Position numbers and translations under genes: made by a program | Shown: in pieces, positions 1-64,000 of the stretch | How the letters are laid out: each line of letters opens with the position of its first letter | Numbering within the stretch: the first letter of the stretch is position 1 | IMG/VR virus record: IMGVR_UViG_3300037132_000149 | Span: 1 to 64,000 of that record | Origin: a virus | Direction: 5' to 3' (one strand) | DNA length: 64,000 nt | The notes under the pieces: model-generated | Database searches by the model: none | The model's input: the letters and a program-made list of their open reading frames with translations, nothing else | What the model was told of the DNA's origin: nothing

Positions 1-131
1 AGGTTGCGATGATCCCGGCCGATGCGCACCAGCTCGACAATCGCCGAGTGGGTCTGGACCGGGTAGGCCATCAACTGATCGTTGAACTTCCTGGCAATTC
101 CGTACATTTCACTGGGTTGCAGATCTTGCAT
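1..131 (-). CDS. Partial hypothetical protein, cut by the left edge
   Basis: An ATG at 131 opens a leftward frame that stays open for 43 codons to the edge. It begins MQDLQPSEMYGIARKFNDQL. A ribosome-binding site (GGAGCAGGGC) precedes the ATG, and the gene overlaps the end of the upstream gene by 23 bases, as expected in a compact phage operon. I recognise no domain in the visible part. It shows that the leftward operon continues beyond the window. Confidence 0.5.
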   Translation of the reverse strand, partial: MQDLQPSEMYGIARKFNDQLMAYPVQTHSAIVELVRIGRDHRN

Positions 132-567
132 GCCCTGCTCCTTTTTGCTTCCGCGCCCGTTCGAGCTCCGTGCAATCCGGCCCGCACGGGATGCGGTGCC
201 CTTCGTATTGCCGGTCAAGATCGAACCGGCTCTCTGCCTCAGCGTCGAGCAGCGCCCGGCCGCAAAGGTTGCAGCGCCGGTACTTCGCCACGGTCAACTG
301 CGGCGTTCCGCCGGCTTCCTGGTCCATCCGGCACAGCAGGTTCGCCGCGATGCGGCCCAGCCAGACCTTGTCTCGGTTCGACTCGAGGCCCGGTATCGCC
401 TTGGCCAGCGCCCAACCGGGTACGTCGATCGCCTCCGGTTCTACCAGCGCAATTTCTTTGAGGCGCGGCGTCTTCCAGCCAAACTGCCGGCGGATCCGCT
501 CGTCACGCCAGCGGTCGTCGCGTGTTCTTTGCCAAACTGGGGTTGCCATTCGAGGGGTCAATCTCAT
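109..567 (-). CDS. Hypothetical protein with a CxxC...CxxxC zinc-binding segment
   Basis: A 152-residue protein of unknown function. Residues 99-132 hold Cys99-x2-Cys102 and Cys128-x3-Cys132, a spacing fit for one zinc ion, and the N-terminal half is rich in Arg and Trp. An alternative ATG lies six codons in (549); neither start has a strong ribosome-binding site. It lies distal in the leftward integrase operon and overlaps its downstream neighbour. The zinc site is inferred from the cysteine spacing only. The family is not recognised. Confidence 0.55.
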   Translation of the reverse strand: MRLTPRMATPVWQRTRDDRWRDERIRRQFGWKTPRLKEIALVEPEAIDVPGWALAKAIPGLESNRDKVWLGRIAANLLCRMDQEAGGTPQLTVAKYRRCNLCGRALLDAEAESRFDLDRQYEGHRIPCGPDCTELERARKQKGAGHARSATQ

Positions 568-658
568 TCGAGGAAATCTGTGTGCCGTCCTCGCCGAAGC
601 CGATACCGCCGCTTAGCAGACGATCAAACCGTATCATCAGCTCAGTGTCGCGCTTCAC
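503..658 (-). CDS. Small hypothetical protein (51 aa)
   Basis: A GTG at 658 overlaps the stop codon of the preceding frame in a GTGA arrangement, typical of translational coupling. The product starts VKRDTELMIRFDRLL and ends within the next gene. No domain is recognised. The long overlap with the following gene (over 40 bases) argues some caution: one of the two starts may be further in, or this could be a decayed reading frame in an area that has clearly been rearranged. Confidence 0.35.
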   Translation of the reverse strand: MKRDTELMIRFDRLLSGGIGFGEDGTQISSNEIDPSNGNPSLAKNTRRPLA

Positions 659-888
659 GGCACCAACTGCATTGTCGCCGCCGGCCCCTTGCCGTCCGCG
701 TCCCGGCTCATCGTCTTTCGCCAGGTGCGCGCTCGCAGCAACTTGATCACCGGGATCCACACGGCCTCGGTTACTTCCTGGCCCTTGCGAATCACTACTC
801 TCTCGCCGTGAACCCATGCCGCCCTCTCCTGACTGACCAGCTTGTCGGCATGCGCCAGATCCAGGTGGCCGTGCCGGCGACTGCGGCA
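655..888 (-). CDS. Conserved short phage protein, copy 1 (start uncertain)
   Basis: The frame holds ADKLVSQERAAWVHGERVVI and continues through a Trp/Lys-rich segment (AVWIPVIKLLRARTWRKT) to a stop at 655. A near-identical segment is present at 2573-2769, where its C-terminus is replaced by IS transposase sequence, so this copy is probably nearer the native form. No clear start codon or ribosome-binding site was found at its upstream end; the frame runs back to 1125 without convincing protein sequence. Function unknown. Confidence 0.4.
   Translation of the reverse strand, partial: CRSRRHGHLDLAHADKLVSQERAAWVHGERVVIRKGQEVTEAVWIPVIKLLRARTWRKTMSRDADGKGPAATMQLVP
686..882. repeat. Duplicated block B, copy 1
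   Basis: This 197-bp block aligns without gaps to 2573-2769 with about a dozen differences (around 94% identity by eye). It is the first of three blocks (B, C, A) that occur twice in the same order and orientation. Confidence 0.85.
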
Positions 889-1197
889 CGCGCCACCCTC
901 TGGGGGAGAAACCCACTCTTCGCGACCAGCCAGCACGCAGATCGGTATGCTCGACTTGAGTCCCGCCGGCCGCCTCGCGCTCACTATTCTGTCCCGCCCA
1001 CAGTCTCGCCTCACCAATAGCTGCGCCATGCCTGGATAGTTTGCGCGGGAACTTTGGCCCCCGGCGGCGCGCCCAGCAGGCGGGGCTATCCGGCCCGGCC
1101 TGCGCATTTCTGCCCAACTTATCAACTTATTTGACTGGGAGCAGCAAATTCAGATCGCACGGCTTCGGAAACCCCAAACCCCGCACTCGGTGCAACC

Positions 1198-1515
1198 TTA
1201 ACTCCGCCGGGCCGCATCGTCAATAGCAAACTGTGGAAGTTGTGCAAAAACGTCACTTACCCCGCTCGCGATGACCACGTCCGCCAGCATGGCTGGGCGC
1301 TCGGGCTTAAACAACCAACCCAGCCGATCACCACCCCACTCGACCGAGATCCGGCCGCGCAACTCAGCGCCAGACCCGAAAGGCAGGCACCTAAACGTCC
1401 TGTTCGGAGGAACCCACACCACATACCAGGCCCCGGGCTGGAGTAGCCGGCACCGGGCAATAAGCTCGCGCAGAGCTGCGTGCACCTCTCTTAGATCTCG
1501 ACCTAGTCTGTTCAC
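1198..1515 (-). CDS. Hypothetical protein (105 aa) following the truncated ASCH copy
   Basis: A GTG at 1515 overlaps the TGA of the preceding ASCH tail (GTGA), and the frame runs 105 codons. The sequence looks like a folded protein, with a Trp-rich centre (AWYVVWVPPNRTFRCLP) and a C-terminal segment SDVFAQLPQFAID encoded by the exact 44-bp repeat shared with 2801-2844. No family is recognised. The GTGA junction mirrors the one at 2949-2952, where the same ASCH tail is followed by a different gene start. Confidence 0.5.
   Translation of the reverse strand: MNRLGRDLREVHAALRELIARCRLLQPGAWYVVWVPPNRTFRCLPFGSGAELRGRISVEWGGDRLGWLFKPERPAMLADVVIASGVSDVFAQLPQFAIDDAARRS
1218..1261. repeat. Duplicated block C, copy 1 (44 bp exact)
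   Basis: Forty-four bases identical to 2801-2844. In this copy it encodes the C-terminal residues SDVFAQLPQFAID of the 105-residue protein. Confidence 0.95.
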
Positions 1516-1602
1516 GCCGCATCTCCAATCAACCCCGGCGGCACGTTGAAGAAGCCTAGCTGACCTTTGAGCGGCACGGCTGCTGCCAGCGCCACTGGGT
1601 TC
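1512..1602. repeat. Duplicated block A, copy 1: 3' end of an ASCH gene
   Basis: This 91-bp block matches 2949-3039 without gaps. Read leftward it encodes the last 30 or so residues of an ASCH-domain protein (NPVALAAAVPLKGQLGFFNV...), ending at the same stop as the intact copy. Its upstream part has been replaced at about 1603 by transposase sequence, so this is a 3' remnant of the gene. Confidence 0.8.
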
Positions 1603-1827
1603 CGCCGGGTGAGCGATTACCCTACCACCGCGCTCCCTGAGTCCCACAACGGCAGTCTTGCCCACAGAACCGCGTCCAGCATGGAGTTTCTTGGACTCGT
1701 GTTTGTTGGCTTCCTTACCACCTACAAAGCACTCATCCACTTCGATGATTCCAGCCAACTTGTCGCCTTTATCGCTTCCGCGATTCGAGCAAGCCTCGCG
1801 CAAACGTCCAAGCATGAACCATGCCGT
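1603..1827 (-). pseudogene. IS1595-family transposase, catalytic-half remnant
   Basis: The leftward frame reads AWFMLGRLREACSNRG, then GIIEVDECFVGGKEANKHES and GKTAVVGLRERGG. These match the start of the DDE (ISXO2-like) domain of IS1595-family transposases; the Asp of VDE is the first catalytic acid. The sequence stops matching at about 1603, where it joins the ASCH tail in another frame, so the rest of the DDE domain is lost. Its first residues continue exactly from where the N-terminal remnant at 2395 breaks off (GVTQKT / AWFML), so the two halves were one gene split by about 570 bp. Confidence 0.8.
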
Positions 1828-1916
1828 CAATGTAAAGCGGGTCGGGATATACCGCAGAACGAGCGGCGTCCCGGCAGAGGTGGCTACAGGCATTGCGAGG
1901 ATTGCGACAAGTAGCA

Positions 1917-2360
1917 CTATTTGCTTTCTTGTGCTCTTTTTTGTGCATCGCATCCTGCCGTTGTATCTCGGTCGGCCCATTGGAGAGAATCCTTTGGAGG
2001 CCAAAAGGTCATCTCCCACCAAGGCCCGTGGATCATGTTGTTTTCAAAACCCCACGTTAGCCGAAGCCTACGAACTGGGAGACCATTTTCTAACGCGACC
2101 GAGATTGCTCTCATCCCCTCTGACGCCGCCCCCTCAAAACGGACTGTCGGCTCAGGAAAACTGTGCCCACGTCCACCTTCGCATGATTCAAAAGTTTCCA
2201 CGCCATTAGATACCAATGCAATAACGATTTCTCGGATACCTTCGTCCAACGGCGGCTCGAAATAGTGGTCTCTGGCACGTTGCACACATTCAGGATCGGG
2301 TCTAAACGGCGTTCTGCTGGGGCAATGGTCACAGCGCGGTTTGGTTTGAGCGTCAATCAT
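1917..2360 (-). CDS. Conserved hypothetical protein lodged inside the transposase gene
   Basis: A 147-residue protein with four cysteine/histidine residues near the N-terminus (CDHCPSRTPF) and a central stretch ALVSNGVETFESCEGGRGHS followed by FPEPTVRFEG and GPWWEMTF. From memory, the ETFESCEGG...PEPTVRF pattern recurs in hypothetical proteins of phages and their hosts; no function is known to me. The gene occupies the segment that separates the two halves of the IS1595 transposase and is itself intact, so it was probably brought in by a later insertion or recombination. Its last residues may be altered at the junction. Confidence 0.6.
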   Translation of the reverse strand: MIDAQTKPRCDHCPSRTPFRPDPECVQRARDHYFEPPLDEGIREIVIALVSNGVETFESCEGGRGHSFPEPTVRFEGAASEGMRAISVALENGLPVRRLRLTWGFENNMIHGPWWEMTFWPPKDSLQWADRDTTAGCDAQKRAQESK

Positions 2361-2724
2361 TTAGAGCCAGCCTTTGCGTAAAGTACATACTTCCGGTCTT
2401 TTGCGTGACGCCAATCTCCTTGGCAAGCTGCATGGAACTGATGCCCTTTCGCGCCGTGACCACGAGGTACATGGCGTAAATCCACTTATGCAGCGGTACA
2501 TGCGACCGTTCGAAGATAGTTGCGGTCCTCACAGTGAAATCAAGTTTGCACTGATTGCAGCGGTAGTAACCGCCCTTGCCGTCCGCGTCCCGGCTCATTG
2601 TCTTGCGCCAGGTGCGCGCTAGCAGCAACTTGATCACCGGGATCCACACGGCCTCGGTTACTTCCTTGCCCTTGCGAATCACTACTCTCTCGCCGTGAAC
2701 CCATTCCGCACGCTCCTGACTCAC
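2353..2724 (-). pseudogene. Fusion of a phage gene fragment with the N-terminal half of an IS1595 transposase
   Basis: Residues 1-50 are copy 2 of the short phage protein (SQERAEWVHGERVVIRKGKE). From residue 51 the sequence becomes the N-terminal zinc-ribbon and helix region of an IS1595-family transposase: GGYYRCNQCKLDFTVRTATI, then HKWIYAMYLVVTARKGISSM and IGVTQKT. The transposase match ends at about 2395; the last 13 residues are read-through into the inserted segment. The usual first CxxC pair of the zinc ribbon is missing, having been replaced by the phage sequence. This product cannot act as a transposase. Confidence 0.75.
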
Positions 2725-2769
2725 TAACTTGTCGGCATGTGCCAGATCCAGGTGGCCGTGCCGGCGACT
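2573..2769. repeat. Duplicated block B, copy 2
   Basis: Gapless match to 686-882. Its left boundary at 2573 is exactly where IS1595 transposase sequence begins, so the IS remnant abuts the duplication. Confidence 0.85.
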
Positions 2770-2800
2770 CTTGCAAGCCTCGCCGCTCGGCGGCTCGGCG

Positions 2801-2844
2801 CGTCAATAGCAAACTGTGGAAGTTGTGCAAAAACGTCACTTACC
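2801..2844. repeat. Duplicated block C, copy 2 (44 bp exact)
   Basis: Identical to 1218-1261. Only 31 bp separate it from block B here, against 335 bp in copy 1, so material has been lost from copy 2 or gained in copy 1. Confidence 0.95.
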
Positions 2845-2898
2845 GTCTACTCGCACATGCCAACCCGTGACGGGCATACGGGCTTTTGTCGTCGTCGA

Positions 2899-2952
2899 TC
2901 AGGTCGCCGTGGAGTCCTTTCCGCCAGACAGGCCGCAGTATTCGACGGTCAC
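2899..2952 (-). pseudogene. Truncated PP-loop (PAPS-reductase-like) gene start
   Basis: A GTG overlapping the ASCH stop codon (GTGA) opens a 17-codon frame, VTVEYCGLSGGKDSTAT, followed by a stop. SGGKDST is the PP-loop nucleotide-binding signature of phosphoadenosine-phosphosulfate reductases and related ATP pyrophosphatases, and its position about ten residues from the start is normal for that family. The rest of the gene (normally over 200 residues) is absent; downstream lies duplicated block C. Motif is seen; family placement is inferred. Confidence 0.6.
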
Positions 2953-3039
2953 GCTGCATCTCCGATCAGCCCCGGCGGCACGTTAAAGAAACCGAGTTGG
3001 CCTTTGTATGGCACGGGAGCGGCCAGCGCCACGGGGTTA
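2949..3039. repeat. Duplicated block A, copy 2 (within the intact ASCH gene)
   Basis: Gapless 91-bp match to 1512-1602. Beyond 3039 this copy continues as the full ASCH gene while copy 1 changes to IS sequence. Confidence 0.8.
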
Positions 3040-3395
3040 CGCAAAACCAGGCCCACTTCGCCCTGAAACCACGGACTCGCGGATCCCGTCACTCGCCCCA
3101 CAATCTCGACGGACCCAACGATACACCCGCAGAACGGCTCGAGAGCGCGCCAATCCTTCAACAGGCCAACCTCGCTCCGCTGCTGGATTGACTTCGCCTG
3201 CATGTCCTCGGCCGCACAAAAGTCGTCGAAGATCTCCGCCGGCTTCCAAAACTTGCCTACGTGGATCCACACCGGCCCGATGTACTGCTCCACCGCCGCC
3301 GGCGAGCGCCGGTCGCGGTTCTCGATGTCCTTGCCGCCGTACAGAATGAACCACCACCACGGCGCCCGGATGCTCAGAGCCTTCATCGCTTTCAT
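2949..3395 (-). CDS. ASCH-domain protein
   Basis: A 148-residue protein beginning MKAMKALSIRAPWWWFILYG, followed by GGKDIENRDRR. This start and the C-terminal PWFQGEVGLVL...GQLGFFNVP pattern are typical of small phage ASCH-domain proteins, a PUA-like fold proposed to bind RNA or modified nucleotides; some members have amidohydrolase or nuclease activity. The start overlaps the stop of the upstream gene (ATGA) and has a GGGAGG ribosome-binding site. A 3' fragment of a second copy lies at 1512-1602. No substrate can be assigned. Confidence 0.8.
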   Translation of the reverse strand: MKAMKALSIRAPWWWFILYGGKDIENRDRRSPAAVEQYIGPVWIHVGKFWKPAEIFDDFCAAEDMQAKSIQQRSEVGLLKDWRALEPFCGCIVGSVEIVGRVTGSASPWFQGEVGLVLRNPVALAAPVPYKGQLGFFNVPPGLIGDAA

Positions 3396-3637
3396 CTAAA
3401 CCTCCCCAGCAAAACTTCGAGTTCGGCGGCGATGATTTTGCGCGCGTGTGGGCTCTGTTTCGCGATGGCCTCGTCTGGGATATTCCGCATCGTGGTCAGA
3501 AAGTTATTGCAAGCCATTCTCACTAACTCCTCTGGGCTGCGGTCCTCGGCACCCTCGAGGATTGCGGTGGCAGCATCTAAGCCGCTGATCTCAACCGACA
3601 CCTCCTGGCTCGTCTCGACCCACACTTTAGCTTTCAT
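3392..3637 (-). CDS. Small hypothetical protein (81 aa)
   Basis: Starts MKAKVWVETSQEVSVEISGL and ends with a Lys/Arg-rich helix. Start and stop both overlap the neighbours by four bases (ATGA), which shows it is part of the leftward operon. Residues 23-75 would form acidic amphipathic helices (GAEDRSPEELVRMACNNFLT). No known domain is recognised. Confidence 0.6.
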   Translation of the reverse strand: MKAKVWVETSQEVSVEISGLDAATAILEGAEDRSPEELVRMACNNFLTTMRNIPDEAIAKQSPHARKIIAAELEVLLGRFR

Positions 3638-3921
3638 CGCCTCAACCCCTGGTTGCGGTACGCTGCCGCGTCAATCATCAGCTCGGCGCAGGCGCGGCTC
3701 AAGGTGTTCCGGTGCATGTGGAGATCCGCGGCAGCCTTGCACTGGTTGCCGCGGTGTTCGCGCAGGACCTGCGAGATGAACGACCGGCGAAAAGCTGCAA
3801 CCGCAAGCTCTAAGTCGAGGCCGAGGTTGCGCGCTTCCTGGCACGCTGCATCGATCGCGGCGTGGACCTGGCCCAGCGGTGTGACGGCATCCTGTGCGCC
3901 GGTGTCAATTGATATTGTCAT
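3634..3921 (-). CDS. Fis-type helix-turn-helix DNA-binding protein
   Basis: The C-terminal half reads RRSFISQVLREHRGNQCKAA, then ADLHMHRNTLSRACAELMID, which matches the Fis-family helix-turn-helix (the C-terminal DNA-binding domain of NtrC-type activators and of Fis itself). There is no AAA+ domain, so it is a small stand-alone regulator. I chose the ATG at 3921 (GGAG ribosome-binding site); a GTG at 3978 would overlap the upstream stop as GTGA and add 19 residues. It lies two genes from the integrase and may regulate lysogeny genes (inference). Confidence 0.7.
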   Translation of the reverse strand: MTISIDTGAQDAVTPLGQVHAAIDAACQEARNLGLDLELAVAAFRRSFISQVLREHRGNQCKAAADLHMHRNTLSRACAELMIDAAAYRNQGLRR

Positions 3922-3974
3922 GTCTCTCTGCTCCGCCGGGTTCTGCCTCGTGCCCGTGTTTGAGGCGTAGCCTA

Positions 3975-4649
3975 TCACCGGCCGGGCTCCGCCAGCGACC
4001 GCCGAAACAGTTCCTTGTCAATCTCGGCCGCAATCAGCGCGCCGGCCTTGACGAGGTTGCGAAGCGCGTCGGCCGTCGGTTTCCACATGCCTTTGGCCAA
4101 TGGCCACTCCATCGCGATATTCGGCAGCCCTTTTACCTCGCCGTTAAACTGCAGCACGGCAACGCGCAGATAGGCGAGTGCGGCAGCGGAGAGCTGGCCT
4201 GACCGCCGTGCCTCGTCCGCCCTCATCGTAAAGCCCTCAGCCGTGCACTGCCGAGCGCGCTCGATCGCGATCAAGGCCGACCCTTTGCTGCCGAGCACAG
4301 CCGCATCTCCGTCCTCAGTGAACCGCGTGAGTCGTATCTCGCGCGCGCCGCTGTACGGCACAGACCTCGCGGACCACGGGACATCGCGGGCTTCGCGGCG
4401 ATCTGCGATCGGGTTGTCGGGGCCTGGCGGCCCGGTAGCGTTGCGCTGTCCTACGTCCTCAACTCCTGCGACCGGCCGCCCGCTGGTCAGCAATTCCTTA
4501 AGGTGTTGTTCCGCCGCCTGTTCGCAGGCCCGGCGGCCGAGGCCGCTTTGGTCGAGCAGCGTGAAGGCGCGAACCCATGCGCCGCAAATGCAAAAAACCA
4601 CTGCCAACCCGGTCGCGCGGTCGTCGACAGCCCTGATCTCGTGTTTCAT
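3975..4649 (-). CDS. Conserved phage hypothetical protein (224 aa)
   Basis: The ATG at 4649 overlaps the integrase stop codon (ATGA), so the two are translationally coupled. The first 60 residues include a CxC and aromatic residues (VFCICGAWVRAFTLLDQSG). The C-terminal third (AALAYLRVAVLQF, then MEWPLAKGMWKPTADALRNL and VKAGALIAAEIDKE) resembles a conserved C-terminal segment that I recall from many phage proteins of unknown role. No catalytic motif is visible. Confidence 0.6.
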   Translation of the reverse strand: MKHEIRAVDDRATGLAVVFCICGAWVRAFTLLDQSGLGRRACEQAAEQHLKELLTSGRPVAGVEDVGQRNATGPPGPDNPIADRREARDVPWSARSVPYSGAREIRLTRFTEDGDAAVLGSKGSALIAIERARQCTAEGFTMRADEARRSGQLSAAALAYLRVAVLQFNGEVKGLPNIAMEWPLAKGMWKPTADALRNLVKAGALIAAEIDKELFRRSLAEPGR

Positions 4650-5818
4650 TTCAAACCCTCCAGGTAGTCCGCCCACGCGGCTAGCATTTGTTTGCGCTCG
4701 GCGCCGAACAGCGCCCGGTTGTAGGTGCCTCTCACGCCGAGCGGCGTGTGATTCATGGCCTTCTCGATCCAGTCGGCATTGTAGCCGCGCTCGTTCAAGT
4801 GCGTCGAGCCGGTGCGGCGCAGATCGTGGGGACAAAAATGCGGCATGCCCCAGTCGACGCGCGAGATGGCTTTATTGAGCGCTGCCGCAGGCAGCGGCTG
4901 CGTCGTCGAATTATACTGCGGCAGCACGAACGGCGACTCGCCGGCCAGCGTTTTAAGGTGCTGAAACAGGCCGGCGGCGCGCGAGCTTAGATAAAAAATG
5001 TGCTCGGTCCCCATCTTCGAGAGCTCGGCCGGCAGCTCCCAGGTGGCCTTATCAAAGTGGACGTGCTCCCAGCGCGCCAGGCGCAGTTCGCTCTTGCGGC
5101 AGAGGGTCAGGAGCATAATCTCGAGCGCCACCGCCAGGCGCGCGGGCCTCAGTGCCGGCAGTTTTTTGAAGAACAGTTTCAGCTCCTCTTCGCTGAGGTA
5201 GCGGATCCGCGAGCGGTGCTGCGTGACGTAGCGCAGCGGCGTCATGTCGACCGGGTTACGGGGTAGAACGCCGCAGGATTTCGCGTAGTCGAAAAGCCGC
5301 TTGAGCAGGTGGCGGAGGGCCGCGGCCGCCTCCGGCTTGCCGTCGTCGCGGCGCTTGAAAATCATCTTCTGGATGTCCCAGGGGTCGACCACGCACATCG
5401 GCTGGCGGCCGAGTTTTGGGTAAACGTCGCGTTCCAGATAGCGACTGACCGCGCGCGGATCCTTGCGCACCTTCTCGACGACCTCCTTCACAAACCGGCG
5501 GCCGAACTCGCGGACCGTCACGCGCTGGTTCCTCAGGAGCTTCTCCTTGCGGATCGTGTCCGACGGCCGCTCGCCGCGAATCACGATTTCCTCGAACGAA
5601 GAGCGGCGTTTCCGGGCAGCCTCGAGCTTCACCCAGGGCCATCTGGCAAAGGTCACGGCCTCGTCGCGGCCGTCGATCGAATAGCGGTAAACCCACATTC
5701 GCCGGCCTGTCGGATGGCACCGGAGCCAGAGGCCGCCGCCGTCGGCAAGCCAGTAAGGCCTGTCTTTATTGGCTAATTCGTGCAGCTTGGTCTCTGTCAA
5801 ATTGCCAGCCGGTGACAC
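4646..5818 (-). CDS. int: Tyrosine-recombinase phage integrase
   Basis: A 390-residue integrase of the P4-like group. The N-terminal 100 residues are the arm-binding region (YWLADGGGLWLRC is the DUF4102-like start). The core-binding domain runs to about 205 and the catalytic domain from about 206. Catalytic residues are visible: Arg241 (LCRKSELRLARW), Lys268, His331-x-x-Arg334 (HDLRRTGSTHL), His357 and Tyr366 (GTYNRA). It would integrate and excise the phage by site-specific recombination. It is the first gene of the leftward operon, behind its own promoter. The set is complete, so it should be active; no att site could be identified. Confidence 0.95.
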   Translation of the reverse strand: MSPAGNLTETKLHELANKDRPYWLADGGGLWLRCHPTGRRMWVYRYSIDGRDEAVTFARWPWVKLEAARKRRSSFEEIVIRGERPSDTIRKEKLLRNQRVTVREFGRRFVKEVVEKVRKDPRAVSRYLERDVYPKLGRQPMCVVDPWDIQKMIFKRRDDGKPEAAAALRHLLKRLFDYAKSCGVLPRNPVDMTPLRYVTQHRSRIRYLSEEELKLFFKKLPALRPARLAVALEIMLLTLCRKSELRLARWEHVHFDKATWELPAELSKMGTEHIFYLSSRAAGLFQHLKTLAGESPFVLPQYNSTTQPLPAAALNKAISRVDWGMPHFCPHDLRRTGSTHLNERGYNADWIEKAMNHTPLGVRGTYNRALFGAERKQMLAAWADYLEGLK

Positions 5819-5845
5819 ATTCCGCTCCTGTTTGAGTCCATCGAA

Positions 5846-5874
5846 GCATAGACCAAGTGGTTTCAGAAGTCAAA
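5846..5874 (-). promoter_or_regulatory. Leftward sigma70-type promoter for the integrase operon
   Basis: On the minus strand TTGACT (5874-5869) and TATGCT (5851-5846) are separated by 17 bases, matching 5/6 and 4/6 of the -35/-10 consensus. It lies about 30 bases upstream of the integrase start. Confidence 0.5.
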
Positions 5875-5908
5875 CAAGCCCAGGCATGGAAAATTCCGGC
5901 GTTTATTC

Positions 5909-5936
5909 TTGACAAACTCTAAGATTAGCGTATTGT
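5909..5936 (+). promoter_or_regulatory. Rightward sigma70-type promoter for the early operon
   Basis: TTGACA (5909-5914, perfect -35) and TATTGT (5931-5936, 4/6) are 16 bases apart. The segment is AT-rich against its surroundings and lies 22 bases before the first early gene, which has a strong AAGGAGGG ribosome-binding site. It faces away from the leftward promoter 35 bp off, so both could share one control region. Confidence 0.6.
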
Positions 5937-5958
5937 AAGAAACCAAGGAGGGAGCGCC

Positions 5959-6399
5959 ATGCCAACTCGAAGCGAGTATCAGCCAGTCCCGGTGACGGCA
6001 GCCCGTAACGTCGGCGAGATGTTCAGCAAGGACATCGTCATCATTACCGCGTGGGACGCAGAACACTTAATGCTCCACACAACGACATGGGGCCGCAGGC
6101 CTGACGACAAGGTTCGCGGCGCTGATGGGGGAGTTATTGTTTCAAAGGCGCTCGGCTCTGATCTTAGCGAAACGATCCACTTCGAGGACTTCCGGATAAC
6201 TGCGGCAAAAAGGCTGCTTTCTGTCCTCAAGGCCATGGCTTCAATGCACGGTGGTGTACACGACGCTGACTGCCCCGAAGACGACACATGCGCCTGCCGG
6301 TTTAAGCCCTTCAATGACCTCGTCAACAAGGCCATCACCGAAACCGAAGAATTGATCGGCGAGGTCGACGAGGCGGTGTGGGAGGGTCAAAAGCTATGA
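5959..6399 (+). CDS. Hypothetical early protein (146 aa) with a Cys cluster
   Basis: First gene of the rightward operon, with a strong ribosome-binding site and the promoter just upstream. The N-terminal 60 residues look like β-strands (DIVIITAWDAEHLMLHTTTW). The centre has HDADCPEDDTCACR, three cysteines and histidines that could bind metal. The C-terminus is acidic and helical. No family is recognised. As the first early gene it could be a regulator or an anti-host factor, but nothing in the sequence proves this. Confidence 0.65.
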   Translation: MPTRSEYQPVPVTAARNVGEMFSKDIVIITAWDAEHLMLHTTTWGRRPDDKVRGADGGVIVSKALGSDLSETIHFEDFRITAAKRLLSVLKAMASMHGGVHDADCPEDDTCACRFKPFNDLVNKAITETEELIGEVDEAVWEGQKL

Positions 6400-6587
6400 G
6401 AAAAGGCGCTCGCTTTACCAGCCGCTGTCCCCGCTGCCAGGCCTCGGCCGGCGCGCCCTGCCGCGACAAGGATGGCAACCCGATGCCCGGCGTCCACTTC
6501 CAGCGCAAGACCGAACTGCGTCGTGCGATCGACGCGGCGTTCTATCTCTATGCGCCAGTTAAACGTGAAAGAGAGGCAACCGAATGA
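6396..6587 (+). CDS. Small zinc-finger-like protein (63 aa)
   Basis: The ATG overlaps the preceding stop (ATGA) with GGAGGG upstream. The core CPRCQASAGAPCRDKDGNPM followed by GVHFQRK matches a small zinc-finger type common in phage and actinobacterial proteins: CPxC, then a GxxC, then an HxxR. Three cysteines plus His could bind one zinc. Role unknown, probably nucleic-acid binding. Confidence 0.65.
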   Translation: MRKGARFTSRCPRCQASAGAPCRDKDGNPMPGVHFQRKTELRRAIDAAFYLYAPVKREREATE

Positions 6588-6952
6588 CCCGAAAGAAGAA
6601 GCCCGATCCGGAGCGCGCCGTGGTGGCCAACGAACCCCTCGTTCTCACCCACGGTCCTGTCGTCCTCAACCGGCTCACTAGAGACGTGCGCGTCAATGAA
6701 CGGCCGCATCATCTTGCGCCCACCCAGTTCCGGCTGCTCGAGTTTCTGCTGCTTAACCAGGGCCTTTGCTGGAGCCGCAACGAGCTCGCCCAGCGCGTGT
6801 GGCAGTGTGAGCGGCGCGCCAACTCGATCGACGTGGCCATCTGCGAACTGCGCACGCAACTCGGCGGCGAGGGCGCCCGCATCATCGAGACGGTGCGCGG
6901 CAAGGGCTACCGGCTTCTCGACGAGTTTCCAAATTCAACCAAGAAGGGATGA
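6584..6952 (+). CDS. Stand-alone OmpR/PhoB-type winged-helix DNA-binding protein
   Basis: Residues 24-113 form a complete Trans_reg_C (OmpR/PhoB) winged helix: HHLAPTQFRLLEFLLLNQGL, NELAQRVWQ, the recognition helix RRANSIDVAICELRTQLG and the wing RIIETVRGKGYRLL. There is no receiver domain, so it cannot be switched by phosphorylation on its own. It is the only clear transcription factor near the divergent promoters and a candidate for controlling the early region. It overlaps the previous gene by four bases. A separate receiver-like protein is encoded at 14906-15346. Confidence 0.85.
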   Translation: MTRKKKPDPERAVVANEPLVLTHGPVVLNRLTRDVRVNERPHHLAPTQFRLLEFLLLNQGLCWSRNELAQRVWQCERRANSIDVAICELRTQLGGEGARIIETVRGKGYRLLDEFPNSTKKG

Positions 6953-6955
6953 ATC

Positions 6956-7204
6956 ATGAAAACCTTGCTCCTGATCGGCGCGCTTGAGTGCGCCCTCTGG
7001 TTTACCGGCATCGCCCTGGGATTCGAGGCGGGGCAAAAGCATCCGGCGCACGTTTACTCGGTCTACGGCCGCGATGGGCTGTTGCTCGACACCTCCACGG
7101 GCCGGCTCTGCGTGCCCGCCGGATGGGTTGCCCCGGCCTATGGCGACGTGCCCGAAGGTTACACGGCCCTCGCGCCCGCCGGCGTGCTCCCATGCCCGCG
7201 GTAA
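6956..7204 (+). CDS. Small exported or membrane-anchored protein (82 aa)
   Basis: The N-terminus MKTLLLIGALECALWFTGIA is a hydrophobic stretch preceded by one Lys, so a signal anchor or signal peptide. The rest (HVYSVYGRDGLLLDTSTGRL) is short and β-like with two Cys. Starts three bases after the winged-helix gene. Function unknown. Confidence 0.55.
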   Translation: MKTLLLIGALECALWFTGIALGFEAGQKHPAHVYSVYGRDGLLLDTSTGRLCVPAGWVAPAYGDVPEGYTALAPAGVLPCPR

Positions 7205-7452
7205 GCGGCAGGCTCGGCCGCCTGCTGGCCCGGCGCACGGCCCGGGTTCGCGTCTGCGCTGTCTGCGGCCGCAAAATCCCCGCCAATGAAACCATCGAAC
7301 TGCTCGATCCCCGGCCTTGCTCGAACTGCGGAAGCCGGCTGCGCCAGTGGGACCGCCAGCCGCCGGGCATCTTTGAGACGGCTCGCGCCTGCTGGGATCT
7401 GCTCTCCTGGTGGTGGTGGTGCCGGGTCGCGGCGCCCGGACCAAAGCCGTAG
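7192..7452 (+). CDS. Small zinc-ribbon protein (86 aa)
   Basis: The ATG at 7192 overlaps the previous gene by 13 bases. VCAVCGRKIPANETIELLD then PCSNCGSRLRQW gives two CxxC knuckles about 20 residues apart, a classic zinc ribbon. The C-terminus carries LLSWWWWCR, a Trp cluster. It ends the first early gene block before a 505-bp gap. Possible role in binding nucleic acid or host RNA polymerase (inference). Confidence 0.6.
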   Translation: MPAVSGRLGRLLARRTARVRVCAVCGRKIPANETIELLDPRPCSNCGSRLRQWDRQPPGIFETARACWDLLSWWWWCRVAAPGPKP

Positions 7453-7470
7453 CTGGGCGAGTTTTTCATC

Positions 7471-7650
7471 TTTCCCACAGGCTTTTTGCACAGGAAAGTC
7501 ACAGCGGTGGAAAACTATAGGCGCGACCCCACACTCCGTGCCTGTTTTCCTTTTTCCCACATCGCAATCCACAGAATCATCCACAGGTTGGCAACCATGT
7601 ATGATGCTCGCGCGTCGCAACTTAGCCTTTCCGTCCACAGCTTCCACAGG
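7471..7650 (+). promoter_or_regulatory. Cluster of DnaA-box-like sequences
   Basis: TTTCCCACA (7471-7479), TTTCCCACA (7553-7561), CAATCCACA (7565-7573), TCATCCACA (7577-7585), CCGTCCACA (7631-7639) and GCTTCCACA (7640-7648) lie in one orientation. TCATCCACA and TTTCCCACA differ by one base from the loose DnaA consensus TTWTNCACA; the others are weaker. Clustering suggests initiator binding or an origin, but it could be another factor's operator. Confidence 0.4.
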
Positions 7651-7764
7651 CCCTACGGGTACTACGGGTTTGTTTTATCTCTTTACTCTCCCTAACAACC
7701 CCCGTCGCGGCTGCGGGGGCCGTGCCTCGCCAGGTTCCTGCATCTCGCAGGCCACACTTTGCGC

Positions 7765-7793
7765 TTGACATCCCAGCCGAACGCCGTTACTTT
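7765..7793 (+). promoter_or_regulatory. Possible promoter of the GroEL operon
   Basis: A perfect TTGACA at 7765-7770 is followed after 17 bases by TACTTT (7788-7793), a poor -10 (3/6). It is about 165 bases before the next gene. No CIRCE-type inverted repeat was seen, so heat regulation by HrcA is not indicated. Confidence 0.3.
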
Positions 7794-7957
7794 TCTCGTG
7801 ATCCACTTACAAGCTGCCGCGCGGCTCCTGCCGCCGAAAGCCCAATTGAAAGGCTGCTGCTCATGCACCTGCTGCTGCTCGTCCCACGTTCTGCGCGCTT
7901 TTGCCGCGGCCTCTCACTGTTCGACCCCCACCCCCAATCCAACGTAAGGAGCTCCCT

Positions 7958-8305
7958 ATGAGAAACGGAATTTTCACGTTCGCTGGCTGCCTCGTCCTCA
8001 CCGTCGCGCTCGTCGCCGCGCAGGCGCCACCAACGCCACCGCCAGCGGCGCCACCTGCGGCCCCGGCGGCAGCGCCGCAACCAGCCGAGCCTCCCGGCCC
8101 TGCCCCGCAGCTCACCAGCACAGAAGCCCTCGAGGTCGAGAACCTCACCCTCAAAATGCAACTGCTCAACGGCCAGTTTAACGAACTCCTCGCGCAGATT
8201 AACGGCGAGCATCCTGGCTGGCAGTTCCATCCTGAGCTCAACCGCTTCGTGTACGTCACCCCCCAGCCGGTTCCGGCGCCCGCGGCGAAGGAGCCCAGGA
8301 AGTAA
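7958..8305 (+). CDS. Exported Pro/Ala-rich small protein
   Basis: Starts at ATG 7958 with an AAGGAG ribosome-binding site. Residues 1-21 (MRNGIFTFAGCLVLTVALVA) are a signal peptide with a likely cut after AQA. Residues 22-48 are Pro/Ala-rich, and 53-80 form a short Leu-rich coiled coil (TSTEALEVENLTLKMQLLNG). The stop overlaps the GroEL start (TAATG). An envelope role such as a spanin-like or adhesin-tether protein is possible but unproven. Confidence 0.6.
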   Translation: MRNGIFTFAGCLVLTVALVAAQAPPTPPPAAPPAAPAAAPQPAEPPGPAPQLTSTEALEVENLTLKMQLLNGQFNELLAQINGEHPGWQFHPELNRFVYVTPQPVPAPAAKEPRK

Positions 8306-10059
8306 TGCCCAGACAAATCAAGCACGAAGACGACTGCCGGCAGACGATTCTGCGCGGCATGGACGCGGTCGCCGACCTGGTCGGCTCAACCCTCGGCCCG
8401 CGCGGCCACACGGTCATCATCGGCCAGCCCATCGGCCCGGCCAAGGTCACCAAGGACGGCGTCACCGTGGCCGAGGGCGTCTCGGTTCCCGATCCCTGGG
8501 AGAACGAGGGCGCCAAGCTGATCCAGCAGGCGGCAAGAAAAACCAACACCGAGGCCGGCGACGGCACCACCGCGGCGACCATCCTCACCCGCGCGCTCTA
8601 CCGCGAGGGTATCCGGCAGGTCACTGCCGGGGCCGACTCTCAAGCCCTGGAGCGGGGCATGCGCCTGGCCGTCACCCGCGTCGTCGAGGAGCTCGGGAAG
8701 ATCGCGACGCCCGTGGCCCAGGAAGACCTGGCAACGCTCGAGGCCGTCGCAACCGTCGCGGCCAACGGCGACAAGGAGATGGGCTCAGAGATCGCAAAGG
8801 CCGTGCACCACGCCGGTCTCGAGGGCAATTACACGCTCGATCCGTCGCTGACCTCGAAGACCACTTTCGAGATCGCCAAGGGCTTGCAATTCCAGCGCGG
8901 CCTCGACAAGTGGCCACAGTTCATGAACGACCAGCGGGGCATGGCCATCTTCGGCGCCTGCAACATCTTCATCACCGACATGCACCTGATCGAAGTCGAG
9001 CAGGCCGCGGCGCTGCTGCGCAAATACTCTTCGTTCGGCGGCATGGTGCCGCTCTTGATCATCTGCGAAGACGTGAGCCAGGGCGCGCTCCAGGTGCTGT
9101 CGGCAAACAACGGCCGCAGCGTCAACGTATGCCCGGTGCGCGCTCCCGGCTCCGGGCTTGAGAAGAAGGAAATCCTCCAGGACATCGCCATCCTGACCGG
9201 CTCGACGGCCGTCATGATTGCGCGCGGCGACAAGATCGAGAGCGTCGACAAAGACCACTTCGGCTCGGCCGACCGCGTTCTGGTCACGCCCGTCCGCACC
9301 ACCATCGTCGGCGGCCACGGTCAGGCCGAGCGCGTTGAACTGCGCAAGGACGAACTCAGGGCCAGGATCAAAGACGCCGAGACTCCCGAGTACGGCCGGG
9401 CGCAGCTCGAGCGGCGGCTGGCCATGATCTCGGCCAAGATCGCCATCATCAAACTCGGCGCCGGCGTCAACTCCAAACTGCTCGAAAAGCGTGACCGCGC
9501 CGAGGACTCGCTCAACGCGACCCTGGGCGCGCTCAAGGAGGGCATCGTCCCCGGCGGCGGCGTGGCGCTGATTCGTACGCTGCCAGGCCTGGGCGAACTG
9601 ATCCAGACCATGGCCGGCGACGAGAAGATCGGCGCGCAGGTAGTCGCCTCGGCCCTCACCGTGCCGCTGGCCACGCTCGCCAAAAACGCCGGCGCCAAAC
9701 CTGATGTCGTCGTCCAGCAGGTGATCGAAATGCCCCTGGCCAAGCGTCTCGAATTTGACGACGCACTGGCCCAGGCAAAGCCCGGCATGGCCGAACCGGA
9801 CGGCGACGTTTACCCGCAGGGTACCGGACGGCTTGACTTTTCCGGCTTGGGCTACAACGCGGCCAGGGACTGCTACGAGCACCTGCCGGCCGCCGGCATC
9901 ATCGATCCGGCCAAGGTGGTGCGGCTCGCGCTCGAGAACGCAGTCGAGCTTTCAGGCTTGCTCATCACCGCCTCGGGCGGCGTCGTCGAGGTGCCGGATC
10001 CAGCGCAGCTCGCGGCGATGGTTGCAGCCCGCCAGGCTGCCCAGGGAGGCCGTCCATGA
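8305..10059 (+). CDS. groEL: Phage-encoded GroEL-like chaperonin (group I)
   Basis: A 584-residue Hsp60. Nucleotide-site motifs are intact: STLGPRG (28-34), KVTKDGVTVAEG (47-58), GDGTTAAT (85-92), EDSLNAT and the VPGGGVAL segment. It is longer than the usual 545 residues because of an extra segment near 495-515 (KPGMAEPDGDVYPQGTG) and lacks the Gly-Gly-Met tail of host GroEL. It would fold proteins in an ATP-dependent ring; likely clients are the large virion proteins. No GroES lies next to it, so it must use host GroES or act alone, as reported for some phage chaperonins. It is translationally coupled to its neighbours. Confidence 0.95.
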   Translation: MPRQIKHEDDCRQTILRGMDAVADLVGSTLGPRGHTVIIGQPIGPAKVTKDGVTVAEGVSVPDPWENEGAKLIQQAARKTNTEAGDGTTAATILTRALYREGIRQVTAGADSQALERGMRLAVTRVVEELGKIATPVAQEDLATLEAVATVAANGDKEMGSEIAKAVHHAGLEGNYTLDPSLTSKTTFEIAKGLQFQRGLDKWPQFMNDQRGMAIFGACNIFITDMHLIEVEQAAALLRKYSSFGGMVPLLIICEDVSQGALQVLSANNGRSVNVCPVRAPGSGLEKKEILQDIAILTGSTAVMIARGDKIESVDKDHFGSADRVLVTPVRTTIVGGHGQAERVELRKDELRARIKDAETPEYGRAQLERRLAMISAKIAIIKLGAGVNSKLLEKRDRAEDSLNATLGALKEGIVPGGGVALIRTLPGLGELIQTMAGDEKIGAQVVASALTVPLATLAKNAGAKPDVVVQQVIEMPLAKRLEFDDALAQAKPGMAEPDGDVYPQGTGRLDFSGLGYNAARDCYEHLPAAGIIDPAKVVRLALENAVELSGLLITASGGVVEVPDPAQLAAMVAARQAAQGGRP

Positions 10060-10415
10060 CCCAGGTCATCAGCAAACTCATCGAGACGGACCTGCGCGAC
10101 CTCGACGTGCAGTGCGCCAAGCCCGGGGACCGGCCCGTGGTTGAGCCCGGCCGGCATCGCGCAGCTCTTGCGGCCAAACGCCTGCGGCTGCTGGGTCCAC
10201 GGCTTGCCGGCGAGATCATTCGCATCAAGGAGGGCATGGGCTTCGGCTTCATCCGGCCCGACGGCGGGTTGCCTGAGCACTACGTGCACGTCAGCGCCCT
10301 CGTCGATCGCAGCCTCTGGAAGGAAGGCCAGCGCGTAACCTTTGTGCCTGGGCCACCGTCTGGCGGCCGCAAGGCTCCGCCGGCGCTGGCTGTCGAGGCG
10401 GAGGAGGCACCGTGA
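10056..10415 (+). CDS. Cold-shock-domain protein
   Basis: Residues 50-95 (GEIIRIKEGMGFGFIRPDGG, then EHYVHVSALVDRSLWKEGQR) are a cold-shock domain; GFGFIRP is the RNP1 motif and YVHVSAL matches RNP2 (VFVHxSA). It would bind single-stranded RNA or DNA, perhaps as an RNA chaperone. The first 48 residues are an unrelated charged extension. ATGA overlap with groEL and with the next gene places it in a chaperonin/RNA-chaperone unit. Confidence 0.75.
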   Translation: MTQVISKLIETDLRDLDVQCAKPGDRPVVEPGRHRAALAAKRLRLLGPRLAGEIIRIKEGMGFGFIRPDGGLPEHYVHVSALVDRSLWKEGQRVTFVPGPPSGGRKAPPALAVEAEEAP

Positions 10416-10645
10416 AAATTACTATCGAGAGCACCTCACAGATCGTCACCATCGTCCAGGGCGTCGCTGAAATAACCGCTCGGGTTTGGGAGGGACAGAC
10501 CGAGAGCGGCATCAAGGTCGCCTGCCTGATTCCCAGGATTATGGCAAGTCGAGCCGACGACCTTACCCAGTTTGACGCCGAGCTCAAAGAGCAGCGGGCT
10601 CCGACAGCGGAACTCGATGCCTTTCCGCTGCGCATGATCATCTAG
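10412..10645 (+). CDS. Small conserved phage hypothetical protein (77 aa)
   Basis: Overlaps the cold-shock gene (GTGA/ATG). MKITIESTSQIVTIVQGVAE then ARVWEGQTESGIKVACLIPR is a compact β-rich sequence of a kind I recall from phage early regions; no function is known to me. It ends with TAG in a short sequence that is repeated after the next gene. Confidence 0.55.
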   Translation: MKITIESTSQIVTIVQGVAEITARVWEGQTESGIKVACLIPRIMASRADDLTQFDAELKEQRAPTAELDAFPLRMII

Positions 10646-10669
10646 GGGGACAGTATGCCCATATTTTTC
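10641..10669. repeat. Left flanking repeat of the 24-bp-array gene
   Basis: Twenty-nine bases matching 11688-11716 at 23 positions, beginning with TCTAGGGGG in both. This copy contains ATG and four codons (MPIFF) ending in TAG; the right copy is the live start MPMLF of the next gene. The array gene therefore sits between an abortive and a real copy of the same gene start. Confidence 0.6.
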
Positions 10670-10709
10670 TAGGAGAATTATAGCCTTGACTACCCTGAAA
10701 GGAATCGAG

Positions 10710-11699
10710 ATGACCAAGGATGAATTAATCACAAAATTGCAGAAGATGTTAAAGCTGACCCGCGACCAGCTTTCATGGCTGACCCGCGACCAGCTTTCAT
10801 GGCTGACCCGCGACCAGCTTTCATGGCTGACCCGCGACCAGCTTTCAGGGCTGACCCGCGACCAGCTTTCAGGGCTGACCCGCGACCAGCTTTCATGGCT
10901 GACCAGCGACCAGCTTTCATGGCTGACCAGCGACCAGCTTTCAGGGCTGACCCGCTACCAGCTTTCAGGGCTGACCAGCGACCAGCTTTCAGGGCTGACC
11001 AGCGACCAGCTTTCAGGGCTGACCCGCTACCAGCTTTCAGGGCTGACCAGCGACCAGCTTTCAGGGCTGACCAGCGACCAGCTTTCATGGCTGACCCGCT
11101 ACCAGCTTTCATGGCTGACCCGCGACCAGCTTTCATGGCTGACCCGCGACCAGCTTTCATGGCTGACCCGCGACCAGCTTTCAGGGCTGACCCGCGACCA
11201 GCTTTCATGGCTGACCCGCGACCAGCTTTCATGGCTGACCAGCGACCAGCTTTCAGGGCTGACCAGCGACCAGCTTTCAGGGCTGACCCGCGACCAGCTT
11301 TCAGGGCTGACCCGCTACCAGCTTTCAGGGCTGACCAGCGACCAGCTTTCAGGGCTGACCCGCGACCAGCTTTCAGGGCTGACCAGCGACCAGCTTTCAT
11401 GGCTGACCCGCTACCAGCTTTCAGGGCTGACCCGCGACCAGCTTTCAGGGCTGACCAGCGACCAGCTTTCATGGCTGACCCGCTACCAGCTTTCAGGGCT
11501 GACCCGCTACCAGCTTTCAGGGCTGACCCGCGACCAGCTTTCAGGGCTGACCCGCTACCAGCTTTCATGGCTGACCAGCGACCAGCTTTCAGGGCTGACC
11601 CGCGACCAGCTTTCAGGGCTGACCAGCGACCAGCTTTCAGGGCTGACCGATGAAACTCTGGAAGCCATCATCGAGACCTTAGGAAATTCTAGGGGGTAA
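10710..11699 (+). CDS. Tandem octapeptide-repeat protein (37 x LT[RS][DY]QLS[WG])
   Basis: ATG 10710 has an AAAGGA ribosome-binding site; a TTG 24 bases earlier is less likely. A 15-residue helical leader (MTKDELITKLQKMLK) is followed by 37 unbroken 8-residue repeats and a cap LTDETLEAIIETLGNSRG. Leu1, Thr2, Gln5, Leu6 and Ser7 never vary; position 3 is Arg or Ser, 4 Asp or Tyr and 8 Trp or Gly. The leader and cap show the same LT-x-[DE]-x-L pattern in non-repetitive form, so the repeat probably grew from a natural helix. I recognise no family. The regular Leu spacing predicts a solenoid or extended helical rod; binding to a repetitive partner is possible. Nothing indicates export or membrane insertion. 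Confidence 0.75.
   Translation: MTKDELITKLQKMLKLTRDQLSWLTRDQLSWLTRDQLSWLTRDQLSGLTRDQLSGLTRDQLSWLTSDQLSWLTSDQLSGLTRYQLSGLTSDQLSGLTSDQLSGLTRYQLSGLTSDQLSGLTSDQLSWLTRYQLSWLTRDQLSWLTRDQLSWLTRDQLSGLTRDQLSWLTRDQLSWLTSDQLSGLTSDQLSGLTRDQLSGLTRYQLSGLTSDQLSGLTRDQLSGLTSDQLSWLTRYQLSGLTRDQLSGLTSDQLSWLTRYQLSGLTRYQLSGLTRDQLSGLTRYQLSWLTSDQLSGLTRDQLSGLTSDQLSGLTDETLEAIIETLGNSRG
10755..11642 (+). repeat. 37 perfect-length tandem copies of a 24-bp unit
   Basis: The unit is CTGACC, CGC or AGC, GAC or TAC, CAGCTTTCA, TGG or GGG. All 37 copies are exactly 24 bp and only three bases vary, all changing the protein: C/A in codon 3, G/T in codon 4, T/G in codon 8. There is no synonymous difference. Counting codons 3-4, there are 16 Arg-Asp, 13 Ser-Asp, 8 Arg-Tyr and no Ser-Tyr; codon 8 is Trp 14 times and Gly 23 times. 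Several reading frames on both strands are open through the array as a by-product. Confidence 0.97.
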
Positions 11700-11716
11700 G
11701 GATGCCTATGTTGTTC
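11688..11716. repeat. Right flanking repeat of the 24-bp-array gene
   Basis: Partner of 10641-10669 (23/29 identical). It spans the end of the array gene and the start of the 11702 gene. Confidence 0.6.
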
Positions 11717-11941
11717 AGACAACCCGGCGGAATCGTTGAACTCTCCGACCGCGGCGAGTGGCTCCGAATCACCCGCGAGGTGCCCATGGCCAATGCGATG
11801 GCGCCCTTTGCCGCCTCTGAGCGTGCGCGCCTGCTGCCACACTGGCAGCGCATCGGCCGGCGGATCCGCGTGGCAACGCTTGCCGCGGCCCTGCTGTTCT
11901 TTATTTTGGGCCTGGCCCTGATGATGTGGGTGACGCCATGA
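11702..11941 (+). CDS. Small single-pass membrane protein (79 aa)
   Basis: Starts MPMLFRQPGGIVELSDRGEW. The C-terminal 25 residues (VATLAAALLFFILGLALMMW) form one transmembrane helix preceded by Arg-rich sequence, so the N-terminus should stay in the cytoplasm. The stop overlaps the next start (ATGA). Function unknown; a membrane anchor or lysis/exclusion role is possible. Confidence 0.6.
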   Translation: MPMLFRQPGGIVELSDRGEWLRITREVPMANAMAPFAASERARLLPHWQRIGRRIRVATLAAALLFFILGLALMMWVTP

Positions 11942-12486
11942 CGAACCAGATCGACGAGGCCGCGGCCATCAGAGACGCCGCGACCATGGGCATTACCGAC
12001 CTGATGGCCAAACACCGGATCGGCTACGGCCGGGCGCTCAAATTGCAGCGCGCCGCCGGCGAACAGTCTGACGCAGCCGAGGCGGCGGCGCTGCCCGACC
12101 TGCGCAGTGCGTTTGACCGCGACGAACCAACTGCGACAGAAACAGGCTCGAACGAGGAGCGGCCAGACGCCGGAGCACCGATCGAGCCAAGCGGCGACAT
12201 CCGTTTGGCGGCCGCCGCTGCGATCGTTAAGAACGGGCAACCGTTCACGATCTCCCTCAATGTTCCCGAAGAAAGGCTCGAGGACCTGGTTCACGGGTTG
12301 GCCCGGGAGGAGGCAATCGCAGCTCTGCTACGGCTCAATCCAGACGAGACCGGCCGACTGCTCAGTTTTATTCTCCAGGCGCGGCTCGACCGCATGCTGT
12401 TTGGCCCGCCAGAGGCCGAGATGGCCAGTCTGGGCGAGCGGCTCCTACGGATGCGCGCGCCAGGCCCTGGCCTGGCCGCTCAGTAA
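11938..12486 (+). CDS. Hypothetical protein (182 aa) with helix-turn-helix-like N-terminus
   Basis: The ATG at 11938 overlaps the previous stop. Residues 10-45 (RDAATMGITDLMAKHRIGYG then RALKLQRAAG) look like a helix-turn-helix with a resolvase-like LMAKHRIGYGRALKL pattern. A disordered acidic linker follows, then a helical C-terminal half (PEERLEDLVHGLAREEAIAA). It may be a DNA-binding protein of the replication/recombination region, given the DUF2303-like genes next to it. No precise family is claimed. Confidence 0.55.
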   Translation: MTNQIDEAAAIRDAATMGITDLMAKHRIGYGRALKLQRAAGEQSDAAEAAALPDLRSAFDRDEPTATETGSNEERPDAGAPIEPSGDIRLAAAAAIVKNGQPFTISLNVPEERLEDLVHGLAREEAIAALLRLNPDETGRLLSFILQARLDRMLFGPPEAEMASLGERLLRMRAPGPGLAAQ

Positions 12487-12513
12487 CCCGACGCGCTGGG
12501 AGGCGCGACTAAG

Positions 12514-12897
12514 ATGGCTGACACCAAACTCGAACCCGTCAATCTTGGGTCCATCGCGCGCGGCGCGCTGATGAAACTCTTCGAGGTGGAGATCCAGAAG
12601 ATCGCCGCCAACATCGCCGACCGCTCGACTCCGGCCACGGCCAAGCGCGAGATCACCCTCAAAATCGAGTTCAAGCCCGACACCGACCGGCGCTCGATCG
12701 ACGTCACCACCTCCGCCGGCTGCCGGCTCGCCTCGGTCGAAGCGCACGCCAGCCGCCTTTACACCGGCAAAGGCGTCGACGGCCAGATGTACCTTTTCGA
12801 CGAGGATCCGCGCCAGGAGATGCTGTTCGCGCCCCCGGCCGAAGACCCGAACATGCTCCAGTTCCCCACCGGCACCGCCGGCGGGAACGGCAGCTAA
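12514..12897 (+). CDS. Conserved phage protein upstream of the DUF2303-like gene (127 aa)
   Basis: MADTKLEPVNLGSIARGALM, a helix, then KREITLKIEFKPDTDRRSID and a β-rich region ending in LFDEDPRQEMLFAPP. I recall this arrangement (LEPxNL start, ITLxIxFKP centre, DPRQ end) from phage genes that accompany DUF2303; the role is unknown. The spacing (27 bp after the previous gene, 46 before the next) fits one operon. Confidence 0.6.
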   Translation: MADTKLEPVNLGSIARGALMKLFEVEIQKIAANIADRSTPATAKREITLKIEFKPDTDRRSIDVTTSAGCRLASVEAHASRLYTGKGVDGQMYLFDEDPRQEMLFAPPAEDPNMLQFPTGTAGGNGS

Positions 12898-12943
12898 ACC
12901 GCAACCGTCAACCCACTCAGGCGCTTCCGGAGGAGCGCATGCC

Positions 12944-13729
12944 ATGGATGCAGAAACTGTCGATAAAATTGCGGCGCTGGCGAAGCAGGCCACCGACCGC
13001 GTTGAGCTGACCACCGCGCTGGCGCTGCCCTACGACGGCGCAAGCGTGAACTATCTTTTCAAAACCAACGTCACCGAGTACGGCATCGAGCTGGGCGACC
13101 GGGTTGCGCCGTTGCGGCCGCAGGCCCTGCAGGTCGAAACCCTGACCGGCTTCATCGACGCGGTAAGGGGCGGCGTCGCCGGAGACATCACAAAGGGCCG
13201 CGTCGTGCACGTCGAGGATCCCTTTACCGTCAAGGTTCTTGACGCCGAGCCCGACACCTTTGGCGTGCGCAACCTGCGCCTGGTCGCGAAGTTCAAGCCC
13301 ACGGGTCAGTTCGAGTTCGAGACCTACACACCCGGCGAGAAGTTCATTATCGCTTTGCGCACCTGCTTCCTTTTCACCGAGGGCGACGACTCTCTCTGGA
13401 TGCTCAAACTCGCCTCAAACTTGAAGGCCGGCGAGACTGTGCACGCCCAGGACGACGGCGTCAACCAGACGGTCACCATGAAACTCAACCAGGTCGAGTC
13501 GGTCGACGTTCCGGTAAAGCCCGAGATCGTGCTCTGCCCAATCCGCACCTTCGCCGAGGTCGCGCCGGCGATCGAGCGCTTTCTGCTGCGGCTCAAGCCG
13601 GCGGCGAGCCAGCTCCCACTGATTGCCTTGTTCCCGCTCGGGGGCACCAAGTGGAAGGGCGACACGATGCTCGCGATCAAGCACTACCTCGCCAAGCACC
13701 TGCCAGAGAACTCGACCATTCTGGCTTGA
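12944..13729 (+). CDS. DUF2303-like (YfdQ-like) phage protein
   Basis: A 261-residue protein with the layout of DUF2303/YfdQ: an early TLTGFIDAVR segment, a central VRNLRLVAKFKPTG...ALRTCFLFTE region and a C-terminal VKPEIVLCPIRTFAEVAPAI, then FLLRLK and ALFPLGGTKWKGDTMLAIKH. DUF2303 proteins are common in temperate phages near recombination genes; their activity is not known. The match is from remembered pattern, not a search. GGAG ribosome-binding site at 12929. Confidence 0.6.
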   Translation: MDAETVDKIAALAKQATDRVELTTALALPYDGASVNYLFKTNVTEYGIELGDRVAPLRPQALQVETLTGFIDAVRGGVAGDITKGRVVHVEDPFTVKVLDAEPDTFGVRNLRLVAKFKPTGQFEFETYTPGEKFIIALRTCFLFTEGDDSLWMLKLASNLKAGETVHAQDDGVNQTVTMKLNQVESVDVPVKPEIVLCPIRTFAEVAPAIERFLLRLKPAASQLPLIALFPLGGTKWKGDTMLAIKHYLAKHLPENSTILA

Positions 13730-13792
13730 AACCGGAGGGGCCCCCGACGAAAAACGGTCGCCCCTCCAACACCTCGCACACCGGAGGCACCC

Positions 13793-14257
13793 ATGCCAAT
13801 TTTCCGCACCAGACAGATGCGCGTCCTGGCCGAGCGTAACCAGCCCGGCGCCTGGCCCAGGATTCACGAGATGCTGCACGTCACAGGCAGCAAAATGGGC
13901 TCCTACGCCCACTCGGCCGACGGCGTCGTCACCATCACCACGGTTGACGGCGTGGTGCGCGCCCATCCCGGCGACTGGATTGTGAAAGACCAGACCGGCA
14001 CCATCTACGTGCACACCCCCGACAACTTCGCGGCGACGTTTGAGGCGCCGCCAGACGAGGGCAGCCGGATGGCCACGCTCGACCGCGATCAAAAGGTCGG
14101 TCTTGCCGGCCAGCGGCCGGGCGAGCTCTTCACCGTTGAATCGTCGGAGATGCTCGAGGGTCGACGCTTCTATCGGCTCCGCGAGATCCCGGGCGGCCTC
14201 TTCCTGCGCGAGTCGCTCGAGTCAACGCCCTCATCGGCGCCGCCAGCAAACCAGTAA
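13793..14257 (+). CDS. Phage hypothetical protein, 'PGDWIVKD' family
   Basis: Residues 45-90 read VTITTVDGVVRAHPGDWIVK then IYVHTPDNFAATFEAP. The PGDWI...PD.F..T.E pattern recurs in small phage proteins of unknown function (often about 100 residues), which predict a β-barrel-like fold. A disordered tail follows. The adjacent downstream gene carries the same pattern, so the two are paralogous in this segment. Confidence 0.6.
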   Translation: MPIFRTRQMRVLAERNQPGAWPRIHEMLHVTGSKMGSYAHSADGVVTITTVDGVVRAHPGDWIVKDQTGTIYVHTPDNFAATFEAPPDEGSRMATLDRDQKVGLAGQRPGELFTVESSEMLEGRRFYRLREIPGGLFLRESLESTPSSAPPANQ

Positions 14258-14269
14258 GAGGATGCCGCC

Positions 14270-14680
14270 ATGGCCAGATACAGAGAACTGCCGGTCGTCG
14301 TCGATGCCACGCAGTGGTTTAAGAACGGCGACCACCCAGACGATTACACCCGGTCGCGGCGCGGCCTCACGGCCACGGGCACCGCGCTCTTCTCTGCCGA
14401 GCACGCTAGGCGGCAGGGCTGGGAGGGCGACGTGGTGCGCTACTACCGCGACCCGTTGGTCCCTGGGTCTTTGCTCTGCATGGACTGCGGCAAGACCATG
14501 CACGTCCACGGGTGGCTCGATACCGGGGGGAGCGGCCAGGCGGTCTGCCCTGGCGACTTTGTCGTCACCGGCGTCGACGGCAAGCCCTTCGCTGTAAAGC
14601 CGGATGCCTTCAAGCAACGCTACCAGCGGGTCATCCAGCCACCGGCCAGTGTGACCGAGAATTTACCGGAGCCGCTGTGA
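14270..14680 (+). CDS. Phage hypothetical protein, second 'PGDFV' family member
   Basis: Starts MARYRELPVVVDATQWFKNG, contains LLCMDCGKTMHVHGWLDTGG and CPGDFVVTGVDGKPFAVKPD then FKQRYQRV. This full pattern (VxDATQW, HGWIDT, CPGDWIIxG, KPDxF) is familiar from small proteins of many phages. The gene before it shares the last part. Role unknown. Confidence 0.65.
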   Translation: MARYRELPVVVDATQWFKNGDHPDDYTRSRRGLTATGTALFSAEHARRQGWEGDVVRYYRDPLVPGSLLCMDCGKTMHVHGWLDTGGSGQAVCPGDFVVTGVDGKPFAVKPDAFKQRYQRVIQPPASVTENLPEPL

Positions 14681-14916
14681 AAGAGTGCGCGCTCTGCCAC
14701 CGGCCATTCGGCGCGACGAAGCGGCTTTGCTTCGCCTGCGGCCGGCCCATTCTTAAAAATCACAAGTGGCACGTCGTCGGTTGCTACATCGTGCACGATG
14801 ACTGCCAGAACCCAACCCAGCGGCCCCTGGTGCGCACGCCGGCGCCGTCCGGGGCTATACCCTTCCAGACGGCCGACGCGCCCGAGGAGGCAGCAGAGGA
14901 GCGTAATGCGGCCTAA
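14677..14916 (+). CDS. Small zinc-finger protein (79 aa)
   Basis: A GTG at 14677 overlaps the previous stop (GTGA). The first 45 residues hold four CxxC-type elements: CALCHRPFGATKRLCFACGR then HKWHVVGCYIVHDDC. This could bind two zinc ions in a double treble-clef. The rest is disordered. Its end overlaps the following gene by 11 bases. Confidence 0.6.
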   Translation: MKECALCHRPFGATKRLCFACGRPILKNHKWHVVGCYIVHDDCQNPTQRPLVRTPAPSGAIPFQTADAPEEAAEERNAA

Positions 14917-15346
14917 AAAAATTATTCTGATCGCCGACCCCAACGAGCAGCGGCTCTCGGTCATGCTCTACACCCTCGCCACAAACGGCTACCGCGTGCT
15001 GCGTGCGTCGTCCAGCCAGGAGGCGGTCGCGTCCTACGCGACAGCCGAGATCGTCGACCTCGTGATCGTCTCCGAGACCAAGGACAACCCGCAGTTCCCG
15101 GCCCGGCAATTGGTCGAGCAGTTGCGCAAGTTGCGCCGGCACATTCCGGTGCTGCTGCTCACCGACGGCGAGCCCCAGGCCGGCGATCTCTGGGCCGACG
15201 CGGTCGTCGCGAGAATTGCGTGCCCGTCGCTCGAGCTGCTGGAGCGCGCGAGGGTCATGAGCGCGCGCAAGCGCGGACCCAGAAAAGTGGAATTCAGCAA
15301 GGCTCCGGCGGCCGAGCCCGTCGTCATTGAGGCGGTCGCGCGATGA
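14906..15346 (+). CDS. Receiver-like protein with no phospho-acceptor Asp (pseudo-receiver)
   Basis: Residues 1-95 have the alternating fold of response-regulator receivers: KKIILIADPNEQRLSVMLYT, GYRVLRASSSQEAVASY, IVDLVIVSETKD, HIPVLLLTDGE. Only one acid of the N-terminal acidic pair is present (AD rather than DD/ED), and where the phospho-acceptor Asp should end strand 3 the sequence is VIVSE, with Ser. It should therefore not be phosphorylated in the normal way. No output domain follows, only a basic tail. An orphan winged-helix protein is encoded at 6584-6952. Confidence 0.6.
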   Translation: MRPKKIILIADPNEQRLSVMLYTLATNGYRVLRASSSQEAVASYATAEIVDLVIVSETKDNPQFPARQLVEQLRKLRRHIPVLLLTDGEPQAGDLWADAVVARIACPSLELLERARVMSARKRGPRKVEFSKAPAAEPVVIEAVAR

Positions 15347-15567
15347 AAACGTCCCGACCGGGGTCCGAGGTTCGCGAAGTGATGGATATTCGCCAGGCCG
15401 CGGCGTACCTGCAGCTCTCCTCAGACACCATTTATAAATACGCCCTGCAGGGCAAGATCCCGGCTTTCAAACTCGGCAACCGCTGGCGTTTTACCCGTGG
15501 TCAGCTCAACAGGTGGATGGATCAACTGTCAGATGGAGGCAAAGATGGGCACCAGGACCGGCATTGA
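15343..15567 (+). CDS. Excisionase/MerR-like helix-turn-helix protein
   Basis: MDIRQAAAYLQLSSDTIYKY then ALQGKIPAFKLGNRWRFTRG and QLNRWM is the classic HTH_17 (excisionase/MerR-like) domain and fills nearly all of the 74 residues. It could be the Xis partner of the integrase or a small transcription factor; lying 10 kb from int it may be either. The start overlaps the previous stop (ATGA). Confidence 0.85.
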   Translation: MKTSRPGSEVREVMDIRQAAAYLQLSSDTIYKYALQGKIPAFKLGNRWRFTRGQLNRWMDQLSDGGKDGHQDRH

Positions 15568-16822
15568 ATGGACCGACTCCACATGGTCGCCGATGCGCGC
15601 GCGAGTGAAGCCCGACGCGGTAGCGATTGCCGTAGAAAAGGGCTACACGTCGCTGGTTGCGATTGCCGACAAGATGGCAGGCCGCACCGGGCAGCACTGC
15701 GAGCATGTCTCGCCGGGTTGCGAGCGCTGCTACGCCGAAACCAACAATCACCGCTGCCTGCCGGCCAACGGCACCGGGTTGCCCTACGATCGACGATCGC
15801 GCGATCTGGTCGAGGCCTTCGTCGACGAGAACGCGCTGATGCAGCCGTTCCATTGGCGGCCTGTTCTCCAGAACGACGGGACATACCTGAGAGGCAGCGA
15901 ACAGGCGCGGCGCATGGCCCAGTTGCCGGCGCATCGTCCGCGGCGCATCTTTGTCGAGAACCAGTCGGACCTCTTCGGCGAGTGGGTGACGGACCAGATG
16001 CTCGACCGCGTCTTCGCGGTGATGGCGCTGTGCCAGTGGCATATCTTTCAGGTGCTGACCAAGCGGCCGGCGCGGCTGCAGAGCTATTGTTCCGACGACG
16101 CGGCCCTAGGCCGCATCCTGCGCGCGGCAGACGGGTTAGCCAAAATCTTGAAAGGCCGGGCAGTGATGAAGGCCTGGGAAGTGGACGACGGTATGGGGGG
16201 CCGCCACCTTCCCAACGTCTGGCTGGGCGTGAGCGTTGAGAATCAGGCCGCGGCCGACGAGCGGATCCCGCTGCTACTTAGGACGCCAGCGGCCGTGCGG
16301 TTCATCTCAGCGGAGCCGCTGCTGGGGCCGATTGCGTTACCGCATCTCGTCTCCTTAGCCTGCATGGTCACGAGCGAGCTTCCAATTCCGCCAGCATTAA
16401 GCGTTCCCGCTGGCCAGCACATTGCGTTCTCAAATCCGCACGGAGCTCTTGCCGTCGCCGCCCAGGGTGGCGGTCTGCTCGGCATAAAGCCCGGCGAGTT
16501 TGTCGATCAGGGCACTGGCCTCGATTGGGTGATCTGCGGCGGCGAGAGCGGGCCTGGCGCGCGGGTGATGCACCCGGCTTGGGCGCGTAGCCTGCGCGAC
16601 CAATGCGTGGACCCGGGCGTGCCGTTTTTCTTTAAGCAGTGGGGCGCTTGGCGCCCGGCTAAGGATGGCAGGCTGATCGTCGCAGAGGATGGCCACATCC
16701 GGCCGAAGCACGAGACCCTCACCGACAAAGATTGCCGCATGCGTCGCGAGGCCAAGAAGGCCGCCGGCGCCGAGCTCGACGGCCGCGAGTGGCGGGAGTT
16801 CCCCGAGAGCGTGAGGCTGTGA
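15545..16822 (+). CDS. DUF5131 (phage Gp37/Gp68) family protein
   Basis: The ATG at 15545 has GGAGG upstream and lies inside the end of the previous gene. The 425-residue product starts GTRTGIEWTDSTWSPMRARV, with CEHVSPGCERCYAE at about 55-68 and FVENQSDLFGEWV; later VWLGVSVENQ, FISAEPLLGPI, DWVICGGESGPGARVMHPAW and FFFKQWGAW. These are the hallmark blocks of DUF5131. The conserved Cys-x5-Cys-x2-Cys near the N-terminus suggests a metal centre. Members occur in many phages next to methyltransferases; the reaction is unknown. It is longer than typical because of an insertion at about 255-310. Confidence 0.85.
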   Translation: MGTRTGIEWTDSTWSPMRARVKPDAVAIAVEKGYTSLVAIADKMAGRTGQHCEHVSPGCERCYAETNNHRCLPANGTGLPYDRRSRDLVEAFVDENALMQPFHWRPVLQNDGTYLRGSEQARRMAQLPAHRPRRIFVENQSDLFGEWVTDQMLDRVFAVMALCQWHIFQVLTKRPARLQSYCSDDAALGRILRAADGLAKILKGRAVMKAWEVDDGMGGRHLPNVWLGVSVENQAAADERIPLLLRTPAAVRFISAEPLLGPIALPHLVSLACMVTSELPIPPALSVPAGQHIAFSNPHGALAVAAQGGGLLGIKPGEFVDQGTGLDWVICGGESGPGARVMHPAWARSLRDQCVDPGVPFFFKQWGAWRPAKDGRLIVAEDGHIRPKHETLTDKDCRMRREAKKAAGAELDGREWREFPESVRL

Positions 16823-17274
16823 AGCTAAGCCCGGCGCAGCGCAAAGAACTGCGCGGAATGTTCGGCGGCCGCTGCGCCTACTGCGGCGAGAACCTAGCCG
16901 ACAAGTGGCATGCGGATCACGTCGAGCCGATTGAGCGAGAGACAGAGTTTGTTCTCAGCGTCACAGGCTACGGTTACGAAACCACGAGCGCCGGGTATAC
17001 AAAGAGCCGAGCCACGGGCCGTCTCCGCAAACCCCAAAACGAGCGCATAGACAACCTTTTCCCGGCGTGCGTTCGGTGCAACATTCTCAAGTCCAACGCA
17101 GACGTGGAGGGGTTCAGGACTATGCTCACCTACTTTGCCGAGAGCATCCCGCGAATCGCCGGCTACTCCCATGTGCATCATTTGATGCGATTTGGGAAGA
17201 TCACCATCGACCCAACGCCGGTCATTTTCTGGTTTGAGAAATACAGAGCGCAACGGACGGAGGCTCCAGATTGA
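16819..17274 (+). CDS. HNH endonuclease
   Basis: A GTG at 16819 overlaps the previous stop. The 151-residue protein has an HNH/zinc fold: GRCAYCGENLADKWHADHVE near residues 15-35, then a spacer and NLFPACVRCNILKS. CxxC...CxxC zinc knuckles and the ADH (catalytic His) plus Asn are all visible. Phage HNH proteins cut DNA during packaging, replication or homing. Here it sits between DUF5131 and a DNA methyltransferase, so it might also act on the DNA that the methyltransferase marks (inference). Confidence 0.85.
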   Translation: MKLSPAQRKELRGMFGGRCAYCGENLADKWHADHVEPIERETEFVLSVTGYGYETTSAGYTKSRATGRLRKPQNERIDNLFPACVRCNILKSNADVEGFRTMLTYFAESIPRIAGYSHVHHLMRFGKITIDPTPVIFWFEKYRAQRTEAPD

Positions 17275-19556
17275 AAGCGACAATCCTGGTCGGTGACGTG
17301 ATGGCGCGGCTCGGCGAACTGGCCGACGAGTCCGTGCAGTGTGTCGTCACCAGCCCGCCGTATTGGGGCCTGCGCGACTACAAGATCTCGCCGAGCGTGT
17401 GGCACGCTGTGCCGGGTTGCCGGCACGAATGGGCGGGTGTAGTTAGGCACCGAAGCGCTCGCGGCCCACAGGTGCCGCAGACCATTCACGCGCCGGCCGG
17501 CGATGTTCTTGTCGATGCCCAGCGCGACAGCGTGAGCAACTTCTGCCGGCTCTGCGGGGCCTGGCTTGGCAGCCTCGGCCTCGAGCCAACGCCGGAGCTT
17601 TACGTCGAGCACATCGTCCAGGTCTTCCGCGAGATCCGGCGGGTGCTCCGCAAAGACGGCACGCTCTGGATCAACCTAGGGGATAGCTACGCGACGGGCG
17701 CGGGCAGTGTCGGCAACTGCCCCGGCGGCGGCGGTGAGCAGGGAGCGCGCTGGGCCGGCGATGTCGACAGAATCCGCGACGAGAAGAGAGGCTACAGGGG
17801 CGATCGGCTGGCCAACGGCCATGGGACGAGCCCAGAAATACTCCGACGCAAAACTCGGGTTGGATCAAACCGGGCCCAGCGCGGCGACGGGAAAGGCGAG
17901 GGGGTGCCTTACGGTCCCATGACTCAGCCCAACCGCATGCCGATTGTGGGATGTAAGCCCAAGGACATGGTCGGCATCCCGTGGCTGGTCGCCTTCGCGC
18001 TGCGCGCCGACAGCTGGTATCTGCGCCAGGACATCATCTGGTCGAAACCGAACCCGATGCCGGAATCGGTTCAAGGCTCGCATTATTCCCGGCATCGAGT
18101 TACAATCGAAGAGTATGAGAGATTGTCGGGTTTGCGGTACATTGATGAGCGTGCCGGGGATGACTGGGCCGGCAACATGCCCCTCCTGTCGGAGAGAGAA
18201 GTACCTTGCCGTAAAGCGCCGCTATCAGCAAAGTCCAAAGGGGATTGCGACCTCTCAAGCCAGGGAGGAACGAGAAGACGTAAGAGAGAAGCGCCGGCAA
18301 TTCAGTCGGTCGCAGTACGGGAAGATCAACAAAGCGAAATACGAGGCGACTCCCAAAGGCCAGAAGACGCGCAAGAAGGCGCAGACCAAGTACAAAGATA
18401 CGCCGAAGGCGAAGTTAACGAGCGCCGCGCATCATCAGAAAACAAAAGACGATCCAGCGCGGAGATTGCAACGGAGCGCCGCGAACAGCCGTTATGCCCG
18501 GACAGAGAATGGGAAGGCCCGATCCCGTCGTCAACATGCCCAGCGCAAAGGGGCGATCTTATCCACGGACAACCCGGTGACGGCGCAGGATTGGGAGGAG
18601 ATTCTAAAAGCTCACAAATACCGCTGCTACTACTGCAAAAAGAAGGAGAAATTGACGATGGATCATGTGATCCCGCTCAGCAAGAAGGGCCAGCATACGA
18701 AGGAGAACCTGGTTCCAGCTTGCCAGTCATGCAACTCGAAGAAGAGCAACAAATTGATTCTTCTCTGTTAGTCGGGTGCCCAGGTTGCCCAAAGTGCCTT
18801 GAATACCACGGATACCTCTTCCACATGAGCGCGGGACGCTGCACCAAGAGCCATGAATACCTGTTCCTGCTGACCAAGAGCGCCCGGTACTACTACGATG
18901 CCGAGGCGATCAAAGAGCCGGCGGCAACGGACGATATGCGGCGACCGTACACTTCCGAGGGTGCATGGCAGTTAGACGGCCGACCTGTCGAGCAGCGGCA
19001 TGGCGGGGAGATGCGACCCGGATTTGAGCGTCTCGGCCGAGAGGGCGCAAACTCCAGGATGCACCAGGACAGAGACCCATCACACCCCGAAGAGTGCAAG
19101 GTGCGGACCGCCGGCAACAAGACGCATAAGACCGTCGCCGAATACGAGCGCAGCGACTCCGAGGAACACCGCACGGCTGCCGGGCTGCTCAAGATCGCCG
19201 ACACACCCTACCCACTCCGCAACAAGCGTGATGTGTGGACCATCGCGACCCAGCCTTATCCCGAGGCGCACTTCGCCACCTATCCCGAGGGGTTGGTTAC
19301 GCCCTGTGTTTTAGCCGGCAGCCGCGCCGGCGACCTCGTTCTGGACCCATTCTGCGGCTCGGGGACGACCGGCGCGGTGGCCCTCAAACTCGGCCGGGCC
19401 TTTTGCGGCATCGAACTCAGCGAGGGCTACGCCAAGCTGGCCGAGCGGCGCATCGGCGATGTCGCGCCCATGTTTAACCAGATCGAGACGGTAACCCCTG
19501 TAGATTCGCCGCCCCAATCCGTGCTACGCTCTACGGCAGGAGGCGCATCGACATGA
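17271..19556 (+). CDS. β-class DNA adenine/cytosine-N4 methyltransferase with a 250-residue insertion
   Basis: The first part holds CVVTSPPYWGLRDYK (motif IV, TSPPY at 27-31), then FREIRRVLRKDGTLWINLGD and WYLRQDIIWSKPNPMPESV. The last part holds TKSHEYLFLLTKSARYYYDA, DVWTIATQPY and DPFCGSGTTGAVALKLGRAF (motif I). This motif order (IV before I) marks the β class. Residues about 271-522, between ESV and the CTKSHEYL segment, are low-complexity and Gln/Glu/Arg-rich; they are the second-frame translation of an HNH gene (18115-18771), yet this frame has no stop. The enzyme would methylate phage DNA against restriction or for regulation. Target unknown. Confidence 0.85.
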   Translation: MKATILVGDVMARLGELADESVQCVVTSPPYWGLRDYKISPSVWHAVPGCRHEWAGVVRHRSARGPQVPQTIHAPAGDVLVDAQRDSVSNFCRLCGAWLGSLGLEPTPELYVEHIVQVFREIRRVLRKDGTLWINLGDSYATGAGSVGNCPGGGGEQGARWAGDVDRIRDEKRGYRGDRLANGHGTSPEILRRKTRVGSNRAQRGDGKGEGVPYGPMTQPNRMPIVGCKPKDMVGIPWLVAFALRADSWYLRQDIIWSKPNPMPESVQGSHYSRHRVTIEEYERLSGLRYIDERAGDDWAGNMPLLSEREVPCRKAPLSAKSKGDCDLSSQGGTRRRKREAPAIQSVAVREDQQSEIRGDSQRPEDAQEGADQVQRYAEGEVNERRASSENKRRSSAEIATERREQPLCPDREWEGPIPSSTCPAQRGDLIHGQPGDGAGLGGDSKSSQIPLLLLQKEGEIDDGSCDPAQQEGPAYEGEPGSSLPVMQLEEEQQIDSSLLVGCPGCPKCLEYHGYLFHMSAGRCTKSHEYLFLLTKSARYYYDAEAIKEPAATDDMRRPYTSEGAWQLDGRPVEQRHGGEMRPGFERLGREGANSRMHQDRDPSHPEECKVRTAGNKTHKTVAEYERSDSEEHRTAAGLLKIADTPYPLRNKRDVWTIATQPYPEAHFATYPEGLVTPCVLAGSRAGDLVLDPFCGSGTTGAVALKLGRAFCGIELSEGYAKLAERRIGDVAPMFNQIETVTPVDSPPQSVLRSTAGGAST
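18115..18771 (+). CDS. HNH endonuclease nested in another frame of the methyltransferase gene
   Basis: A 218-residue protein in the +1 frame relative to the methyltransferase. It starts MRDCRVCGTLMSVPGMTGPA with a second CPSC, a zinc ribbon. A long Lys/Arg-rich linker with repeated K-x-T-P-K-(G/A) units follows. The C-terminus is a good HNH domain: HKYRCYYCKKKEKLTMDHVI, PLSKKGQHTKENLVPACQSC, NSKKSNK. The domain set is that of a homing or mobile endonuclease. The coding sequence is clearly better in this frame than in the methyltransferase frame, which it interrupts at a conserved spot. Confidence 0.8.
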   Translation: MRDCRVCGTLMSVPGMTGPATCPSCRREKYLAVKRRYQQSPKGIATSQAREEREDVREKRRQFSRSQYGKINKAKYEATPKGQKTRKKAQTKYKDTPKAKLTSAAHHQKTKDDPARRLQRSAANSRYARTENGKARSRRQHAQRKGAILSTDNPVTAQDWEEILKAHKYRCYYCKKKEKLTMDHVIPLSKKGQHTKENLVPACQSCNSKKSNKLILLC

Positions 19557-19753
19557 CCACCGCCAACATCGACGTCGACCTGCCTCGGGCTCAGGGCCGG
19601 ATCTTGAGCGTCTGCATCGGCTGTGGATCCCAGGTGGACTTCGAGCAGGCCTACTGCACCGCCTGCCAGCGTCAGATCAACGCCGCAGACCGGCTTGACC
19701 CCGACGCTATGGCCGAGCGTGAGTGGCGTGCGCGCGAACTTCGCGCCGCCTAA
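19553..19753 (+). CDS. Small zinc-ribbon protein (66 aa)
   Basis: Overlaps the methyltransferase stop (ATGA). SVCIGCGSQVDFEQAYCTAC has two CxxC pairs 12 residues apart, a compact zinc finger. It is the last rightward gene, ending 13 bp from the end of the convergent terminase gene. Role unknown. Confidence 0.6.
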   Translation: MTTANIDVDLPRAQGRILSVCIGCGSQVDFEQAYCTACQRQINAADRLDPDAMAEREWRARELRAA

Positions 19754-19766
19754 GCCATTGGCACCC

Positions 19767-21470
19767 TTAGGCCCTTGGAATCTTGAGGCCGCCAATCCGG
19801 GGGCCCGTCAGGGGCAACCCCGCAGCAACCGCCTTTTCCTTCTGCGCAATCCGGTGGGCTTCCTGCAGCGCCCAGCGCGCGATCGAGGTCTCATCGACGC
19901 CCGAGGCGCGCATCTCCTTCACCCTCTCCAGCATCTTGAGCCGCTCGGGCTTCACTGCCTCCACCAGCCAGGTGTTATAGGCATAGGCCACCATGTCGTA
20001 GAGGTCGTCGTCGGCGTCGCCGTGGATCTTCTTCACCGCCTTGCGCTCGTCGATCACCCGGGTCGCGACCGAGTTAAAGGTGCGCGGCATGGCCGTGGTC
20101 AGGACGATCTCCCTGCCGGCCAGGCCGGTGTAGAGTTTCTGGGCGTTGTCGGCAGGGTTCTTGTGGCTCTTGATCAGCGAAACCCCGTGCTTCGCAAACA
20201 CGCCGGCGATGATGTCGAAGTTGGTCTCGCCGGTGCCGTCCTCGTTGTCATTGGCGGGGTCGATCGTGGCAAACAGGATTTTGCGCCGCTCGTCGCCCAT
20301 GCGCGGCTTGATCCAGAACTCGCAGATTTTTTCCGCGAACTCTTTGGAGATCATCTTCTGCTCGCTCAGTTCACCGATCCCGAAGACGCGGCCGTTGTCG
20401 TCGACCGCAAACAACCCCGCCGCGGCGTGCGAGTTCCCGTAGCCGTAGTCGATCGAGATGAAGTGATTCCACCACCACTCGACGCCCACCTGCTGGAAGG
20501 GCATCGACCACTCCGGCCGCAGGAACCCGAAGTAGAGGCTCTCGGCGTTGCACCAGCAGCCATGGAGCAACTGCATCTGGATCTCCGGGGTCTGCGAGAG
20601 CAGGGAGTCGATCTTGTCCTGGCCATAGAGGGGGTTGTCGGTCACCGAGGCCGGAAAGAACGCGACGGTCTTGTGCGTCAACTCAGACGGCGATGGCGGC
20701 CAACTCCAGCTTGTGCCGGAGTAGACGCGGCCTGGCCACACCGAGGAGTGCAGCGGGTCCGCGTCGAGCCTGGTGCCGGGGTAGTGGAGCGGGCAGCGGT
20801 TGCGCAGGAAGACGCTCATCTGCCAGCCGTGCCCGACGCCGCCGGGGTTGGTCGCAAAGCGCGCCCGCACGCGCAACCGGCGGTCGACCGCGGCGAGCCA
20901 GGCGATCATCTGCCTAACCCGAGCCTTGGGGTGCAGACCGCTCTCGTCGATGCCCAGCCAGGAGTATGGGTTACCGCGGTACTTCTTGAGGTCGGCGTCA
21001 CTTGAGAGGTAGCCGAACCGGATACGGGCGCCGCTGCTGCCCAGAATCTTCACCCAGCGGCCGCGCTTGAATTCATACTCGGGAAAGATCCACTGGCCGC
21101 CGCCGGTTCTCAGCCGGTACTTGGCGCCCAGCGGTTCATAGGCCGCCTTCATCCGGTCGCCGATCTGGTCAAACTCGCCCAGTGACTCGCGCAAAAGCAG
21201 ACCCCTGAAACTCGGGATCATGTACTCCTGCATCGCGTCGCCAACCAGAAAATCGCTCTTGCCCCCGCCCGACTGGCCGCCGTAGAGAAGCATCTCCGCC
21301 GGCGAGCAGAGCGCGGCCTGCTGGGCGCCGTTGATCGGCCACCAGACCGGGTCGAGTTCGGCCGTCGGCGGTATCCAGGCAGGGAAATCGTTGGGGATTG
21401 AGAGCTCGCCGGGCGCGAGCGGCGGAGGCAGTTGGAACAGGGCCGGCGGTGTAAAGGATTGCGTGCTCAT
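19767..21470 (-). CDS. terL: Large terminase subunit (DNA-packaging ATPase/nuclease)
   Basis: A 567-residue terminase. The ATPase domain has Walker A LYGGQSGGGKSD (62-73), Walker B YSWLGIDES (Asp175-Glu176) and the coupling segment RFATNP. The C-terminal RNase-H-like nuclease begins FISIDYGYGNSHAAAG (Asp341 metal ligand) and continues to GDADDDLYDMVAYAYNTW. It cuts concatemeric DNA and pumps it into the capsid through the portal. It is the last gene of the late operon, overlapping the small subunit by four bases. Confidence 0.95.
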   Translation of the reverse strand: MSTQSFTPPALFQLPPPLAPGELSIPNDFPAWIPPTAELDPVWWPINGAQQAALCSPAEMLLYGGQSGGGKSDFLVGDAMQEYMIPSFRGLLLRESLGEFDQIGDRMKAAYEPLGAKYRLRTGGGQWIFPEYEFKRGRWVKILGSSGARIRFGYLSSDADLKKYRGNPYSWLGIDESGLHPKARVRQMIAWLAAVDRRLRVRARFATNPGGVGHGWQMSVFLRNRCPLHYPGTRLDADPLHSSVWPGRVYSGTSWSWPPSPSELTHKTVAFFPASVTDNPLYGQDKIDSLLSQTPEIQMQLLHGCWCNAESLYFGFLRPEWSMPFQQVGVEWWWNHFISIDYGYGNSHAAAGLFAVDDNGRVFGIGELSEQKMISKEFAEKICEFWIKPRMGDERRKILFATIDPANDNEDGTGETNFDIIAGVFAKHGVSLIKSHKNPADNAQKLYTGLAGREIVLTTAMPRTFNSVATRVIDERKAVKKIHGDADDDLYDMVAYAYNTWLVEAVKPERLKMLERVKEMRASGVDETSIARWALQEAHRIAQKEKAVAAGLPLTGPRIGGLKIPRA

Positions 21471-22054
21471 CCGACCTTAATTGAACCCAGCCGGCTCTTG
21501 ATCTTCGGCGCCGCTCCGGCCGGCGTGGTCGGCGTTGGCGGCTCAGGTACGCTCGGCGGCTGCGCCGCTGTCACGGGAAGAATGGGGGTCGGGGCTTCGG
21601 AGACCTGGACGAGGGCCTGGTAGAAGTGCGCCGGCCTGGGCGTCGCGTCCGAGTTTGGGTCGTCGCCGCCGCCGTGCGGCAGCAGCTCCAGCGATCGCAT
21701 GGCGCCGTGCTGGATCCGGCCGTTGACGACCAGGGCAGTCCGGATCGCGTCCATCTTGAGCGAGCCGTGCTCTTTGGGGTCGAGGACCATGACCTCGACC
21801 AGCGACGAGTCGATCAACTCGTTGGTTAGTTTCTCGGCCTTGACCTGCTGGCGCGCGCGCTCCAGGCGCACCGCCTCGTCCTGGCGCTCGAGTTCGGCCT
21901 GGAACTCGGGCAGGTTGAAGGTCTTGATCGCCTGATTTTTAGGGATCCTCGCGTGTTCGGCGCCCTTGTAGATGTCGCGGTACTTGCGGAATTCCGTGAC
22001 CATGCGCAACTGCGGCCTGGTCAGGGGTGGGGGGTCTTTCTCTTTTTTTGCCAT
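21467..22054 (-). CDS. terS: Probable small terminase subunit
   Basis: A 195-residue protein directly before terL (ATGA overlap). Residues 15-50 (QLRMVTEFRKYRDIYKGAEH, ARIPKNQAIKTFN) resemble the DNA-binding helices of phage TerS, and 50-95 form a long charged helix suited to the central oligomerisation core. The C-terminus is Pro-rich and disordered. Identity rests on size, helix layout and position. Confidence 0.65.
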   Translation of the reverse strand: MAKKEKDPPPLTRPQLRMVTEFRKYRDIYKGAEHARIPKNQAIKTFNLPEFQAELERQDEAVRLERARQQVKAEKLTNELIDSSLVEVMVLDPKEHGSLKMDAIRTALVVNGRIQHGAMRSLELLPHGGGDDPNSDATPRPAHFYQALVQVSEAPTPILPVTAAQPPSVPEPPTPTTPAGAAPKIKSRLGSIKVG

Positions 22055-22067
22055 GCCCGTTGCCCTT

Positions 22068-22082
22068 CTCGTTGCCCTGCTC
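22068..22082 (-). promoter_or_regulatory. Late-gene leader motif, copy 1 (GAGCAGGGCAACGAG)
   Basis: Minus-strand 15-mer ending 13 bases before the terS ATG. The same 15 bases occur before the 52683 start and a variant before the 43473 start. It overlaps the region where a ribosome-binding site or translational enhancer would lie. Confidence 0.45.
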
Positions 22083-22105
22083 TTGCAAATTCATGAATCT
22101 GTGAA

Positions 22106-25100
22106 TTAGTAGTCGATCGGCACGCCGTGCTGGCGCAGCGTGTTCTCAAGCTCAGTAGCCGCCGGCACGTTCAAGCTGGCCAGCGTCTGGATCTTCCGGT
22201 CGGCCTTGGCTTCCATGATGTCAGAGAGTTCCGCGCGCTCGCTCGCGTCGGCTGCGTTCCACACCTTGACCGCGTCGTCGAAGTTGCTCATGTGCTTCAC
22301 GTCGTACTGCAGGTCACTCATCGAGCCGCGCTCCTGGACCCTGGCAGCGTCCTGCGGCGAGATCTTGCCCGTCGACACCAGGTTCCAGAGGTCAGTCTGC
22401 GAGATCTGGCCGTCCCTGAATTTCTGGCTGAGTTGCACATTGCGCCGGCTTTCGGCCTGCCGCTCCTCGCTCTCCGGCTCGTCGGGTATCCCCCTAACGT
22501 AGAGGTCATGCGCCTTCTTCTCGAGGGGCGTGTGGTAGTTCGCCATGTTCGCGCCGAGCGAGGTGAAGAAGCTCTCGATCAGGCTCTGGTCGTTTGTGGT
22601 GAAGAGTTTCTGGACGGGGATCGGCGTGGTCTGGGTCGCGTAGCTCTTAGCAAAATGCGTCTTTGTTTCCTGCCGGCCAAAGTTGTCGCGGCCGGTGATG
22701 AACTCGATCGTCGGCCGTATCGTGACCGGGTTGAGCCGGTTATAGGTCCACTCAGCCGGGCTCGCCACCAGGTGGGCGATGTCCGAGTAAACGGTGCGGA
22801 CCGAGATCGCCTTGTTGCCCCAGGCCGGGCCCCAGCTCTTTGGCGTGACGACGGTAAAGGCATCCTGCGGATCCCAATGCGCTCCGCGGCGCCAGCCCTG
22901 CTCGTGATTAAGGGCAGCGTTGATGATGCGGCATGCGGCATACATCAGCGCCGCGCCGCGCAACAGGGCCAGCCGCTGCTCCGAGCCAAACTTCGAGAAA
23001 CCCTGCGCCACAAACTGCGCCCGGGCCTTGGTGAAGTCGGGCGAGAACAAGAGCAGGTGTTCGGCAGCCTTGAAGGTCCGGTTATTCATCACCTCAAGGT
23101 GCCGGAAGAACGCCGGATCCTGGCCGGAAAACGCAGCGTTGGTCTGGGCCGCGCTCATCAGGCCGATCTCGTCGCGGGTGAGCTTGGCCTGGGCGCCGGG
23201 CCTTCCGCCGCCGTAGCGCTCAAGGTTGCGCTCGTAGATGATCTTGTACGACTTGGCTTTGAGCCGCGGGATCCAGTCGCGGAAGAGGTACCTGTGATAG
23301 GCGCCCATCCCCGGCAGGCCGCTCAACACGCCCTCGGGGTCGATCTCGACCATCTTGAGGCCGTGGCCGACGCCGTCCTGGACGGTCTTATCCTTGGTCA
23401 GGTCCTCGAGCGAGTCCAGCCGGAACGGGTTGATGAAGTGATCGAGCGCGTGCATGCCGAGCTGCACCTGGTGGAACCCTGAGCCGTAGAGGATCACGCC
23501 CTTCACGGTCGACCCGGCCTTGCCGACCGCCCGCGCCGTGCCCTTGATGATCTTCACGGGCAGGTGGTCTGAGGGTGACTCGAACCAACTGCGGGTGACG
23601 AGATCCGAGACCCGGCCGGCATACTTCGGGTGGATGACGATGTCGCCCTTCATGGCCAATTGCTTGCCCTCGGGCACCGGGAACCTGGGATCTTCGGGGG
23701 TAAACAGTTTCGCCTGCTCCGCCGGGTCCATCTTGGCATAGCCGGGTGCGAGCACCTCGCGGTCCTGGTCGTCGAGTTCCCAGGTAAAGTTGCGCAACTG
23801 GCTGGCCGGGATGCGCACGTAGTCGTCAACGTTCTCGGGCCGCTTTGGCTGCTTCATGATCCGGGTCTCGCCGGCCGTGTTCTTGTCGACGATGGCCCAG
23901 CCTGAGCGGCTCTCAAGCGCAGCCAGAGGCCGGCCATCCTCGGGGTCCACCCCATACAAAAGCGATCGCACAAAGCCGCGGGTCATAAAGGTTTTGGTGA
24001 ACGCATCGTGATACGACGATAAGATCCGGCCGGCGTCCATGGTCTTCGGGTCTTCGCCGCCCATGATCGCGTCGAAGAAACTCGGCCAAACCCGGCGCTT
24101 GAGAAAACTGGGGTTCGACATTAACTCAGAGAAGTCCGTCACCGCGCGCAACTTGGCCAGCGTCTCAGGATCAGTGGCAAAGGTGTGCATGGCGTAGTGT
24201 GACGCGCCCGCCGGCAGCAGGCCAGCGTCGGTCAGGATCTTCAACTGCTGCTGGTAGTAGCGGGTGTGCGCGTCGGCCACCTGCTGCTGTTCCGGGGTTA
24301 GATTGAGCGCATCTTTGAAGGCCTGGGCGTTGCGCTTGCCGCCGGGTTTTGACTCGAAGGCTACCGAGCCCGCGCCGGCTGCCCAGCGCTTGAGTGTTTG
24401 CGGGTCGCCACCGGCTTCGCCGTAGGCGGTCATCGCGTTGCGCTCGCGCTCGCTCGGCGCCACGCGCTTCAATTCCTTCTGGTAGCGATCGACGTCCATC
24501 GCGGCGCGCAGCTCGGCCTTGCGCAGGTCGCCCAGATTCTGGAAGTAGTCGGTCCACGGCGCCGGCTGTCCCCAACTGTCCCAGGCACCTGCTGCCGCGC
24601 CCTTGACGCCACCCCAGGCCTTTTCGATCGCGGTGCCGGTCTTGGCCACGGCGGCGACGCCGGCGTCGCTCGCGGCCTCTACACGCTCGCCCATGCCCAT
24701 CTTGCGGGCCGGCATCCCCTTGAGGTCAGCGATCGCGTCCTCAAGGCTCTTGCCGGTATCATGGCCGCCGGTCGTAACCGTGGTGGGGGTCGCCCGTGGC
24801 GCCTTGAGCCCGGCAAGTCGGTCGTGAAACTCCTCCTCGCTCTCGTCGCCGCGTTTGGCGGTGAGGTCTTCCGACACTGGCGTGCGCTTGAAGAGCGGCT
24901 GGCCCTCGGTCATCACGCTCTCGCGCATGGCGTCGGTGACCGGCAGGTAGGGCACGGTCACAGCGCCCAGTTCGCGGTTCAGCCGGTCGGCTTCGGCCTG
25001 GGCGGCGTCGCGGTCGTAATAGTGCATGTCCTTGGCGGGCGTCAAACCCTCCGACGAGATCACGCTGAAATCCGGCTGGCCGTCGCGCGGCGGTCCTTGC

Positions 25101-28100
25101 GTCACGCGCCATTTGTTATCGGGCAGGCTCGTCTCGACGACCTTGGCGCCGAACGGCTTGCCGATTTTGTTGGCGGTCTGGGGCACGATCTTGTCGTAGA
25201 AATTCTTCATCCCCTCGCCGCCGACCTTGAGGTCGAGGCCAGAGAAGGTTTGGCGGCCTACGGTCCCGGCCGCGGGCGCTCCCGCCACGATCTTTGCCGC
25301 CAGGTCCTTGCCCACGTGGTCTGCCAGTTTCTCCTCGGACACATCCAGTTCGACCTCGCGCCAGCGCCCGTCGGGCATGCGCGCTGTCAGATCGTACTTG
25401 CCATTGCCAAAGCCGATCGCGTCCAAACTCTCGATTTGTCTGCTCAGGTCGTATCGTGCCGCCTGCTGCTCACCCGGCGTCCAACTGATGCCGTCGTAGC
25501 CGTTCTCGGCGGCGTAGCGGATCATCCGCTTCATCAGCAGCTCCGGCCAGGTCTTCTTGAAAGGCGCGTTCGGCACGCCGCGATTCCCGTTTTCATTCAG
25601 CCTACGCTGCGCCTCGTCGTACTCGCGGGTGATCGCCGCGAGCCTTGGGTCATCTCTCTCCGCGCCGCGGAAATCAGAGCGAACGATGTTTGTCTGCTCG
25701 ATTGCGTCTTTTGCGCTAGAGGCAGCAACCGTGTACACGATCCGGCCGTTGACCGAAACCTCCCAATCTCCCGGCGCTCCTGCCGCCGGCTCCGCGCTGA
25801 ATTTAGCGAATCCGCGCAATTGCTTCCAGAGGTCGTTGCGCCGTAGCTCAAGCGCCCTTACTTCCTCGGCCGGAAGAGAGCGCAGATACCCTTCCGTGCG
25901 CCCTCTCTGGTGCCAGTCGCTCTGCAACTCCTCTAGGTGCAGCAGCTTTTCGCCGTTCGGGCCGGTGCGGTCGTTGAAGCGCACATGGCCGATGACGTTC
26001 GGCTCTTCCCAGTGCGGCGTGCGGAAATCGACGGCGTGGGTGTCGCTCCGGCTCTTCGTGTCGGCGACGTACTGCATCGCCCGGCCAGCACTGCTCATGC
26101 CGTAATTCTGCTTGGAGATCATGAACTGTTGGCCCGGCGCGTCGATCGCCCAATGTGTCGGCGTCGTGTCCTTCTCGTTGAGCTTCAGCTCAGAGAGATC
26201 GTAGCGCGAACTGCCTTGCGACGGCAGTGTGAGCAGTAGTTCGCGGTAGTTCTCGCCCCCGGGCAGCGTGTAGCCCTCAAATTTTACGGGGCCGGCGAGG
26301 CGCGGTTCCAGCGCCTTAACCTCGCGCTGGTGCGGTGTTCCGCCTTTCTCGACCTCCTGTATTCCTATATCGTTCGCGGCCAGCGTCTCGCGCAGTTCCT
26401 GCGGCTTGACCGGCGCGGTCCCCTTGGCGCGCAGCAGGTCGCCCAGGCCAGTCCACTCGAGCTCTTCCGGCTTCACGCCGTTGTTTTCCAGCATGCGCAG
26501 GGCGGCGTTGGCCGGCATCGGGCCCTGCATCTTCTGGCCGATCAGCCGCTCGCTCTTGAGGTAGAACGTCGGCGCTTTTTCCAGTCCCTGTTCCCTGTTC
26601 CCTGTTCCCTGTCTTTTGAAGAGCGACCCCTGCGGGCTGGCGTCCGACCCTCTAAACAGCGGCGCGTTGCGCTCCATCTCGCCGGCCTTCTTGTCGATGT
26701 CGGCGAGCGGCGTCCGCAGTTGCTCCTCCATCGCCTGCTTCTCGGCCGCGGTCCTGGCCTCCTCAGCCTCCTTGACCGCGTCCTCCATGCCCGGGAAGGC
26801 GATCGGCTCGCCCTGGAGCGGAACAAAGCCCGGTGGCCGGCGGCGCTGGAAGAGGCCGCCCTGGCCGGCAGCCTCTAGTTCTGCTCGCGTCGGCGCTGTT
26901 CCCTCAGCGCCTGGTTGAAGGCCTGCACCACCGGGCTCTCGGCTCCCCGCCGTATCAGGCGCGAGCCCTTGCCGAGGGGTTGCTTCGCGTACTGCTTCCC
27001 GGTTCGGTTGAGCCACTCCTCGGCCTTCTGCCCCTGCTCCTGCTCGAGCTGTTTGCTGTCCATACTCCCTCGCTCTCTTGATTACTTCGGCCAGTTTCGG
27101 GTCGGCGGCCGGCATCCCGTCGAGGACCGCCGGGCCCTTCTCGTCGATCGCGGCTTCGAGCGCCGCCTGCGCCAGGTCCTGCTGCTCGGTTCCCTTCCAG
27201 TCAATATCGGGGTCGCCCGCGAGCGCCTTCCCGACGATTTCCGCGGCGACCTGTGGGCCGTCGGCTTCCTTGTAGAGTTCCCTCAGTTTTGCCAGAACTC
27301 GCTCAAAGACCGGCATCGCGGCAAGCTCTTCCATGGTATCCGACCCGTAAAGCCCCGACCGGATATACCAGCGATGCCAGAGCTCCTCGCGCAACGTCGC
27401 TGGGTCGTAGTCGCCGCGAATCAGCAGCAGCGAACCGTCGGCGTCGCGGCCCTGGTCGAGTGCGAGCGCCAGCGCCTTGAGCGACTCTGCGGCCTGCCGC
27501 ATGCCGGGCCGTACCCGCACGTTCGACTCAAACGATCGCACCCTGGCCACCATGCGCGAGGCCTCGGCGGCCACGAGATAAACCCCCTCGAAACGGTCCT
27601 CCGGAAAAGCGATCTTCCGGATGGCTTCGTAAGCCGGCGCGTTCATCACATGCACCGGCGCCCCGTCGACTTCCATGCGGTCGACTTTAGCCCTGGCGGC
27701 ATTGTCCCAGGTCAGCCGGTTCTCGGCCGCAGAGAGCTCGCGCTGGTACCGTCCCCTGGCTATAAGTCGATTCTGCGTCTCTTCCGCGGTTTCGCCGGGG
27801 AGGCGACCGGCAGGTCGAGCGCCAGCGGGTACATCTCCAGAAGCTCCTCCGGCGTTGCGTCCCTGGTCGGGAACCAGATCTCCGGCTTCTGTCCGGGCCG
27901 GTACCGCACCTCGGGCGGCAGTATCACCTGCGGCTTGCCGAGTGGCTTCACTCGCTCGAGCGGCTGGCGTAGCAGCCGGCGGCGCCTCCTGAATCCGTGC
28001 CCCAGTTTCGGCATCTTCTCCCCCTACAATCTGGCCCGTGTTTGGCTCGACCTGCGTCGCGCGGTCGTCGTACAGTTTCACCATCTTCGGGTCTTTGATG

Positions 28101-31100
28101 TTCGTGATCGGCAGCACCTGGCCCAGGTGTTGCTGGCTCCAGGCCTCGATCGACGCCCGGGCGACTCCGGTTGGGTCGTCGGCCACGCGCGCCGTAAAGA
28201 ACCTGACATCTTTGACCTGTTTGGCGTCAATCCGCTCGCCATTGGCGAGGATGTTCCTGATCCGGTCGACCATCTCCGGAATCGGTTTCCCGATGAACTC
28301 TTTGCCTTTGAACTCGGTGTAGTGGGCGAGCGTCTTGTCGAGATCGACCCCGATCCACTCGGCCGCCGGATCCACTTTTGGCGGCTGCACCCGCTCAAGG
28401 TCGGTCGGCTTCACAGCCTCGCGGAGCTTGCCGTCAGAGAGCCGGACCCTGGCACGCACCAGCCCGGTTGAGGCCGGCGTCACGTATTGCACCACGCCGG
28501 CGGTGCCGTCCCTCAATCGGACGACGTCGCCCTTGGCTATCTCTCCGGGGCCTCGCTCTGCGGCGGCACTACCGGCTCCTGCTGCGCCGGCGCCTCGCCC
28601 TCCTTGGGTTGCATCAGCCCGAACCGGCTGGCGGCCTGCCGGTACAGCTCGAGGCCCCTCAGCACCCGCTGCTTCGCCGCGCTTGTAAGCCTGGGCCAGT
28701 GCGGTCCTTGCGGCGCTATAGGCTCTGCGTTTGATCTCACTCGCGTTCCCCTTTCCCTCGGCCAGTTCCTTGGCGGCCGCGTTAAGGATGTCGTCGACCG
28801 GCCCGGTGCGCGTACTCAGCCGGTCATAAATTTCCTGGTCCTGCGCCGCGGTCTCAGCGGTCTTCGCGTTGTCGGCCGCGTTGATCTTGTTCTGGCCCTT
28901 TTCAAGCGTTGCCGCGCGGCCCTTGTCGGCGACCGTGGCAAAGAGCCTGCGCTCCCTGCCAATCTCGTCGCGGATATAGGCCGAGATCTCCGCCTTCTCG
29001 AGCGCCAGGTTGCGCCGCATCTCGACCGCTCCGAAGAGCGTCTGCTGCGTCTCGGCGTGTTCGCCGGCACCCGACGCCATCCTGGCTAACTCGGCTACCG
29101 TATCGTCACTTACGCGACGGCCCCGCATCTCCTGGCGCTCGATCAGCTTGAGAATTGCTTCCTGCTGCTCTGGGACCGCCGTGGCGTTGCCGATCTCGAC
29201 GGCGCGGCCGATGCGCAACTGCCCGCTGACGACCTTGTCGAAGAGTGAACTGTGGAGCCGCGACAGCGCCAGGCCGTTCGCGGCCGTGGCTTCACCCAAG
29301 GATATGCCCTTTTCTTTCAGATCCGCAAGCCCAATTCCGGTATCGCGGAAGAACTTCGCTGCGTCAACCGCGGTTCCGCGGCCCTCGGCGATGTTCTGGA
29401 GCGCGGCCGTGGCCCGGGCTTCCTCGGCCGTTGCGGCCGGCAGGTGCAGCGCGTTCAGCCTGGGCACCTTGTTGTCCTTGGCGAGCTGCGCCCGGTGGTG
29501 GCCGTTGACGACGTAGAGTTTACCGTTTGCCGGATCTCGCCAGACGGAGATCACGCCGGCCAGGTCCGGGTTCCATTTCTGGCCTTTGAGCAGGTTGGTC
29601 GTCCCCGAGGCGTCGGTATTGAGTTTGTACTGGAAGCGCTTCGGATCGAAGGCTATCTCGGAAGTCTTGATTGACCCTACTTCGCCCGGGCCGGGTTCGC
29701 GTCCTCGGGCGCCACCTTGATCGACCGCACCTCGCTGGGGTCCAGTTTCAGCAATTCCTCGAAACTCGCCGCGTTCCCGCTCGCCGGCGGCGGTGCGGCT
29801 GGCTTTGTGTTCCTTGAGGGCACGCTCGGCGATGCCGGTGTCTGTTCCTGTGCCATAGCTGAAATCCACTCCTTTGTAGAGTTTGCTGGCCCCGTCCTTG
29901 GTTGTCACCTCGATGGCCCGGCCGCCCAGAATCTGGCGCGCCTTCTCGAGCGCGGCCTTGAGTTGGGCTTCGCTCTGGCCGCGGTAGAGAAACTCGTCGC
30001 CCTTGTCGTGATAGGCCTCGAGACCGGCTGCTCTCAGCGCGTCGGCTTTCGCGCGCAGCAGCTCGTCGCCGGCGGCGTAGCCAAAACGGTCATTGAAGGC
30101 CTTGAGGCCGTCCGCATCCGACATCGCGACCGAGGCGGCCGGCTGCTCGCGCTGCTTCTCTTCAAAGGCCCGGCGGTTGGGCAGGCCAGTCTTCTCGCTG
30201 GTCAGCAGTTCGCGCCGCATCTCCTCGGGCGCCATCTCGGCCACACGCTGCCGGCGGCCAGCGTCGACGCGCCGGTCTGGCGCGCCCTTGAGCGGGATCT
30301 CGGTTTCATTCCCCTTACTGTCGGTAACCGTGATCGAGTTGACCTTGAACGGCTTGCCTGCTGTGACCTGGTTGCCCACATACTTCTGAGCAGCCTCGGG
30401 CTTCACGTAGGCGATGGTCGCGTGGGGTTTGTAGTCGGCGAAGTTTGACCGCGCAAAGTCGCCATGCTGCTCGATCTCGCGGTTGAGGCGGGCGAGCTCG
30501 GTGCTCTCGACCGGCGCATGCAGGGGCACGGCGCCATCAGAGTGAACTGAAGGCGGGAAGGCTGCGACGGGCCCCAGCGTCGCATCGAATGGGCTCTGCG
30601 ACTCGATGTAGGAGCGCAGCTCCGGGGTCAGGTCATGTTGCAGGCCGTAACGCACCGTAACATGGTTGCCGCCCACATCCTTGCCCTGGCCGGCAAGGTC
30701 GGCGTCGGGAATCGCGGCGCGGGCCTGCTCGATCGCCTGGGCGGCTTCGGATCCAGCCGGGATGTTCGAGTGCGTGGTGCCGAACTCGTGCTCGGTCGCC
30801 GTCTCCTGCTGGCGCGCCTGAAAGTCCTGCCAGTGTTGGTCGTTCCGCTGGCGCAGCTCGGCTGCGGCATCCTTGTCGCCGTCGCGCGCCTTCTCGTAGA
30901 GGCTGTGGTCTTTATTGGCGGCGTCGGCCACTTCGCGCGGCAGAATCTGCACCTCGTGCGACACATCGGACCCGGGCGCGCGCACGTTGAGCGTGTAGGA
31001 GTGGAACCCATGATCCTCGTCGCCCTGGGCGAAGTTGTCCTGCTCGGCGTGCACCTCGAAGCGCTGGCGAAGCGCCGCGATCGTAGCCGGAACGTCAGCC

Positions 31101-33157
31101 GGGGAGTCGACGGCGATGCGGAACCCGGAATAGTCGCGTGCCGTGGCCGGCGACTGGCCTTCGTCCTCGATCTTTTCCTCGAGCCGGTCGGCATCCTTCT
31201 CGGGTCTGGCTCCTGCTAACTTAGCCCCCGGTACATCACTTAGCACCGTTTTGATGGTCGCCTTTACTTCGGGATGCTCCTCGGTTGCGCGCGCCTGAAT
31301 CGCTTCGGGATTGTTGCCCTCCTGGAGCACGGGCCGCTCGGTCTCTGGCTCGACCGCGCCAATTGGTTTGACTGGTTCGCCGGCAGTGCCCGCAGGCGCT
31401 GCCGGGTTATTCGGCACCGATGTTCCCCGTGGAACATTCTCGCCGCCGCCGGCGGTGAGCTCTGCCGGCGCTGTCGGGGTCGGTGCGACCGCAGGGCCAC
31501 CTGGACGGCCGTAGGTGGCCTCAGCGGCGCCAACCCTGACCTTGGCCGTAGGCGTGCCCGGGACGACGACGCTGCCCTCCTCGGGGCTGTAGCTGCCCGT
31601 GGGGCCCGGCTCCCGGTAGGCTGGCCTGTAGCCGACCTGGCCCTCTATGGGTCCGGCACCAGCGCGCAGGCCGTGCTCCCCGTAGGCTCCTTCATACGTG
31701 CGCACGCCAGCCAGGTGCGCGCCCGTCAGTAAGGCAAACAGAGCATCAGCAGGGGCCGCCGTCCAGGCCTGGGTGGCTGTGATCACATCGCCCTTTTTAT
31801 AGGCGTCGTAACCCAGGTTGAACTGCTGCACTGCTTCCTTGGCCATGCCGGCGGCAAAACCCATACCGCCAAGGATCCTCACTGCCCGCGGCACCGACGA
31901 TGATCCAAGCGCATACATCAGGGCAAGATTTTCCGGGGTTGTCAGCCCGTCCGCAACCTGTCTCGCGCCACCGCCCATGCCGCGCAGGACGTTCGCCACC
32001 GAGAGGCCGCGGTCTTGAATCTTTGCAATCTGATCAGGGTCGCCGGACTTGTAAGTGTCGATCGCTTCGCGCAGCGGATCAGTTGCGTTTTCCATGTTCT
32101 TCTGGCGCTCTGCCTGGTCCGGAGGCATCCCCGCAGAGATCAGAAGCCGCTTGTACTCTTCTGGCGTTGTCCGCCCAAACATGGGTGATTTTTTGTCGAG
32201 CGCGTCGAGCATGTCCACGGCCCGCGTGAGCAGGGGTTTTCCGGTTATGGGATTAGCGGCTAGAGCGGCCGGAATCCCCGCGACGTTCGTCCCGATATTG
32301 CGCACCGTCGCTGTAGCCTGTTTGGCGTTGTCCTCCGCCCTGTCCATCTCCCTACCGAGCGTGCCGTCACCGCTTGGGTAGGGTAGTTCGCGGATCGCAT
32401 CCCAGGCGCGGCCAAAAAGTCCTTTCGTTGGCGCGGCCTCGAGCGCTCCCGGGTGGGCCACTGCGCGGGCCGGTTTGAGCGGCGTTGCGGTTGTCGCTTC
32501 GAATGGCTCTCTAGGAAGCGCCGCCTCCTGCTGAATCTGCTCCTGCATGTTGCGCGGCGGTGCGCTGGCTGGTGCCCGGGAAAAGCCCTCTGCCGCCGGC
32601 CCGGCAAGTTCCATCTTTTCAGGTATAAGGGGTTTCAGCGGCACGAGTTCAGTCGGCAGCGTCGCGCGGTTGATGTCGATCTGTTGTGCCTGCCGTTCGG
32701 CGGTGAAAGCCGGCAACCCAGCGGCTGGCGAGTTCGCCCCTTTCAATGGCGGCAACACCTTGTAGCCCTTGGGCACGTCCTCGTAGTCGGCGGCCTCCTG
32801 CGGGGTCTCCATCTCCGCGCCTGGCTGGCGTGTCAGGCGCAACCCTGGAGGCATGGCCGCCGGTGTCGGCGGCTTGTACTGGCCGCCAGGGAGAAACTGC
32901 GGCTCTAAGATGCTGGTCTGCCGCGGCGCCGGCGTGATCGAGTCGACTGTGGGCCTCTGGCCTTGGGGCTGTACGGGTTGCGCTGGCGCCTGAGGAGCTG
33001 CGGCAGGCGGAGCCTGGGCCGGCGCCGCCGGTGGCAGCACCTTGTAGCCGTCGGGCACGTCGGAATACTGCTGCGGCTGGGTGTCCGATCCAGCCGGCGG
33101 CAGCACCTTGTAGCCGTCGGGCACGTCCGAATACTGCTGTTGGTCCTGGTCGTCCAT
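22106..33157 (-). CDS. Giant polyvalent virion-associated protein (3683 aa)
   Basis: Start chosen at the ATG overlapping the previous stop (TAATG). Approximate layout: 1-140 Pro-rich with three DVP[DK]GYKVLPP repeats; 630-770 RelA/SpoT-like domain (RPEKDADRLEEKI, DYSGFRIAVDS, HEVQILP, HSLYEKAR); 830-955 2H phosphoesterase (HVTVRYG and KPHATIAYV); 975-1105 GGDEF-like (DADGLKAFNDRFGYAAGDEL, KGDEF); 1165-1330 ParB-like (LYVVNGHHRAQLAK); 1605-1705 HAD-like (VDLDKTLA, FFTAR, KLYDDRA); about 1928 a degenerate peptidase-like EELWH; 2400-2660 a domain with EELQSDWHQRG and KVGGEGMKNFYDKI known from other giant phage proteins; and a long helical C-terminus with possible membrane-active segments. Such polyvalent proteins are thought to be packaged and injected with DNA to counter host defences. 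Position before the terminase genes fits an ejected internal protein. Confidence 0.8.
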   Translation of the reverse strand: MDDQDQQQYSDVPDGYKVLPPAGSDTQPQQYSDVPDGYKVLPPAAPAQAPPAAAPQAPAQPVQPQGQRPTVDSITPAPRQTSILEPQFLPGGQYKPPTPAAMPPGLRLTRQPGAEMETPQEAADYEDVPKGYKVLPPLKGANSPAAGLPAFTAERQAQQIDINRATLPTELVPLKPLIPEKMELAGPAAEGFSRAPASAPPRNMQEQIQQEAALPREPFEATTATPLKPARAVAHPGALEAAPTKGLFGRAWDAIRELPYPSGDGTLGREMDRAEDNAKQATATVRNIGTNVAGIPAALAANPITGKPLLTRAVDMLDALDKKSPMFGRTTPEEYKRLLISAGMPPDQAERQKNMENATDPLREAIDTYKSGDPDQIAKIQDRGLSVANVLRGMGGGARQVADGLTTPENLALMYALGSSSVPRAVRILGGMGFAAGMAKEAVQQFNLGYDAYKKGDVITATQAWTAAPADALFALLTGAHLAGVRTYEGAYGEHGLRAGAGPIEGQVGYRPAYREPGPTGSYSPEEGSVVVPGTPTAKVRVGAAEATYGRPGGPAVAPTPTAPAELTAGGGENVPRGTSVPNNPAAPAGTAGEPVKPIGAVEPETERPVLQEGNNPEAIQARATEEHPEVKATIKTVLSDVPGAKLAGARPEKDADRLEEKIEDEGQSPATARDYSGFRIAVDSPADVPATIAALRQRFEVHAEQDNFAQGDEDHGFHSYTLNVRAPGSDVSHEVQILPREVADAANKDHSLYEKARDGDKDAAAELRQRNDQHWQDFQARQQETATEHEFGTTHSNIPAGSEAAQAIEQARAAIPDADLAGQGKDVGGNHVTVRYGLQHDLTPELRSYIESQSPFDATLGPVAAFPPSVHSDGAVPLHAPVESTELARLNREIEQHGDFARSNFADYKPHATIAYVKPEAAQKYVGNQVTAGKPFKVNSITVTDSKGNETEIPLKGAPDRRVDAGRRQRVAEMAPEEMRRELLTSEKTGLPNRRAFEEKQREQPAASVAMSDADGLKAFNDRFGYAAGDELLRAKADALRAAGLEAYHDKGDEFLYRGQSEAQLKAALEKARQILGGRAIEVTTKDGASKLYKGVDFSYGTGTDTGIAERALKEHKASRTAAGERERGEFRGIAETGPQRGAVDQGGARGREPGPGEVGSIKTSEIAFDPKRFQYKLNTDASGTTNLLKGQKWNPDLAGVISVWRDPANGKLYVVNGHHRAQLAKDNKVPRLNALHLPAATAEEARATAALQNIAEGRGTAVDAAKFFRDTGIGLADLKEKGISLGEATAANGLALSRLHSSLFDKVVSGQLRIGRAVEIGNATAVPEQQEAILKLIERQEMRGRRVSDDTVAELARMASGAGEHAETQQTLFGAVEMRRNLALEKAEISAYIRDEIGRERRLFATVADKGRAATLEKGQNKINAADNAKTAETAAQDQEIYDRLSTRTGPVDDILNAAAKELAEGKGNASEIKRRAYSAARTALAQAYKRGEAAGAEGPRAVPAGRQPVRADATQGGRGAGAAGAGSAAAERGPGEIAKGDVVRLRDGTAGVVQYVTPASTGLVRARVRLSDGKLREAVKPTDLERVQPPKVDPAAEWIGVDLDKTLAHYTEFKGKEFIGKPIPEMVDRIRNILANGERIDAKQVKDVRFFTARVADDPTGVARASIEAWSQQHLGQVLPITNIKDPKMVKLYDDRATQVEPNTGQIVGGEDAETGARIQEAPPAATPAARASEATRQAAGDTAARGAVPARTEAGDLVPDQGRNAGGASGDVPAGARPAGRLPGETAEETQNRLIARGRYQRELSAAENRLTWDNAARAKVDRMEVDGAPVHVMNAPAYEAIRKIAFPEDRFEGVYLVAAEASRMVARVRSFESNVRVRPGMRQAAESLKALALALDQGRDADGSLLLIRGDYDPATLREELWHRWYIRSGLYGSDTMEELAAMPVFERVLAKLRELYKEADGPQVAAEIVGKALAGDPDIDWKGTEQQDLAQAALEAAIDEKGPAVLDGMPAADPKLAEVIKRAREYGQQTARAGAGAEGRGVAQPNREAVREATPRQGLAPDTAGSREPGGAGLQPGAEGTAPTRAELEAAGQGGLFQRRRPPGFVPLQGEPIAFPGMEDAVKEAEEARTAAEKQAMEEQLRTPLADIDKKAGEMERNAPLFRGSDASPQGSLFKRQGTGNREQGLEKAPTFYLKSERLIGQKMQGPMPANAALRMLENNGVKPEELEWTGLGDLLRAKGTAPVKPQELRETLAANDIGIQEVEKGGTPHQREVKALEPRLAGPVKFEGYTLPGGENYRELLLTLPSQGSSRYDLSELKLNEKDTTPTHWAIDAPGQQFMISKQNYGMSSAGRAMQYVADTKSRSDTHAVDFRTPHWEEPNVIGHVRFNDRTGPNGEKLLHLEELQSDWHQRGRTEGYLRSLPAEEVRALELRRNDLWKQLRGFAKFSAEPAAGAPGDWEVSVNGRIVYTVAASSAKDAIEQTNIVRSDFRGAERDDPRLAAITREYDEAQRRLNENGNRGVPNAPFKKTWPELLMKRMIRYAAENGYDGISWTPGEQQAARYDLSRQIESLDAIGFGNGKYDLTARMPDGRWREVELDVSEEKLADHVGKDLAAKIVAGAPAAGTVGRQTFSGLDLKVGGEGMKNFYDKIVPQTANKIGKPFGAKVVETSLPDNKWRVTQGPPRDGQPDFSVISSEGLTPAKDMHYYDRDAAQAEADRLNRELGAVTVPYLPVTDAMRESVMTEGQPLFKRTPVSEDLTAKRGDESEEEFHDRLAGLKAPRATPTTVTTGGHDTGKSLEDAIADLKGMPARKMGMGERVEAASDAGVAAVAKTGTAIEKAWGGVKGAAAGAWDSWGQPAPWTDYFQNLGDLRKAELRAAMDVDRYQKELKRVAPSERERNAMTAYGEAGGDPQTLKRWAAGAGSVAFESKPGGKRNAQAFKDALNLTPEQQQVADAHTRYYQQQLKILTDAGLLPAGASHYAMHTFATDPETLAKLRAVTDFSELMSNPSFLKRRVWPSFFDAIMGGEDPKTMDAGRILSSYHDAFTKTFMTRGFVRSLLYGVDPEDGRPLAALESRSGWAIVDKNTAGETRIMKQPKRPENVDDYVRIPASQLRNFTWELDDQDREVLAPGYAKMDPAEQAKLFTPEDPRFPVPEGKQLAMKGDIVIHPKYAGRVSDLVTRSWFESPSDHLPVKIIKGTARAVGKAGSTVKGVILYGSGFHQVQLGMHALDHFINPFRLDSLEDLTKDKTVQDGVGHGLKMVEIDPEGVLSGLPGMGAYHRYLFRDWIPRLKAKSYKIIYERNLERYGGGRPGAQAKLTRDEIGLMSAAQTNAAFSGQDPAFFRHLEVMNNRTFKAAEHLLLFSPDFTKARAQFVAQGFSKFGSEQRLALLRGAALMYAACRIINAALNHEQGWRRGAHWDPQDAFTVVTPKSWGPAWGNKAISVRTVYSDIAHLVASPAEWTYNRLNPVTIRPTIEFITGRDNFGRQETKTHFAKSYATQTTPIPVQKLFTTNDQSLIESFFTSLGANMANYHTPLEKKAHDLYVRGIPDEPESEERQAESRRNVQLSQKFRDGQISQTDLWNLVSTGKISPQDAARVQERGSMSDLQYDVKHMSNFDDAVKVWNAADASERAELSDIMEAKADRKIQTLASLNVPAATELENTLRQHGVPIDY
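26585..26612. repeat. Four perfect tandem copies of a heptanucleotide in the giant gene
   Basis: TCCCTGT repeated four times; in the protein it encodes GTGNREQG-type residues at about 2182-2191. Seven is not a multiple of three, so gain or loss of one unit would shift the frame and truncate the protein. Confidence 0.9.
33033..33073. repeat. Intragenic direct repeat, copy 1 (DVPDGYKVLPP unit)
   Basis: Forty-one bases matching 33099-33139 with one mismatch; each encodes QQYSDVPDGYKVLPP near the N-terminus of the giant protein. A third, more diverged protein copy (DVPKGYKVLPP) follows about 100 residues later. Confidence 0.9.
33099..33139. repeat. Intragenic direct repeat, copy 2 (DVPDGYKVLPP unit)
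   Basis: Partner of 33033-33073; only one base differs, so the duplication is recent or kept uniform. Confidence 0.9.
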
Positions 33158-34782
33158 TATTGCCCGGGTCGCGACTCGGCGACCCATTTACCGCCTCGCT
33201 TTACTTCAATGTGACCGTCGGGTGCCTGCCGGCGCAGCCCCTCGGGGGCGGGCTGCCGCGGTGCCTTGCGGCTCGTCGCGGCGGCCGCGGCCGGCGACTG
33301 CACCAGTTGGCCCTGCGGGTCGATCATCCAGCCGTCCTTCGCTAGCTTCGCGTTCGCGTCCTGGCGCAACTTTGTGACCTTGGCGTCGTACTCGGTGCCG
33401 GTGATTGAATCGAACTTTCCCGGCACCGTGGTGCGATAGTTGCCGTTTGGCTGTCGCTTCCAGGTGCTGGTGAACTCCGTGATCTTGCTCATGCCGTCGT
33501 CGGCCGCAGCCTTGACAGTATCCGGCGGCGTTGCGCTTGGCGGCTCCTTCTCCCGGCCGCCGGCCACCTGGTTGATCTGGTTGAGGTCGTCGAGCGTCGG
33601 TTGCTTGCCGCGGTTGGCCGGGTCGCGCTCCCATGCCCGCAGGGCCTGCGCCCGGGCCGTCTCCTCGGCGGTGGCCTGCCGTGGGTCGAAAAGCCGGCCG
33701 TTGGCGCGGTAGAAAGCGGCGTACTGGCCCTTGAGGCCGAGCCTGGTCGCTTCAGCATCCCACTGTTTGTACTTGGCTGCCCACTCGGCATTGGTCTCGG
33801 CCGTCTTGACGGCTGCCTTTGCCTCGGGGGTGTTCTGGTCGGCCGTGGCTTGGGTCTTCACCAGGTCCGCCGCCGTGGTGCCGACGTGTGCATAGTCGGG
33901 CGCAACGGTCTGGAGATCCTTGCCCTTGTCCCGAATTGCCGAGGTCGCCGCGTTGAAGCGCGCGATGATGTCGGCCTTGCGCTGCTGGTCCTGGGCGAGT
34001 GTTCCCTGCCGCAGTTGCTCGTCCTCGGTGTAGTCCTTGTTTGGCGAGCCGTAGGGCGTCGCCTGATCGGGGTGGCCGCCAAAGCCCTCGGCGAAGTTCT
34101 TGAACACGCGGCCGACTGTGCCCCCGAAACTATCCTTGTAAAGCGGTTTGCCAGTCACCGGATCTGTCGCCCTGGGATTGGTGGGGATTGAATCGGTCTC
34201 GATTTTCGTGTCGATCGCCGTGGTGTCGGGCGCTGCGGGTTCGGCCTGGAAGGCTTGCCGATTCTGGTCGGCGATCGAGAGCTCGCCCTCGAGACCCTTT
34301 TGGGCGTAGCCTGCCCAAGGTGCCGCGCCAGCCGGTGCGGGCGCCGCGGGGTTCGATGGGTTCGGATTGGGTGCGGCCGGGTCGGGCGCCGTGGCTGCTG
34401 GTCCCAGCGTCTCTGGCGGCGGGGCGGCCGGCTGGCCGGGCTGGGGCCTCGTGTGGAGTACGGGCCTGGCCGGCGAGCCTGGAGGATCCTGAAAGCGTGG
34501 ATCCGGATCGGCAGCCGCTGGCTGCGGAGCAGCAGCCGGAGCGGCCGGTTCGGGGGTCGGCGGAGGGGTTGCCTGCGCAATCTGCACGGCCTGCGCGCTG
34601 GCGTTCCTTTCATCGCTGGCGGCCTTATACGGGCCCGAGAGTTGGCTCAATGCGGCGGAGGCCTTGCCCGGGTTTGCGCGTAGTTCGTCTGGGTCGTATC
34701 CGGCCGCCGCGAGCGGCGCAGAACTCCGGCTCATTGAGGCCAGGTCGCTGCCGTCTGCCCAGTCTGTCCAGTCGTCAGCCAT
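33157..34782 (-). CDS. Probable internal virion protein (541 aa), Pro/Ala-rich
   Basis: The ATG at 34782 overlaps the previous stop (TGATG). MADDWTDWADGSDLASMSRS is followed by a Pro/Ala-rich region (about 75-170) and a helical, charged middle (LAQDQQRKADIIARFNAATS, TQATADQNTPEAKAAVKTAE). The C-terminus contains TEFTSTWKRQPNGNYRTTVP and a disordered tail. Composition and position between the helical 34782 gene and the giant gene resemble ejection proteins of podoviruses. No homology is claimed. Confidence 0.55.
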   Translation of the reverse strand: MADDWTDWADGSDLASMSRSSAPLAAAGYDPDELRANPGKASAALSQLSGPYKAASDERNASAQAVQIAQATPPPTPEPAAPAAAPQPAAADPDPRFQDPPGSPARPVLHTRPQPGQPAAPPPETLGPAATAPDPAAPNPNPSNPAAPAPAGAAPWAGYAQKGLEGELSIADQNRQAFQAEPAAPDTTAIDTKIETDSIPTNPRATDPVTGKPLYKDSFGGTVGRVFKNFAEGFGGHPDQATPYGSPNKDYTEDEQLRQGTLAQDQQRKADIIARFNAATSAIRDKGKDLQTVAPDYAHVGTTAADLVKTQATADQNTPEAKAAVKTAETNAEWAAKYKQWDAEATRLGLKGQYAAFYRANGRLFDPRQATAEETARAQALRAWERDPANRGKQPTLDDLNQINQVAGGREKEPPSATPPDTVKAAADDGMSKITEFTSTWKRQPNGNYRTTVPGKFDSITGTEYDAKVTKLRQDANAKLAKDGWMIDPQGQLVQSPAAAAATSRKAPRQPAPEGLRRQAPDGHIEVKRGGKWVAESRPGQ

Positions 34783-35834
34783 CAGCGTGCCCCTTTCGAG
34801 TCGGCGAGAACTCTTGCGATGAACCGGCCGCCGGCTGTTTTTATGACCGCCTTTTGTCCTGCGTGCCACTCGAGGAGGCACTTTAAAACGTGGTTAGAAA
34901 TGTCGCGCTCGGTGAAGCCTTCGGCAAACGGCTTACCCCGCACCACCTTCTCGAGGTTCCAGTACGATCGCCAGAGGTTTGAGCCCTCGGCGCCGATCAG
35001 CCACAGCGAAGCGCTGCCCAGGCCGGCCTCAAAGACATGCCGCAGCACCCACGAAACTGCCCTCGACCGCGGCATCCACTGGTCCGCAATCCGCTCCCCC
35101 CAGCGCGCGTAGGCGGCCGCGACGACCCGGCCGTGCCAGGTCCTGCTGAATTTGAAGGCCAGCCAGAGCCGGAAGAGCACCGTGCGCCGGCTGCCCCACC
35201 CATCCCAGAGCCGCGCCGCAATCCAGCATCCACCGACTGCGGTCGCGATGCCTCCTGCGGCTGATTTTCCGAGGCCTTGGGCGAGAGCTCCGAAGCCCGA
35301 AACGGCCGCGTTGCCGAGTTCATCCAGGAAGCTAGGTTCCTCTGCCGCCTTTTGGCCGGTTTCGAGCGAGGTGTTGCCGGCGCCGGCCTGCTGGCCGCTT
35401 AATGTCGTCTCCAGGCTTGCCGGCACCTCGCTCGCCTGGAGCGTGCCTTTGTTGTAGGCGGCTTCGTTTGAGATCCGCTCGGCGTTCTGCTGCGCCTGTT
35501 GGCCCGAGAGCGTGCGCTCGTTGGACTGCTCATCGGCCTGGGTCGCAGCGATCGCCGGCGCTGCGTTCTGTCCCGTGCGCACGGCTGCCCCCTGCATGGC
35601 CTGGCCGGCCGCCGCGGCAGCCGCGTCCGAAGTATTGGCGAGCACCTTGTTCTGCGAGGTCTCGAACTCTCCGCCGGCTTTGTAGGGGTTGGCCGAGGCA
35701 TATTGGGAGAGCTGGTTTTCGTAGTCCTGCACACCCGTCTGAGCGCCGGTGTAGCTCTGCTGGGCGTTCTGGTTGAACGTCTGGTTCTGCTGCTCGGCGG
35801 TCGACAAAACCTGCGCTTCCTGGCCTCTACTCAT
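34782..35834 (-). CDS. Internal virion/pilot-like protein (350 aa)
   Basis: The first 180 residues are Gln/Ala/Asn-rich and helical (STAEQQNQTFNQNAQQSYTG, AAAAGQAMQGAAVRTGQNAA), as in podovirus ejection proteins. A hydrophobic patch (GIATAVGG) is followed by a compact C-terminal domain CWIAARLWDGWGSRRTVLFR then LWLAFKFSRTWHGRVVAAAY, a module I recall at the C-termini of many phage internal proteins. Together these suggest a DNA-ejection or pore protein. Exact role unproven. Confidence 0.6.
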   Translation of the reverse strand: MSRGQEAQVLSTAEQQNQTFNQNAQQSYTGAQTGVQDYENQLSQYASANPYKAGGEFETSQNKVLANTSDAAAAAAGQAMQGAAVRTGQNAAPAIAATQADEQSNERTLSGQQAQQNAERISNEAAYNKGTLQASEVPASLETTLSGQQAGAGNTSLETGQKAAEEPSFLDELGNAAVSGFGALAQGLGKSAAGGIATAVGGCWIAARLWDGWGSRRTVLFRLWLAFKFSRTWHGRVVAAAYARWGERIADQWMPRSRAVSWVLRHVFEAGLGSASLWLIGAEGSNLWRSYWNLEKVVRGKPFAEGFTERDISNHVLKCLLEWHAGQKAVIKTAGGRFIARVLADSKGAR

Positions 35835-35846
35835 AGTCGGTTCCTT

Positions 35847-36308
35847 TCAAAGCCCGCGAAAAAAATGGGCCAAGCGATGGTCAATCTGTTTCATGCCCTG
35901 CTCGCCGAGCACTTCAATCAACTCCGGCGTCGCGCGCTGGCGCGGCACAAAAGCGTGCGCGTCGTCGTAACCCCGTTCTTTGAGAAGCTGGAGCGCCATG
36001 GGGATGTGACCCATCGAAAACTCCATCTCCTCGCGACCGCCGCCGAAGCTCATCACCTCGATGGTGCGCAGGAAAACATGGCCGCAGCGCACTCGCCAGG
36101 GCCGGTCTCCCGTCCTTGCTTCGGTCACCAGCGCCAGCGCCACGTTCGGAAGCCTGCGGCCCAGGTCTGGGTGGCCGTCCCTCATTTCAAACACCGGCGG
36201 AAAAGGGTAACTCGTTCCGTCCCTCCGGTTCTGCGCCGCCGCCGCTCGCCATAGCGCCGGCAGATCTTTGGGCTCCATCATCCGGACTCGATACTCACAT
36301 ACGGGCAT
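35847..36308 (-). CDS. Hypothetical protein, possible GNAT-like fold (153 aa)
   Basis: ATG 36308 overlaps the preceding gene by 14 bases. MPVCEYRVRMMEPKDLPALW resembles the first strand and helix of GNAT acetyltransferases (x-R-x-x-x-x-D-x-x-x-L), with later strands NVALALVTE and EVMSFGG and a helix LLKERGYDDAHAFVP. The acetyl-CoA loop (Q/RxxGxG/A) is not evident, so it may be inactive or another fold. It lies among structural genes. Low certainty of function, good certainty that it is a gene. Confidence 0.45.
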   Translation of the reverse strand: MPVCEYRVRMMEPKDLPALWRAAAAQNRRDGTSYPFPPVFEMRDGHPDLGRRLPNVALALVTEARTGDRPWRVRCGHVFLRTIEVMSFGGGREEMEFSMGHIPMALQLLKERGYDDAHAFVPRQRATPELIEVLGEQGMKQIDHRLAHFFRGL

Positions 36309-36657
36309 GAGGCAAAGCCTTGAACTCCGGCACGTTGTGTTTTCTGGCGTAGGCCCGAAGCGCCGCGTGGTGATGGTTGAGGCGCTCGAGAAGGTGCCGC
36401 TCGAACTCCCGCGGGTCGAAGACGTTGCCGGCTGAGTCCCTGAGCGTTCCGTCCGGCTCGATCGAGAAATCTCCGCCCAGCTTGATCCTGACCGTGTTCG
36501 GCCCGACGTGGTACTCGAAGGCTCCGGTGCCCATCCAAAAGTGCAGCTCGAGGCGCGCCGGCTGGCCCGACTCCGTGTGCACGCCACGCTCGATCAGACC
36601 CACTTTGTGCATGCCGGCGTCGAGGTTCATGTGGTGATATTCGCGTTCCCAGCTCAT
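36295..36657 (-). CDS. Hypothetical structural-region protein (120 aa)
   Basis: Starts MSWEREYHHMNLDAGMHKVG; β-rich middle (GQPARLELHFWMGTGAFEYH, VRIKLGGDFSIEPDGTLRDS) and a His/Arg-rich helical tail (HLLERLNHHHAALRAYARKH). Overlaps the preceding gene by four bases. A small virion component or assembly factor is likely from its context; family not recognised. Confidence 0.55.
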   Translation of the reverse strand: MSWEREYHHMNLDAGMHKVGLIERGVHTESGQPARLELHFWMGTGAFEYHVGPNTVRIKLGGDFSIEPDGTLRDSAGNVFDPREFERHLLERLNHHHAALRAYARKHNVPEFKALPHARM

Positions 36658-37727
36658 ACGTTTGTCAACCTCCCGCCGTTGCCGGCCGCTGCCGTGCCGC
36701 CGCCCTGCGCGCCCGGGAACACGCCGCCCGAGACGACGACCGTCGTACCGCCCGGATAGAGCGTTCCAGGGTTGCCTGGTGCGACCGAGATCAGCACGCC
36801 GCCCACGATGGTCTGCGCCCCGAAGGTCGCGCCCGTTCCTGGGCCGAAGGTCGCGAGAGCCAGAACGTAATCGGCACTCGCGCCAGACCCGCCAAACGTC
36901 ACGTTGTAGCCGATGATCTGGCCGCCCGAGATGATCGGCACAATCACCGGCGGCACCGGCGTGCCGGTACCGACCACGCTCACCTTGCCGATCGGCGTGA
37001 TGCCGTCCTCGAGCAGCGAGCCCAGTGTCGGTCGCAAGACGTAGCCCTGGCGGCTGCGACCGACAAACTGCGTCGATCCTGGCGGCACACCGACGATTAC
37101 CGCCGCCGGCAGCACGCCCTGTGCCCCGCCCTTCAAGGTTGGCATCGAGGTCAGCGGCCCTGCGGCTCCCTGAATCTCGACGGCTACCGTCGCGCCGACC
37201 GCCACGCTGGTTACGACGCCCAGATTGGTCTGGTTGAAGGCCCCGCCGTCGGAGGTGGCCGCGCTCGACACCAGACCGGCCTCGATCGCCGACTGCGAAG
37301 CCAGTATGGCCTGGTTCCAGACCTGTTTATTGAAACTCGACTCGAGCCGGAAGAACAACGTGCGGCCGGGCAGGTTCAAGACAATGCTCGTCGCCGTCGT
37401 CGGCTCGAGCACCGTGACGCCGCTCGTAAATCCCTTCACCGTCGAATAGCTCACCCGATTCCAGAGCGTTGCCGGCTGCGTGAGTTTGGGCGGCGTGATG
37501 GTCACGGTAAACGTGCCGTTTGACCCCTCGACCGCGATCGATCCTTGCGGCGGCGGCGCCGCGTTCTGCTGGTCCGACCCCTGGGTCACGCCAACCGTGC
37601 CCGAGACCTTGGCGATCTGCGCGCTCCATCCCTGGAAGAGATTGCGCGCGTCCTCCTGGGTCGCCCGCGGCAGCTTGCCGACCAGCGATTCAATCAGCGC
37701 GAAGTCATTGGGGGGTATCGTGCTCAT
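36654..37727 (-). CDS. Probable virion protein (357 aa), β-rich
   Basis: A short helical start (MSTIPPNDFALIESLVGKLP) is followed by a fibronectin-like strand region around 60-140 (TFTVTITPPKLTQPATLWNR, SIVLNLPGRTLFFRLESSF). The C-terminal part is Gly/Val/Pro-rich with repeated VVG/IIGG turns. Two bases separate it from the upstream tail gene. Composition suggests a surface or tail fibre/needle component. No specific homology is visible. Confidence 0.5.
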   Translation of the reverse strand: MSTIPPNDFALIESLVGKLPRATQEDARNLFQGWSAQIAKVSGTVGVTQGSDQQNAAPPPQGSIAVEGSNGTFTVTITPPKLTQPATLWNRVSYSTVKGFTSGVTVLEPTTATSIVLNLPGRTLFFRLESSFNKQVWNQAILASQSAIEAGLVSSAATSDGGAFNQTNLGVVTSVAVGATVAVEIQGAAGPLTSMPTLKGGAQGVLPAAVIVGVPPGSTQFVGRSRQGYVLRPTLGSLLEDGITPIGKVSVVGTGTPVPPVIVPIISGGQIIGYNVTFGGSGASADYVLALATFGPGTGATFGAQTIVGGVLISVAPGNPGTLYPGGTTVVVSGGVFPGAQGGGTAAAGNGGRLTNV

Positions 37728-37729
37728 GG

Positions 37730-40700
37730 TTATCCATTCCCCGCGTCGAACGATCCGCGCGCGACCTTGACCGGGATGATGTAGGCGGTAAGTCCCTTGA
37801 CGCTGGCCCAGGAGCCTGGCGTCTTGCCGTTGTCGTAGAGCACGCTCCAGTATTCATCGGTGACGCCGCGGCCCGGCTTCCTGGTCAAATCGACCTGGCC
37901 CTGCGGCGTGAGAGACATCGGCCGGCAGCGCAGCATCTTCTTCGGCCCGTTGATGTCGGTCACCTTGTTGCGGCCCGAGAGAAAACTCACGTTGATGTCG
38001 CCAAAGCCCACGCAGGTGGTGACGACGCCCTCGGGCTTCGACGGTTTCTGCATTTGCTTGGCCGAGACCGTCTGGTACTTCCAGTCGATGCCGGCGCCGT
38101 TGTCGTCGAAGCGGCCCGGTGTGCGCGCGTTCACGATGCCGCTGGGGTCGGTCTGGGTGTAGACCAGTTGCGACTGGTAGAAGTCGCTCGAAGTCTGGTC
38201 GGTGCCGTCCGGGCCGAGAGGCAGCGGCGGAGGGTTCGCCACCACGCGCTGGATCCGTCGGCAGATGAAGGCTGAAACATCGTTGAAGGCCCAGCGCCGC
38301 GAGGCCTCCTGCGAGACCTCCTTTTGCGCGTAGGTCGAGAAGTGGATCGGGTTGAGCCAGCCCTCAAGAAAACTCAGGGTGAACTCCTGGTTCGGCGTCG
38401 GCGAGTTGCCGGTCGGCACCTGGATGCGCACCGTGTGGGTATCGTTGTCGATCATCAGCGCGATGGTCTCTGCGGCCGCCCAGTTGATCGTCGCCCACTC
38501 GCGCGGCACTTCCTTGGTCATCAGGTCGGGGTCGCCCGTGCCGTCGTATTTGTAGAGGCCGGAGCGGTGCACGAAGGCGATGAACTGATGGTTGCAGGCG
38601 AAGGCGCGCGGGCCGCACGGCCCCACGCCCTCAGCATCCTGCGACGGACCCCAGCGCGTTTTTGCGTCCCAGGTGACGGGGTCGCCGGTGCCAGGCGTGA
38701 TCACGATGGCCGACTGCGAACGCATGGCATAGATGGCGTTGCGAAATTCGATCAACCCCCAGCACACCTCGCCGCATTGGGTGAGCAGAGGCAGCGGGCT
38801 GGTGTCGGCGTAGATGCTCTCGTACTCCCCAAAAAGGCCGATCACCGGCCCGGTTGTAAAGCCCGGCGCGCCGCACACTGAGATCCGGTTGCAGGTGGTG
38901 AGGAAGTCGACGCGCACGCCCGCCGGCGGCGCCTGAACCCGAAGCCGGTCGGTCGAGTTGTTCGCGGACTCGAGGTAGGTGTCGGAGAAGTTAAACGTGC
39001 CCGTCGTCGTCACGTTGTCGAGGATTACGGTCGGGATGATGGTGACCCCGTCCGAGAGGAAGCTCTTCGGGTAAACCTGGTTCTGGGTCGGCACCTGCAG
39101 GTTGACCGTGCCAACCCACCAGAACGGCCCTGACTGGGTCGAGTCGGCGACGCTCCAGTTGATGGCCCGGCCGATGATATTTACGGGGCCGAGGGGCACG
39201 TTGAAGACTGCGATCTCCCAGCCTGCCTCGTCGACGATGTACTTCGACACTGCGGCCTCGGTAAAGCCCGAGAACGTCTGGTTGCGATTGATCCAGGACG
39301 GCACTGCGTACCTGTAGCCCTGGGTCTTGTTGATCCCGCCGTCGGCGGTGTCGGCCACGATGTCGCCGCCCGGCCCGGTGCCGTTCACGGTCACAGACAT
39401 CGGACCCGCGGCAGTGTTGTCGACGGGAACAGTCTGGCCGACCTGGGACGTGGCCGAAAGTGCGTAGGCCGAGATCGGCGGCTCGGCTGTGCCGGTCGCG
39501 ACGTCGGCCTCGTAGACGTTCACGGTGACCAGTTGCGGATACTGCTGGGCGTCGGCGAGCTCGGCGAGCGACACCTGGACCTCATCGTTAAGCAGGGTAT
39601 TCACGATCGACGACGACGGGCCGAGTGGCGTCTCCCCGCTTGAGTTTGAATAGCTCAGGCGGATCCACACGTCGCGGCCGGCAACAAACGCCCCGGCGCC
39701 CGGGTTGCGGGTGAGCGGGGCGGCCTGCGATGGCGTCGGCAGTTGGCCCCTGGTGATGCGGGCGCTGTTGATGGTTGGCGCCGCCGCGCCGACCGCGGTC
39801 GCAGTCACGATGGGCGTTGCGCCGAGGGCCGAGGACAGGGCGAGTTCGTAGGCGGCCTGTGGCGGAGCCGGCGTTGCGAAGGCCACATCGGCTTCGTAGA
39901 CATTGACGCCGGTGATCGCGTAAGGCGGTTTGAGCTGCCCGAGCCAGCCAGGAAGATCGGCAAGCGCAGGAATCGTGACCTGGACGCCCTGGTTGATGGC
40001 CGTGGTGGTGATCGAGGCCACGGCGCCGGCGACGGTCTCGCCCATGCCGTTGGTGAAGGTGAGGAAGATATAGACGGTGCGGTTGGCGGCGAAGGTGCCA
40101 CCGGCATTGATCAGCGCGAGGACCGGGGCCGGAGGCTCCGGCAGCCGGTTCGCGATGACCATGGTCAATTCTTTCCAGGTCACCGGCACAAGGCCTGCCG
40201 CAACCTGGGCCGGCGAGAGCACCTCGATGACCTCCGCGCCTTCGGAGGCTGGCCCGGTCGGCCAGACCGGCTCGAGGGGTCCGGTCGCGCCGTTGTTCTG
40301 GGCCTGGTAGGTATGGCCGTTGCCCTGCCGGCCAGAGTTCGAGTTTGAAGGGCAGGCGACCTCGCCCTTGTATATGGCCGGCGTGATCGGCAGCCACTGC
40401 CACCCGTAGGGCTTCATGCCTAGGGGGTCAAGAGTGAGGGTCTTGGGGTTGTAGCAGGAGAGTCCGGCCGTCGGCGTCTTGAGGTCCGAGTAGGCGCTCC
40501 AGACCCGATTACCGGCCTGGGTGTCGATCTTGTGGCTGGCCGTCGGCAGCTCAAACACGCCGGCGGGCACCGGGATCAACCGGCCAGAGCCTATGGGAGA
40601 CTCGCGTTCCAGAATTCCAGAAGATGTAAAGCGCAGCATCTGCTGGAAAAAGGGATCGGTCGCCGAGAGCGACTGATACTGGAAGTCCCAGAACCCGGTG

Positions 40701-40900
40701 CCGGGCGCCGCGGCGCCCTGCATGATCAGGCAGTTTCCGGCCCGCGTCGCCGCCGACAGAGCTCCGCCCGTCGAATCACGGGTAAAGTCTGTGTTGCGGC
40801 AGACCGCCGCGCATCCGGCGGGCAGGTTGGTCGGATCGTCCTGATCCACCTGCCCGAGCATGCGCGAAATGGCAACCGGAACTCCTGAGAATACTGGCAC
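37730..40900 (-). CDS. Large tail-region structural protein (1056 aa)
   Basis: N-terminus MPVFSGVPVAISRMLGQVDQ, with NLPAGCAAVCRNTDFTRDST, resembles proteins that cap or stabilise packaged DNA at the portal in podoviruses, which also begin with a promise of many β-propeller strands. The middle holds two fibronectin-like modules (AGGTFAANRTVYIFLTFTNG; GRDVWIRLSYSNSSGETPLG), each ending in NVYEADVA. Residues 690-850 form propeller-like strands (EVCWGLIEFRNAIYAMRSQS, HRSGLYKYDGTGDP). A head-tail knob or tail-tube protein is the best reading; low certainty for the exact part. Confidence 0.5.
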   Translation of the reverse strand: MPVFSGVPVAISRMLGQVDQDDPTNLPAGCAAVCRNTDFTRDSTGGALSAATRAGNCLIMQGAAAPGTGFWDFQYQSLSATDPFFQQMLRFTSSGILERESPIGSGRLIPVPAGVFELPTASHKIDTQAGNRVWSAYSDLKTPTAGLSCYNPKTLTLDPLGMKPYGWQWLPITPAIYKGEVACPSNSNSGRQGNGHTYQAQNNGATGPLEPVWPTGPASEGAEVIEVLSPAQVAAGLVPVTWKELTMVIANRLPEPPAPVLALINAGGTFAANRTVYIFLTFTNGMGETVAGAVASITTTAINQGVQVTIPALADLPGWLGQLKPPYAITGVNVYEADVAFATPAPPQAAYELALSSALGATPIVTATAVGAAAPTINSARITRGQLPTPSQAAPLTRNPGAGAFVAGRDVWIRLSYSNSSGETPLGPSSSIVNTLLNDEVQVSLAELADAQQYPQLVTVNVYEADVATGTAEPPISAYALSATSQVGQTVPVDNTAAGPMSVTVNGTGPGGDIVADTADGGINKTQGYRYAVPSWINRNQTFSGFTEAAVSKYIVDEAGWEIAVFNVPLGPVNIIGRAINWSVADSTQSGPFWWVGTVNLQVPTQNQVYPKSFLSDGVTIIPTVILDNVTTTGTFNFSDTYLESANNSTDRLRVQAPPAGVRVDFLTTCNRISVCGAPGFTTGPVIGLFGEYESIYADTSPLPLLTQCGEVCWGLIEFRNAIYAMRSQSAIVITPGTGDPVTWDAKTRWGPSQDAEGVGPCGPRAFACNHQFIAFVHRSGLYKYDGTGDPDLMTKEVPREWATINWAAAETIALMIDNDTHTVRIQVPTGNSPTPNQEFTLSFLEGWLNPIHFSTYAQKEVSQEASRRWAFNDVSAFICRRIQRVVANPPPLPLGPDGTDQTSSDFYQSQLVYTQTDPSGIVNARTPGRFDDNGAGIDWKYQTVSAKQMQKPSKPEGVVTTCVGFGDINVSFLSGRNKVTDINGPKKMLRCRPMSLTPQGQVDLTRKPGRGVTDEYWSVLYDNGKTPGSWASVKGLTAYIIPVKVARGSFDAGNG

Positions 40901-40927
40901 GGGCCGCTCCTCGCTTCCGTGAGCGAC

Positions 40928-41308
40928 CTACGAGTTCTGCTGCGTGTTGACCAGGATCTCAAGGAAGTGCTCGCCGTTCAAAATCGCGTCGGGATAGTTC
41001 GCCGAAGCCAGCTCGGCGCCCTCTGAGGCATACCAGCGCAGGCCGAAGGACGTAACGCCGCCGGCAACGGTGCGCTGCACCTGGGCATAGTAGCCACCGG
41101 CAAAGCCAAACCAGCGCGGCGAGACCGGGGGCGGGTTCTGGCCCGGGTTCGGTTGCGGAACCTGGCCAATGGCCTTGGGGTCCTTGATCGCGTTCAAAGG
41201 CAGGTTGTCGGCGGTTCCCTGGATATAGGCGCCGGTGACGGCGATCGAGACGATGTTGCGGTCCGGGTTCGATGCCGGGCTCGCTTGCGCCATGGACAAT
41301 GCGTTCAT
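40928..41308 (-). CDS. Hypothetical virion-region protein (126 aa)
   Basis: MNALSMAQASPASNPDRNIV, then a β-rich domain with a Pro-rich loop (PQPNPGQNPPPVSPRWFGFA) and GVTSFGLRWYASEGAEL. Position between the adaptor-like gene and the large tail gene suggests a small head-tail or decoration protein. Not recognised. Confidence 0.5.
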   Translation of the reverse strand: MNALSMAQASPASNPDRNIVSIAVTGAYIQGTADNLPLNAIKDPKAIGQVPQPNPGQNPPPVSPRWFGFAGGYYAQVQRTVAGGVTSFGLRWYASEGAELASANYPDAILNGEHFLEILVNTQQNS

Positions 41309-41311
41309 TTT

Positions 41312-41533
41312 TCACTTCCTTCGTTGAAGTCGCCCTGCTGGGTGCTGCTCTTCTTCCGGCTCCTCTTGCTCGAGCCGCCGCTTGCCACATTTTTCACAAC
41401 AAACCTCGCGCCGCCGGCCTCTGCCGACGGGCATCATCAGCGCGTCCTGCCGAATCTCACTGCCGCAGTCCGAGCATTTCTCGGCCTGGTCGGCGGGCAC
41501 AAAGTGCCCCCGATGACTCACCACCACCACCAC
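41312..41533 (-). CDS. Small zinc-ribbon protein (73 aa)
   Basis: CSDCGSEIRQDALMMPVGRG and then CCEKCGKRRLEQEE: two CxxC pairs about 24 residues apart. The gene overlaps the end of its upstream neighbour by 16 bases. It is unusual to see a zinc ribbon among head-tail genes; it may be a regulatory protein carried in the late operon. Confidence 0.5.
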   Translation of the reverse strand: MVVVVSHRGHFVPADQAEKCSDCGSEIRQDALMMPVGRGRRREVCCEKCGKRRLEQEEPEEEQHPAGRLQRRK

Positions 41534-42234
41534 CCCGCACCGCGCTGCCGCCGGGCGTTTGAGCCGGCGCGCGCCGTGTAACCCTGCTTTTGCCGTATCA
41601 GCTTGGCAACGATGTCGTCCGCGGCTGCCTCGACCGTGTCGACCGCGGCCTGTGTGTAGCCGGAGTTGCCTGCCTCAATGCCCACCAGGCCCAGCGTCGC
41701 CATCGTGAGCGGCACTTCCATGTCCGGGTCGACGACCAGCACCTGCTCGTCCTTGGTCAGGGCCGGCGGATTAAACCGGCCGTCGACGAGGATGTCGATC
41801 GGCATGTTGACCGGGGTGACGAAAAGCGTCGCCGCCCTCCAGGTGAAGTACATGGCTGTCGCCATCGAACTCACCGGGTAGGGGAACGGCAGCGTCTTCT
41901 TCTCAAAGGCCTCGCGGTACTGATACTCAGGCGCGCCGGCCGGCTTCCACCACAGATAGAGCGGTTCATAGAGACCCTCCAGGGGCCCGCCCGGCTGCTC
42001 GAAGCCTGCGAGCGAGGTGAGCCCCTGGTTGGTCGGGTTGGTGTTGGGATCGTTGGCGTTCGGGATCTCGACCAGTTGCTCGAGGTTCGACCCCGTCGCC
42101 CGCTTGATGTAAAGAGTCTGGGTGCGATAGGCGAACTGGATTTTAGGCACCAGATAGCCGTCCGGCGTCCAGTCTGCCTGATCGTCGCCCACCAGCGACC
42201 GCACCGTCTTCTTCACATCAAAGAGAGTATTCAA
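41518..42234 (-). CDS. Probable head-tail adaptor protein (238 aa)
   Basis: MNTLFDVKKTVRSLVGDDQA then WTPDGYLVPKIQFAYRTQTL is the helical start seen in podovirus adaptor proteins that attach below the portal. The centre is β-rich (PEYQYREAFEKKTLPFPYPV), and the C-terminal helix (AAVDTVEAAADDIVAKLIRQ) is followed by an odd GAGWWWW end. Placement after capsid and before tail genes supports the call. Confidence 0.6.
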   Translation of the reverse strand: MNTLFDVKKTVRSLVGDDQADWTPDGYLVPKIQFAYRTQTLYIKRATGSNLEQLVEIPNANDPNTNPTNQGLTSLAGFEQPGGPLEGLYEPLYLWWKPAGAPEYQYREAFEKKTLPFPYPVSSMATAMYFTWRAATLFVTPVNMPIDILVDGRFNPPALTKDEQVLVVDPDMEVPLTMATLGLVGIEAGNSGYTQAAVDTVEAAADDIVAKLIRQKQGYTARAGSNARRQRGAGWWWW

Positions 42235-42249
42235 CTTACTCCTCCCCCT

Positions 42250-43473
42250 TTACTCTTCGCCGACCATGGCTGTGGTCGCTGCCGCCGGGATATGGTCGGC
42301 CGCTGCCGCTCTTGCCGCCTTGGCCTCGGCCGCCTTTTTTGCGGCGCCCGTGAGTGGCCGCCCGCCCGAAACGACGGCGGCGATTGGCGGTGCCGGCGAA
42401 CCCCCGAAACCCTGTTTCCGAATCTCAAGTTCGGCGAGCACAATGTCGCGCTCCTCGCCCTTGAGCGCCATTAGCCAGGCCTCGGCGACCGGGAAGCCGG
42501 CCATGAAGGTATCGAAGGTATTGATCGGCGCCCCGCACTTCGGGCAGAACGGTGTCTCAGGTTCCGGTTCCGCAGTCCGGCAAGACTGGCACTTGCGCAG
42601 GCCGCTCGGAACGCTGGCCGTCTCGGCTGTCGTCAGGGTCAGCAGTTCGTTTAGCCAGGTGCGCTCGCCCGGCTTCGGCGGCGGCGCGTAGCCCAGCCTG
42701 ATCGCCCAACGGTACCAGACGCGATCCGACACCGAGATGTCCTTGCGGTCCTCCTCGGTGCCATTGAAGCGTTGCTGCGCCCTCGAGATCACGGCGTCCG
42801 CGTAGCGAAGCTGGCCGTCGAACATCTTGGCCAGGTAGTCGTCGAGGTTCCACTTGACGGTGCGGTAGCGGCGCGTCACCAGCTTGCCCGATGTCGCGAG
42901 AATCGCCAACGGCACCTCGATCACGCGCTTGGTCACATCCTTTTCTTCGGAGAGCCGGGCGAGCAGGTGAATGTCGCCCTTGAAGGCCAGCACCCCGAAC
43001 ATCTTGCGCGCGTCCTTGGGCGGCGGTGCTGCCTTGCCGTCGGCGCCGGTCGCGAAGATCGGCGAGAAATGCTCGAGAAAACTGTAGGCGATCGCGCAGG
43101 GGGTAAAGTAGAGCGGCTCGCGCTGCGGGATGGCGTCGCCCGGGCCTCCGCCCTGGTACCAGGTCGCGCCGACGTTTTTGCCGTAGATGTGCGGCTCGCG
43201 CACGGTCAGAACGTGGCCGATGCGGTCGCGGCCGTCGTAGGGTAGCGTGACCCGCATGCCGTGCTCTCCGGGCGGCAGCCGGTCGTCTTCCGGGCTCCAG
43301 ACGCAGTAGCGCATCAGTTCGCCCTGCAGCCTGAGCGGCGGCGGGTTAAAGTTGACGACTGTGAACGGGTCGCACTGCCCGCTCTCGATAAGCTCTTCTC
43401 TCTTCGCTCTGGCGGCGTCCGCAAACGCTGACTGCGCGGCTCCGACAGCTTCCTGCCCTGGCGTGATGGCCAT
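42250..43473 (-). CDS. Structural-region protein with a zinc ribbon (407 aa)
   Basis: The first 230 residues have mixed α/β character (GEHGMRVTLPYDGRDRIGHV, REPLYFTPCAIAYSFLEHFS). CQSCRTAEPEPETPFCPKCG at about 300-319 forms a zinc ribbon. An Ala-rich tail follows. A perfect 16-base palindrome lies 31 bases upstream of its ATG. Not recognised; may be a head completion protein or a non-structural late protein. Confidence 0.5.
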   Translation of the reverse strand: MAITPGQEAVGAAQSAFADAARAKREELIESGQCDPFTVVNFNPPPLRLQGELMRYCVWSPEDDRLPPGEHGMRVTLPYDGRDRIGHVLTVREPHIYGKNVGATWYQGGGPGDAIPQREPLYFTPCAIAYSFLEHFSPIFATGADGKAAPPPKDARKMFGVLAFKGDIHLLARLSEEKDVTKRVIEVPLAILATSGKLVTRRYRTVKWNLDDYLAKMFDGQLRYADAVISRAQQRFNGTEEDRKDISVSDRVWYRWAIRLGYAPPPKPGERTWLNELLTLTTAETASVPSGLRKCQSCRTAEPEPETPFCPKCGAPINTFDTFMAGFPVAEAWLMALKGEERDIVLAELEIRKQGFGGSPAPPIAAVVSGGRPLTGAAKKAAEAKAARAAAADHIPAAATTAMVGEE

Positions 43474-43483
43474 AACCTTGTTT

Positions 43484-43499
43484 CTCCTTGCCCTGCTCG
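43484..43499 (-). promoter_or_regulatory. Late-gene leader motif, variant copy (CGAGCAGGGCAAGGAG)
   Basis: Minus-strand variant of the GAGCAGGGCAACGAG motif, ending 10 bases before the 43473 ATG. Here it contains AAGGAG, a good ribosome-binding site. Confidence 0.45.
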
Positions 43500-43500
43500 T

Positions 43501-43523
43501 GTTGGCCGCCGCGGCGGCCGTTG
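43501..43523. repeat. Palindromic repeat, copy 1
   Basis: Contains the perfect palindrome GGCCGCCGCGGCGGCC at 43504-43519. A 23-base stretch around it is identical to 47830-47852, and a related palindrome is at 62072-62087. All three lie 20-31 bases upstream of a minus-strand start codon. Confidence 0.8.
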
Positions 43524-43540
43524 ATGTTTCCCTCGGCCGC

Positions 43541-44221
43541 TCAACCGGCGGCGAGGTGCCCTTCCATGCCCAGCGAATCCATCAGCTCGTCGCGCACCCG
43601 CTGCGCCGTGGTGCCCACGGTCGCGAGCATCGGCTCAACCTCGTGCCGGTGGATATGATTGACTTCCTCGATAAAGGCCTCGCGCCGCATTGCCTCCGCC
43701 GACCTCTCAATGTGCAGGCAGTTCGCCAGATAGGTCGCGGGGTCGACCGGGGCGTTCGCCATCCGGCGCAGCTCGAGCTGAATCTTGTCCTTCCAAAAGC
43801 CCGCCGACGGCATCTCGGCGTAGAACTCGTCGCCCACCATGAAGTAGTCACCATGCCTCGGCCACTCCCCTTTGAGCCGCGTCACGCCGTCCTCTGCGAC
43901 CTCAGACTCCCAGGTAATCTGGGAACCCCAGGCTGAGGCCGGAAACCAGCGCTCAAGGATCGCGCCGCGGTTCTGATAGCGCGGAATCCACAACTCGCCA
44001 GATTCAAAGAACTGCGGCTCGAGCGCTTCCACCTCGGCGAGGTCGATGTCGTCGCCCACGCGCGGCATGTGCCGCATCGAGCCGAACGTCTGCTCGAGCA
44101 CATTCTCAGCCCACACCACGCGCCAGGAGGGCCGGGCGAAGGGATTGAGGCCGCCGTAGCGGGTGATCTCCCGGCGTATCTCGCCTGGCACGTTCCGGTT
44201 GGCGTGTGCGTGCGGATCCAC
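43541..44221 (-). CDS. Hypothetical head-region protein (226 aa)
   Basis: A GTG at 44221 overlaps the preceding TAG by one base (TAGTG). VDPHAHANRNVPGEIRREIT, then Trp/Glu-rich strands (FFESGELWIPRYQNRGAILE), and a helical C-terminus (REAFIEEVNHIHRHEVEPML). Lies two genes after the capsid gene, the place of head-closure proteins. No homology recognised. Confidence 0.5.
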   Translation of the reverse strand: MDPHAHANRNVPGEIRREITRYGGLNPFARPSWRVVWAENVLEQTFGSMRHMPRVGDDIDLAEVEALEPQFFESGELWIPRYQNRGAILERWFPASAWGSQITWESEVAEDGVTRLKGEWPRHGDYFMVGDEFYAEMPSAGFWKDKIQLELRRMANAPVDPATYLANCLHIERSAEAMRREAFIEEVNHIHRHEVEPMLATVGTTAQRVRDELMDSLGMEGHLAAG

Positions 44222-44466
44222 TAGGCGGGCACCGTTGCCGAACGATAGACGTCGGAGCGCTTGCCGGCGCAGGTTTCGCAAAACACCTGGCCGTATGCGG
44301 GTGTGCTGGCGTCACCAAAGAAGCGCGGCTGGTTCTCAAAGATCGGCAGCTCGCAGGAGCGACAGGTATCTGCCGAAAGCAACGGGCAGCGCACCGATCC
44401 AAAGTGAAGGCCGCCGCAGAGTCCACAGACTGGATAGGGCGCGTAAGGCCGCTTTGATTTGCTCAT
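44221..44466 (-). CDS. Small zinc-finger protein (81 aa)
   Basis: CGLCGGLHFGSVRCPLLSAD, then CRSCELPIFENQPRFFGD and FCETCAGKR: at least three Cys pairs, enough for two zinc ions. It is the first gene after the capsid terminator hairpins. Similar pattern to the early zinc protein at 14677. Role unknown. Confidence 0.55.
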   Translation of the reverse strand: MSKSKRPYAPYPVCGLCGGLHFGSVRCPLLSADTCRSCELPIFENQPRFFGDASTPAYGQVFCETCAGKRSDVYRSATVPA

Positions 44467-44488
44467 CCTGGTCCTCGATTCAGTGCGA

Positions 44489-44545
44489 GGCGGCCGAAGC
44501 CGCCCCGCCTAGTTTGTAAAAGCGGACACAATTTATTCCGCTTTT
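44489..44545 (-). terminator. Two hairpins downstream of the capsid gene
   Basis: Leftward from the capsid stop there is first a 9-bp stem AAAAGCGGA/TCCGCTTTT (44518-44526 with 44537-44545, loop 10) and then a 6-bp GGCGGC stem closed by a TTCG tetraloop on the minus strand (44489-44504). The first has A/U-rich ends on both sides and could terminate transcription on either strand. It would lower expression of genes after the capsid gene. Confidence 0.65.
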
Positions 44546-44553
44546 TATTTCAG

Positions 44554-45867
44554 CTAGACCGCGTCCTGGAACGCGGGGTTGATGGCCAGCGTGTGGATCA
44601 CACCGTTCCACCAGGGAATCTTTCCGTAGTAGTTCGCGGAGTCCTGGTAGATGATGTCGTACTCGCTCAGCCAGTTGCCATTCTGGTCCATGCGCGGCCA
44701 CCAGAGCGAACCCGAGCCCGCGAACGGGATGAACCGCTGCGAACCGGGATAGCGGACCGAGCGCAGGCCCGACTTGCGGAGCGAGTAGAGCTTGTCGATC
44801 GCCGCCGTCGACTCGGTGATGACGTCGCGGCCGGAGATCTTCCACTTGCCCATGGTGTTGGGGCCGATGTCGTAGTTCGCCGGCTTGCCGTCCGCCAGGA
44901 AATACGTGCTTTTCGCGAACCCGAGGATCTCGGCCGAGCTCGCCTGCGACAGGTGGGTGTACCAGAAGGCGTCGTTTCCGGCGTCGTCCCAGTTTTCCGT
45001 GCCAATCGCCTGCTGCTGGCGGGCCTTGAAGATCGAGACCGTGCCCAGGGTCAGGGTGCCGTTGGTCGCGTTGAGCGCCGGCGCCTGGACCCAGGAGATC
45101 GAGCGGTCCACGCCGTCGTAGTCTCCGGCGTTCGAGGGGTCGACGATGTACTGCAACCCCTGCACCCAGAGCGGCGCGCCTGTGGTCAGGCCGGTCGGGA
45201 TGAAGTTGTATCCCGCGGCCAGGCCAGCCGGCACGTTGTCCAGGGTGACGGTGTCGCCGGCGCCGATCGAGTTCGATTGCTTGTCGGTGACGACCACGGT
45301 GCCGACCACGTTGAGCGCGGGGTCGGTGACCTGGTACTTCTCATAGATGTCGATCAGGCGCGCACCGAAACTGATGTTTGCCATCGGCACCACGTTGAGC
45401 AGGCCGGCATAGCTCGCGTCCACGGTTCCCACCACACCGTTGTTATAGGTCTGGAGGTAGGTGTCGCGGTCATGGCCCTGCTTCACTTTGGCGTCGGCGA
45501 CCATGCGCGCGACGGGGTCGATCGCGGTCACCTGCGCGCCGCCCTTGGCGATGCGCTGCATCAACTCGGTCGCCGCAAACGCCGAGGTCATGGGCACGGG
45601 AGCGATGATGAACTCCGCGTAGCCGGGGCCGAAGCCCTTGGGGTAGATGCCGCCGTCCGGCTGGTAGCCTCCGGTGTGCCCGCCGATGTTGAACTGGATC
45701 GGGTGACGGAAGTCCTGCTCGCCGATTTCGCCGGCTTCTTTCGTAGCTGTCGAGAACATTTTCTCGAGAATCGAGTCCATGTTCTGGGTCAGCTCAATGT
45801 CGCGTTGCACAACCTGCAGGTCCAGGGGCGCCTGGGCGACTGCGGTTGCAAAATCCTGAATTGCCAT
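44554..45867 (-). CDS. Major capsid protein
   Basis: A 437-residue protein starting MAIQDFATAVAQAPLDLQVV. It has the pattern of podovirus-type major capsid proteins: a helical N-terminal arm, early FRHPIQFNIGGHTGGYQP, a spine helix region (RMVADAKVKQGHDRDTYLQT) and a C-terminal β-rich part ending in WRMDQ-like DIIYQDSANYYGKIPWWNGV. It follows the scaffold gene and is flanked by its own leader region and a terminator, as expected for the most abundant protein. Order portal, scaffold, capsid supports the call. Confidence 0.8.
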   Translation of the reverse strand: MAIQDFATAVAQAPLDLQVVQRDIELTQNMDSILEKMFSTATKEAGEIGEQDFRHPIQFNIGGHTGGYQPDGGIYPKGFGPGYAEFIIAPVPMTSAFAATELMQRIAKGGAQVTAIDPVARMVADAKVKQGHDRDTYLQTYNNGVVGTVDASYAGLLNVVPMANISFGARLIDIYEKYQVTDPALNVVGTVVVTDKQSNSIGAGDTVTLDNVPAGLAAGYNFIPTGLTTGAPLWVQGLQYIVDPSNAGDYDGVDRSISWVQAPALNATNGTLTLGTVSIFKARQQQAIGTENWDDAGNDAFWYTHLSQASSAEILGFAKSTYFLADGKPANYDIGPNTMGKWKISGRDVITESTAAIDKLYSLRKSGLRSVRYPGSQRFIPFAGSGSLWWPRMDQNGNWLSEYDIIYQDSANYYGKIPWWNGVIHTLAINPAFQDAV

Positions 45868-45932
45868 GGTCTGGCATCCTTGCTGCCGTCAAAACCGGGC
45901 AGGCTCGGGCTCACTCGCGTTGGTTGTGCACA

Positions 45933-45992
45933 CGGCCGCATCATTGCGGCCGGTGGTTCGGTTCTGGCGTTGCCCTGCGAATTGCCCTGCGA
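45933..45992 (-). promoter_or_regulatory. Capsid-gene leader: hairpin and direct repeats
   Basis: The 209-bp gap before the capsid gene holds a 7-bp stem CGGCCGC/GCGGCCG (45933-45939 with 45946-45952, loop ATCATT) and a direct repeat TTGCCCTGCGA at 45970-45980 and 45982-45992. The repeat resembles the GAGCAGGGCAACGAG leader motif on the minus strand. A promoter or attenuator for the capsid gene is likely, but no clear -10/-35 was found. Confidence 0.45.
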
Positions 45993-46076
45993 AGTGGAAC
46001 AGAGTCGAGCCCATGGTGGTCTGACGCCCCCGGTAGGCGGTTACACGGTGACCGAACTCTTGTCTGCTCCCGATGC

Positions 46077-47813
46077 TTACTTCCGGCCCGAACGCAGCCG
46101 GTGATACTGGGTGATGATCCGGGCCTGCTTGTCGCCCGGGCTTGCCCCTGGGAAACCAGGGTCGGCCTTGGCCAGTTCTTCGGCCTTGGTCATCAGTTGC
46201 GCTTCGGTCGCGCCCTGCGGCAGCGCCGAGCTCGCGCTCGTCGGCTCCGGCTGGACTGCGGCGGTCCGCGCGCCCAATCTTTGCGCCTGTTTGTCAGCGT
46301 CGAGTTTCACCAGATTCTGGATCCGCTCGATCTCTTTGGTCACCAGGCCGGGGATCAGGTCCGCGGCCTTGCGCTGGTACCAGTCGGCGCGCATCTTGCG
46401 GGTTTGATCGTTCTGCGGCAGCAGTTCGTGCTGCGCAATCTCGAGCAGCGTCCTTGAGCCAGGCTGCATCAGCGCGTTCTCGAAGGCCGTGAAGATTCTG
46501 ACCACGATGTCTGCGGTCTTGGTTTCCTGGCCGTCGGCGCCCACGTATTTCTGCTGCAGGTAGAACTCGGGGATGTAGGTGCCCCCGTCGATCGCCTCTT
46601 TCAGGCGCTCGCCGATCACCTTGCCGGCCGAGCTTCCCATGTCGCTGCGCACGGCAGACTGGAACGTCGCGTTCTCGGCCGCCCTGGTTTCCTTGGTTGC
46701 TCCGGCCTTCCTGCCGGCCAACTCCTCGCGTTCCCTCGTCAACCGCGCCGCTTCCTCGGTGGCCCACTGTTTGAACTCGGGCGTCGCGTCGGCCGGAATC
46801 TCCGGCGCTTCGTCGGCGAAGTATTCGCCGCTCATGATCAGGGGCGCGATCTCGGCCCACATCTGGGCGTATTCGAGCCGGTCGAGCCGGCGCTGATCCA
46901 TCGAGCGCGCTTGCTCGTTCGGATAGACGCCGGTGTCCACCTTGGCCTTGAGTGCCGCGATCTTTGCCGTCATGTCGGCGTGGATGCTCGTCACTTCGCG
47001 GCCCACCACGGCGTCGATGAACGGCTTGCGGTCCGCCGCATAGGTTGGTTTGCCATCGGCTCCCATCACCGGCCTGCCGTCGGCCCCTACCACGGCGAAC
47101 TGCGAGTCGAGCATCTCGAGCACCTGCGGCGCCGTCTCCGGAGCAACCGACAGGCGCATCGAGGCGGCCTTCAATCCCACCATGGCCGCCGAGTTTTCCT
47201 GCATGAACTCGGCGTCGGCTTTGGTTGGTACCAGGGCCAGCACCTCTTCGGCGCCGGCGAGTTTGCGGGCCATCGAGAAGACCTGACCCTTGAACTCCGG
47301 GTCGGCGTCGAGGAAGGCCTGCCGCTCGGGCTTCGCTGTGAGTAGGTCCGCCAGTTGCTTCGGGGTTGGCGGCGCTGCTTCCGGCGCTGCCGGTGCGGCT
47401 GCCTCGCCCGGTTTGGCTGGCTCGCCGGGCTTGGCGCCATCGGCCGGCTGCGCGCCGAGCTGGTCGGCTACGGCCTGGGCTGGCGGCTTCGCTGGTTCGG
47501 CTGCCGGTGCCGCGCCTGGCGCGGGCTGCGCGGCTTCCCACTCTCTGAGTTTGCGCAAGAACTCGACCTGCCCATCGCGGTTGCCTGGGAAGTCGGTGTT
47601 TTTCGGCTTCTCGCCGGCTGCCGCTGCCGCGGGTGCTGCCGGTGCGGCTGCTGGAGCAGCGGGCGCCGCGCCTGGGGCTGCGGGGGCTGCTGGGGGCGCT
47701 GCTGGTGCTGCGGGGGCCTGACTAGACGGCGCAGAGGATGGAGCGGCCGCGGGGGCCGCTGGAGCTGCTGCCGGTGCTGCTGCTGGCGCTGCTGGTACGA
47801 CTGGACTTGCCAT
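46077..47813 (-). CDS. Probable capsid scaffold protein (578 aa)
   Basis: Residues 1-70 are an Ala/Pro repeat (PAAPAAAPAAAPAAPAAAPS). The rest is highly charged and helical with few aromatic residues (WRKLREWEAAQP-like start, VDTGVYPNEQARSMDQRRLD, EAARLTREREELAGRKAGAT) and a basic C-terminus (ARIITQYHRLRSGRK). Length, charge pattern and position between portal and capsid genes match P22-type scaffolds, whose basic tail binds the capsid. No protease motif is seen, so the scaffold may be recycled rather than cut. Confidence 0.65.
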   Translation of the reverse strand: MASPVVPAAPAAAPAAAPAAPAAAPSSAPSSQAPAAPAAPPAAPAAPGAAPAAPAAAPAAPAAAAAGEKPKNTDFPGNRDGQVEFLRKLREWEAAQPAPGAAPAAEPAKPPAQAVADQLGAQPADGAKPGEPAKPGEAAAPAAPEAAPPTPKQLADLLTAKPERQAFLDADPEFKGQVFSMARKLAGAEEVLALVPTKADAEFMQENSAAMVGLKAASMRLSVAPETAPQVLEMLDSQFAVVGADGRPVMGADGKPTYAADRKPFIDAVVGREVTSIHADMTAKIAALKAKVDTGVYPNEQARSMDQRRLDRLEYAQMWAEIAPLIMSGEYFADEAPEIPADATPEFKQWATEEAARLTREREELAGRKAGATKETRAAENATFQSAVRSDMGSSAGKVIGERLKEAIDGGTYIPEFYLQQKYVGADGQETKTADIVVRIFTAFENALMQPGSRTLLEIAQHELLPQNDQTRKMRADWYQRKAADLIPGLVTKEIERIQNLVKLDADKQAQRLGARTAAVQPEPTSASSALPQGATEAQLMTKAEELAKADPGFPGASPGDKQARIITQYHRLRSGRK

Positions 47814-47829
47814 CTTTTCCTCGTTTCGA

Positions 47830-47852
47830 GTTGGCCGCCGCGGCGGCCGTTG
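47830..47852. repeat. Palindromic repeat, copy 2
   Basis: Same 23 bases as 43501-43523, with the palindrome GGCCGCCGCGGCGGCC at 47833-47848, 20 bases upstream of the scaffold ATG. Confidence 0.8.
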
Positions 47853-47866
47853 GTCCTGCTGGTTGC

Positions 47867-47896
47867 CCCGGCCCCGCTTTTGAAGGCGGGGCCGGG
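47867..47896 (-). terminator. Strong GC hairpin between two late genes
   Basis: Eleven-base stem CCCGGCCCCGC/GCGGGGCCGGG (47867-47877 with 47886-47896), loop of eight. There is no U tract after it on either strand, so it may be an RNA-processing or stability hairpin rather than a terminator. It lies just before the scaffold leader palindrome. Confidence 0.5.
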
Positions 47897-47907
47897 TGCC
47901 TGTCCGT

Positions 47908-48732
47908 TTATTGCTGCTCTTCTACCGGCTTGCCGCCTGCCTCTGGATCCCCGGCGTCGTCGACGGCGTCGAGGAAACTCTCGGCAACCGCTTCGGGCTC
48001 GGGTTCGGGCTCATTTTCCGGCTGCGCTTCCATGGTCTCGGCGACCGCCTCCGGCTCGAGGTGGGTCTGGCCCTCGTCGACGAAGGTCTGAGGTTCGGCG
48101 ACGACGACGCCTGACTCGGGCTGCGCCTGGGGCTCCTCACCCGGTTGCGCACCGCCGGCCGTTGCATCGGCGGCGGCCTTGTCGGCCGCGTCGGCGTCGA
48201 GATCTTCGGCCGATGGGAGTTGCTGCTTCACGATGCCGGAGCTGAGGGCTTCGGCGAGGGCGCCCGGTGTGCGCAGCGCGCGTGCCATCGCGCTCGCCTG
48301 AATGGCTTCGACGATTCTGTTCGAGGCCACCTTGTGCATCTCGACATCGGGATCGGCGATCAGCGCGAGCAAGGCCTCAACCTTGTCGAAGGGCTGCCAG
48401 CCGCTGGCCCTGGGGTTCGCGTTCATCTGCGCCTCGAGGTCCTTGGCGGCCTCGTCGCGTTCCGGGCCCGGCCGGAACTGGGCTGCGGCGGTCTGGCGCG
48501 CGTACTCGCCGGCAACGCCCAGGCGAATCGCGGCTGCGATCAGCATCGGGGCTCCGGTCACGGTTGACGGCACGCCGGCCTCGTCCAGGTAGATCAAGCT
48601 GAGGTGATGGCTGACCATCCTATACCCGGCGTGCATCCCGATTGCGGGACTGCCGAGCGCAACGGCGCGATACCCAACGCCACCGACCACGTACAACACG
48701 GGGTCGCCCTTCTTGATTGCTGCAAAGTCCAT
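47908..48732 (-). CDS. Hypothetical late protein (274 aa) with acidic tail
   Basis: Residues 1-60 look like a β-barrel (KKGDPVLYVVGGVGYRAVAL, MVSHHLSLIYLDEAGVPSTV). A helical middle follows (EALLALIADPDVEMHKVASN) and the last 90 residues are acidic and Pro/Gln-rich, typical of a disordered tail. It lies between portal and scaffold, where small head-assembly chaperones or decoration proteins are often found. Family not recognised. Confidence 0.5.
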   Translation of the reverse strand: MDFAAIKKGDPVLYVVGGVGYRAVALGSPAIGMHAGYRMVSHHLSLIYLDEAGVPSTVTGAPMLIAAAIRLGVAGEYARQTAAAQFRPGPERDEAAKDLEAQMNANPRASGWQPFDKVEALLALIADPDVEMHKVASNRIVEAIQASAMARALRTPGALAEALSSGIVKQQLPSAEDLDADAADKAAADATAGGAQPGEEPQAQPESGVVVAEPQTFVDEGQTHLEPEAVAETMEAQPENEPEPEPEAVAESFLDAVDDAGDPEAGGKPVEEQQ

Positions 48733-48746
48733 GACATTCCTCCGTT

Positions 48747-51308
48747 TTATTTTGCTCCGCCGGCGACCTTGAGAGTGTCGAGGGCGGTCTTGACGACATT
48801 GTTTGAAGCAGTGACCTGCGGGCCGATGGCCCCGTTCTTGCCCTGGGGCGGCAGCTCGGCGAGCTCGACCTCGCGGTCAACCATGGCCAGAGCCTTGCCC
48901 AGCAGTTCCTTGAGGGCCGCCTGGGCGCCCTGCTGTGTTGGATCGGGCGGAGGTGGCGGCGGCTGGCCGGCAGCGCGCACCTTGAGTTCGAGGTTGGCTT
49001 TGCGCACGCCCTGCGTGGTCTGCATGTCCTGGCACATGCCGAAGTAGCGCTCGACCTGCGACCATCCGATGGGATTTTTGACGCGCAGGTCGGCGTTTTC
49101 GATCATGAACTCCTGAATGGTCGGAATCACGATCGAGTAATCCCAGAGCACGGAGGGTTCGACGGGCAGCTTCACGCCGATCGAGCCGTCCGGCATCTCT
49201 ATCGGCATGCCCGGCTGCTCGAGCAGCACGTTCACATCCTGGAGGGTTTGGGCGCGCTGCGCCTTGACCGGCGAGACCACGTTCGGGTAGAGACGGCTGG
49301 CGATGGTGTCCTGGTTCGCCGGCACGTCGAGGATGCGCTGCGCTGCCGGGTTGCCCTTGGTCAGCCCATCCATCAGGTGCTCGAAACTCTCGCGCTCCTG
49401 CTCGGCGGTCAGCGGCATATCCTGGTCCTCGTCGGGGTAGACTTTAACGCGGCCGCGCATCTTCTCGAGGTTGACGTAATTGTTGCGGAACTGCGAGCCC
49501 TGGTCTTCGACGACTTCCCATATCTCCTTCGCGGCGCCGCACTTGAGCAGCTTTTGCAGGCACTCGATTGCGTTCTCGGCGGCCTGTGCGTGCTCCTCCT
49601 TCACATTCTCCCAGTACGGGGCCATGCCCAGGTTCGCCTGGCCGAGCTGCATATTCTGGCCGCCATAGGTCTCAACGTCGGGGTTGGTGCCGGCGCCTGC
49701 CAGTTGCGGCGGCATGCCGTTCAGCAGTTGCGCAAACATCCAGAGCATCTGCGGGTAGAGCGCGAGGCCCGGGTTCACGGGGATGTCGAAGTGCATGAAG
49801 GCTTCTGACATCGGCCGTTTGTCGCCCGCGCCAAACTTCATCGGCACCGGCAGCACCGTCGCCGGGGCCAGCGTGTTGCCCTTCCACTTGTCGGTGTCGA
49901 TCCTCGAGCCGTCCACCAGGTTGAGCCCGCAGGCCGCCCGCATCATGTAGTCGTCGTAGAGCTGCATCGCGGAGTTGAACCGCTCGTTGAAACTGACCAC
50001 GTTTTCGGCGATCGAGATCGAGTACACGCCAAACTTCTCGTGCAGCCGGCAGAGCGTCCACTCCTTGACCAGCGTGGCCTTCTTCACCGCGACGACTTTG
50101 GACCCGATCATCGAAATCTTGATCCCGTCAGGCGCTGCCGCCGTCATGCGGTCGGCGTAGTCCTTGTCGCCTTTGCGCCGGTAGGCCATGGGCTGCACCC
50201 AGACCTGCGAGAACGTCGGCCGCTGCTGGTCGGTGTCCGAGGTGTAGGCCGTGCCCATCGAGTAGCTCTCGTTGCGGCGCAGCCGGTCGTAGTCGGCGAT
50301 CGACGAGGTGGAGGCGACCGCGCCCTCCTTGATGTCTTCCCACGCCGCCGGGAACATCATGCGCGCCTCGCCCACGTCGATCTCCATATCGAACGCGAGC
50401 AGCGGCACGCCGGCCAAATCCTTGGCCTGGGGGTCGGTGTCGATCTCAAGGCCTGAGTGGATTGACTGCTTTACCATGGCCCGCGGAATTTTCTGGACTC
50501 CGGTCACGGTGAGCACGTTTCTGGGCGGCCCGGCTTCCATATAGTCCTGGGGTCCCATCCTGGCCGAGCACCCGGGGCAGCTAAAGTTCGTGTCGTCGCC
50601 GGCGCCGAGCTGATCGAGCGGCGTTTCCTTGCCGCATTTTGGGCAGTGCATGCGCTCGGGCACGTCGATCGTCATCTCGCCCAGCACCGGCTGCGTGTCG
50701 TAGCCAGACCAGGCGCCGTCGAGCACGCCGCGGGTGTACTTGAAGTAGGAGCCGTACAGGTAGAGGAACTCGAACTCGCCGCGGGTCATCTGCCGGATTC
50801 CGTTGCGCCGTTCGATGATGCCGATGGCGTCCTGCGCGGCCTCGGCGGTGGTCAGGTCGGCGAGCACGCGCGCGTCCTGCGGCCGCACGATGGTCATCGG
50901 CACCTCGCGACTCATGTTGCCGATAAAGGTCTGGCCGAGCATCAGGGTGACCGGGTGAATAAACCGCTCGAGGCCGGTCGACTCGCCCTGGCGCACCTTG
51001 TCCGAGCCCTGGTACCAGGCTAGCGAATCGACCCAGTTGCCGGCCTGCTCGTTCCAGTCCAGCACCTGCACGCCGCGATACATCAGCACGTTCTTCATCC
51101 ATATCCGCATGCGCTGCAGCCGGTCCATCGACCACTGGTTGCGGTACATGGTGATGATCGAGACGGTCTGGTTGATGTCCTCTTCGCTGAGGTCGAGCTC
51201 GATCCACTGGTTCTCGGCCGGGCGCTGCTCGGGGTTCTCTCCTGAGATTGCGGCAACCTTGGATCCAGTTGAGCCTGGAAGCGTAACCGGGATGATGCTT
51301 GCACCCAT
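48747..51308 (-). CDS. Portal protein (853 aa) with an inserted zinc ribbon
   Basis: Large P22-like portal. The first 120 residues are helical (ELDLSEEDINQTVSIITMYR, WMKNVLMYRGVQVLDWNEQA), and GEFEFLYLYGSYFKYTRGVL begins the wing. At about 222-250 CPKCGKETPLDQLGAGDDTN ending in FSCPGC is a four-Cys zinc ribbon, not usual in portals. Later NPGLALYPQMLWMFAQLLNG and NVKEEHAQAAENAIECLQKL are the clip/stem helices. A Pro-rich loop (GQPPPPPPDPTQQG) precedes the C-terminal crown helices. It forms the dodecameric DNA gate at one capsid vertex. Confidence 0.8.
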   Translation of the reverse strand: MGASIIPVTLPGSTGSKVAAISGENPEQRPAENQWIELDLSEEDINQTVSIITMYRNQWSMDRLQRMRIWMKNVLMYRGVQVLDWNEQAGNWVDSLAWYQGSDKVRQGESTGLERFIHPVTLMLGQTFIGNMSREVPMTIVRPQDARVLADLTTAEAAQDAIGIIERRNGIRQMTRGEFEFLYLYGSYFKYTRGVLDGAWSGYDTQPVLGEMTIDVPERMHCPKCGKETPLDQLGAGDDTNFSCPGCSARMGPQDYMEAGPPRNVLTVTGVQKIPRAMVKQSIHSGLEIDTDPQAKDLAGVPLLAFDMEIDVGEARMMFPAAWEDIKEGAVASTSSIADYDRLRRNESYSMGTAYTSDTDQQRPTFSQVWVQPMAYRRKGDKDYADRMTAAAPDGIKISMIGSKVVAVKKATLVKEWTLCRLHEKFGVYSISIAENVVSFNERFNSAMQLYDDYMMRAACGLNLVDGSRIDTDKWKGNTLAPATVLPVPMKFGAGDKRPMSEAFMHFDIPVNPGLALYPQMLWMFAQLLNGMPPQLAGAGTNPDVETYGGQNMQLGQANLGMAPYWENVKEEHAQAAENAIECLQKLLKCGAAKEIWEVVEDQGSQFRNNYVNLEKMRGRVKVYPDEDQDMPLTAEQERESFEHLMDGLTKGNPAAQRILDVPANQDTIASRLYPNVVSPVKAQRAQTLQDVNVLLEQPGMPIEMPDGSIGVKLPVEPSVLWDYSIVIPTIQEFMIENADLRVKNPIGWSQVERYFGMCQDMQTTQGVRKANLELKVRAAGQPPPPPPDPTQQGAQAALKELLGKALAMVDREVELAELPPQGKNGAIGPQVTASNNVVKTALDTLKVAGGAK

Positions 51309-51676
51309 CAGTTCGGTCTCCTGCCGTTCAAAGCAAAGGTGCCGTTGGCCAGCGCCGTGCGCGCGGCCTCATGAACGTCGTCAAAGCTGATCTGCCGCTT
51401 CGGGGCCGGCGCCGAAGATTCCGGCGGCGCGGCCGCAGTCGCGACCGCCCGTTCATAGATCGGCGGCTGTCCGCTCAGTTGCGCGATGCGGTCGGTCAAG
51501 ATCCGGCGTTCCTGCTCGGCCGTATCGGCCCGCGCGTTTGCTGCCGCAATCAGCGCTGCGTCGCGAGCCTCGGCCAGCTCGCGGGCGGCTTCGGCCTTGG
51601 CGGTTGCGCTCTCGGCAATCCTTACCCAGGCCTCTGCGGCGTCCAGCCTCGCTCTCGAAACCAACGGCCATCTCAT
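51308..51676 (-). CDS. Coiled-coil hypothetical protein (122 aa)
   Basis: The ATG at 51676 overlaps the previous stop (ATGA) and its stop touches the portal start. MRWPLVSRARLDAAEAWVRI then a 60-residue Ala/Glu/Arg helix (AKAEAARELAEARDAALIAA) predicts a coiled coil. Short basic tail. Such genes often precede phage portal genes; the role is unknown. Confidence 0.6.
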   Translation of the reverse strand: MRWPLVSRARLDAAEAWVRIAESATAKAEAARELAEARDAALIAAANARADTAEQERRILTDRIAQLSGQPPIYERAVATAAAPPESSAPAPKRQISFDDVHEAARTALANGTFALNGRRPN

Positions 51677-51846
51677 GCGAATATCCCCATCAGCCAGGCA
51701 CCCAGCCTGGTCTCCGACGTTCCGGCATCCTGCCACTTGTCACCGACCCATATCAAGGTCAGGAAGAAGTCGGCGGTAATGCCGCGGCGCTCGCGAAACT
51801 CCGAGTACCAGCCGGCCCGAACGCGAACGTGCCAGGGCGCGGTCAT
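51673..51846 (-). CDS. Small hypothetical protein (57 aa)
   Basis: ATG at 51846, overlapped at both ends by four-base ATGA junctions with its neighbours. The product starts MTAPWHVRVRAGWYSEFRER and ends WLMGIFA, with many Trp residues. It fills an otherwise unexplained gap between two coupled genes, which supports its reality. No domain recognised. Confidence 0.6.
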   Translation of the reverse strand: MTAPWHVRVRAGWYSEFRERRGITADFFLTLIWVGDKWQDAGTSETRLGAWLMGIFA

Positions 51847-52073
51847 ATCTTGCCTGCTCCGGAAGTGTTGCCTGTGCCGAGCACCGGCCGGCTCTTAATC
51901 ACAAGCTCTCTGATCAACGCGACCATGTTCATGTCCCATCCTGGCGGCGCAAACTTAGTCAGACCAAGGCTGCGCGCGTGTCGGAGGTGCTGCGCGCTTC
52001 TGCGCATCGCCTGGTCGTAGTTCAACTGGCACGCCTCGCAGGCCGTCTCCGGGTTGTGCTGGCAGCCGACCAT
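51843..52073 (-). CDS. Small Cys-motif protein (76 aa)
   Basis: MVGCQHNPETACEACQLNYD has Cys4, His6, Cys12 and Cys15, possibly one zinc site (CxH...CxxC). The rest is helical and basic (RRSAQHLRHARSLGLTKFAP). Coupled to both neighbours by short overlaps. Function unknown. Confidence 0.5.
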   Translation of the reverse strand: MVGCQHNPETACEACQLNYDQAMRRSAQHLRHARSLGLTKFAPPGWDMNMVALIRELVIKSRPVLGTGNTSGAGKI

Positions 52074-52294
52074 TATTTCTTGCGCTTCGCCTTCTCCCGC
52101 GCGCTCACCATGTCAAACTTCCGCTTGACCTTGCCGCGCACGCGGGCCTTCTCTTCCGGCGTGCCGTTCTCGCTCACCCTCGACAATGCGTTCGCCCCGT
52201 GGCTCCGGTCGGGAATCGGATAGGCGCGCTTCTCGGGAATGGCAAAAGCCGAGTCGGGCAGCGCGTCGCGGGTTGCCGTGGTCAGTTTCGCCAT
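52073..52294 (-). CDS. Small conserved phage protein, DUF6582-like (73 aa)
   Basis: Start at ATG 52294 (CGGAG upstream). MAKLTTATRDALPDSAFAIP, then EKRAYPIPDRSHGANALSRV and KARVRGKVKRKFD. The pattern AxRxxLPxxxFAxPxxRxYPIxDxxHAxxAL is familiar from short phage proteins and from the N-terminal parts of some phage capsid maturation proteins. Highly basic tail. Activity unknown. Confidence 0.6.
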   Translation of the reverse strand: MAKLTTATRDALPDSAFAIPEKRAYPIPDRSHGANALSRVSENGTPEEKARVRGKVKRKFDMVSAREKAKRKK

Positions 52295-52296
52295 CG

Positions 52297-52683
52297 TCAA
52301 TTCTCCGTCGCATCGATCAGGATCGCGGACGCGGTCTTGGACGTCACCACGCAGATCACGGTGCCGTGGGTGACCGGGCCGCCAGGGCAGACCGGGAACG
52401 GCGAGCTGCCGCCGTTGCCGATGGGCACCGTGTTGGGTGGGTGGTCGCCGGGGTACCCGGCAATCAGCACCGGCTCCTGCGTCGGACCCACTGCAATCGG
52501 CGGGCCGAGCACGTACAGGCCGTTGCCCTGCATGGTCGCGAGGCGGTAGATGAAGCCCTGGAGCACGCCGGCGTTGAGCGAGGCGTCCTCCTGCAGCGAG
52601 ATCCGGCTCGAGACCTGCGTGGTGCGAACGATGACTGCGGCGCCGCCAGCAACGGGCGCGGCGTACTGGGTTGTCTTTTGCAT
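52297..52683 (-). CDS. Hypothetical structural-region protein (128 aa)
   Basis: MQKTTQYAAPVAGGAAVIVR then a Gly/Pro/Val-rich β sequence (GQGNGLYVLGPPIAVGP-like) and a final strand ICVVTSKTASAILIDATEN. Looks like a small β-sandwich. The leader motif GAGCAGGGCAACGAG lies 9 bases upstream of the ATG. Possibly a virion decoration protein; no homology seen. Confidence 0.5.
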   Translation of the reverse strand: MQKTTQYAAPVAGGAAVIVRTTQVSSRISLQEDASLNAGVLQGFIYRLATMQGNGLYVLGPPIAVGPTQEPVLIAGYPGDHPPNTVPIGNGGSSPFPVCPGGPVTHGTVICVVTSKTASAILIDATEN

Positions 52684-52692
52684 TACCCTCTC

Positions 52693-52707
52693 CTCGTTGC
52701 CCTGCTC
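52693..52707 (-). promoter_or_regulatory. Late-gene leader motif, copy 2 (GAGCAGGGCAACGAG)
   Basis: Identical on the minus strand to 22082-22068; ends 9 bases before the 52683 ATG. Confidence 0.45.
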
Positions 52708-52720
52708 TGGCCCGTCTGTT

Positions 52721-53170
52721 TCATATCACCTGTGCCGGGGTATACGACCCCTGCCCGTTGGTTTCACCCACCAGCGCCTCGCGGCGTTGCGCGGCCTTGC
52801 CTGAGTCGTAACTGAGGTGCACGCAGGCCGGCGCACCCTTTGAGAACTCGAGGATGACCTGGTCGAATGGCAGTTTGCTGTCCAAGCGGATCCAGTCAAA
52901 CACCGTCTGCAGGCCGCCCGTGACTGGCACGATCACGCGAATGTCTGCCGCCGCGTTGCCGGCCTCGTACAGGTGCTGCGAATCGCAAGCGCCACCGACG
53001 CGCGCGTTGTGCCCCGGGTCGCGGTAGCCGTCGTCGACCGCGATCGACCCAAACTTCGCGCGCACCGGCTCGAGCAGTTTCTCGCAGAGCACGGTGGCGT
53101 TCGCGATCAGCCGCTGTTCGCAGCCGGCGACCCCAAGCTCGGTGTCCGCAAAATGTGGCGAGAGTTGCAT
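52721..53170 (-). CDS. Peptidase M15-family cell-wall hydrolase (endolysin)
   Basis: A 149-residue enzyme starting MQLSPHFADTELGVAGCEQR. Zinc ligands fit the M15 pattern: His66 and Asp76 (SQHLYEAGNAAADI) and His118 (CVHLSYD), with the substrate-side DGYRDPGHNARVGG before them. M15 phage enzymes cut peptide cross-links of peptidoglycan to release progeny. There is no signal peptide, so release would need a holin; a small membrane protein is encoded at 54664-54909. Confidence 0.85.
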   Translation of the reverse strand: MQLSPHFADTELGVAGCEQRLIANATVLCEKLLEPVRAKFGSIAVDDGYRDPGHNARVGGACDSQHLYEAGNAAADIRVIVPVTGGLQTVFDWIRLDSKLPFDQVILEFSKGAPACVHLSYDSGKAAQRREALVGETNGQGSYTPAQVI

Positions 53171-53264
53171 GAACTCTTCTCCCCGTCAAAATGCTCCGCG
53201 GGCCAGCCTACGACCGGCGGAGGATAGATCCGGCCGCGGCGATGCGGCTGGTCCGCGGAACCTC

Positions 53265-53855
53265 TTACCTGCAGCTCTTGAGAGCCGCGCGCCGCAAAAA
53301 CATCCTCTTTACCGCCATCGACTGCGAGGCCTGCGGATTGAAGAAATAGGTCAATCCGCTCGAGACTTCCCACGAGTTCTGCGTGCCCACTCGCAGCCAG
53401 TGAACGTCAAGCGTCGACAGTTGCAAAGCGGTATTCAGCCGGTAGGAGACGCCGCCGCCGGCCAGATAGGTGAACTGGCTGCCCGAGGCAAACGGCGAGA
53501 CGCCGAGCGCGCCCTGGGCGAATACCTGGAACGAATCGGCCGGCAGATTGGTCTTCTTGATCAGGGCGGAAATGTCAGGGGTTACCCGCACGCCGCCGAG
53601 GTAGGAGTTAAAGCCGAACGCGGGGCCAGCCACAATCTGGTGGCCCTCGATCGAGAGCGCATTGCCTTTGGACGCTCCCCAGTCGATCAGGTCGAGCGAC
53701 TCGGTGGTGTGCGTTGCCACGCCCCAGGTGTTGTTATAGTGGAGTGCTGTCGCCTCGGCCGATGTCGAGAAGACGAGGCCCGACTGGGCCTGGATAGGCA
53801 GCGCGAAAACAAGAAGGCCGAGCAAGGCCCCCAGGGTTGAGATTAAACTCTTCAC
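53265..53855 (-). CDS. Exported protein, possible outer-membrane β-barrel (196 aa)
   Basis: A GTG at 53855 with GGGAGG upstream starts VKSLISTLGALLGLLVFALP, a signal peptide ending at IQAQ. The mature part alternates short strands (TWGVATHTTESLDLIDWG, GGVRVTPDISALIKK, QFTYLAGGGVSYRLN) and has WEVSSGLTYFF near the end, as in small outer-membrane porin-like proteins. The last 20 residues are Arg-rich and atypical. A host-surface change in infected cells or lysogens is possible (inference). Confidence 0.55.
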   Translation of the reverse strand: MKSLISTLGALLGLLVFALPIQAQSGLVFSTSAEATALHYNNTWGVATHTTESLDLIDWGASKGNALSIEGHQIVAGPAFGFNSYLGGVRVTPDISALIKKTNLPADSFQVFAQGALGVSPFASGSQFTYLAGGGVSYRLNTALQLSTLDVHWLRVGTQNSWEVSSGLTYFFNPQASQSMAVKRMFLRRAALKSCR

Positions 53856-53869
53856 GGTGTTCCTCCCTT

Positions 53870-54667
53870 TCAATTGGTTTTCGGGACCCACGGCCGGCCC
53901 ATGTGGCCGGTCCACGAGTCGCAGGTTTCGTTTCCCCCCGCGGCGTCGTAATAGCCGTAGGGGATCATCAGGTCGCCCTCGAGACCCCAACCGGAGCCCC
54001 AGGAGTTGCGTGCAAGTTCCACGCCCTTTGTGTCGTCGTAGCCGTAGACCAGCAGCTCGTGGCCGCCGACCGGCGTCTCGAACCTCGCGGGCAGCGGCAG
54101 CAATCCAGTCTCGGCCACCTCGTCGCTCTCGATCGCCTTGTACACCGGGATGCCGATCGTCCGGCAGTAGCCGGAGGCCAGCACCGACTTCGCGGTTGCA
54201 AGGCCCTCGTCGAACAGCACGCGGTGGTAGGCGCCGATCCTGAAAGCGTATGCGGCCGCATCCATCGGCGCGGTCGGCGCCTGGCCGATCGCGGTGTCAA
54301 TAAATGGATCCGCCGGGTCCGGGCAGACGCCAAGCTGGTTGAGGACCTGAAACAGGGTGCGGCTGTCCGAGCCGTCGTCGGCAGGGAATGTGCCGTTCTT
54401 CATGCGCTCCTGGGCGTAGAGGAAGAGCGCCGAGAACATGGCCGGGCTAACGAGTTTGGTTGGGAAGGCGGAGGTGAACGCGCCGTAAAGCCAGTCGAGC
54501 CATCCTGCTCCTGACTGGCCTGTGCAGCTTCCGCTCGCGCCCTGGTCGCGCACCGGCCCGAGGCCTGGCTTCATGCTCACCGTGGCCGGACCCAAGGCCA
54601 GCGACCGCATCGCGAGGTGATCGCGAACGTCAAACAGATCCTTGCGAACTTTGAAGATGCGACTCAT
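53870..54667 (-). CDS. Papain-like (C1 family) cysteine peptidase
   Basis: A 265-residue protein with the C1 catalytic set: Gln42 and Cys48 in GPVRDQGASGSCTGQS, His203 in GGHELLVYGYDD and Asn221 in LARNSWGSGWG. The usual W after the catalytic Cys is absent, but the QGxxGSC block and NSWGxxWG block are strong. No signal peptide or pro-domain is visible. It overlaps the next gene by four bases and lies in the lysis/exported-protein block. It might mature virion proteins or degrade host proteins; the substrate is unknown. Confidence 0.85.
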   Translation of the reverse strand: MSRIFKVRKDLFDVRDHLAMRSLALGPATVSMKPGLGPVRDQGASGSCTGQSGAGWLDWLYGAFTSAFPTKLVSPAMFSALFLYAQERMKNGTFPADDGSDSRTLFQVLNQLGVCPDPADPFIDTAIGQAPTAPMDAAAYAFRIGAYHRVLFDEGLATAKSVLASGYCRTIGIPVYKAIESDEVAETGLLPLPARFETPVGGHELLVYGYDDTKGVELARNSWGSGWGLEGDLMIPYGYYDAAGGNETCDSWTGHMGRPWVPKTN

Positions 54668-54909
54668 GAATGGTTTCCCTCCTTTTGGACCAGCGAGTTC
54701 ACCCCTGGGTCAGGGGCGTCGTTTGTCATGTGGGCGACCGCGATTCTCAGGCCGCCGGCGACGGCTGCGAGAACCAGGAACGTGATCGGCACCCATTTGG
54801 GGCATCCTTGAATGGCCACCGTGCCAGCGGCTGCGGATCCGAAGGCTGTCGTAAAGAACCCGGCGTACCCGGCAAGCGTTGTAAGACTCACTCCGAAAAG
54901 TTTCTGCAT
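54664..54909 (-). CDS. Small membrane protein, candidate holin (81 aa)
   Basis: Two predicted transmembrane helices: VSLTTLAGYAGFFTTAFGSA and VPITFLVLAAVAGGLRIAVA, with a short polar end. The size and two-helix form fit class II holins, and it lies three genes from the M15 endolysin. Identity rests on topology and context only. Confidence 0.5.
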   Translation of the reverse strand: MQKLFGVSLTTLAGYAGFFTTAFGSAAAGTVAIQGCPKWVPITFLVLAAVAGGLRIAVAHMTNDAPDPGVNSLVQKEGNHS

Positions 54910-54961
54910 GGCGTCTTGCGCCCCTTTCGTGGCGATTTTGGCCCTTCGATTACCGGCGCGC

Positions 54962-55501
54962 CTAGCGGTGCCAGGTGACGGTCACCGTCGGCGCTGCCAG
55001 GGTTGCTACGTTGTACTTCCCGGTCTCGAACACGTTCGGCGGCGTGCTCGGCAGCAGTGGCGGCGCCAGTGACGCGATCGTCGTCACGGCCGGCGCGCCC
55101 AGCGCGGGCGGGTAGAGCGCGATCAATTGCGCGGTCGAGGCCGGCGAAGGCGGGCCGGTCCAGGCCGGCGTGAGGTTCGTGTAAACCACCTGCACGGTAA
55201 ACGCCACGTAAACGCCGGTCGCCGGGGCCGGCCCGCTGTAGCTTGCCGTCGTGAGTGCCGTCGCTGGCGTCTGGAGCGCCGTGTACGGGCCGGGCCCCGG
55301 GTTGCCGGGCGTCGGGCAGGTGGTCGCGTTGGTGCACGTCGCCCAACTGTAGATGTACCCGCAGGTGTAGCCGGCTGGGCAGGCCGGCGCATTGTTTGAG
55401 GCGGTGACGGTGGGCGGCGGTGTCACCGGCGCCTGGCCGTGGCTGCAGCCGACGATGGCGGCGGCGAGCACGAGGGCTAGAAGTTCGTTGCGTAGTTTCA
55501 T
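54962..55501 (-). CDS. Lipoprotein, paralogue of the next gene's C-terminal domain
   Basis: ATG 55501. MKLRNELLALVLAAAIVGCS is a lipoprotein signal with lipobox IVGC. The mature part has CPAGYTCGYIYSWATCTNAT, PTPGNPGPGPYTALQTPATA and VQVVYTNLTPAWTGPPSPAS, all of which recur in the gene at 55524. It should be lipid-anchored in the cell envelope. A surface-display role is inferred; no known family. Confidence 0.6.
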   Translation of the reverse strand: MKLRNELLALVLAAAIVGCSHGQAPVTPPPTVTASNNAPACPAGYTCGYIYSWATCTNATTCPTPGNPGPGPYTALQTPATALTTASYSGPAPATGVYVAFTVQVVYTNLTPAWTGPPSPASTAQLIALYPPALGAPAVTTIASLAPPLLPSTPPNVFETGKYNVATLAAPTVTVTWHR

Positions 55502-55523
55502 GGAATCCTCCTTGGGTTGATGG

Positions 55524-56240
55524 TTACTGTTGGCTCCGGCCAAGCGACGTCGGGTGAGTTGGCTCGACCGCGGGCACCAGTTGCGCCGTTGATGCCTCCG
55601 AAGGCGGCCCGGTCCAGGCCGGGGTGAGGTTCGTGTAAACCACCTGCACGGTGCATGCGAGATAGACCCCGGTCGCCGGCGCCGAACCCGTGTGATTGGG
55701 CGACGACAGCGCCGTCGCTGGCGTCTGGATTGCCGTGTAGGGTCCGGGCCCCGGGTTGCCGGGGGTCGGGCATACGGTTGAGTTTGTGCAGGTCGCACAA
55801 CTGAAAATGTAGCCGCAGGTGTTGCCATCCGGGCACGTCGGCGCCGATGCTGAGGCCGTAATCGTGGCCGGCGGGTTGACCTTGACGGTCGGTTTCGAGA
55901 GGGCCGCCGGCAAGGCCGGAACTGGCACGGTCGCGGTGTTTGAATTTGAACTCGTCACGCCCTCGGCGTCCACGCTTTCGACCACGTAGTCGTAGCTCGT
56001 GGCTGGCTGCGGGGTCAGGTCTGAGTAGTTTGTCGGCACAACCAGGCCGGTCGAGATCTGCTGAAAGCTGGTCGACCCTGTCGGCGCACGATAGGCGTTG
56101 TATCCAGCCACCGGGTCGGGCGAGCTCACGGGGGCATCCCAGGTCAGGTTTACCTTAAAACTCGTCACTTTGGCCTGGCCGGCGGCGGATCTCGCCCACG
56201 CACATACGAGAACCAGCGCCAGCATGAAGACTCTCAGCAT
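55524..56240 (-). CDS. Exported fibronectin-III protein with a domain shared with its neighbour
   Basis: ATG 56240. MLRVFMLALVLVCAWARSAA is a signal peptide. Residues 25-105 are a fibronectin type III domain (FKVNLTWDAPVSSPDPVAGY, NAYRAPTGS, YDYVVESVDAEGVTS). Residues 130-225 repeat the Cys/Pro-rich module of the lipoprotein gene (CPDGNTCGYIFSCATCTNST). Likely a surface-exposed binding protein. Confidence 0.6.
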   Translation of the reverse strand: MLRVFMLALVLVCAWARSAAGQAKVTSFKVNLTWDAPVSSPDPVAGYNAYRAPTGSTSFQQISTGLVVPTNYSDLTPQPATSYDYVVESVDAEGVTSSNSNTATVPVPALPAALSKPTVKVNPPATITASASAPTCPDGNTCGYIFSCATCTNSTVCPTPGNPGPGPYTAIQTPATALSSPNHTGSAPATGVYLACTVQVVYTNLTPAWTGPPSEASTAQLVPAVEPTHPTSLGRSQQ

Positions 56241-56250
56241 CAATCGCTCC

Positions 56251-56505
56251 TTACCGAAGGTGAATAAAACCCAGCGCACTCAGCGCCACCAGGGTCGCCG
56301 GCACGCCCGCCAGAAAAACGATGAACCAGAGCACGCCCTTGGCGAAGCTCCCAAAGTTGCGACGTGTGGTGCTGAAATCCCGCCATTCGCCCACCATGCC
56401 CTCGTCTCCATCCTTGCCGAAAAGGATCGTGTCCACGGGCTTCGCCCACAGTTGCAGTTTCAAGAGCTCGCGCTGCGGGCTTTCGTGTCCCGGTTCATAC
56501 GGCAT
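56251..56505 (-). CDS. Small membrane protein (84 aa)
   Basis: MPYEPGHESPQRELLKLQLW is soluble and charged; FAKGVLWFIVFLAGVPATLV is one transmembrane helix near the C-terminus with a possible second half-helix. Could be a holin/antiholin or a membrane anchor. It precedes a long exported gene. Not recognised. Confidence 0.5.
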   Translation of the reverse strand: MPYEPGHESPQRELLKLQLWAKPVDTILFGKDGDEGMVGEWRDFSTTRRNFGSFAKGVLWFIVFLAGVPATLVALSALGFIHLR

Positions 56506-56571
56506 CTCTTCCCCTCAGTTGATCCCGTGAATGGTGAGTGTATCGCCAGCAGAGAAGTGAGTCTCGTTAGC

Positions 56572-59493
56572 TCATCGTCCGGTTACCGTGACGGTGGTTC
56601 CAACTACGAAATTGACACCCTGACCGTTCTGAATCTTGATTGCGTTAATCGCCGCAGTTGAGTCCCATTCTCCGCCAAAGTGCATTGCCATCAAATTTGA
56701 GGCATTGTTTTGACTTCCCCAACCCTCGCCCGTCACTGCTTTTGGCAATGTTGTTCCAGCATAATTCAATACAATTGCTGAAGCGCCACCTATAGTTGCA
56801 CATCCACTACTGCAACCACTAGCAGGGAAATTGTCAATCAGATCGATGAAAGCCACACCAAAACTTTGCAGATTAAATTGTGCCCCCGCAAGGGATTTTC
56901 CGCCTTGGTAACTGTAGTTATTGCCGGTGTCTCCATTGAATTGCAACTGGACATTGGTGCCAGAGCCGCTTGCTAGCACCCCACTGAAAGAGATTTGCAA
57001 ATCAGTGCAAGTAGCAGGGATTGATGAGATTGTGATACTGGTCGCCGGTGAGCCAAGAGTAGTGGAAATCGGCGTCATGCAGGCTGCACCACCCCCGCCT
57101 GAAGGCAGGTATCCGGTGCCCGATGCGTTCCAGTTCGTTCCGTCGTAGCAGATGTGCATCGGCTTGTTGGCGGGGATGCTGCTTGAGGCGACCAGCGTCG
57201 TCGTCCAGCCGCTCGAACCCGCCACGGCCACGCTTTTCGCACCCAGCGAGTTTACGTTGACCGTCAGCCCCGTGCCAGAGTTCGCCGTTGTCGTCGAATA
57301 GACCACGCAGTTGCCGGTCTGCGGCACAAACGTGTTGGCTACGGTGCAGCTTTGCGCGGTCCCGCTGCCGCTCGAATCGGCGCATAGCTGAGGCATGAAT
57401 CCGGTAACCGGCAGGTTGGTCTCCGCCGCTCCCGAGTTCTGCGACACGCTGGTGCCCCCGAGTCCGGTGCCGCAGGTTGGGCAATCGATGACATGGCCGG
57501 TGATTCGTATCGGTGAGGTCGCCGTGTAGTCCTGAACCTCGAGGATCACGTTCGAGCCTGTCACCTTGAATGTCCCTGGGGTGTAGCCGGAATCGGGCGA
57601 CGGCGCGGCCGCGTTAAAGTTCGGACTCGATACCCCTGCCCCATTGACGTTGACACTCGTCCCCGCCACGCAACCGCTAGTGGTCAGTGCGGCCCCGGTC
57701 CCGTTCGGGCAGATAGGCGCAGTCGAGGAAGTGATGCCCTGGATCACCACATTCCCGGCGCCGTCCACGGTGATGCCATTCTCCCCGTAGATGCCCATGA
57801 AGGCGTAGTTTGAAGCCGAAGAAGAACCCACAAAGTGGAAGCCGAAGAGTGCCGCGTTATTCGTGGACTCGGCGACGCCGGTCTCAATGTTGAGGTTCGC
57901 AGTGGCAGACGCATTTGCCGCCAGCACTCTCAATTGCGGAGCAAAGATTGAGCCGCTCGCTGAATTATTGAAGCTGCCGATCGCGTGGATGTCAGAACTA
58001 TAAACTTTGAAGGGGTTCAAATCGCCGCCGCCGTCGATCTGCACGCCCTTGTATCCGCTCGTGGTGCGAATCGTGAAGACCTGCGTATCCATCGCCGCAT
58101 TGAACCAGCTCTCGTAGTAGATGGCATCAGCAGCCGGAACGTGCACGAAGCCGTCGCCGGCGTTCGATACGCCCGGCCCCGCGCCGAAGTATTGCGGTCG
58201 CTTGTCGTAGGGCAGCGACGAGCCGGAGAGAATCGAACTCGACATGGTGTTCGAGGCCAGGTTCACGCCGCCGGCGCCAAAGCCGCCGTTTCCGGCCACC
58301 ATGCTCGAGTTCGTGGCGTCGTTCACCACGCGCCCGATGTCGGCAAAGATGTCCCAATACTGGCCGTTGGCCGCGGTCGCTACGCTCTTGCCCTGCAAGG
58401 GTAGCCACTGCTCGAGGGCGACGTAGGTCTGGTAGCCGGAGGTACAGATCCCGATGCCGGCCTGGTTGATGATGAAGGCGTTCGTGCTCCACTCGATCAC
58501 AGAACTGCCGTCAGTGTGGATCTTTGCCCAGAGCGACTGTAGCGCGGCCTCGATCGTCGCCGCCGAGTTGCAGCCGGCGCTGCTTGCTGCCACGTCGTTC
58601 TCTTCCTGGCCCAGAATAAAGTAGGTTGGCAGCCCCGTTACCGCCTCGCTGAGGGGATGGAGAAGGCTGGTGTAGTCGGTGTTCAGCTCCTGGAGCGTCA
58701 CCGGGCTCGGAATGACGACCTTGGTCGTCCCGATCCCGTGCAGCCGGCCCTGGTTGGTCGTGTTAAAGGGGAAGTTATAGCTTGCGATGGCCGCATTGCC
58801 GCAGGTCGATGAGCAGGACCCAGTGCCCGAAAAACTGAACTTGAACTGCGTGGTGGTCAGGCCGGACGACAGAACCTGAAAGAGCGTGTACCCCGTTGCC
58901 AGCGTCGTATGGGCCGGAGCCGAGAAGGCCGTCGTCCACGCGCTCGAGAAGCGCATATTCACCCAGTCACCCGCGACCATCCCGTTGGAGCCCGTGTTGG
59001 TCACGGTGCAGGTTCCCGCGGAGCAACTAAAGGTTGCCAGCGCAAAGGTCGGCTCGATCGCGTTTCCATCGTCGTCGTTCGCGCTGTCGCCGGCGAACAC
59101 AAATACCGAGTTGTTTGGGATGGGCAGGGTGTTAGCCGCGATGGTCACGTTGCCGATACAGCCGCCGGCCACGAACGGCGTGCAGCTCGTGTTCGTTCCT
59201 GGCAGGATCTCCGTGACCGCGCCGAAGGAGGAGCCGAGGCACGCCGACAGCGTCACGCATGGCGTCCACTGGCCCAGCGACGTATTGAACCCGTAAAAGG
59301 CAAAGGCCTGCGGCGTGCTTTGCGCAGGCTCCGAGGTCGATGGGTTGGTGATCTGAACCCACTGGCCGGAGGTCGGGTTCCACTGATAGAGCGCGATGGG
59401 CGTCGGCTGGAGCCCGATGACCTGGCCTCGCACACCGAGCGCAGCGCACGCGGCAAGCGCAACCAACCCGACAATCCTCGCGAGGTTTCGCAC
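56572..59493 (-). CDS. Exported SGNH/GDSL-hydrolase-like large protein (973 aa)
   Basis: A GTG at 59493 with AAGGGCGG upstream starts VRNLARIVGLVALAACAALG, a signal peptide. SVFVFAGDSANDDDGN is a GDS block I, FILGQEENDVAAS resembles block III (GxND) and GDGFVHVPAADA gives Asp-x-x-His (block V), so residues 130-475 form an SGNH esterase domain with an insertion. The C-terminal half is Gly/Ser/Thr-rich β sequence like phage tail fibres. It could be a fibre that de-acetylates or cleaves surface polysaccharide, but an N-terminal export signal is odd for a virion protein. Confidence 0.6.
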   Translation of the reverse strand: MRNLARIVGLVALAACAALGVRGQVIGLQPTPIALYQWNPTSGQWVQITNPSTSEPAQSTPQAFAFYGFNTSLGQWTPCVTLSACLGSSFGAVTEILPGTNTSCTPFVAGGCIGNVTIAANTLPIPNNSVFVFAGDSANDDDGNAIEPTFALATFSCSAGTCTVTNTGSNGMVAGDWVNMRFSSAWTTAFSAPAHTTLATGYTLFQVLSSGLTTTQFKFSFSGTGSCSSTCGNAAIASYNFPFNTTNQGRLHGIGTTKVVIPSPVTLQELNTDYTSLLHPLSEAVTGLPTYFILGQEENDVAASSAGCNSAATIEAALQSLWAKIHTDGSSVIEWSTNAFIINQAGIGICTSGYQTYVALEQWLPLQGKSVATAANGQYWDIFADIGRVVNDATNSSMVAGNGGFGAGGVNLASNTMSSSILSGSSLPYDKRPQYFGAGPGVSNAGDGFVHVPAADAIYYESWFNAAMDTQVFTIRTTSGYKGVQIDGGGDLNPFKVYSSDIHAIGSFNNSASGSIFAPQLRVLAANASATANLNIETGVAESTNNAALFGFHFVGSSSASNYAFMGIYGENGITVDGAGNVVIQGITSSTAPICPNGTGAALTTSGCVAGTSVNVNGAGVSSPNFNAAAPSPDSGYTPGTFKVTGSNVILEVQDYTATSPIRITGHVIDCPTCGTGLGGTSVSQNSGAAETNLPVTGFMPQLCADSSGSGTAQSCTVANTFVPQTGNCVVYSTTTANSGTGLTVNVNSLGAKSVAVAGSSGWTTTLVASSSIPANKPMHICYDGTNWNASGTGYLPSGGGGAACMTPISTTLGSPATSITISSIPATCTDLQISFSGVLASGSGTNVQLQFNGDTGNNYSYQGGKSLAGAQFNLQSFGVAFIDLIDNFPASGCSSGCATIGGASAIVLNYAGTTLPKAVTGEGWGSQNNASNLMAMHFGGEWDSTAAINAIKIQNGQGVNFVVGTTVTVTGR

Positions 59494-59509
59494 GTTCCGC
59501 CCTTTCAAA

Positions 59510-59803
59510 CTACTTCGGCCTGGCCGGCGCCGGTTTGGCCGCTTTGGCCGCCGCGGCGTCTTCCGCCGCGATCCTGTCCAGCCAATGCTGGCACTCCTGA
59601 ATTGCGCCGGCGATTGCCTGGACGTTAGCGATGGCCTGCTGTTGCTGCTGTTGTAACTCGAGCAGCCGCCGCTCAATATCTTCGCGCTTGACGACCGAGG
59701 CCGCCGTGGGCGCTGCCGGCGCTGGAGCAGCCGGCTTTGAATCCTGGGCGACGGCCATCAGGCAGGCACCCAGGAGCAGTACAAATATGGCCTTGCTGTG
59801 CAT
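59510..59803 (-). CDS. Exported coiled-coil protein (97 aa), spanin-like
   Basis: MHSKAIFVLLLGACLMAVAQ is a signal peptide with LGAC that could be a lipobox. A Pro/Ala linker precedes VKREDIERRLLELQQQQQQA and IANVQAIAGAIQECQHWLDR, a coiled coil, and a short Lys/Ala/Pro tail. Small exported coiled coils of this kind can act as outer spanins or fibre chaperones. No proof of either. Confidence 0.5.
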   Translation of the reverse strand: MHSKAIFVLLLGACLMAVAQDSKPAAPAPAAPTAASVVKREDIERRLLELQQQQQQAIANVQAIAGAIQECQHWLDRIAAEDAAAAKAAKPAPARPK

Positions 59804-59814
59804 TTCTGCCGATC

Positions 59815-60384
59815 CTAGCTGGCGCCGGCGTAGACCCGCACGTAGGCGTCGGACCCGTTGATCTTCACCTTGATGTAGCCGGTAACTGCCGAGGACGCAC
59901 CCGAGCCGGAGATCAGGTAGCCGCCGCCGTTGTCGGTCAGATCCGCAAAGTACGCAGCCTTTGAGTAGCCATAGATCAAGTCATGGAAGATCGTCGCCGT
60001 GGTGTTGGTGACGACGATCCCGTCGCAGAACGCGCAACTCACCGAAGGGCCAGTCGCCCCGGCGTCGCTCCACAAGCCGCCAACGTGGGACGCAGAGGTC
60101 AGCGTCGCGGCTGAAAGATCGAGTTGCCCGAGCACGCCGAAATCCCAGGTTGAGCCGCTTACGGTCCCGGCCAGCACAAACTTGCCCTGCGTGCCGTAGA
60201 GGTAGCCGCTCGAGGCCGTGGTGCCTACCGGGATGGTTGCCAGCCCGCGCACGCCGGTCAGGTTGTTCCCGCCGTTCGCATAGCTCGCGTTCGATGTGGT
60301 CACGGATCCAACAATCGAGCGCACGTTGCCGGGCGCGGCTGCGGTCACCGTTGCGGCGGCCTGTGGGCCGGTTACGCCCAGCAC
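59815..60384 (-). CDS. Putative fibre-region protein (189 aa)
   Basis: Start at GTG 60384, just after the TAG of the previous gene (60403); no upstream ATG is available. Gly/Ser/Thr/Val-rich β sequence throughout (GGNNLTGVRGLATIPVGTTA, LYGTQGKFVLAGTVSGSTWD), ending in GYIKVKINGSDAYVRVYAG, a pattern common at the C-terminus of tail-fibre and spike proteins. It may once have been joined to the previous gene. Confidence 0.5.
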   Translation of the reverse strand: MLGVTGPQAAATVTAAAPGNVRSIVGSVTTSNASYANGGNNLTGVRGLATIPVGTTASSGYLYGTQGKFVLAGTVSGSTWDFGVLGQLDLSAATLTSASHVGGLWSDAGATGPSVSCAFCDGIVVTNTTATIFHDLIYGYSKAAYFADLTDNGGGYLISGSGASSAVTGYIKVKINGSDAYVRVYAGAS

Positions 60385-60399
60385 CCCGCCCGAGCAGGC

Positions 60400-60999
60400 C
60401 TAGAACGTCCACGGGTTGGTGGTTACGTCGACCACGCCTGTCTTCGCGCTGCAGGTGGCCGCGGCGAGGATCGTCGCCGCTGTCACCGCCGAGTCCTGCG
60501 AGTGTATGTTTGCGACCAGCTTGTACCACTCGGGGCTCAGAACGACGGTCATCAGCGCAGGTTCATGCGTGCCGCCGACCGCGTTCAAAGCCTCCTGGAG
60601 GCCGCCCGTGCCAGACTGCAATGTGAATGTGGTGTGAGGGTTCACCGGCGCGATGTTGACGCCGCAGCGCAGCTCGCTCGGCACCAGGTAGCTCGACGGG
60701 GTCAGCACCTCGCTCGTGGCCTGGTTCTGGTCCTGAATCAGGATCGGAGCCAGGGCCAGCGTGTCGGCGAAGGCATAGAACGTCGGGCTGTCGGCAAAGT
60801 CCAGTTGCGTGACCTGGCACCCGTTTACATTCGAGAAGGTGTACGTGTTGGGCTTCTGGCCTTGAATAGCCCAGCGCCCGTAGTTATCCGCATACACCCA
60901 GGGCGGCGCCCCGGCCGGATTGAACCCCTGAGCGAATACACACGCCGTCGCCGTCAGCGCCAGCACCAAAACCGCGAGAAGCCCGGTAAAGGTCTTCAT
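60400..60999 (-). CDS. Exported protein, shorter paralogue of the 61045 gene (199 aa)
   Basis: MKTFTGLLAVLVLALTATAC is a signal peptide. The mature start (QGFNPAGAPPWVYADNYGRW, AIQGQKPNTYTFSNVNGCQV) and the middle (HTTFTLQSGTGGLQEALNAV, VLSPEWYKLV) match the next gene at most positions. It ends after VDVTTNPWTF, where the paralogue continues for another 140 residues. Recent tandem duplication. Function unknown, likely surface or secreted. Confidence 0.6.
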   Translation of the reverse strand: MKTFTGLLAVLVLALTATACVFAQGFNPAGAPPWVYADNYGRWAIQGQKPNTYTFSNVNGCQVTQLDFADSPTFYAFADTLALAPILIQDQNQATSEVLTPSSYLVPSELRCGVNIAPVNPHTTFTLQSGTGGLQEALNAVGGTHEPALMTVVLSPEWYKLVANIHSQDSAVTAATILAAATCSAKTGVVDVTTNPWTF

Positions 61000-61044
61000 G
61001 GTTGCCTCGTTCCTTGTGGAGATTGGCCGTGCGCCCCTCTGCCA

Positions 61045-62052
61045 TCAATGGCAGAGGTAGGTCCAGGAGTACCCGGCGGTCGAGCTCGTGAGCCCGGCGG
61101 CGGGCGATGTCAGGGTTGCGACCGCAGGCGGCCCGATCACGGACGAGGCCACGGTAACGCCGGGGGCCACGCCGGTTGACGTGTAAACGCAGGTCGGGGC
61201 GTACTGGTACCCGCTCGTCGGCGAGCCGGCGGTGCCGGGCGAGGGCCAGGTCAGCGTAAAGATGGGATCGGCGGCCGTTGGAACCGCAGAGCCGGTCCTG
61301 AGAGTCACAGTCCCGGTCACGCTGTTGCCAGCGATCGCGATCGTCGGCGAGGTGCCGGCGCCCGTGCCGGCCGCGACCGTGGGAGGCGTTGCGCTCAACA
61401 GGTAGTATTGCGTGCCCGAGGCGTAGCCGCCCGAGCCCTTCCACACGTACTGCGTTGGCGGCGCCGTGGTGATGTCGACCACGATGGCGAAGACGCTGCC
61501 CTTGGCTGCCGCAATGATCGTCGCCGGCGTGGTCGAGGCCAGGGTCGAGTTCTGGGTTGAGATCCCGGTCACCAGCTTGTACCACTCGGGAGATAGGATC
61601 ACTTCCATCGCGTTCGCGGCCGTGAAGCCGCCCACCGAGTTGATCGCCTCCTGGAGACCGCCTGTGCCTGATTGCAGCGTGAAGGTCGTATGGTTGAGCG
61701 ACGGCGCGATGTCCACGCCGCAAGAGAGCTGCGTCGGCGTCAAGTAGGTCGACGGCGTCGCGAGCTCGCTGTTGGCTGAGTTCTGGTCGGCGATCAGCAC
61801 CGGAGCCAGCGCCACAGCGTTCGAGAACGCATAGAACGTCGGCCGGTTTTGAAAGTTGAGCTGCGTAATCTGGCAGCCGTTGACGTTCGAGAACGTGTAG
61901 GTGTTTGGCGACTGGCCTTGAATCGCCCAGCGGCCGTAGTTATCGGCGTATACGACGGGGGGCGAGCCGGCCGGGTTGAATCCCTGAGCGAGGACGAGAG
62001 CCGGCGTCAGCGACGCCAGCAGGATGACTGCGAGTGCGAGGAACTTCCGCAT
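61045..62052 (-). CDS. Exported protein, longer paralogue (335 aa)
   Basis: ATG 62052 has AGGAGA upstream and a 16-base palindrome 20 bases before it. MRKFLALAVILLASLTPALV is a signal peptide cut near LAQ. The N-terminal 200 residues match the 60400 gene. The C-terminal part is Gly/Thr/Pro-rich with ITTAPPTQYVWKGSGGYASG and a final WTYLCH. No known enzyme motif. Probably a surface or secreted adhesin-like protein. Confidence 0.6.
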   Translation of the reverse strand: MRKFLALAVILLASLTPALVLAQGFNPAGSPPVVYADNYGRWAIQGQSPNTYTFSNVNGCQITQLNFQNRPTFYAFSNAVALAPVLIADQNSANSELATPSTYLTPTQLSCGVDIAPSLNHTTFTLQSGTGGLQEAINSVGGFTAANAMEVILSPEWYKLVTGISTQNSTLASTTPATIIAAAKGSVFAIVVDITTAPPTQYVWKGSGGYASGTQYYLLSATPPTVAAGTGAGTSPTIAIAGNSVTGTVTLRTGSAVPTAADPIFTLTWPSPGTAGSPTSGYQYAPTCVYTSTGVAPGVTVASSVIGPPAVATLTSPAAGLTSSTAGYSWTYLCH

Positions 62053-62071
62053 GTCGATTCTCCTGGTGACT

Positions 62072-62087
62072 GGTCGCCGCGGCGACC
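62072..62087. repeat. Palindromic repeat, related copy 3
   Basis: Perfect palindrome GGTCGCCGCGGCGACC, sharing the core CGCCGCGGCG with the copies at 43504 and 47833, again 20 bases upstream of a minus-strand ATG (62052). Confidence 0.75.
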
Positions 62088-62133
62088 TGAGTCCTATTGT
62101 GGAATTGGCCTTACGAAGGGCCCTGCTCAAAAC

Positions 62134-64000
62134 CTACTCTACAATCTCCGACCAGCTCGAGATCGCCGGCGTGCCGCCCGAACCGCTCAAAGTTGCCGCG
62201 GTTGCGGAGAAGGTCTCGCCGGGGAGAACTTTGAAACTGATCTGCGATACGCCGGCGCAGATGTTATACACGCCGTTGCCCGCCTGGCCGGCGCCGTCGA
62301 TCGTGTACTCGAGCGCTGCCGCGTAGCCCGTGCACGAGCCGGTCACGGTCATGCCGACGAACTCCTCGACAGGCACCGCGCCGCTGTTGGTGTACGTGGT
62401 GCCCGACACATAGGTCGAGCCGCCGACGCAGGCAACCGACAGGCAGTCCTTGCGCACGCCGGTCACGGCATTAGTGCCATCGTTACAGACCGAATTGACC
62501 GGAGTTCCCACGGTCGAGAGGTTGTTCTGCTGGCAGGCGATCCCGGTCGAGAACAGATAAACCCCGTAAGGCGTCCCGCCGGCAAAGCCGGTCGAGAGGA
62601 TGGTGTTGTGCCGGACGACGCTCTGGACGCCTGCGGCCGCGAGGCCGGTCGCGTAGATAGCTGCCTGGTAGACGGTCGACGAAAACGCCAGGTGATTGTC
62701 GATGATCGAGACGGGGTTGAGGACGCCCCAGGTCGATCCCTCCTCGAGCTGAATCGCCGCGACCGGCGTGCCACTCATGGCCGTCATCGTCTCGGCGTTG
62801 TCATGGACAGAGACGGCCGTGCCAGGCTGCACGTAAATGCCGGCGCCAAAGTTGCCGGTGATGGTGTTCGGGCCCACATTGGCTGAGTCCACGCAGGTCG
62901 AGGTCTTGCCGTTGCACGAGATGCTGATTCCTACGCGGCCCTCGGCGACTGTCGTATCGCGCGTGAGTGTGTTGCCCGAGATCGTCGCCGAGATATTGGT
63001 GTTGGCGCTGGGTCCGCCCAGCGCCTCGATTCCGCTCATCGCGAAATTTGAGATGGTGTTGCCCGTGTAGCTCGAGCGAAGTCCGTCGGTCTCCATGCCC
63101 TGGCCCACGCCCACCATCACGTTGTCCGAGTAGGTCGCGTCGCTCGTCCAGCCCGTGCCGATGCCACTGAAGGCGTCCTGGGTGAGCAGGTTCGAGCTCA
63201 CCTCGAGGCCGATCACGCCCCACGGCTCGATCGCATCCGAATAGAAATTGGACAGGTTCATGTGCTTCACCTGGACGTTGTTCGCGCACCAGATGGCCAC
63301 GCCCACATTGTTGAGCGGGATGTTGGTGGTCGGCTCCCCGTTGTTGTTCCAGATTAGGGAGTTGTAGCTGCCCACCGAACTCATCGAAAAATCGTGCAGG
63401 TTCACGTTCGAGATCAGCGTCGTCACCGCCCGGCCGGTCGTCACGTCCTGGGGGTTTGAGACGGGCGACAGCGTGCAGCCGGGCGAGTAGATCTGCAGGC
63501 CCGCCGCGTAGATGCCGCTGATCGCCGTGCCGAACGTGGGATGGCCCGAGACCAGGACCGGGTCGAAGAAGAGTCGACCGCCGCCGGTCATCTCGAAGTT
63601 CGAGACCGCGACCGAAAGGTAGTCGGTGTTGATCGTCGAGTCGGTCGACGCGATGCGGCAGATGTGGCCGGCGGGGATGACGACCTGCCCGCCCAGCGCC
63701 GGATCCAGTGTATTAAGCAGCGCCTGGATGGCAGCGCGATCGTTGTGGCCGTTGCCGGTCGTCCCGTTCGAATCGCAGAACGCGCCGAAGTCGAGCACGT
63801 TCAGACCGGATCCGCAGGAGCCGATCAGGTCGAAATAGTTTCCGTCCGAGATCGGGCAACTGCCGGCCGCGCCGGCCTGCCCGTTGATCAGGTAGCCTTG
63901 CCGCGCGTTGACCGCGCCCGGCGTGCCCGAGCCTTCGACGTCGACGCCCCATGCGGGCAGCTTGGTGCCCACGCCCAGCGCGCCCAGGTTCACGATGTTA
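62134..64000 (-). CDS. Tail-spike-like right-handed β-helix protein, N-terminus cut by the window edge
   Basis: Over 620 residues; the frame is open to the edge, so the start is outside. The visible beginning (GVDVEGSGTPGAVNARQGYL) looks like a mid-protein segment. NVLDFGAFCDSNGTTGNGHN then DRAAIQALL is the pectate-lyase-type start of phage spikes, followed by many β-helix rungs (DNVMVGVGQGMETDGLRSSY, SGNTLTRDTTVAEGRVG, DNHLAFSSTVYQAAIYATGL). The C-terminus is a small β domain. It would bind or cut the host surface polysaccharide. Confidence 0.8.
   Translation of the reverse strand, partial: NIVNLGALGVGTKLPAWGVDVEGSGTPGAVNARQGYLINGQAGAAGSCPISDGNYFDLIGSCGSGLNVLDFGAFCDSNGTTGNGHNDRAAIQALLNTLDPALGGQVVIPAGHICRIASTDSTINTDYLSVAVSNFEMTGGGRLFFDPVLVSGHPTFGTAISGIYAAGLQIYSPGCTLSPVSNPQDVTTGRAVTTLISNVNLHDFSMSSVGSYNSLIWNNNGEPTTNIPLNNVGVAIWCANNVQVKHMNLSNFYSDAIEPWGVIGLEVSSNLLTQDAFSGIGTGWTSDATYSDNVMVGVGQGMETDGLRSSYTGNTISNFAMSGIEALGGPSANTNISATISGNTLTRDTTVAEGRVGISISCNGKTSTCVDSANVGPNTITGNFGAGIYVQPGTAVSVHDNAETMTAMSGTPVAAIQLEEGSTWGVLNPVSIIDNHLAFSSTVYQAAIYATGLAAAGVQSVVRHNTILSTGFAGGTPYGVYLFSTGIACQQNNLSTVGTPVNSVCNDGTNAVTGVRKDCLSVACVGGSTYVSGTTYTNSGAVPVEEFVGMTVTGSCTGYAAALEYTIDGAGQAGNGVYNICAGVSQISFKVLPGETFSATAATLSGSGGTPAISSWSEIVE

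Follow-up and report, generated by a model that had tools for sequence, protein, structure and literature searches.

Octapeptide-repeat arrays of phages vary recurrently at three codons: a 37-unit gene from a virus record and its relatives

Octapeptide-repeat genes that vary at the same three codons are present in the virus described here and in several other phage contigs. The DNA analysed, hereafter the window, is a stretch of 64,000 bp from an IMG/VR virus record (G000, 65,401 bp), and its repeat gene consists of 37 exact 24-bp units encoding LT[R/S][D/Y]QLS[W/G], enclosed by two short caps. Our best account, in which we place a little more belief than doubt, is that the gene encodes an accessory solenoid of the phage that is probably intracellular, with recombination reshuffling its units and selection diversifying three probably exposed sites. 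The repeat family, Pfam PF20080 (ALTTAQ_rpt), was already known, as were one solved relative and two phage genes of the same organisation, Tweety gp54 and BPP-1 bbp36, both described by 2007 and lacking an assigned function. As far as our tools show, what is new is a phage branch of ALTTAQ arrays in which the same three codons vary recurrently, the attachment of these arrays to a domain that is otherwise found with pentapeptide repeats, and the finding that a single phage can carry repeats of different types.

The window array and its predicted fold

The preliminary description of this DNA had reported 37 consecutive 24-bp copies without length variation, in which only three bases vary and every change alters an amino acid (codons 3, 4 and 8). 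Both statements were confirmed, and the copies lie in one open reading frame (Table 1). The sequence AAAGGA sits just 5' of the ATG start, and the C-terminal cap is formed by a 38th, diverged unit, LTDETLEA. The encoded protein is acidic (charge -6.5, pI 4.8).

Table 1. Features of the window and their positions (bp of the window)
Feature	Position	Strand	Remarks
GroEL-like chaperonin gene	8305..10059		phrog_5725, 363 bits; 99% identical in sister phage L016
Left copy of imperfect 28-bp direct repeat	10643..10670	+	21/28 identical; resembles a vestigial start of the downstream gene
AT-rich segment	10643..10754		112 bases upstream of the array
Repeat-protein gene	10710..11699	+	329 aa; N-terminal cap, 37 octapeptide units, C-terminal cap
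N-terminal cap MTKDELITKLQKMLK	10710..10754	+	single amphipathic helix in the model
Array of 37 exact 24-bp units	10755..11642	+	helix of 4-6 residues per unit in the model
C-terminal cap LTDETLEAIIETLGNSRG, with stop codon	11643..11699	+	terminal helix; from sequence and model
Right copy of 28-bp repeat	11690..11717	+	contains the downstream gene's ribosome-binding region and intact start
Segment mostly missing from L016	16803..19742		the other large gene-content difference between the two phages
DNA methyltransferase ORF	17271..19556		761 aa; methylase matches near both ends, long insert between them
ORF adjoining the terminase	22106..33187	-	one ORF of 3,693 aa
tRNA-Leu (gag)	48210..48301	+	inside a region of mostly long - strand ORFs

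Among the 37 units, codon 3 is CGC in 24 and AGC in 13, codon 4 is GAC in 29 and TAC in 8, and codon 8 is TGG in 14 and GGG in 23, and six of the eight possible unit types are present. The pair Ser-Tyr at codons 3 and 4 had been noted as missing, and it is indeed absent against 2.8 copies expected (Fisher P=0.03); site 8 is independent of sites 3 and 4. The order of the units is close to that of a shuffle, with a longest repeated block of 3 units (3.3 expected) and 8 identical neighbouring units (6.4 expected). The earlier remark that copies of one type are interspersed holds, but the pattern may partly reflect an assembly filter. The longest exact repeat within the array is 107 bp, which short reads can cope with in assembly. 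Longer duplications would cause an array to be lost or fragmented, and this biases the observed arrays towards shuffled order. The unit number and order of all arrays discussed here rest on metagenome assemblies.

The absence of synonymous change, also pointed out before, is true but weak for the window array alone, since with three variable sites an outcome of three nonsynonymous out of three is expected about 34% of the time (P=0.34). Taken by itself the array is therefore unremarkable, and its interest must rest on the comparison with relatives. Both this figure and the shuffle-like order would suit a selfish or neutral expansion, in which a solenoid tolerates any exposed residue and slippage and gene conversion spread chance variants, as would a sister phage that does without the gene.

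The window protein matches PF20080 with 130 bits (gathering cut-off 26.4) in nine stretches, and its 37 tandem octapeptide units in a single frame are those of a member of that family. Its best sequence match among solved structures is HeliScrew4 (PDB 9ZEM; phmmer E=1.5e-13 over 96 residues), for which a literature search found no paper. The unit is thus not new to protein databases, and the statement that no phage protein with such a unit had been described stands as regards function, but not as regards the repeat family. An AlphaFold2 model from the single sequence (pLDDT 84) contains 37 regular helices, one per unit at unit positions 3-7, flanked by the longer helices of the caps; together with the match to HeliScrew4, it supports the earlier suggestion of a solenoid. 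When this model was used in Foldseek, the best PDB match was mesothelin, with low TM-scores (0.2-0.35), and 9ZEM was absent from the results. Mesothelin is a right-handed solenoid of 24 short helices (PMC10035497). Matches to SAM_3, CAAP1, the Mesothelin profile, HTH_26 and LRR chains in Pfam, PHROG and PDB were set aside, as they reflect the composition of a leucine-rich repeat and not homology. None of the tool results assigned a function to the protein.

The resemblance to known proteins is uneven. PF20080 members share the eight-residue unit L-[TS]-x-x-[QE]-[LIV]-x-x; however, those cellular members that we read are long proteins with divergent units, whereas the phage arrays are short, capped, mostly near-identical in DNA and variable mainly at three codons. 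HeliScrew4 likewise has tandem LTPEQIAA-like octapeptide units, twelve in number, but it is a protein of 120 aa with mixed units and no Trp/Gly alternation. The likeness of the window model to mesothelin, with its right-handed solenoid of short helices, is a resemblance of fold only; unlike the window protein, mesothelin is an animal cell-surface protein with longer, ARM/HEAT-like repeats.

From these data the protein may be pictured as an unbroken solenoid of short helices, of the ALTTAQ/HeliScrew type, in which every eight residues add one turn of helix and amphipathic cap helices close the ends. Residues L1, T2, Q5 and L6 would hold the coil together, with T2 capping the helix and L1 and L6 forming the core, while residues 3-4 would start the helix and residue 8 would lie in the connector. 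Judging from the pattern of variation, residues 3, 4 and 8 are probably exposed in such a model and would form a binding surface.

Related phage arrays and their variable codons

An exact-unit scan of viral contigs returned nothing beyond the window's own record, and the repeat protein gave no confirmed relative by tblastn against named phages or by pattern plus tblastn in viral contigs; the failure of tblastn is probably due to low-complexity filtering, which masks the array. The two-unit pattern LTxxQLS[GW] had no match in 84,980 genomes. A broader four-unit pattern retrieved cellular ALTTAQ proteins, archaeal LTPEQLRG arrays and several out-of-frame chance matches. The archaeal arrays, in Heimdallarchaeota MAGs (L032, L034, L038), are uniform octapeptide arrays placed near the end of a larger protein.

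Phage relatives were found by degenerate DNA-pattern scans, which revealed about ten other phage contigs with such arrays. Some are stand-alone and short-capped like the window protein: L024 (at least 24 units), L026 (15), L017 (26) and L018 (23). In others the array is fused to a C-terminal domain: L011, L014, L015, L022, the G002 phage (L019/L023) and G003 (L027).

The arrays of the window and of L011, L014, L015, L019, L022, L024 and L026 are near-identical internally, and all of them vary at codons 3, 4 and 8, with few other variable codons; in L022 the variation at codon 3 is only synonymous. Where arrays have an amino acid in common, they often use different codons for it. In each of these eight arrays position 8 alternates between Trp and a small residue, by GGG/TGG, GGA/TGG or TGT/TGG, and the more diverged array of L018 has GGT/TGG. 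That the same alternation is reached through different codon pairs argues for selection at the protein level and not for mutational bias. The arrays of L017 and L018 are far less uniform and contain many synonymous and other differences.

When the distinct variants of the eight near-identical arrays were pooled, 32 were nonsynonymous and 3 synonymous, against an expectation of 28-31% synonymous (about 10; P=0.005-0.002, a value to be taken as a guide, as variants were counted as independent and may share ancestry between arrays). This excess goes against neutral expansion, as does the recurrence of the same three codons with the same kinds of alternatives despite different codon usage. Moreover, the open frame and the caps are retained in every stand-alone relative that we read. 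Taking into account these points and those in its favour noted above, we consider neutral expansion unlikely. The simplest reading of the relatives is recombination within each array combined with selection for alternatives at three sites, and this comparison lends good support to the earlier proposal of an array that recombination keeps uniform while certain fixed sites are diversified.

Diversity-generating retroelements (DGRs) also produce variable regions in which variation is confined to fixed positions. A targeted hypermutation of this type, writing the variable codons, would share this feature with the arrays; however, no reverse transcriptase (RVT_1) was found in G000 or in eight records with related arrays, and outside the array the window has no further copy of the unit that could serve as a template repeat. 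In addition, the alternatives differ between arrays and include two-base changes, unlike adenine mutagenesis. As far as tested by the RVT_1 search and the search of the window for a second unit copy, a DGR is excluded, and we give the whole idea of targeted hypermutation hardly any credit.

It could also be supposed that the 24-bp units act as DNA, being sites of recombination, replication or packaging, and that the open frame is incidental. The near-perfect DNA repeats and the replication genes next to the relatives would agree with this, as would the fact that several frames are open, which is a consequence of the 24-bp period. Against it, the relatives hold the octapeptide pattern though their codons change, the frame of the array runs on through the caps and fused domains, and the coding frame is the one that matches the protein repeat family. 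We therefore rejected a function in DNA alone, which appears very improbable.

Another possibility is that the solenoid reads nucleic acid in the manner of TALE or PUF proteins, a single base or base pair being read by residues 3-4 (and 8) of each unit. Each unit does have two adjacent variable residues, and these are coupled in several arrays (RA/PD in L019, QD/RY in L024); the helical solenoid and the presence of PUF and ARM folds among the weak Foldseek matches point the same way. However, the window protein is acidic, the charge changes from array to array (about -11 to +5), and no TALE or PUF family was matched by the window protein in Pfam or NCBIfam. We regard such a reader as improbable.

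Genome context, a sister phage and changes of array length

On the 5' side of the repeat gene, which is on the + strand, are the GroEL-like gene and a cold-shock-like gene, and on the 3' side a phrog_997 'replication terminator' gene, a DUF5131 gene and the DNA methyltransferase gene. The sister phage L016 (65,655 bp) is about 97-99% identical to the window phage where the two align and is cleanly devoid of the repeat gene, its upstream gene being directly joined to the downstream gene; a PF20080 search of the L016 record gave no match. A single copy of the 28-bp repeat is found at this place in L016, and the window has two, one on each side of the gene. An insertion that duplicated the start of the downstream gene and a deletion through recombination between the 28-bp copies are each compatible with this arrangement. 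The segment upstream of the array has 38% GC as compared to 64% in the upstream neighbour gene, which is consistent with acquisition from elsewhere.

The relatives adjoin genes for RecE/Erf recombination proteins, DNA polymerase, helicase, SSB and replication initiation. Given this neighbourhood, the dispensability of the gene in the sister phage and the lack of any virion feature found, the protein is probably intracellular. The preliminary description had listed a surface rod among the possible roles, and this now seems less likely. A structural rod or ruler, serving as a spacer of the virion or the cell surface whose length matters and not its surface, would fit a long regular solenoid, the differences in unit number among relatives and the existence of long cellular ALTTAQ proteins. 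However, no virion domain or tail homology was found for the window protein in Pfam or PHROG, and the relatives lie among DNA-metabolism genes. Moreover, the terminase and the 3,693-aa ORF are on the - strand, opposite to the repeat gene, and a spacer needs no residue diversity at three fixed sites. We hold this role to be quite unlikely.

We infer that the surface of the proposed solenoid binds something, and that the partner is a varying component of the host or of a competitor, for instance a defence protein. Our guess is that a varying partner of this sort would explain the diversification, and the anti-defence decoy proposed earlier is possible. The protein itself had no match in PADLOC, and membership of a defence system was rejected on that basis; as PADLOC covers defence, this result does not speak against counter-defence.

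Recombination between identical 24-bp units would copy, delete and homogenise them, and selection would maintain more than one residue at each of the three exposed codons; the surface could in this way be altered by reshuffling of units. Duplicated blocks of units are seen in L026 and L024. G002 and G003 are 100% identical over a 4,156-bp flank and represent the same phage, with at least 35 full units in G002 and 14 in G003. The G003 array consists of the first ten G002 units followed by the last four, as if recombination had taken place between two identical five-unit blocks of G002. It must be taken into account that the G002 contig breaks inside the array at both ends, and that the lower unit number of G003 may have arisen in assembly, by collapse of identical blocks of 120 bp.

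The preliminary description also proposed that the order of the repeats may carry specificity. In the window this order looks random. When arrays are pooled, sites 3 and 4 have an excess of matching residues at a distance of three units (P about 0.001 at each; six arrays, 24 tests), with P=0.02 and 0.01, respectively, when the block-duplicated arrays are left out; site 8 of the same arrays has no three-unit period. This is suggestive of three units per solenoid turn.

A shared C-terminal domain and exchangeable repeat types

The C-terminal domain of the fused proteins (consensus WHTCETTHC..GW) was found at 42 loci in a scan, and in about 30 of these it is preceded by pentapeptide repeats. These arrays have two variable positions, occupied mostly by S/R/T and G/D/R/Y. 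In L013 a ten-residue repeat stands before the domain, and in L097 a hexapeptide-like one. Its carriers, which are phrog_31265-like, are only L011, L013-L015, L022, L023/L027 and the pentapeptide relatives, and the same domain is joined to pentapeptides in some proteins and to helical octapeptide arrays in L011, L014, L015, L022, L023 and L027. The window protein is without it and ends in its short cap. In the predicted model the domain is all-helical (pLDDT 90); searches found neither a Pfam family nor a solved relative for it, nor a meaningful match of fold, nor a relative among named phages. Pentapeptide repeats adopt a beta fold. That helical and pentapeptide arrays have this domain in common points to an exchangeable repeat part. 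Two phages with helical arrays, L024 and L014, carry a second array gene of another kind.

Two phage genes described earlier have a similar organisation. In mycobacteriophage Tweety, gp54 is an accessory gene with a DNA array of short units, is absent from the relative Llij and has no known function (PMC2884959). Its variation changes amino acids, as in the window, at two residues (G/W/Q and S/Y); it differs in having the tetrapeptide AA[GWQ][SY], other flanking domains and no PF20080 match. In Bordetella phage BPP-1, bbp36 (VR2) has 24-bp units, present in 9-20 copies depending on the isolate, and is dispensable (PMC2884959). It is unlike the window gene in sequence, with a GTATAG[YDEV]x unit behind a DUF7666 domain, and the window protein has no match to DUF7666 or phrog_18079.

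These likenesses raise the possibility, which we put forward tentatively and with more doubt than belief, of a general class of diversifiable phage binding proteins encoded in early regions, formed by short-unit solenoids of unrelated folds and needing no reverse transcriptase. Helical octapeptides, pentapeptides, hexapeptides, GTATAG and AAGS units would be interchangeable before a shared C-terminal domain, and a small common set (R, S, D, Y, G, W) would supply most of the exposed residues. Recombination would reshuffle the order of the units to track changing targets in the host or in competitors. Should our reading of the arrays hold, the shuffling of exact repeats would be a means by which phages diversify the surface of a protein, the three exposed sites being reused in different arrays, and Tweety gp54 and BPP-1 VR2, both noted as puzzles in 2007, would fall into one testable class. 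There would also be a concrete set of relatives to express, and a natural, compact and modular scaffold for the design of binders.

In L014, a hexapeptide array gene (GEWATV/GARATV; 18-bp units, about 19 copies; Pfam Hexapep) occupies positions 4505-5155, shortly downstream of the octapeptide array. L024 has a gene like BPP-1 bbp36 at 9469-10221, with GTATAG[DVY][RYGD] units, in the same phage as its octapeptide array, and a DNA invertase gene (6524-7147) lies between the two. The ten-residue repeat of L013 (2857-2998; 30-bp units, WT[PL]SxLxAAG), which stands before the WHTCETTHC domain, is itself a solenoid-like unit.
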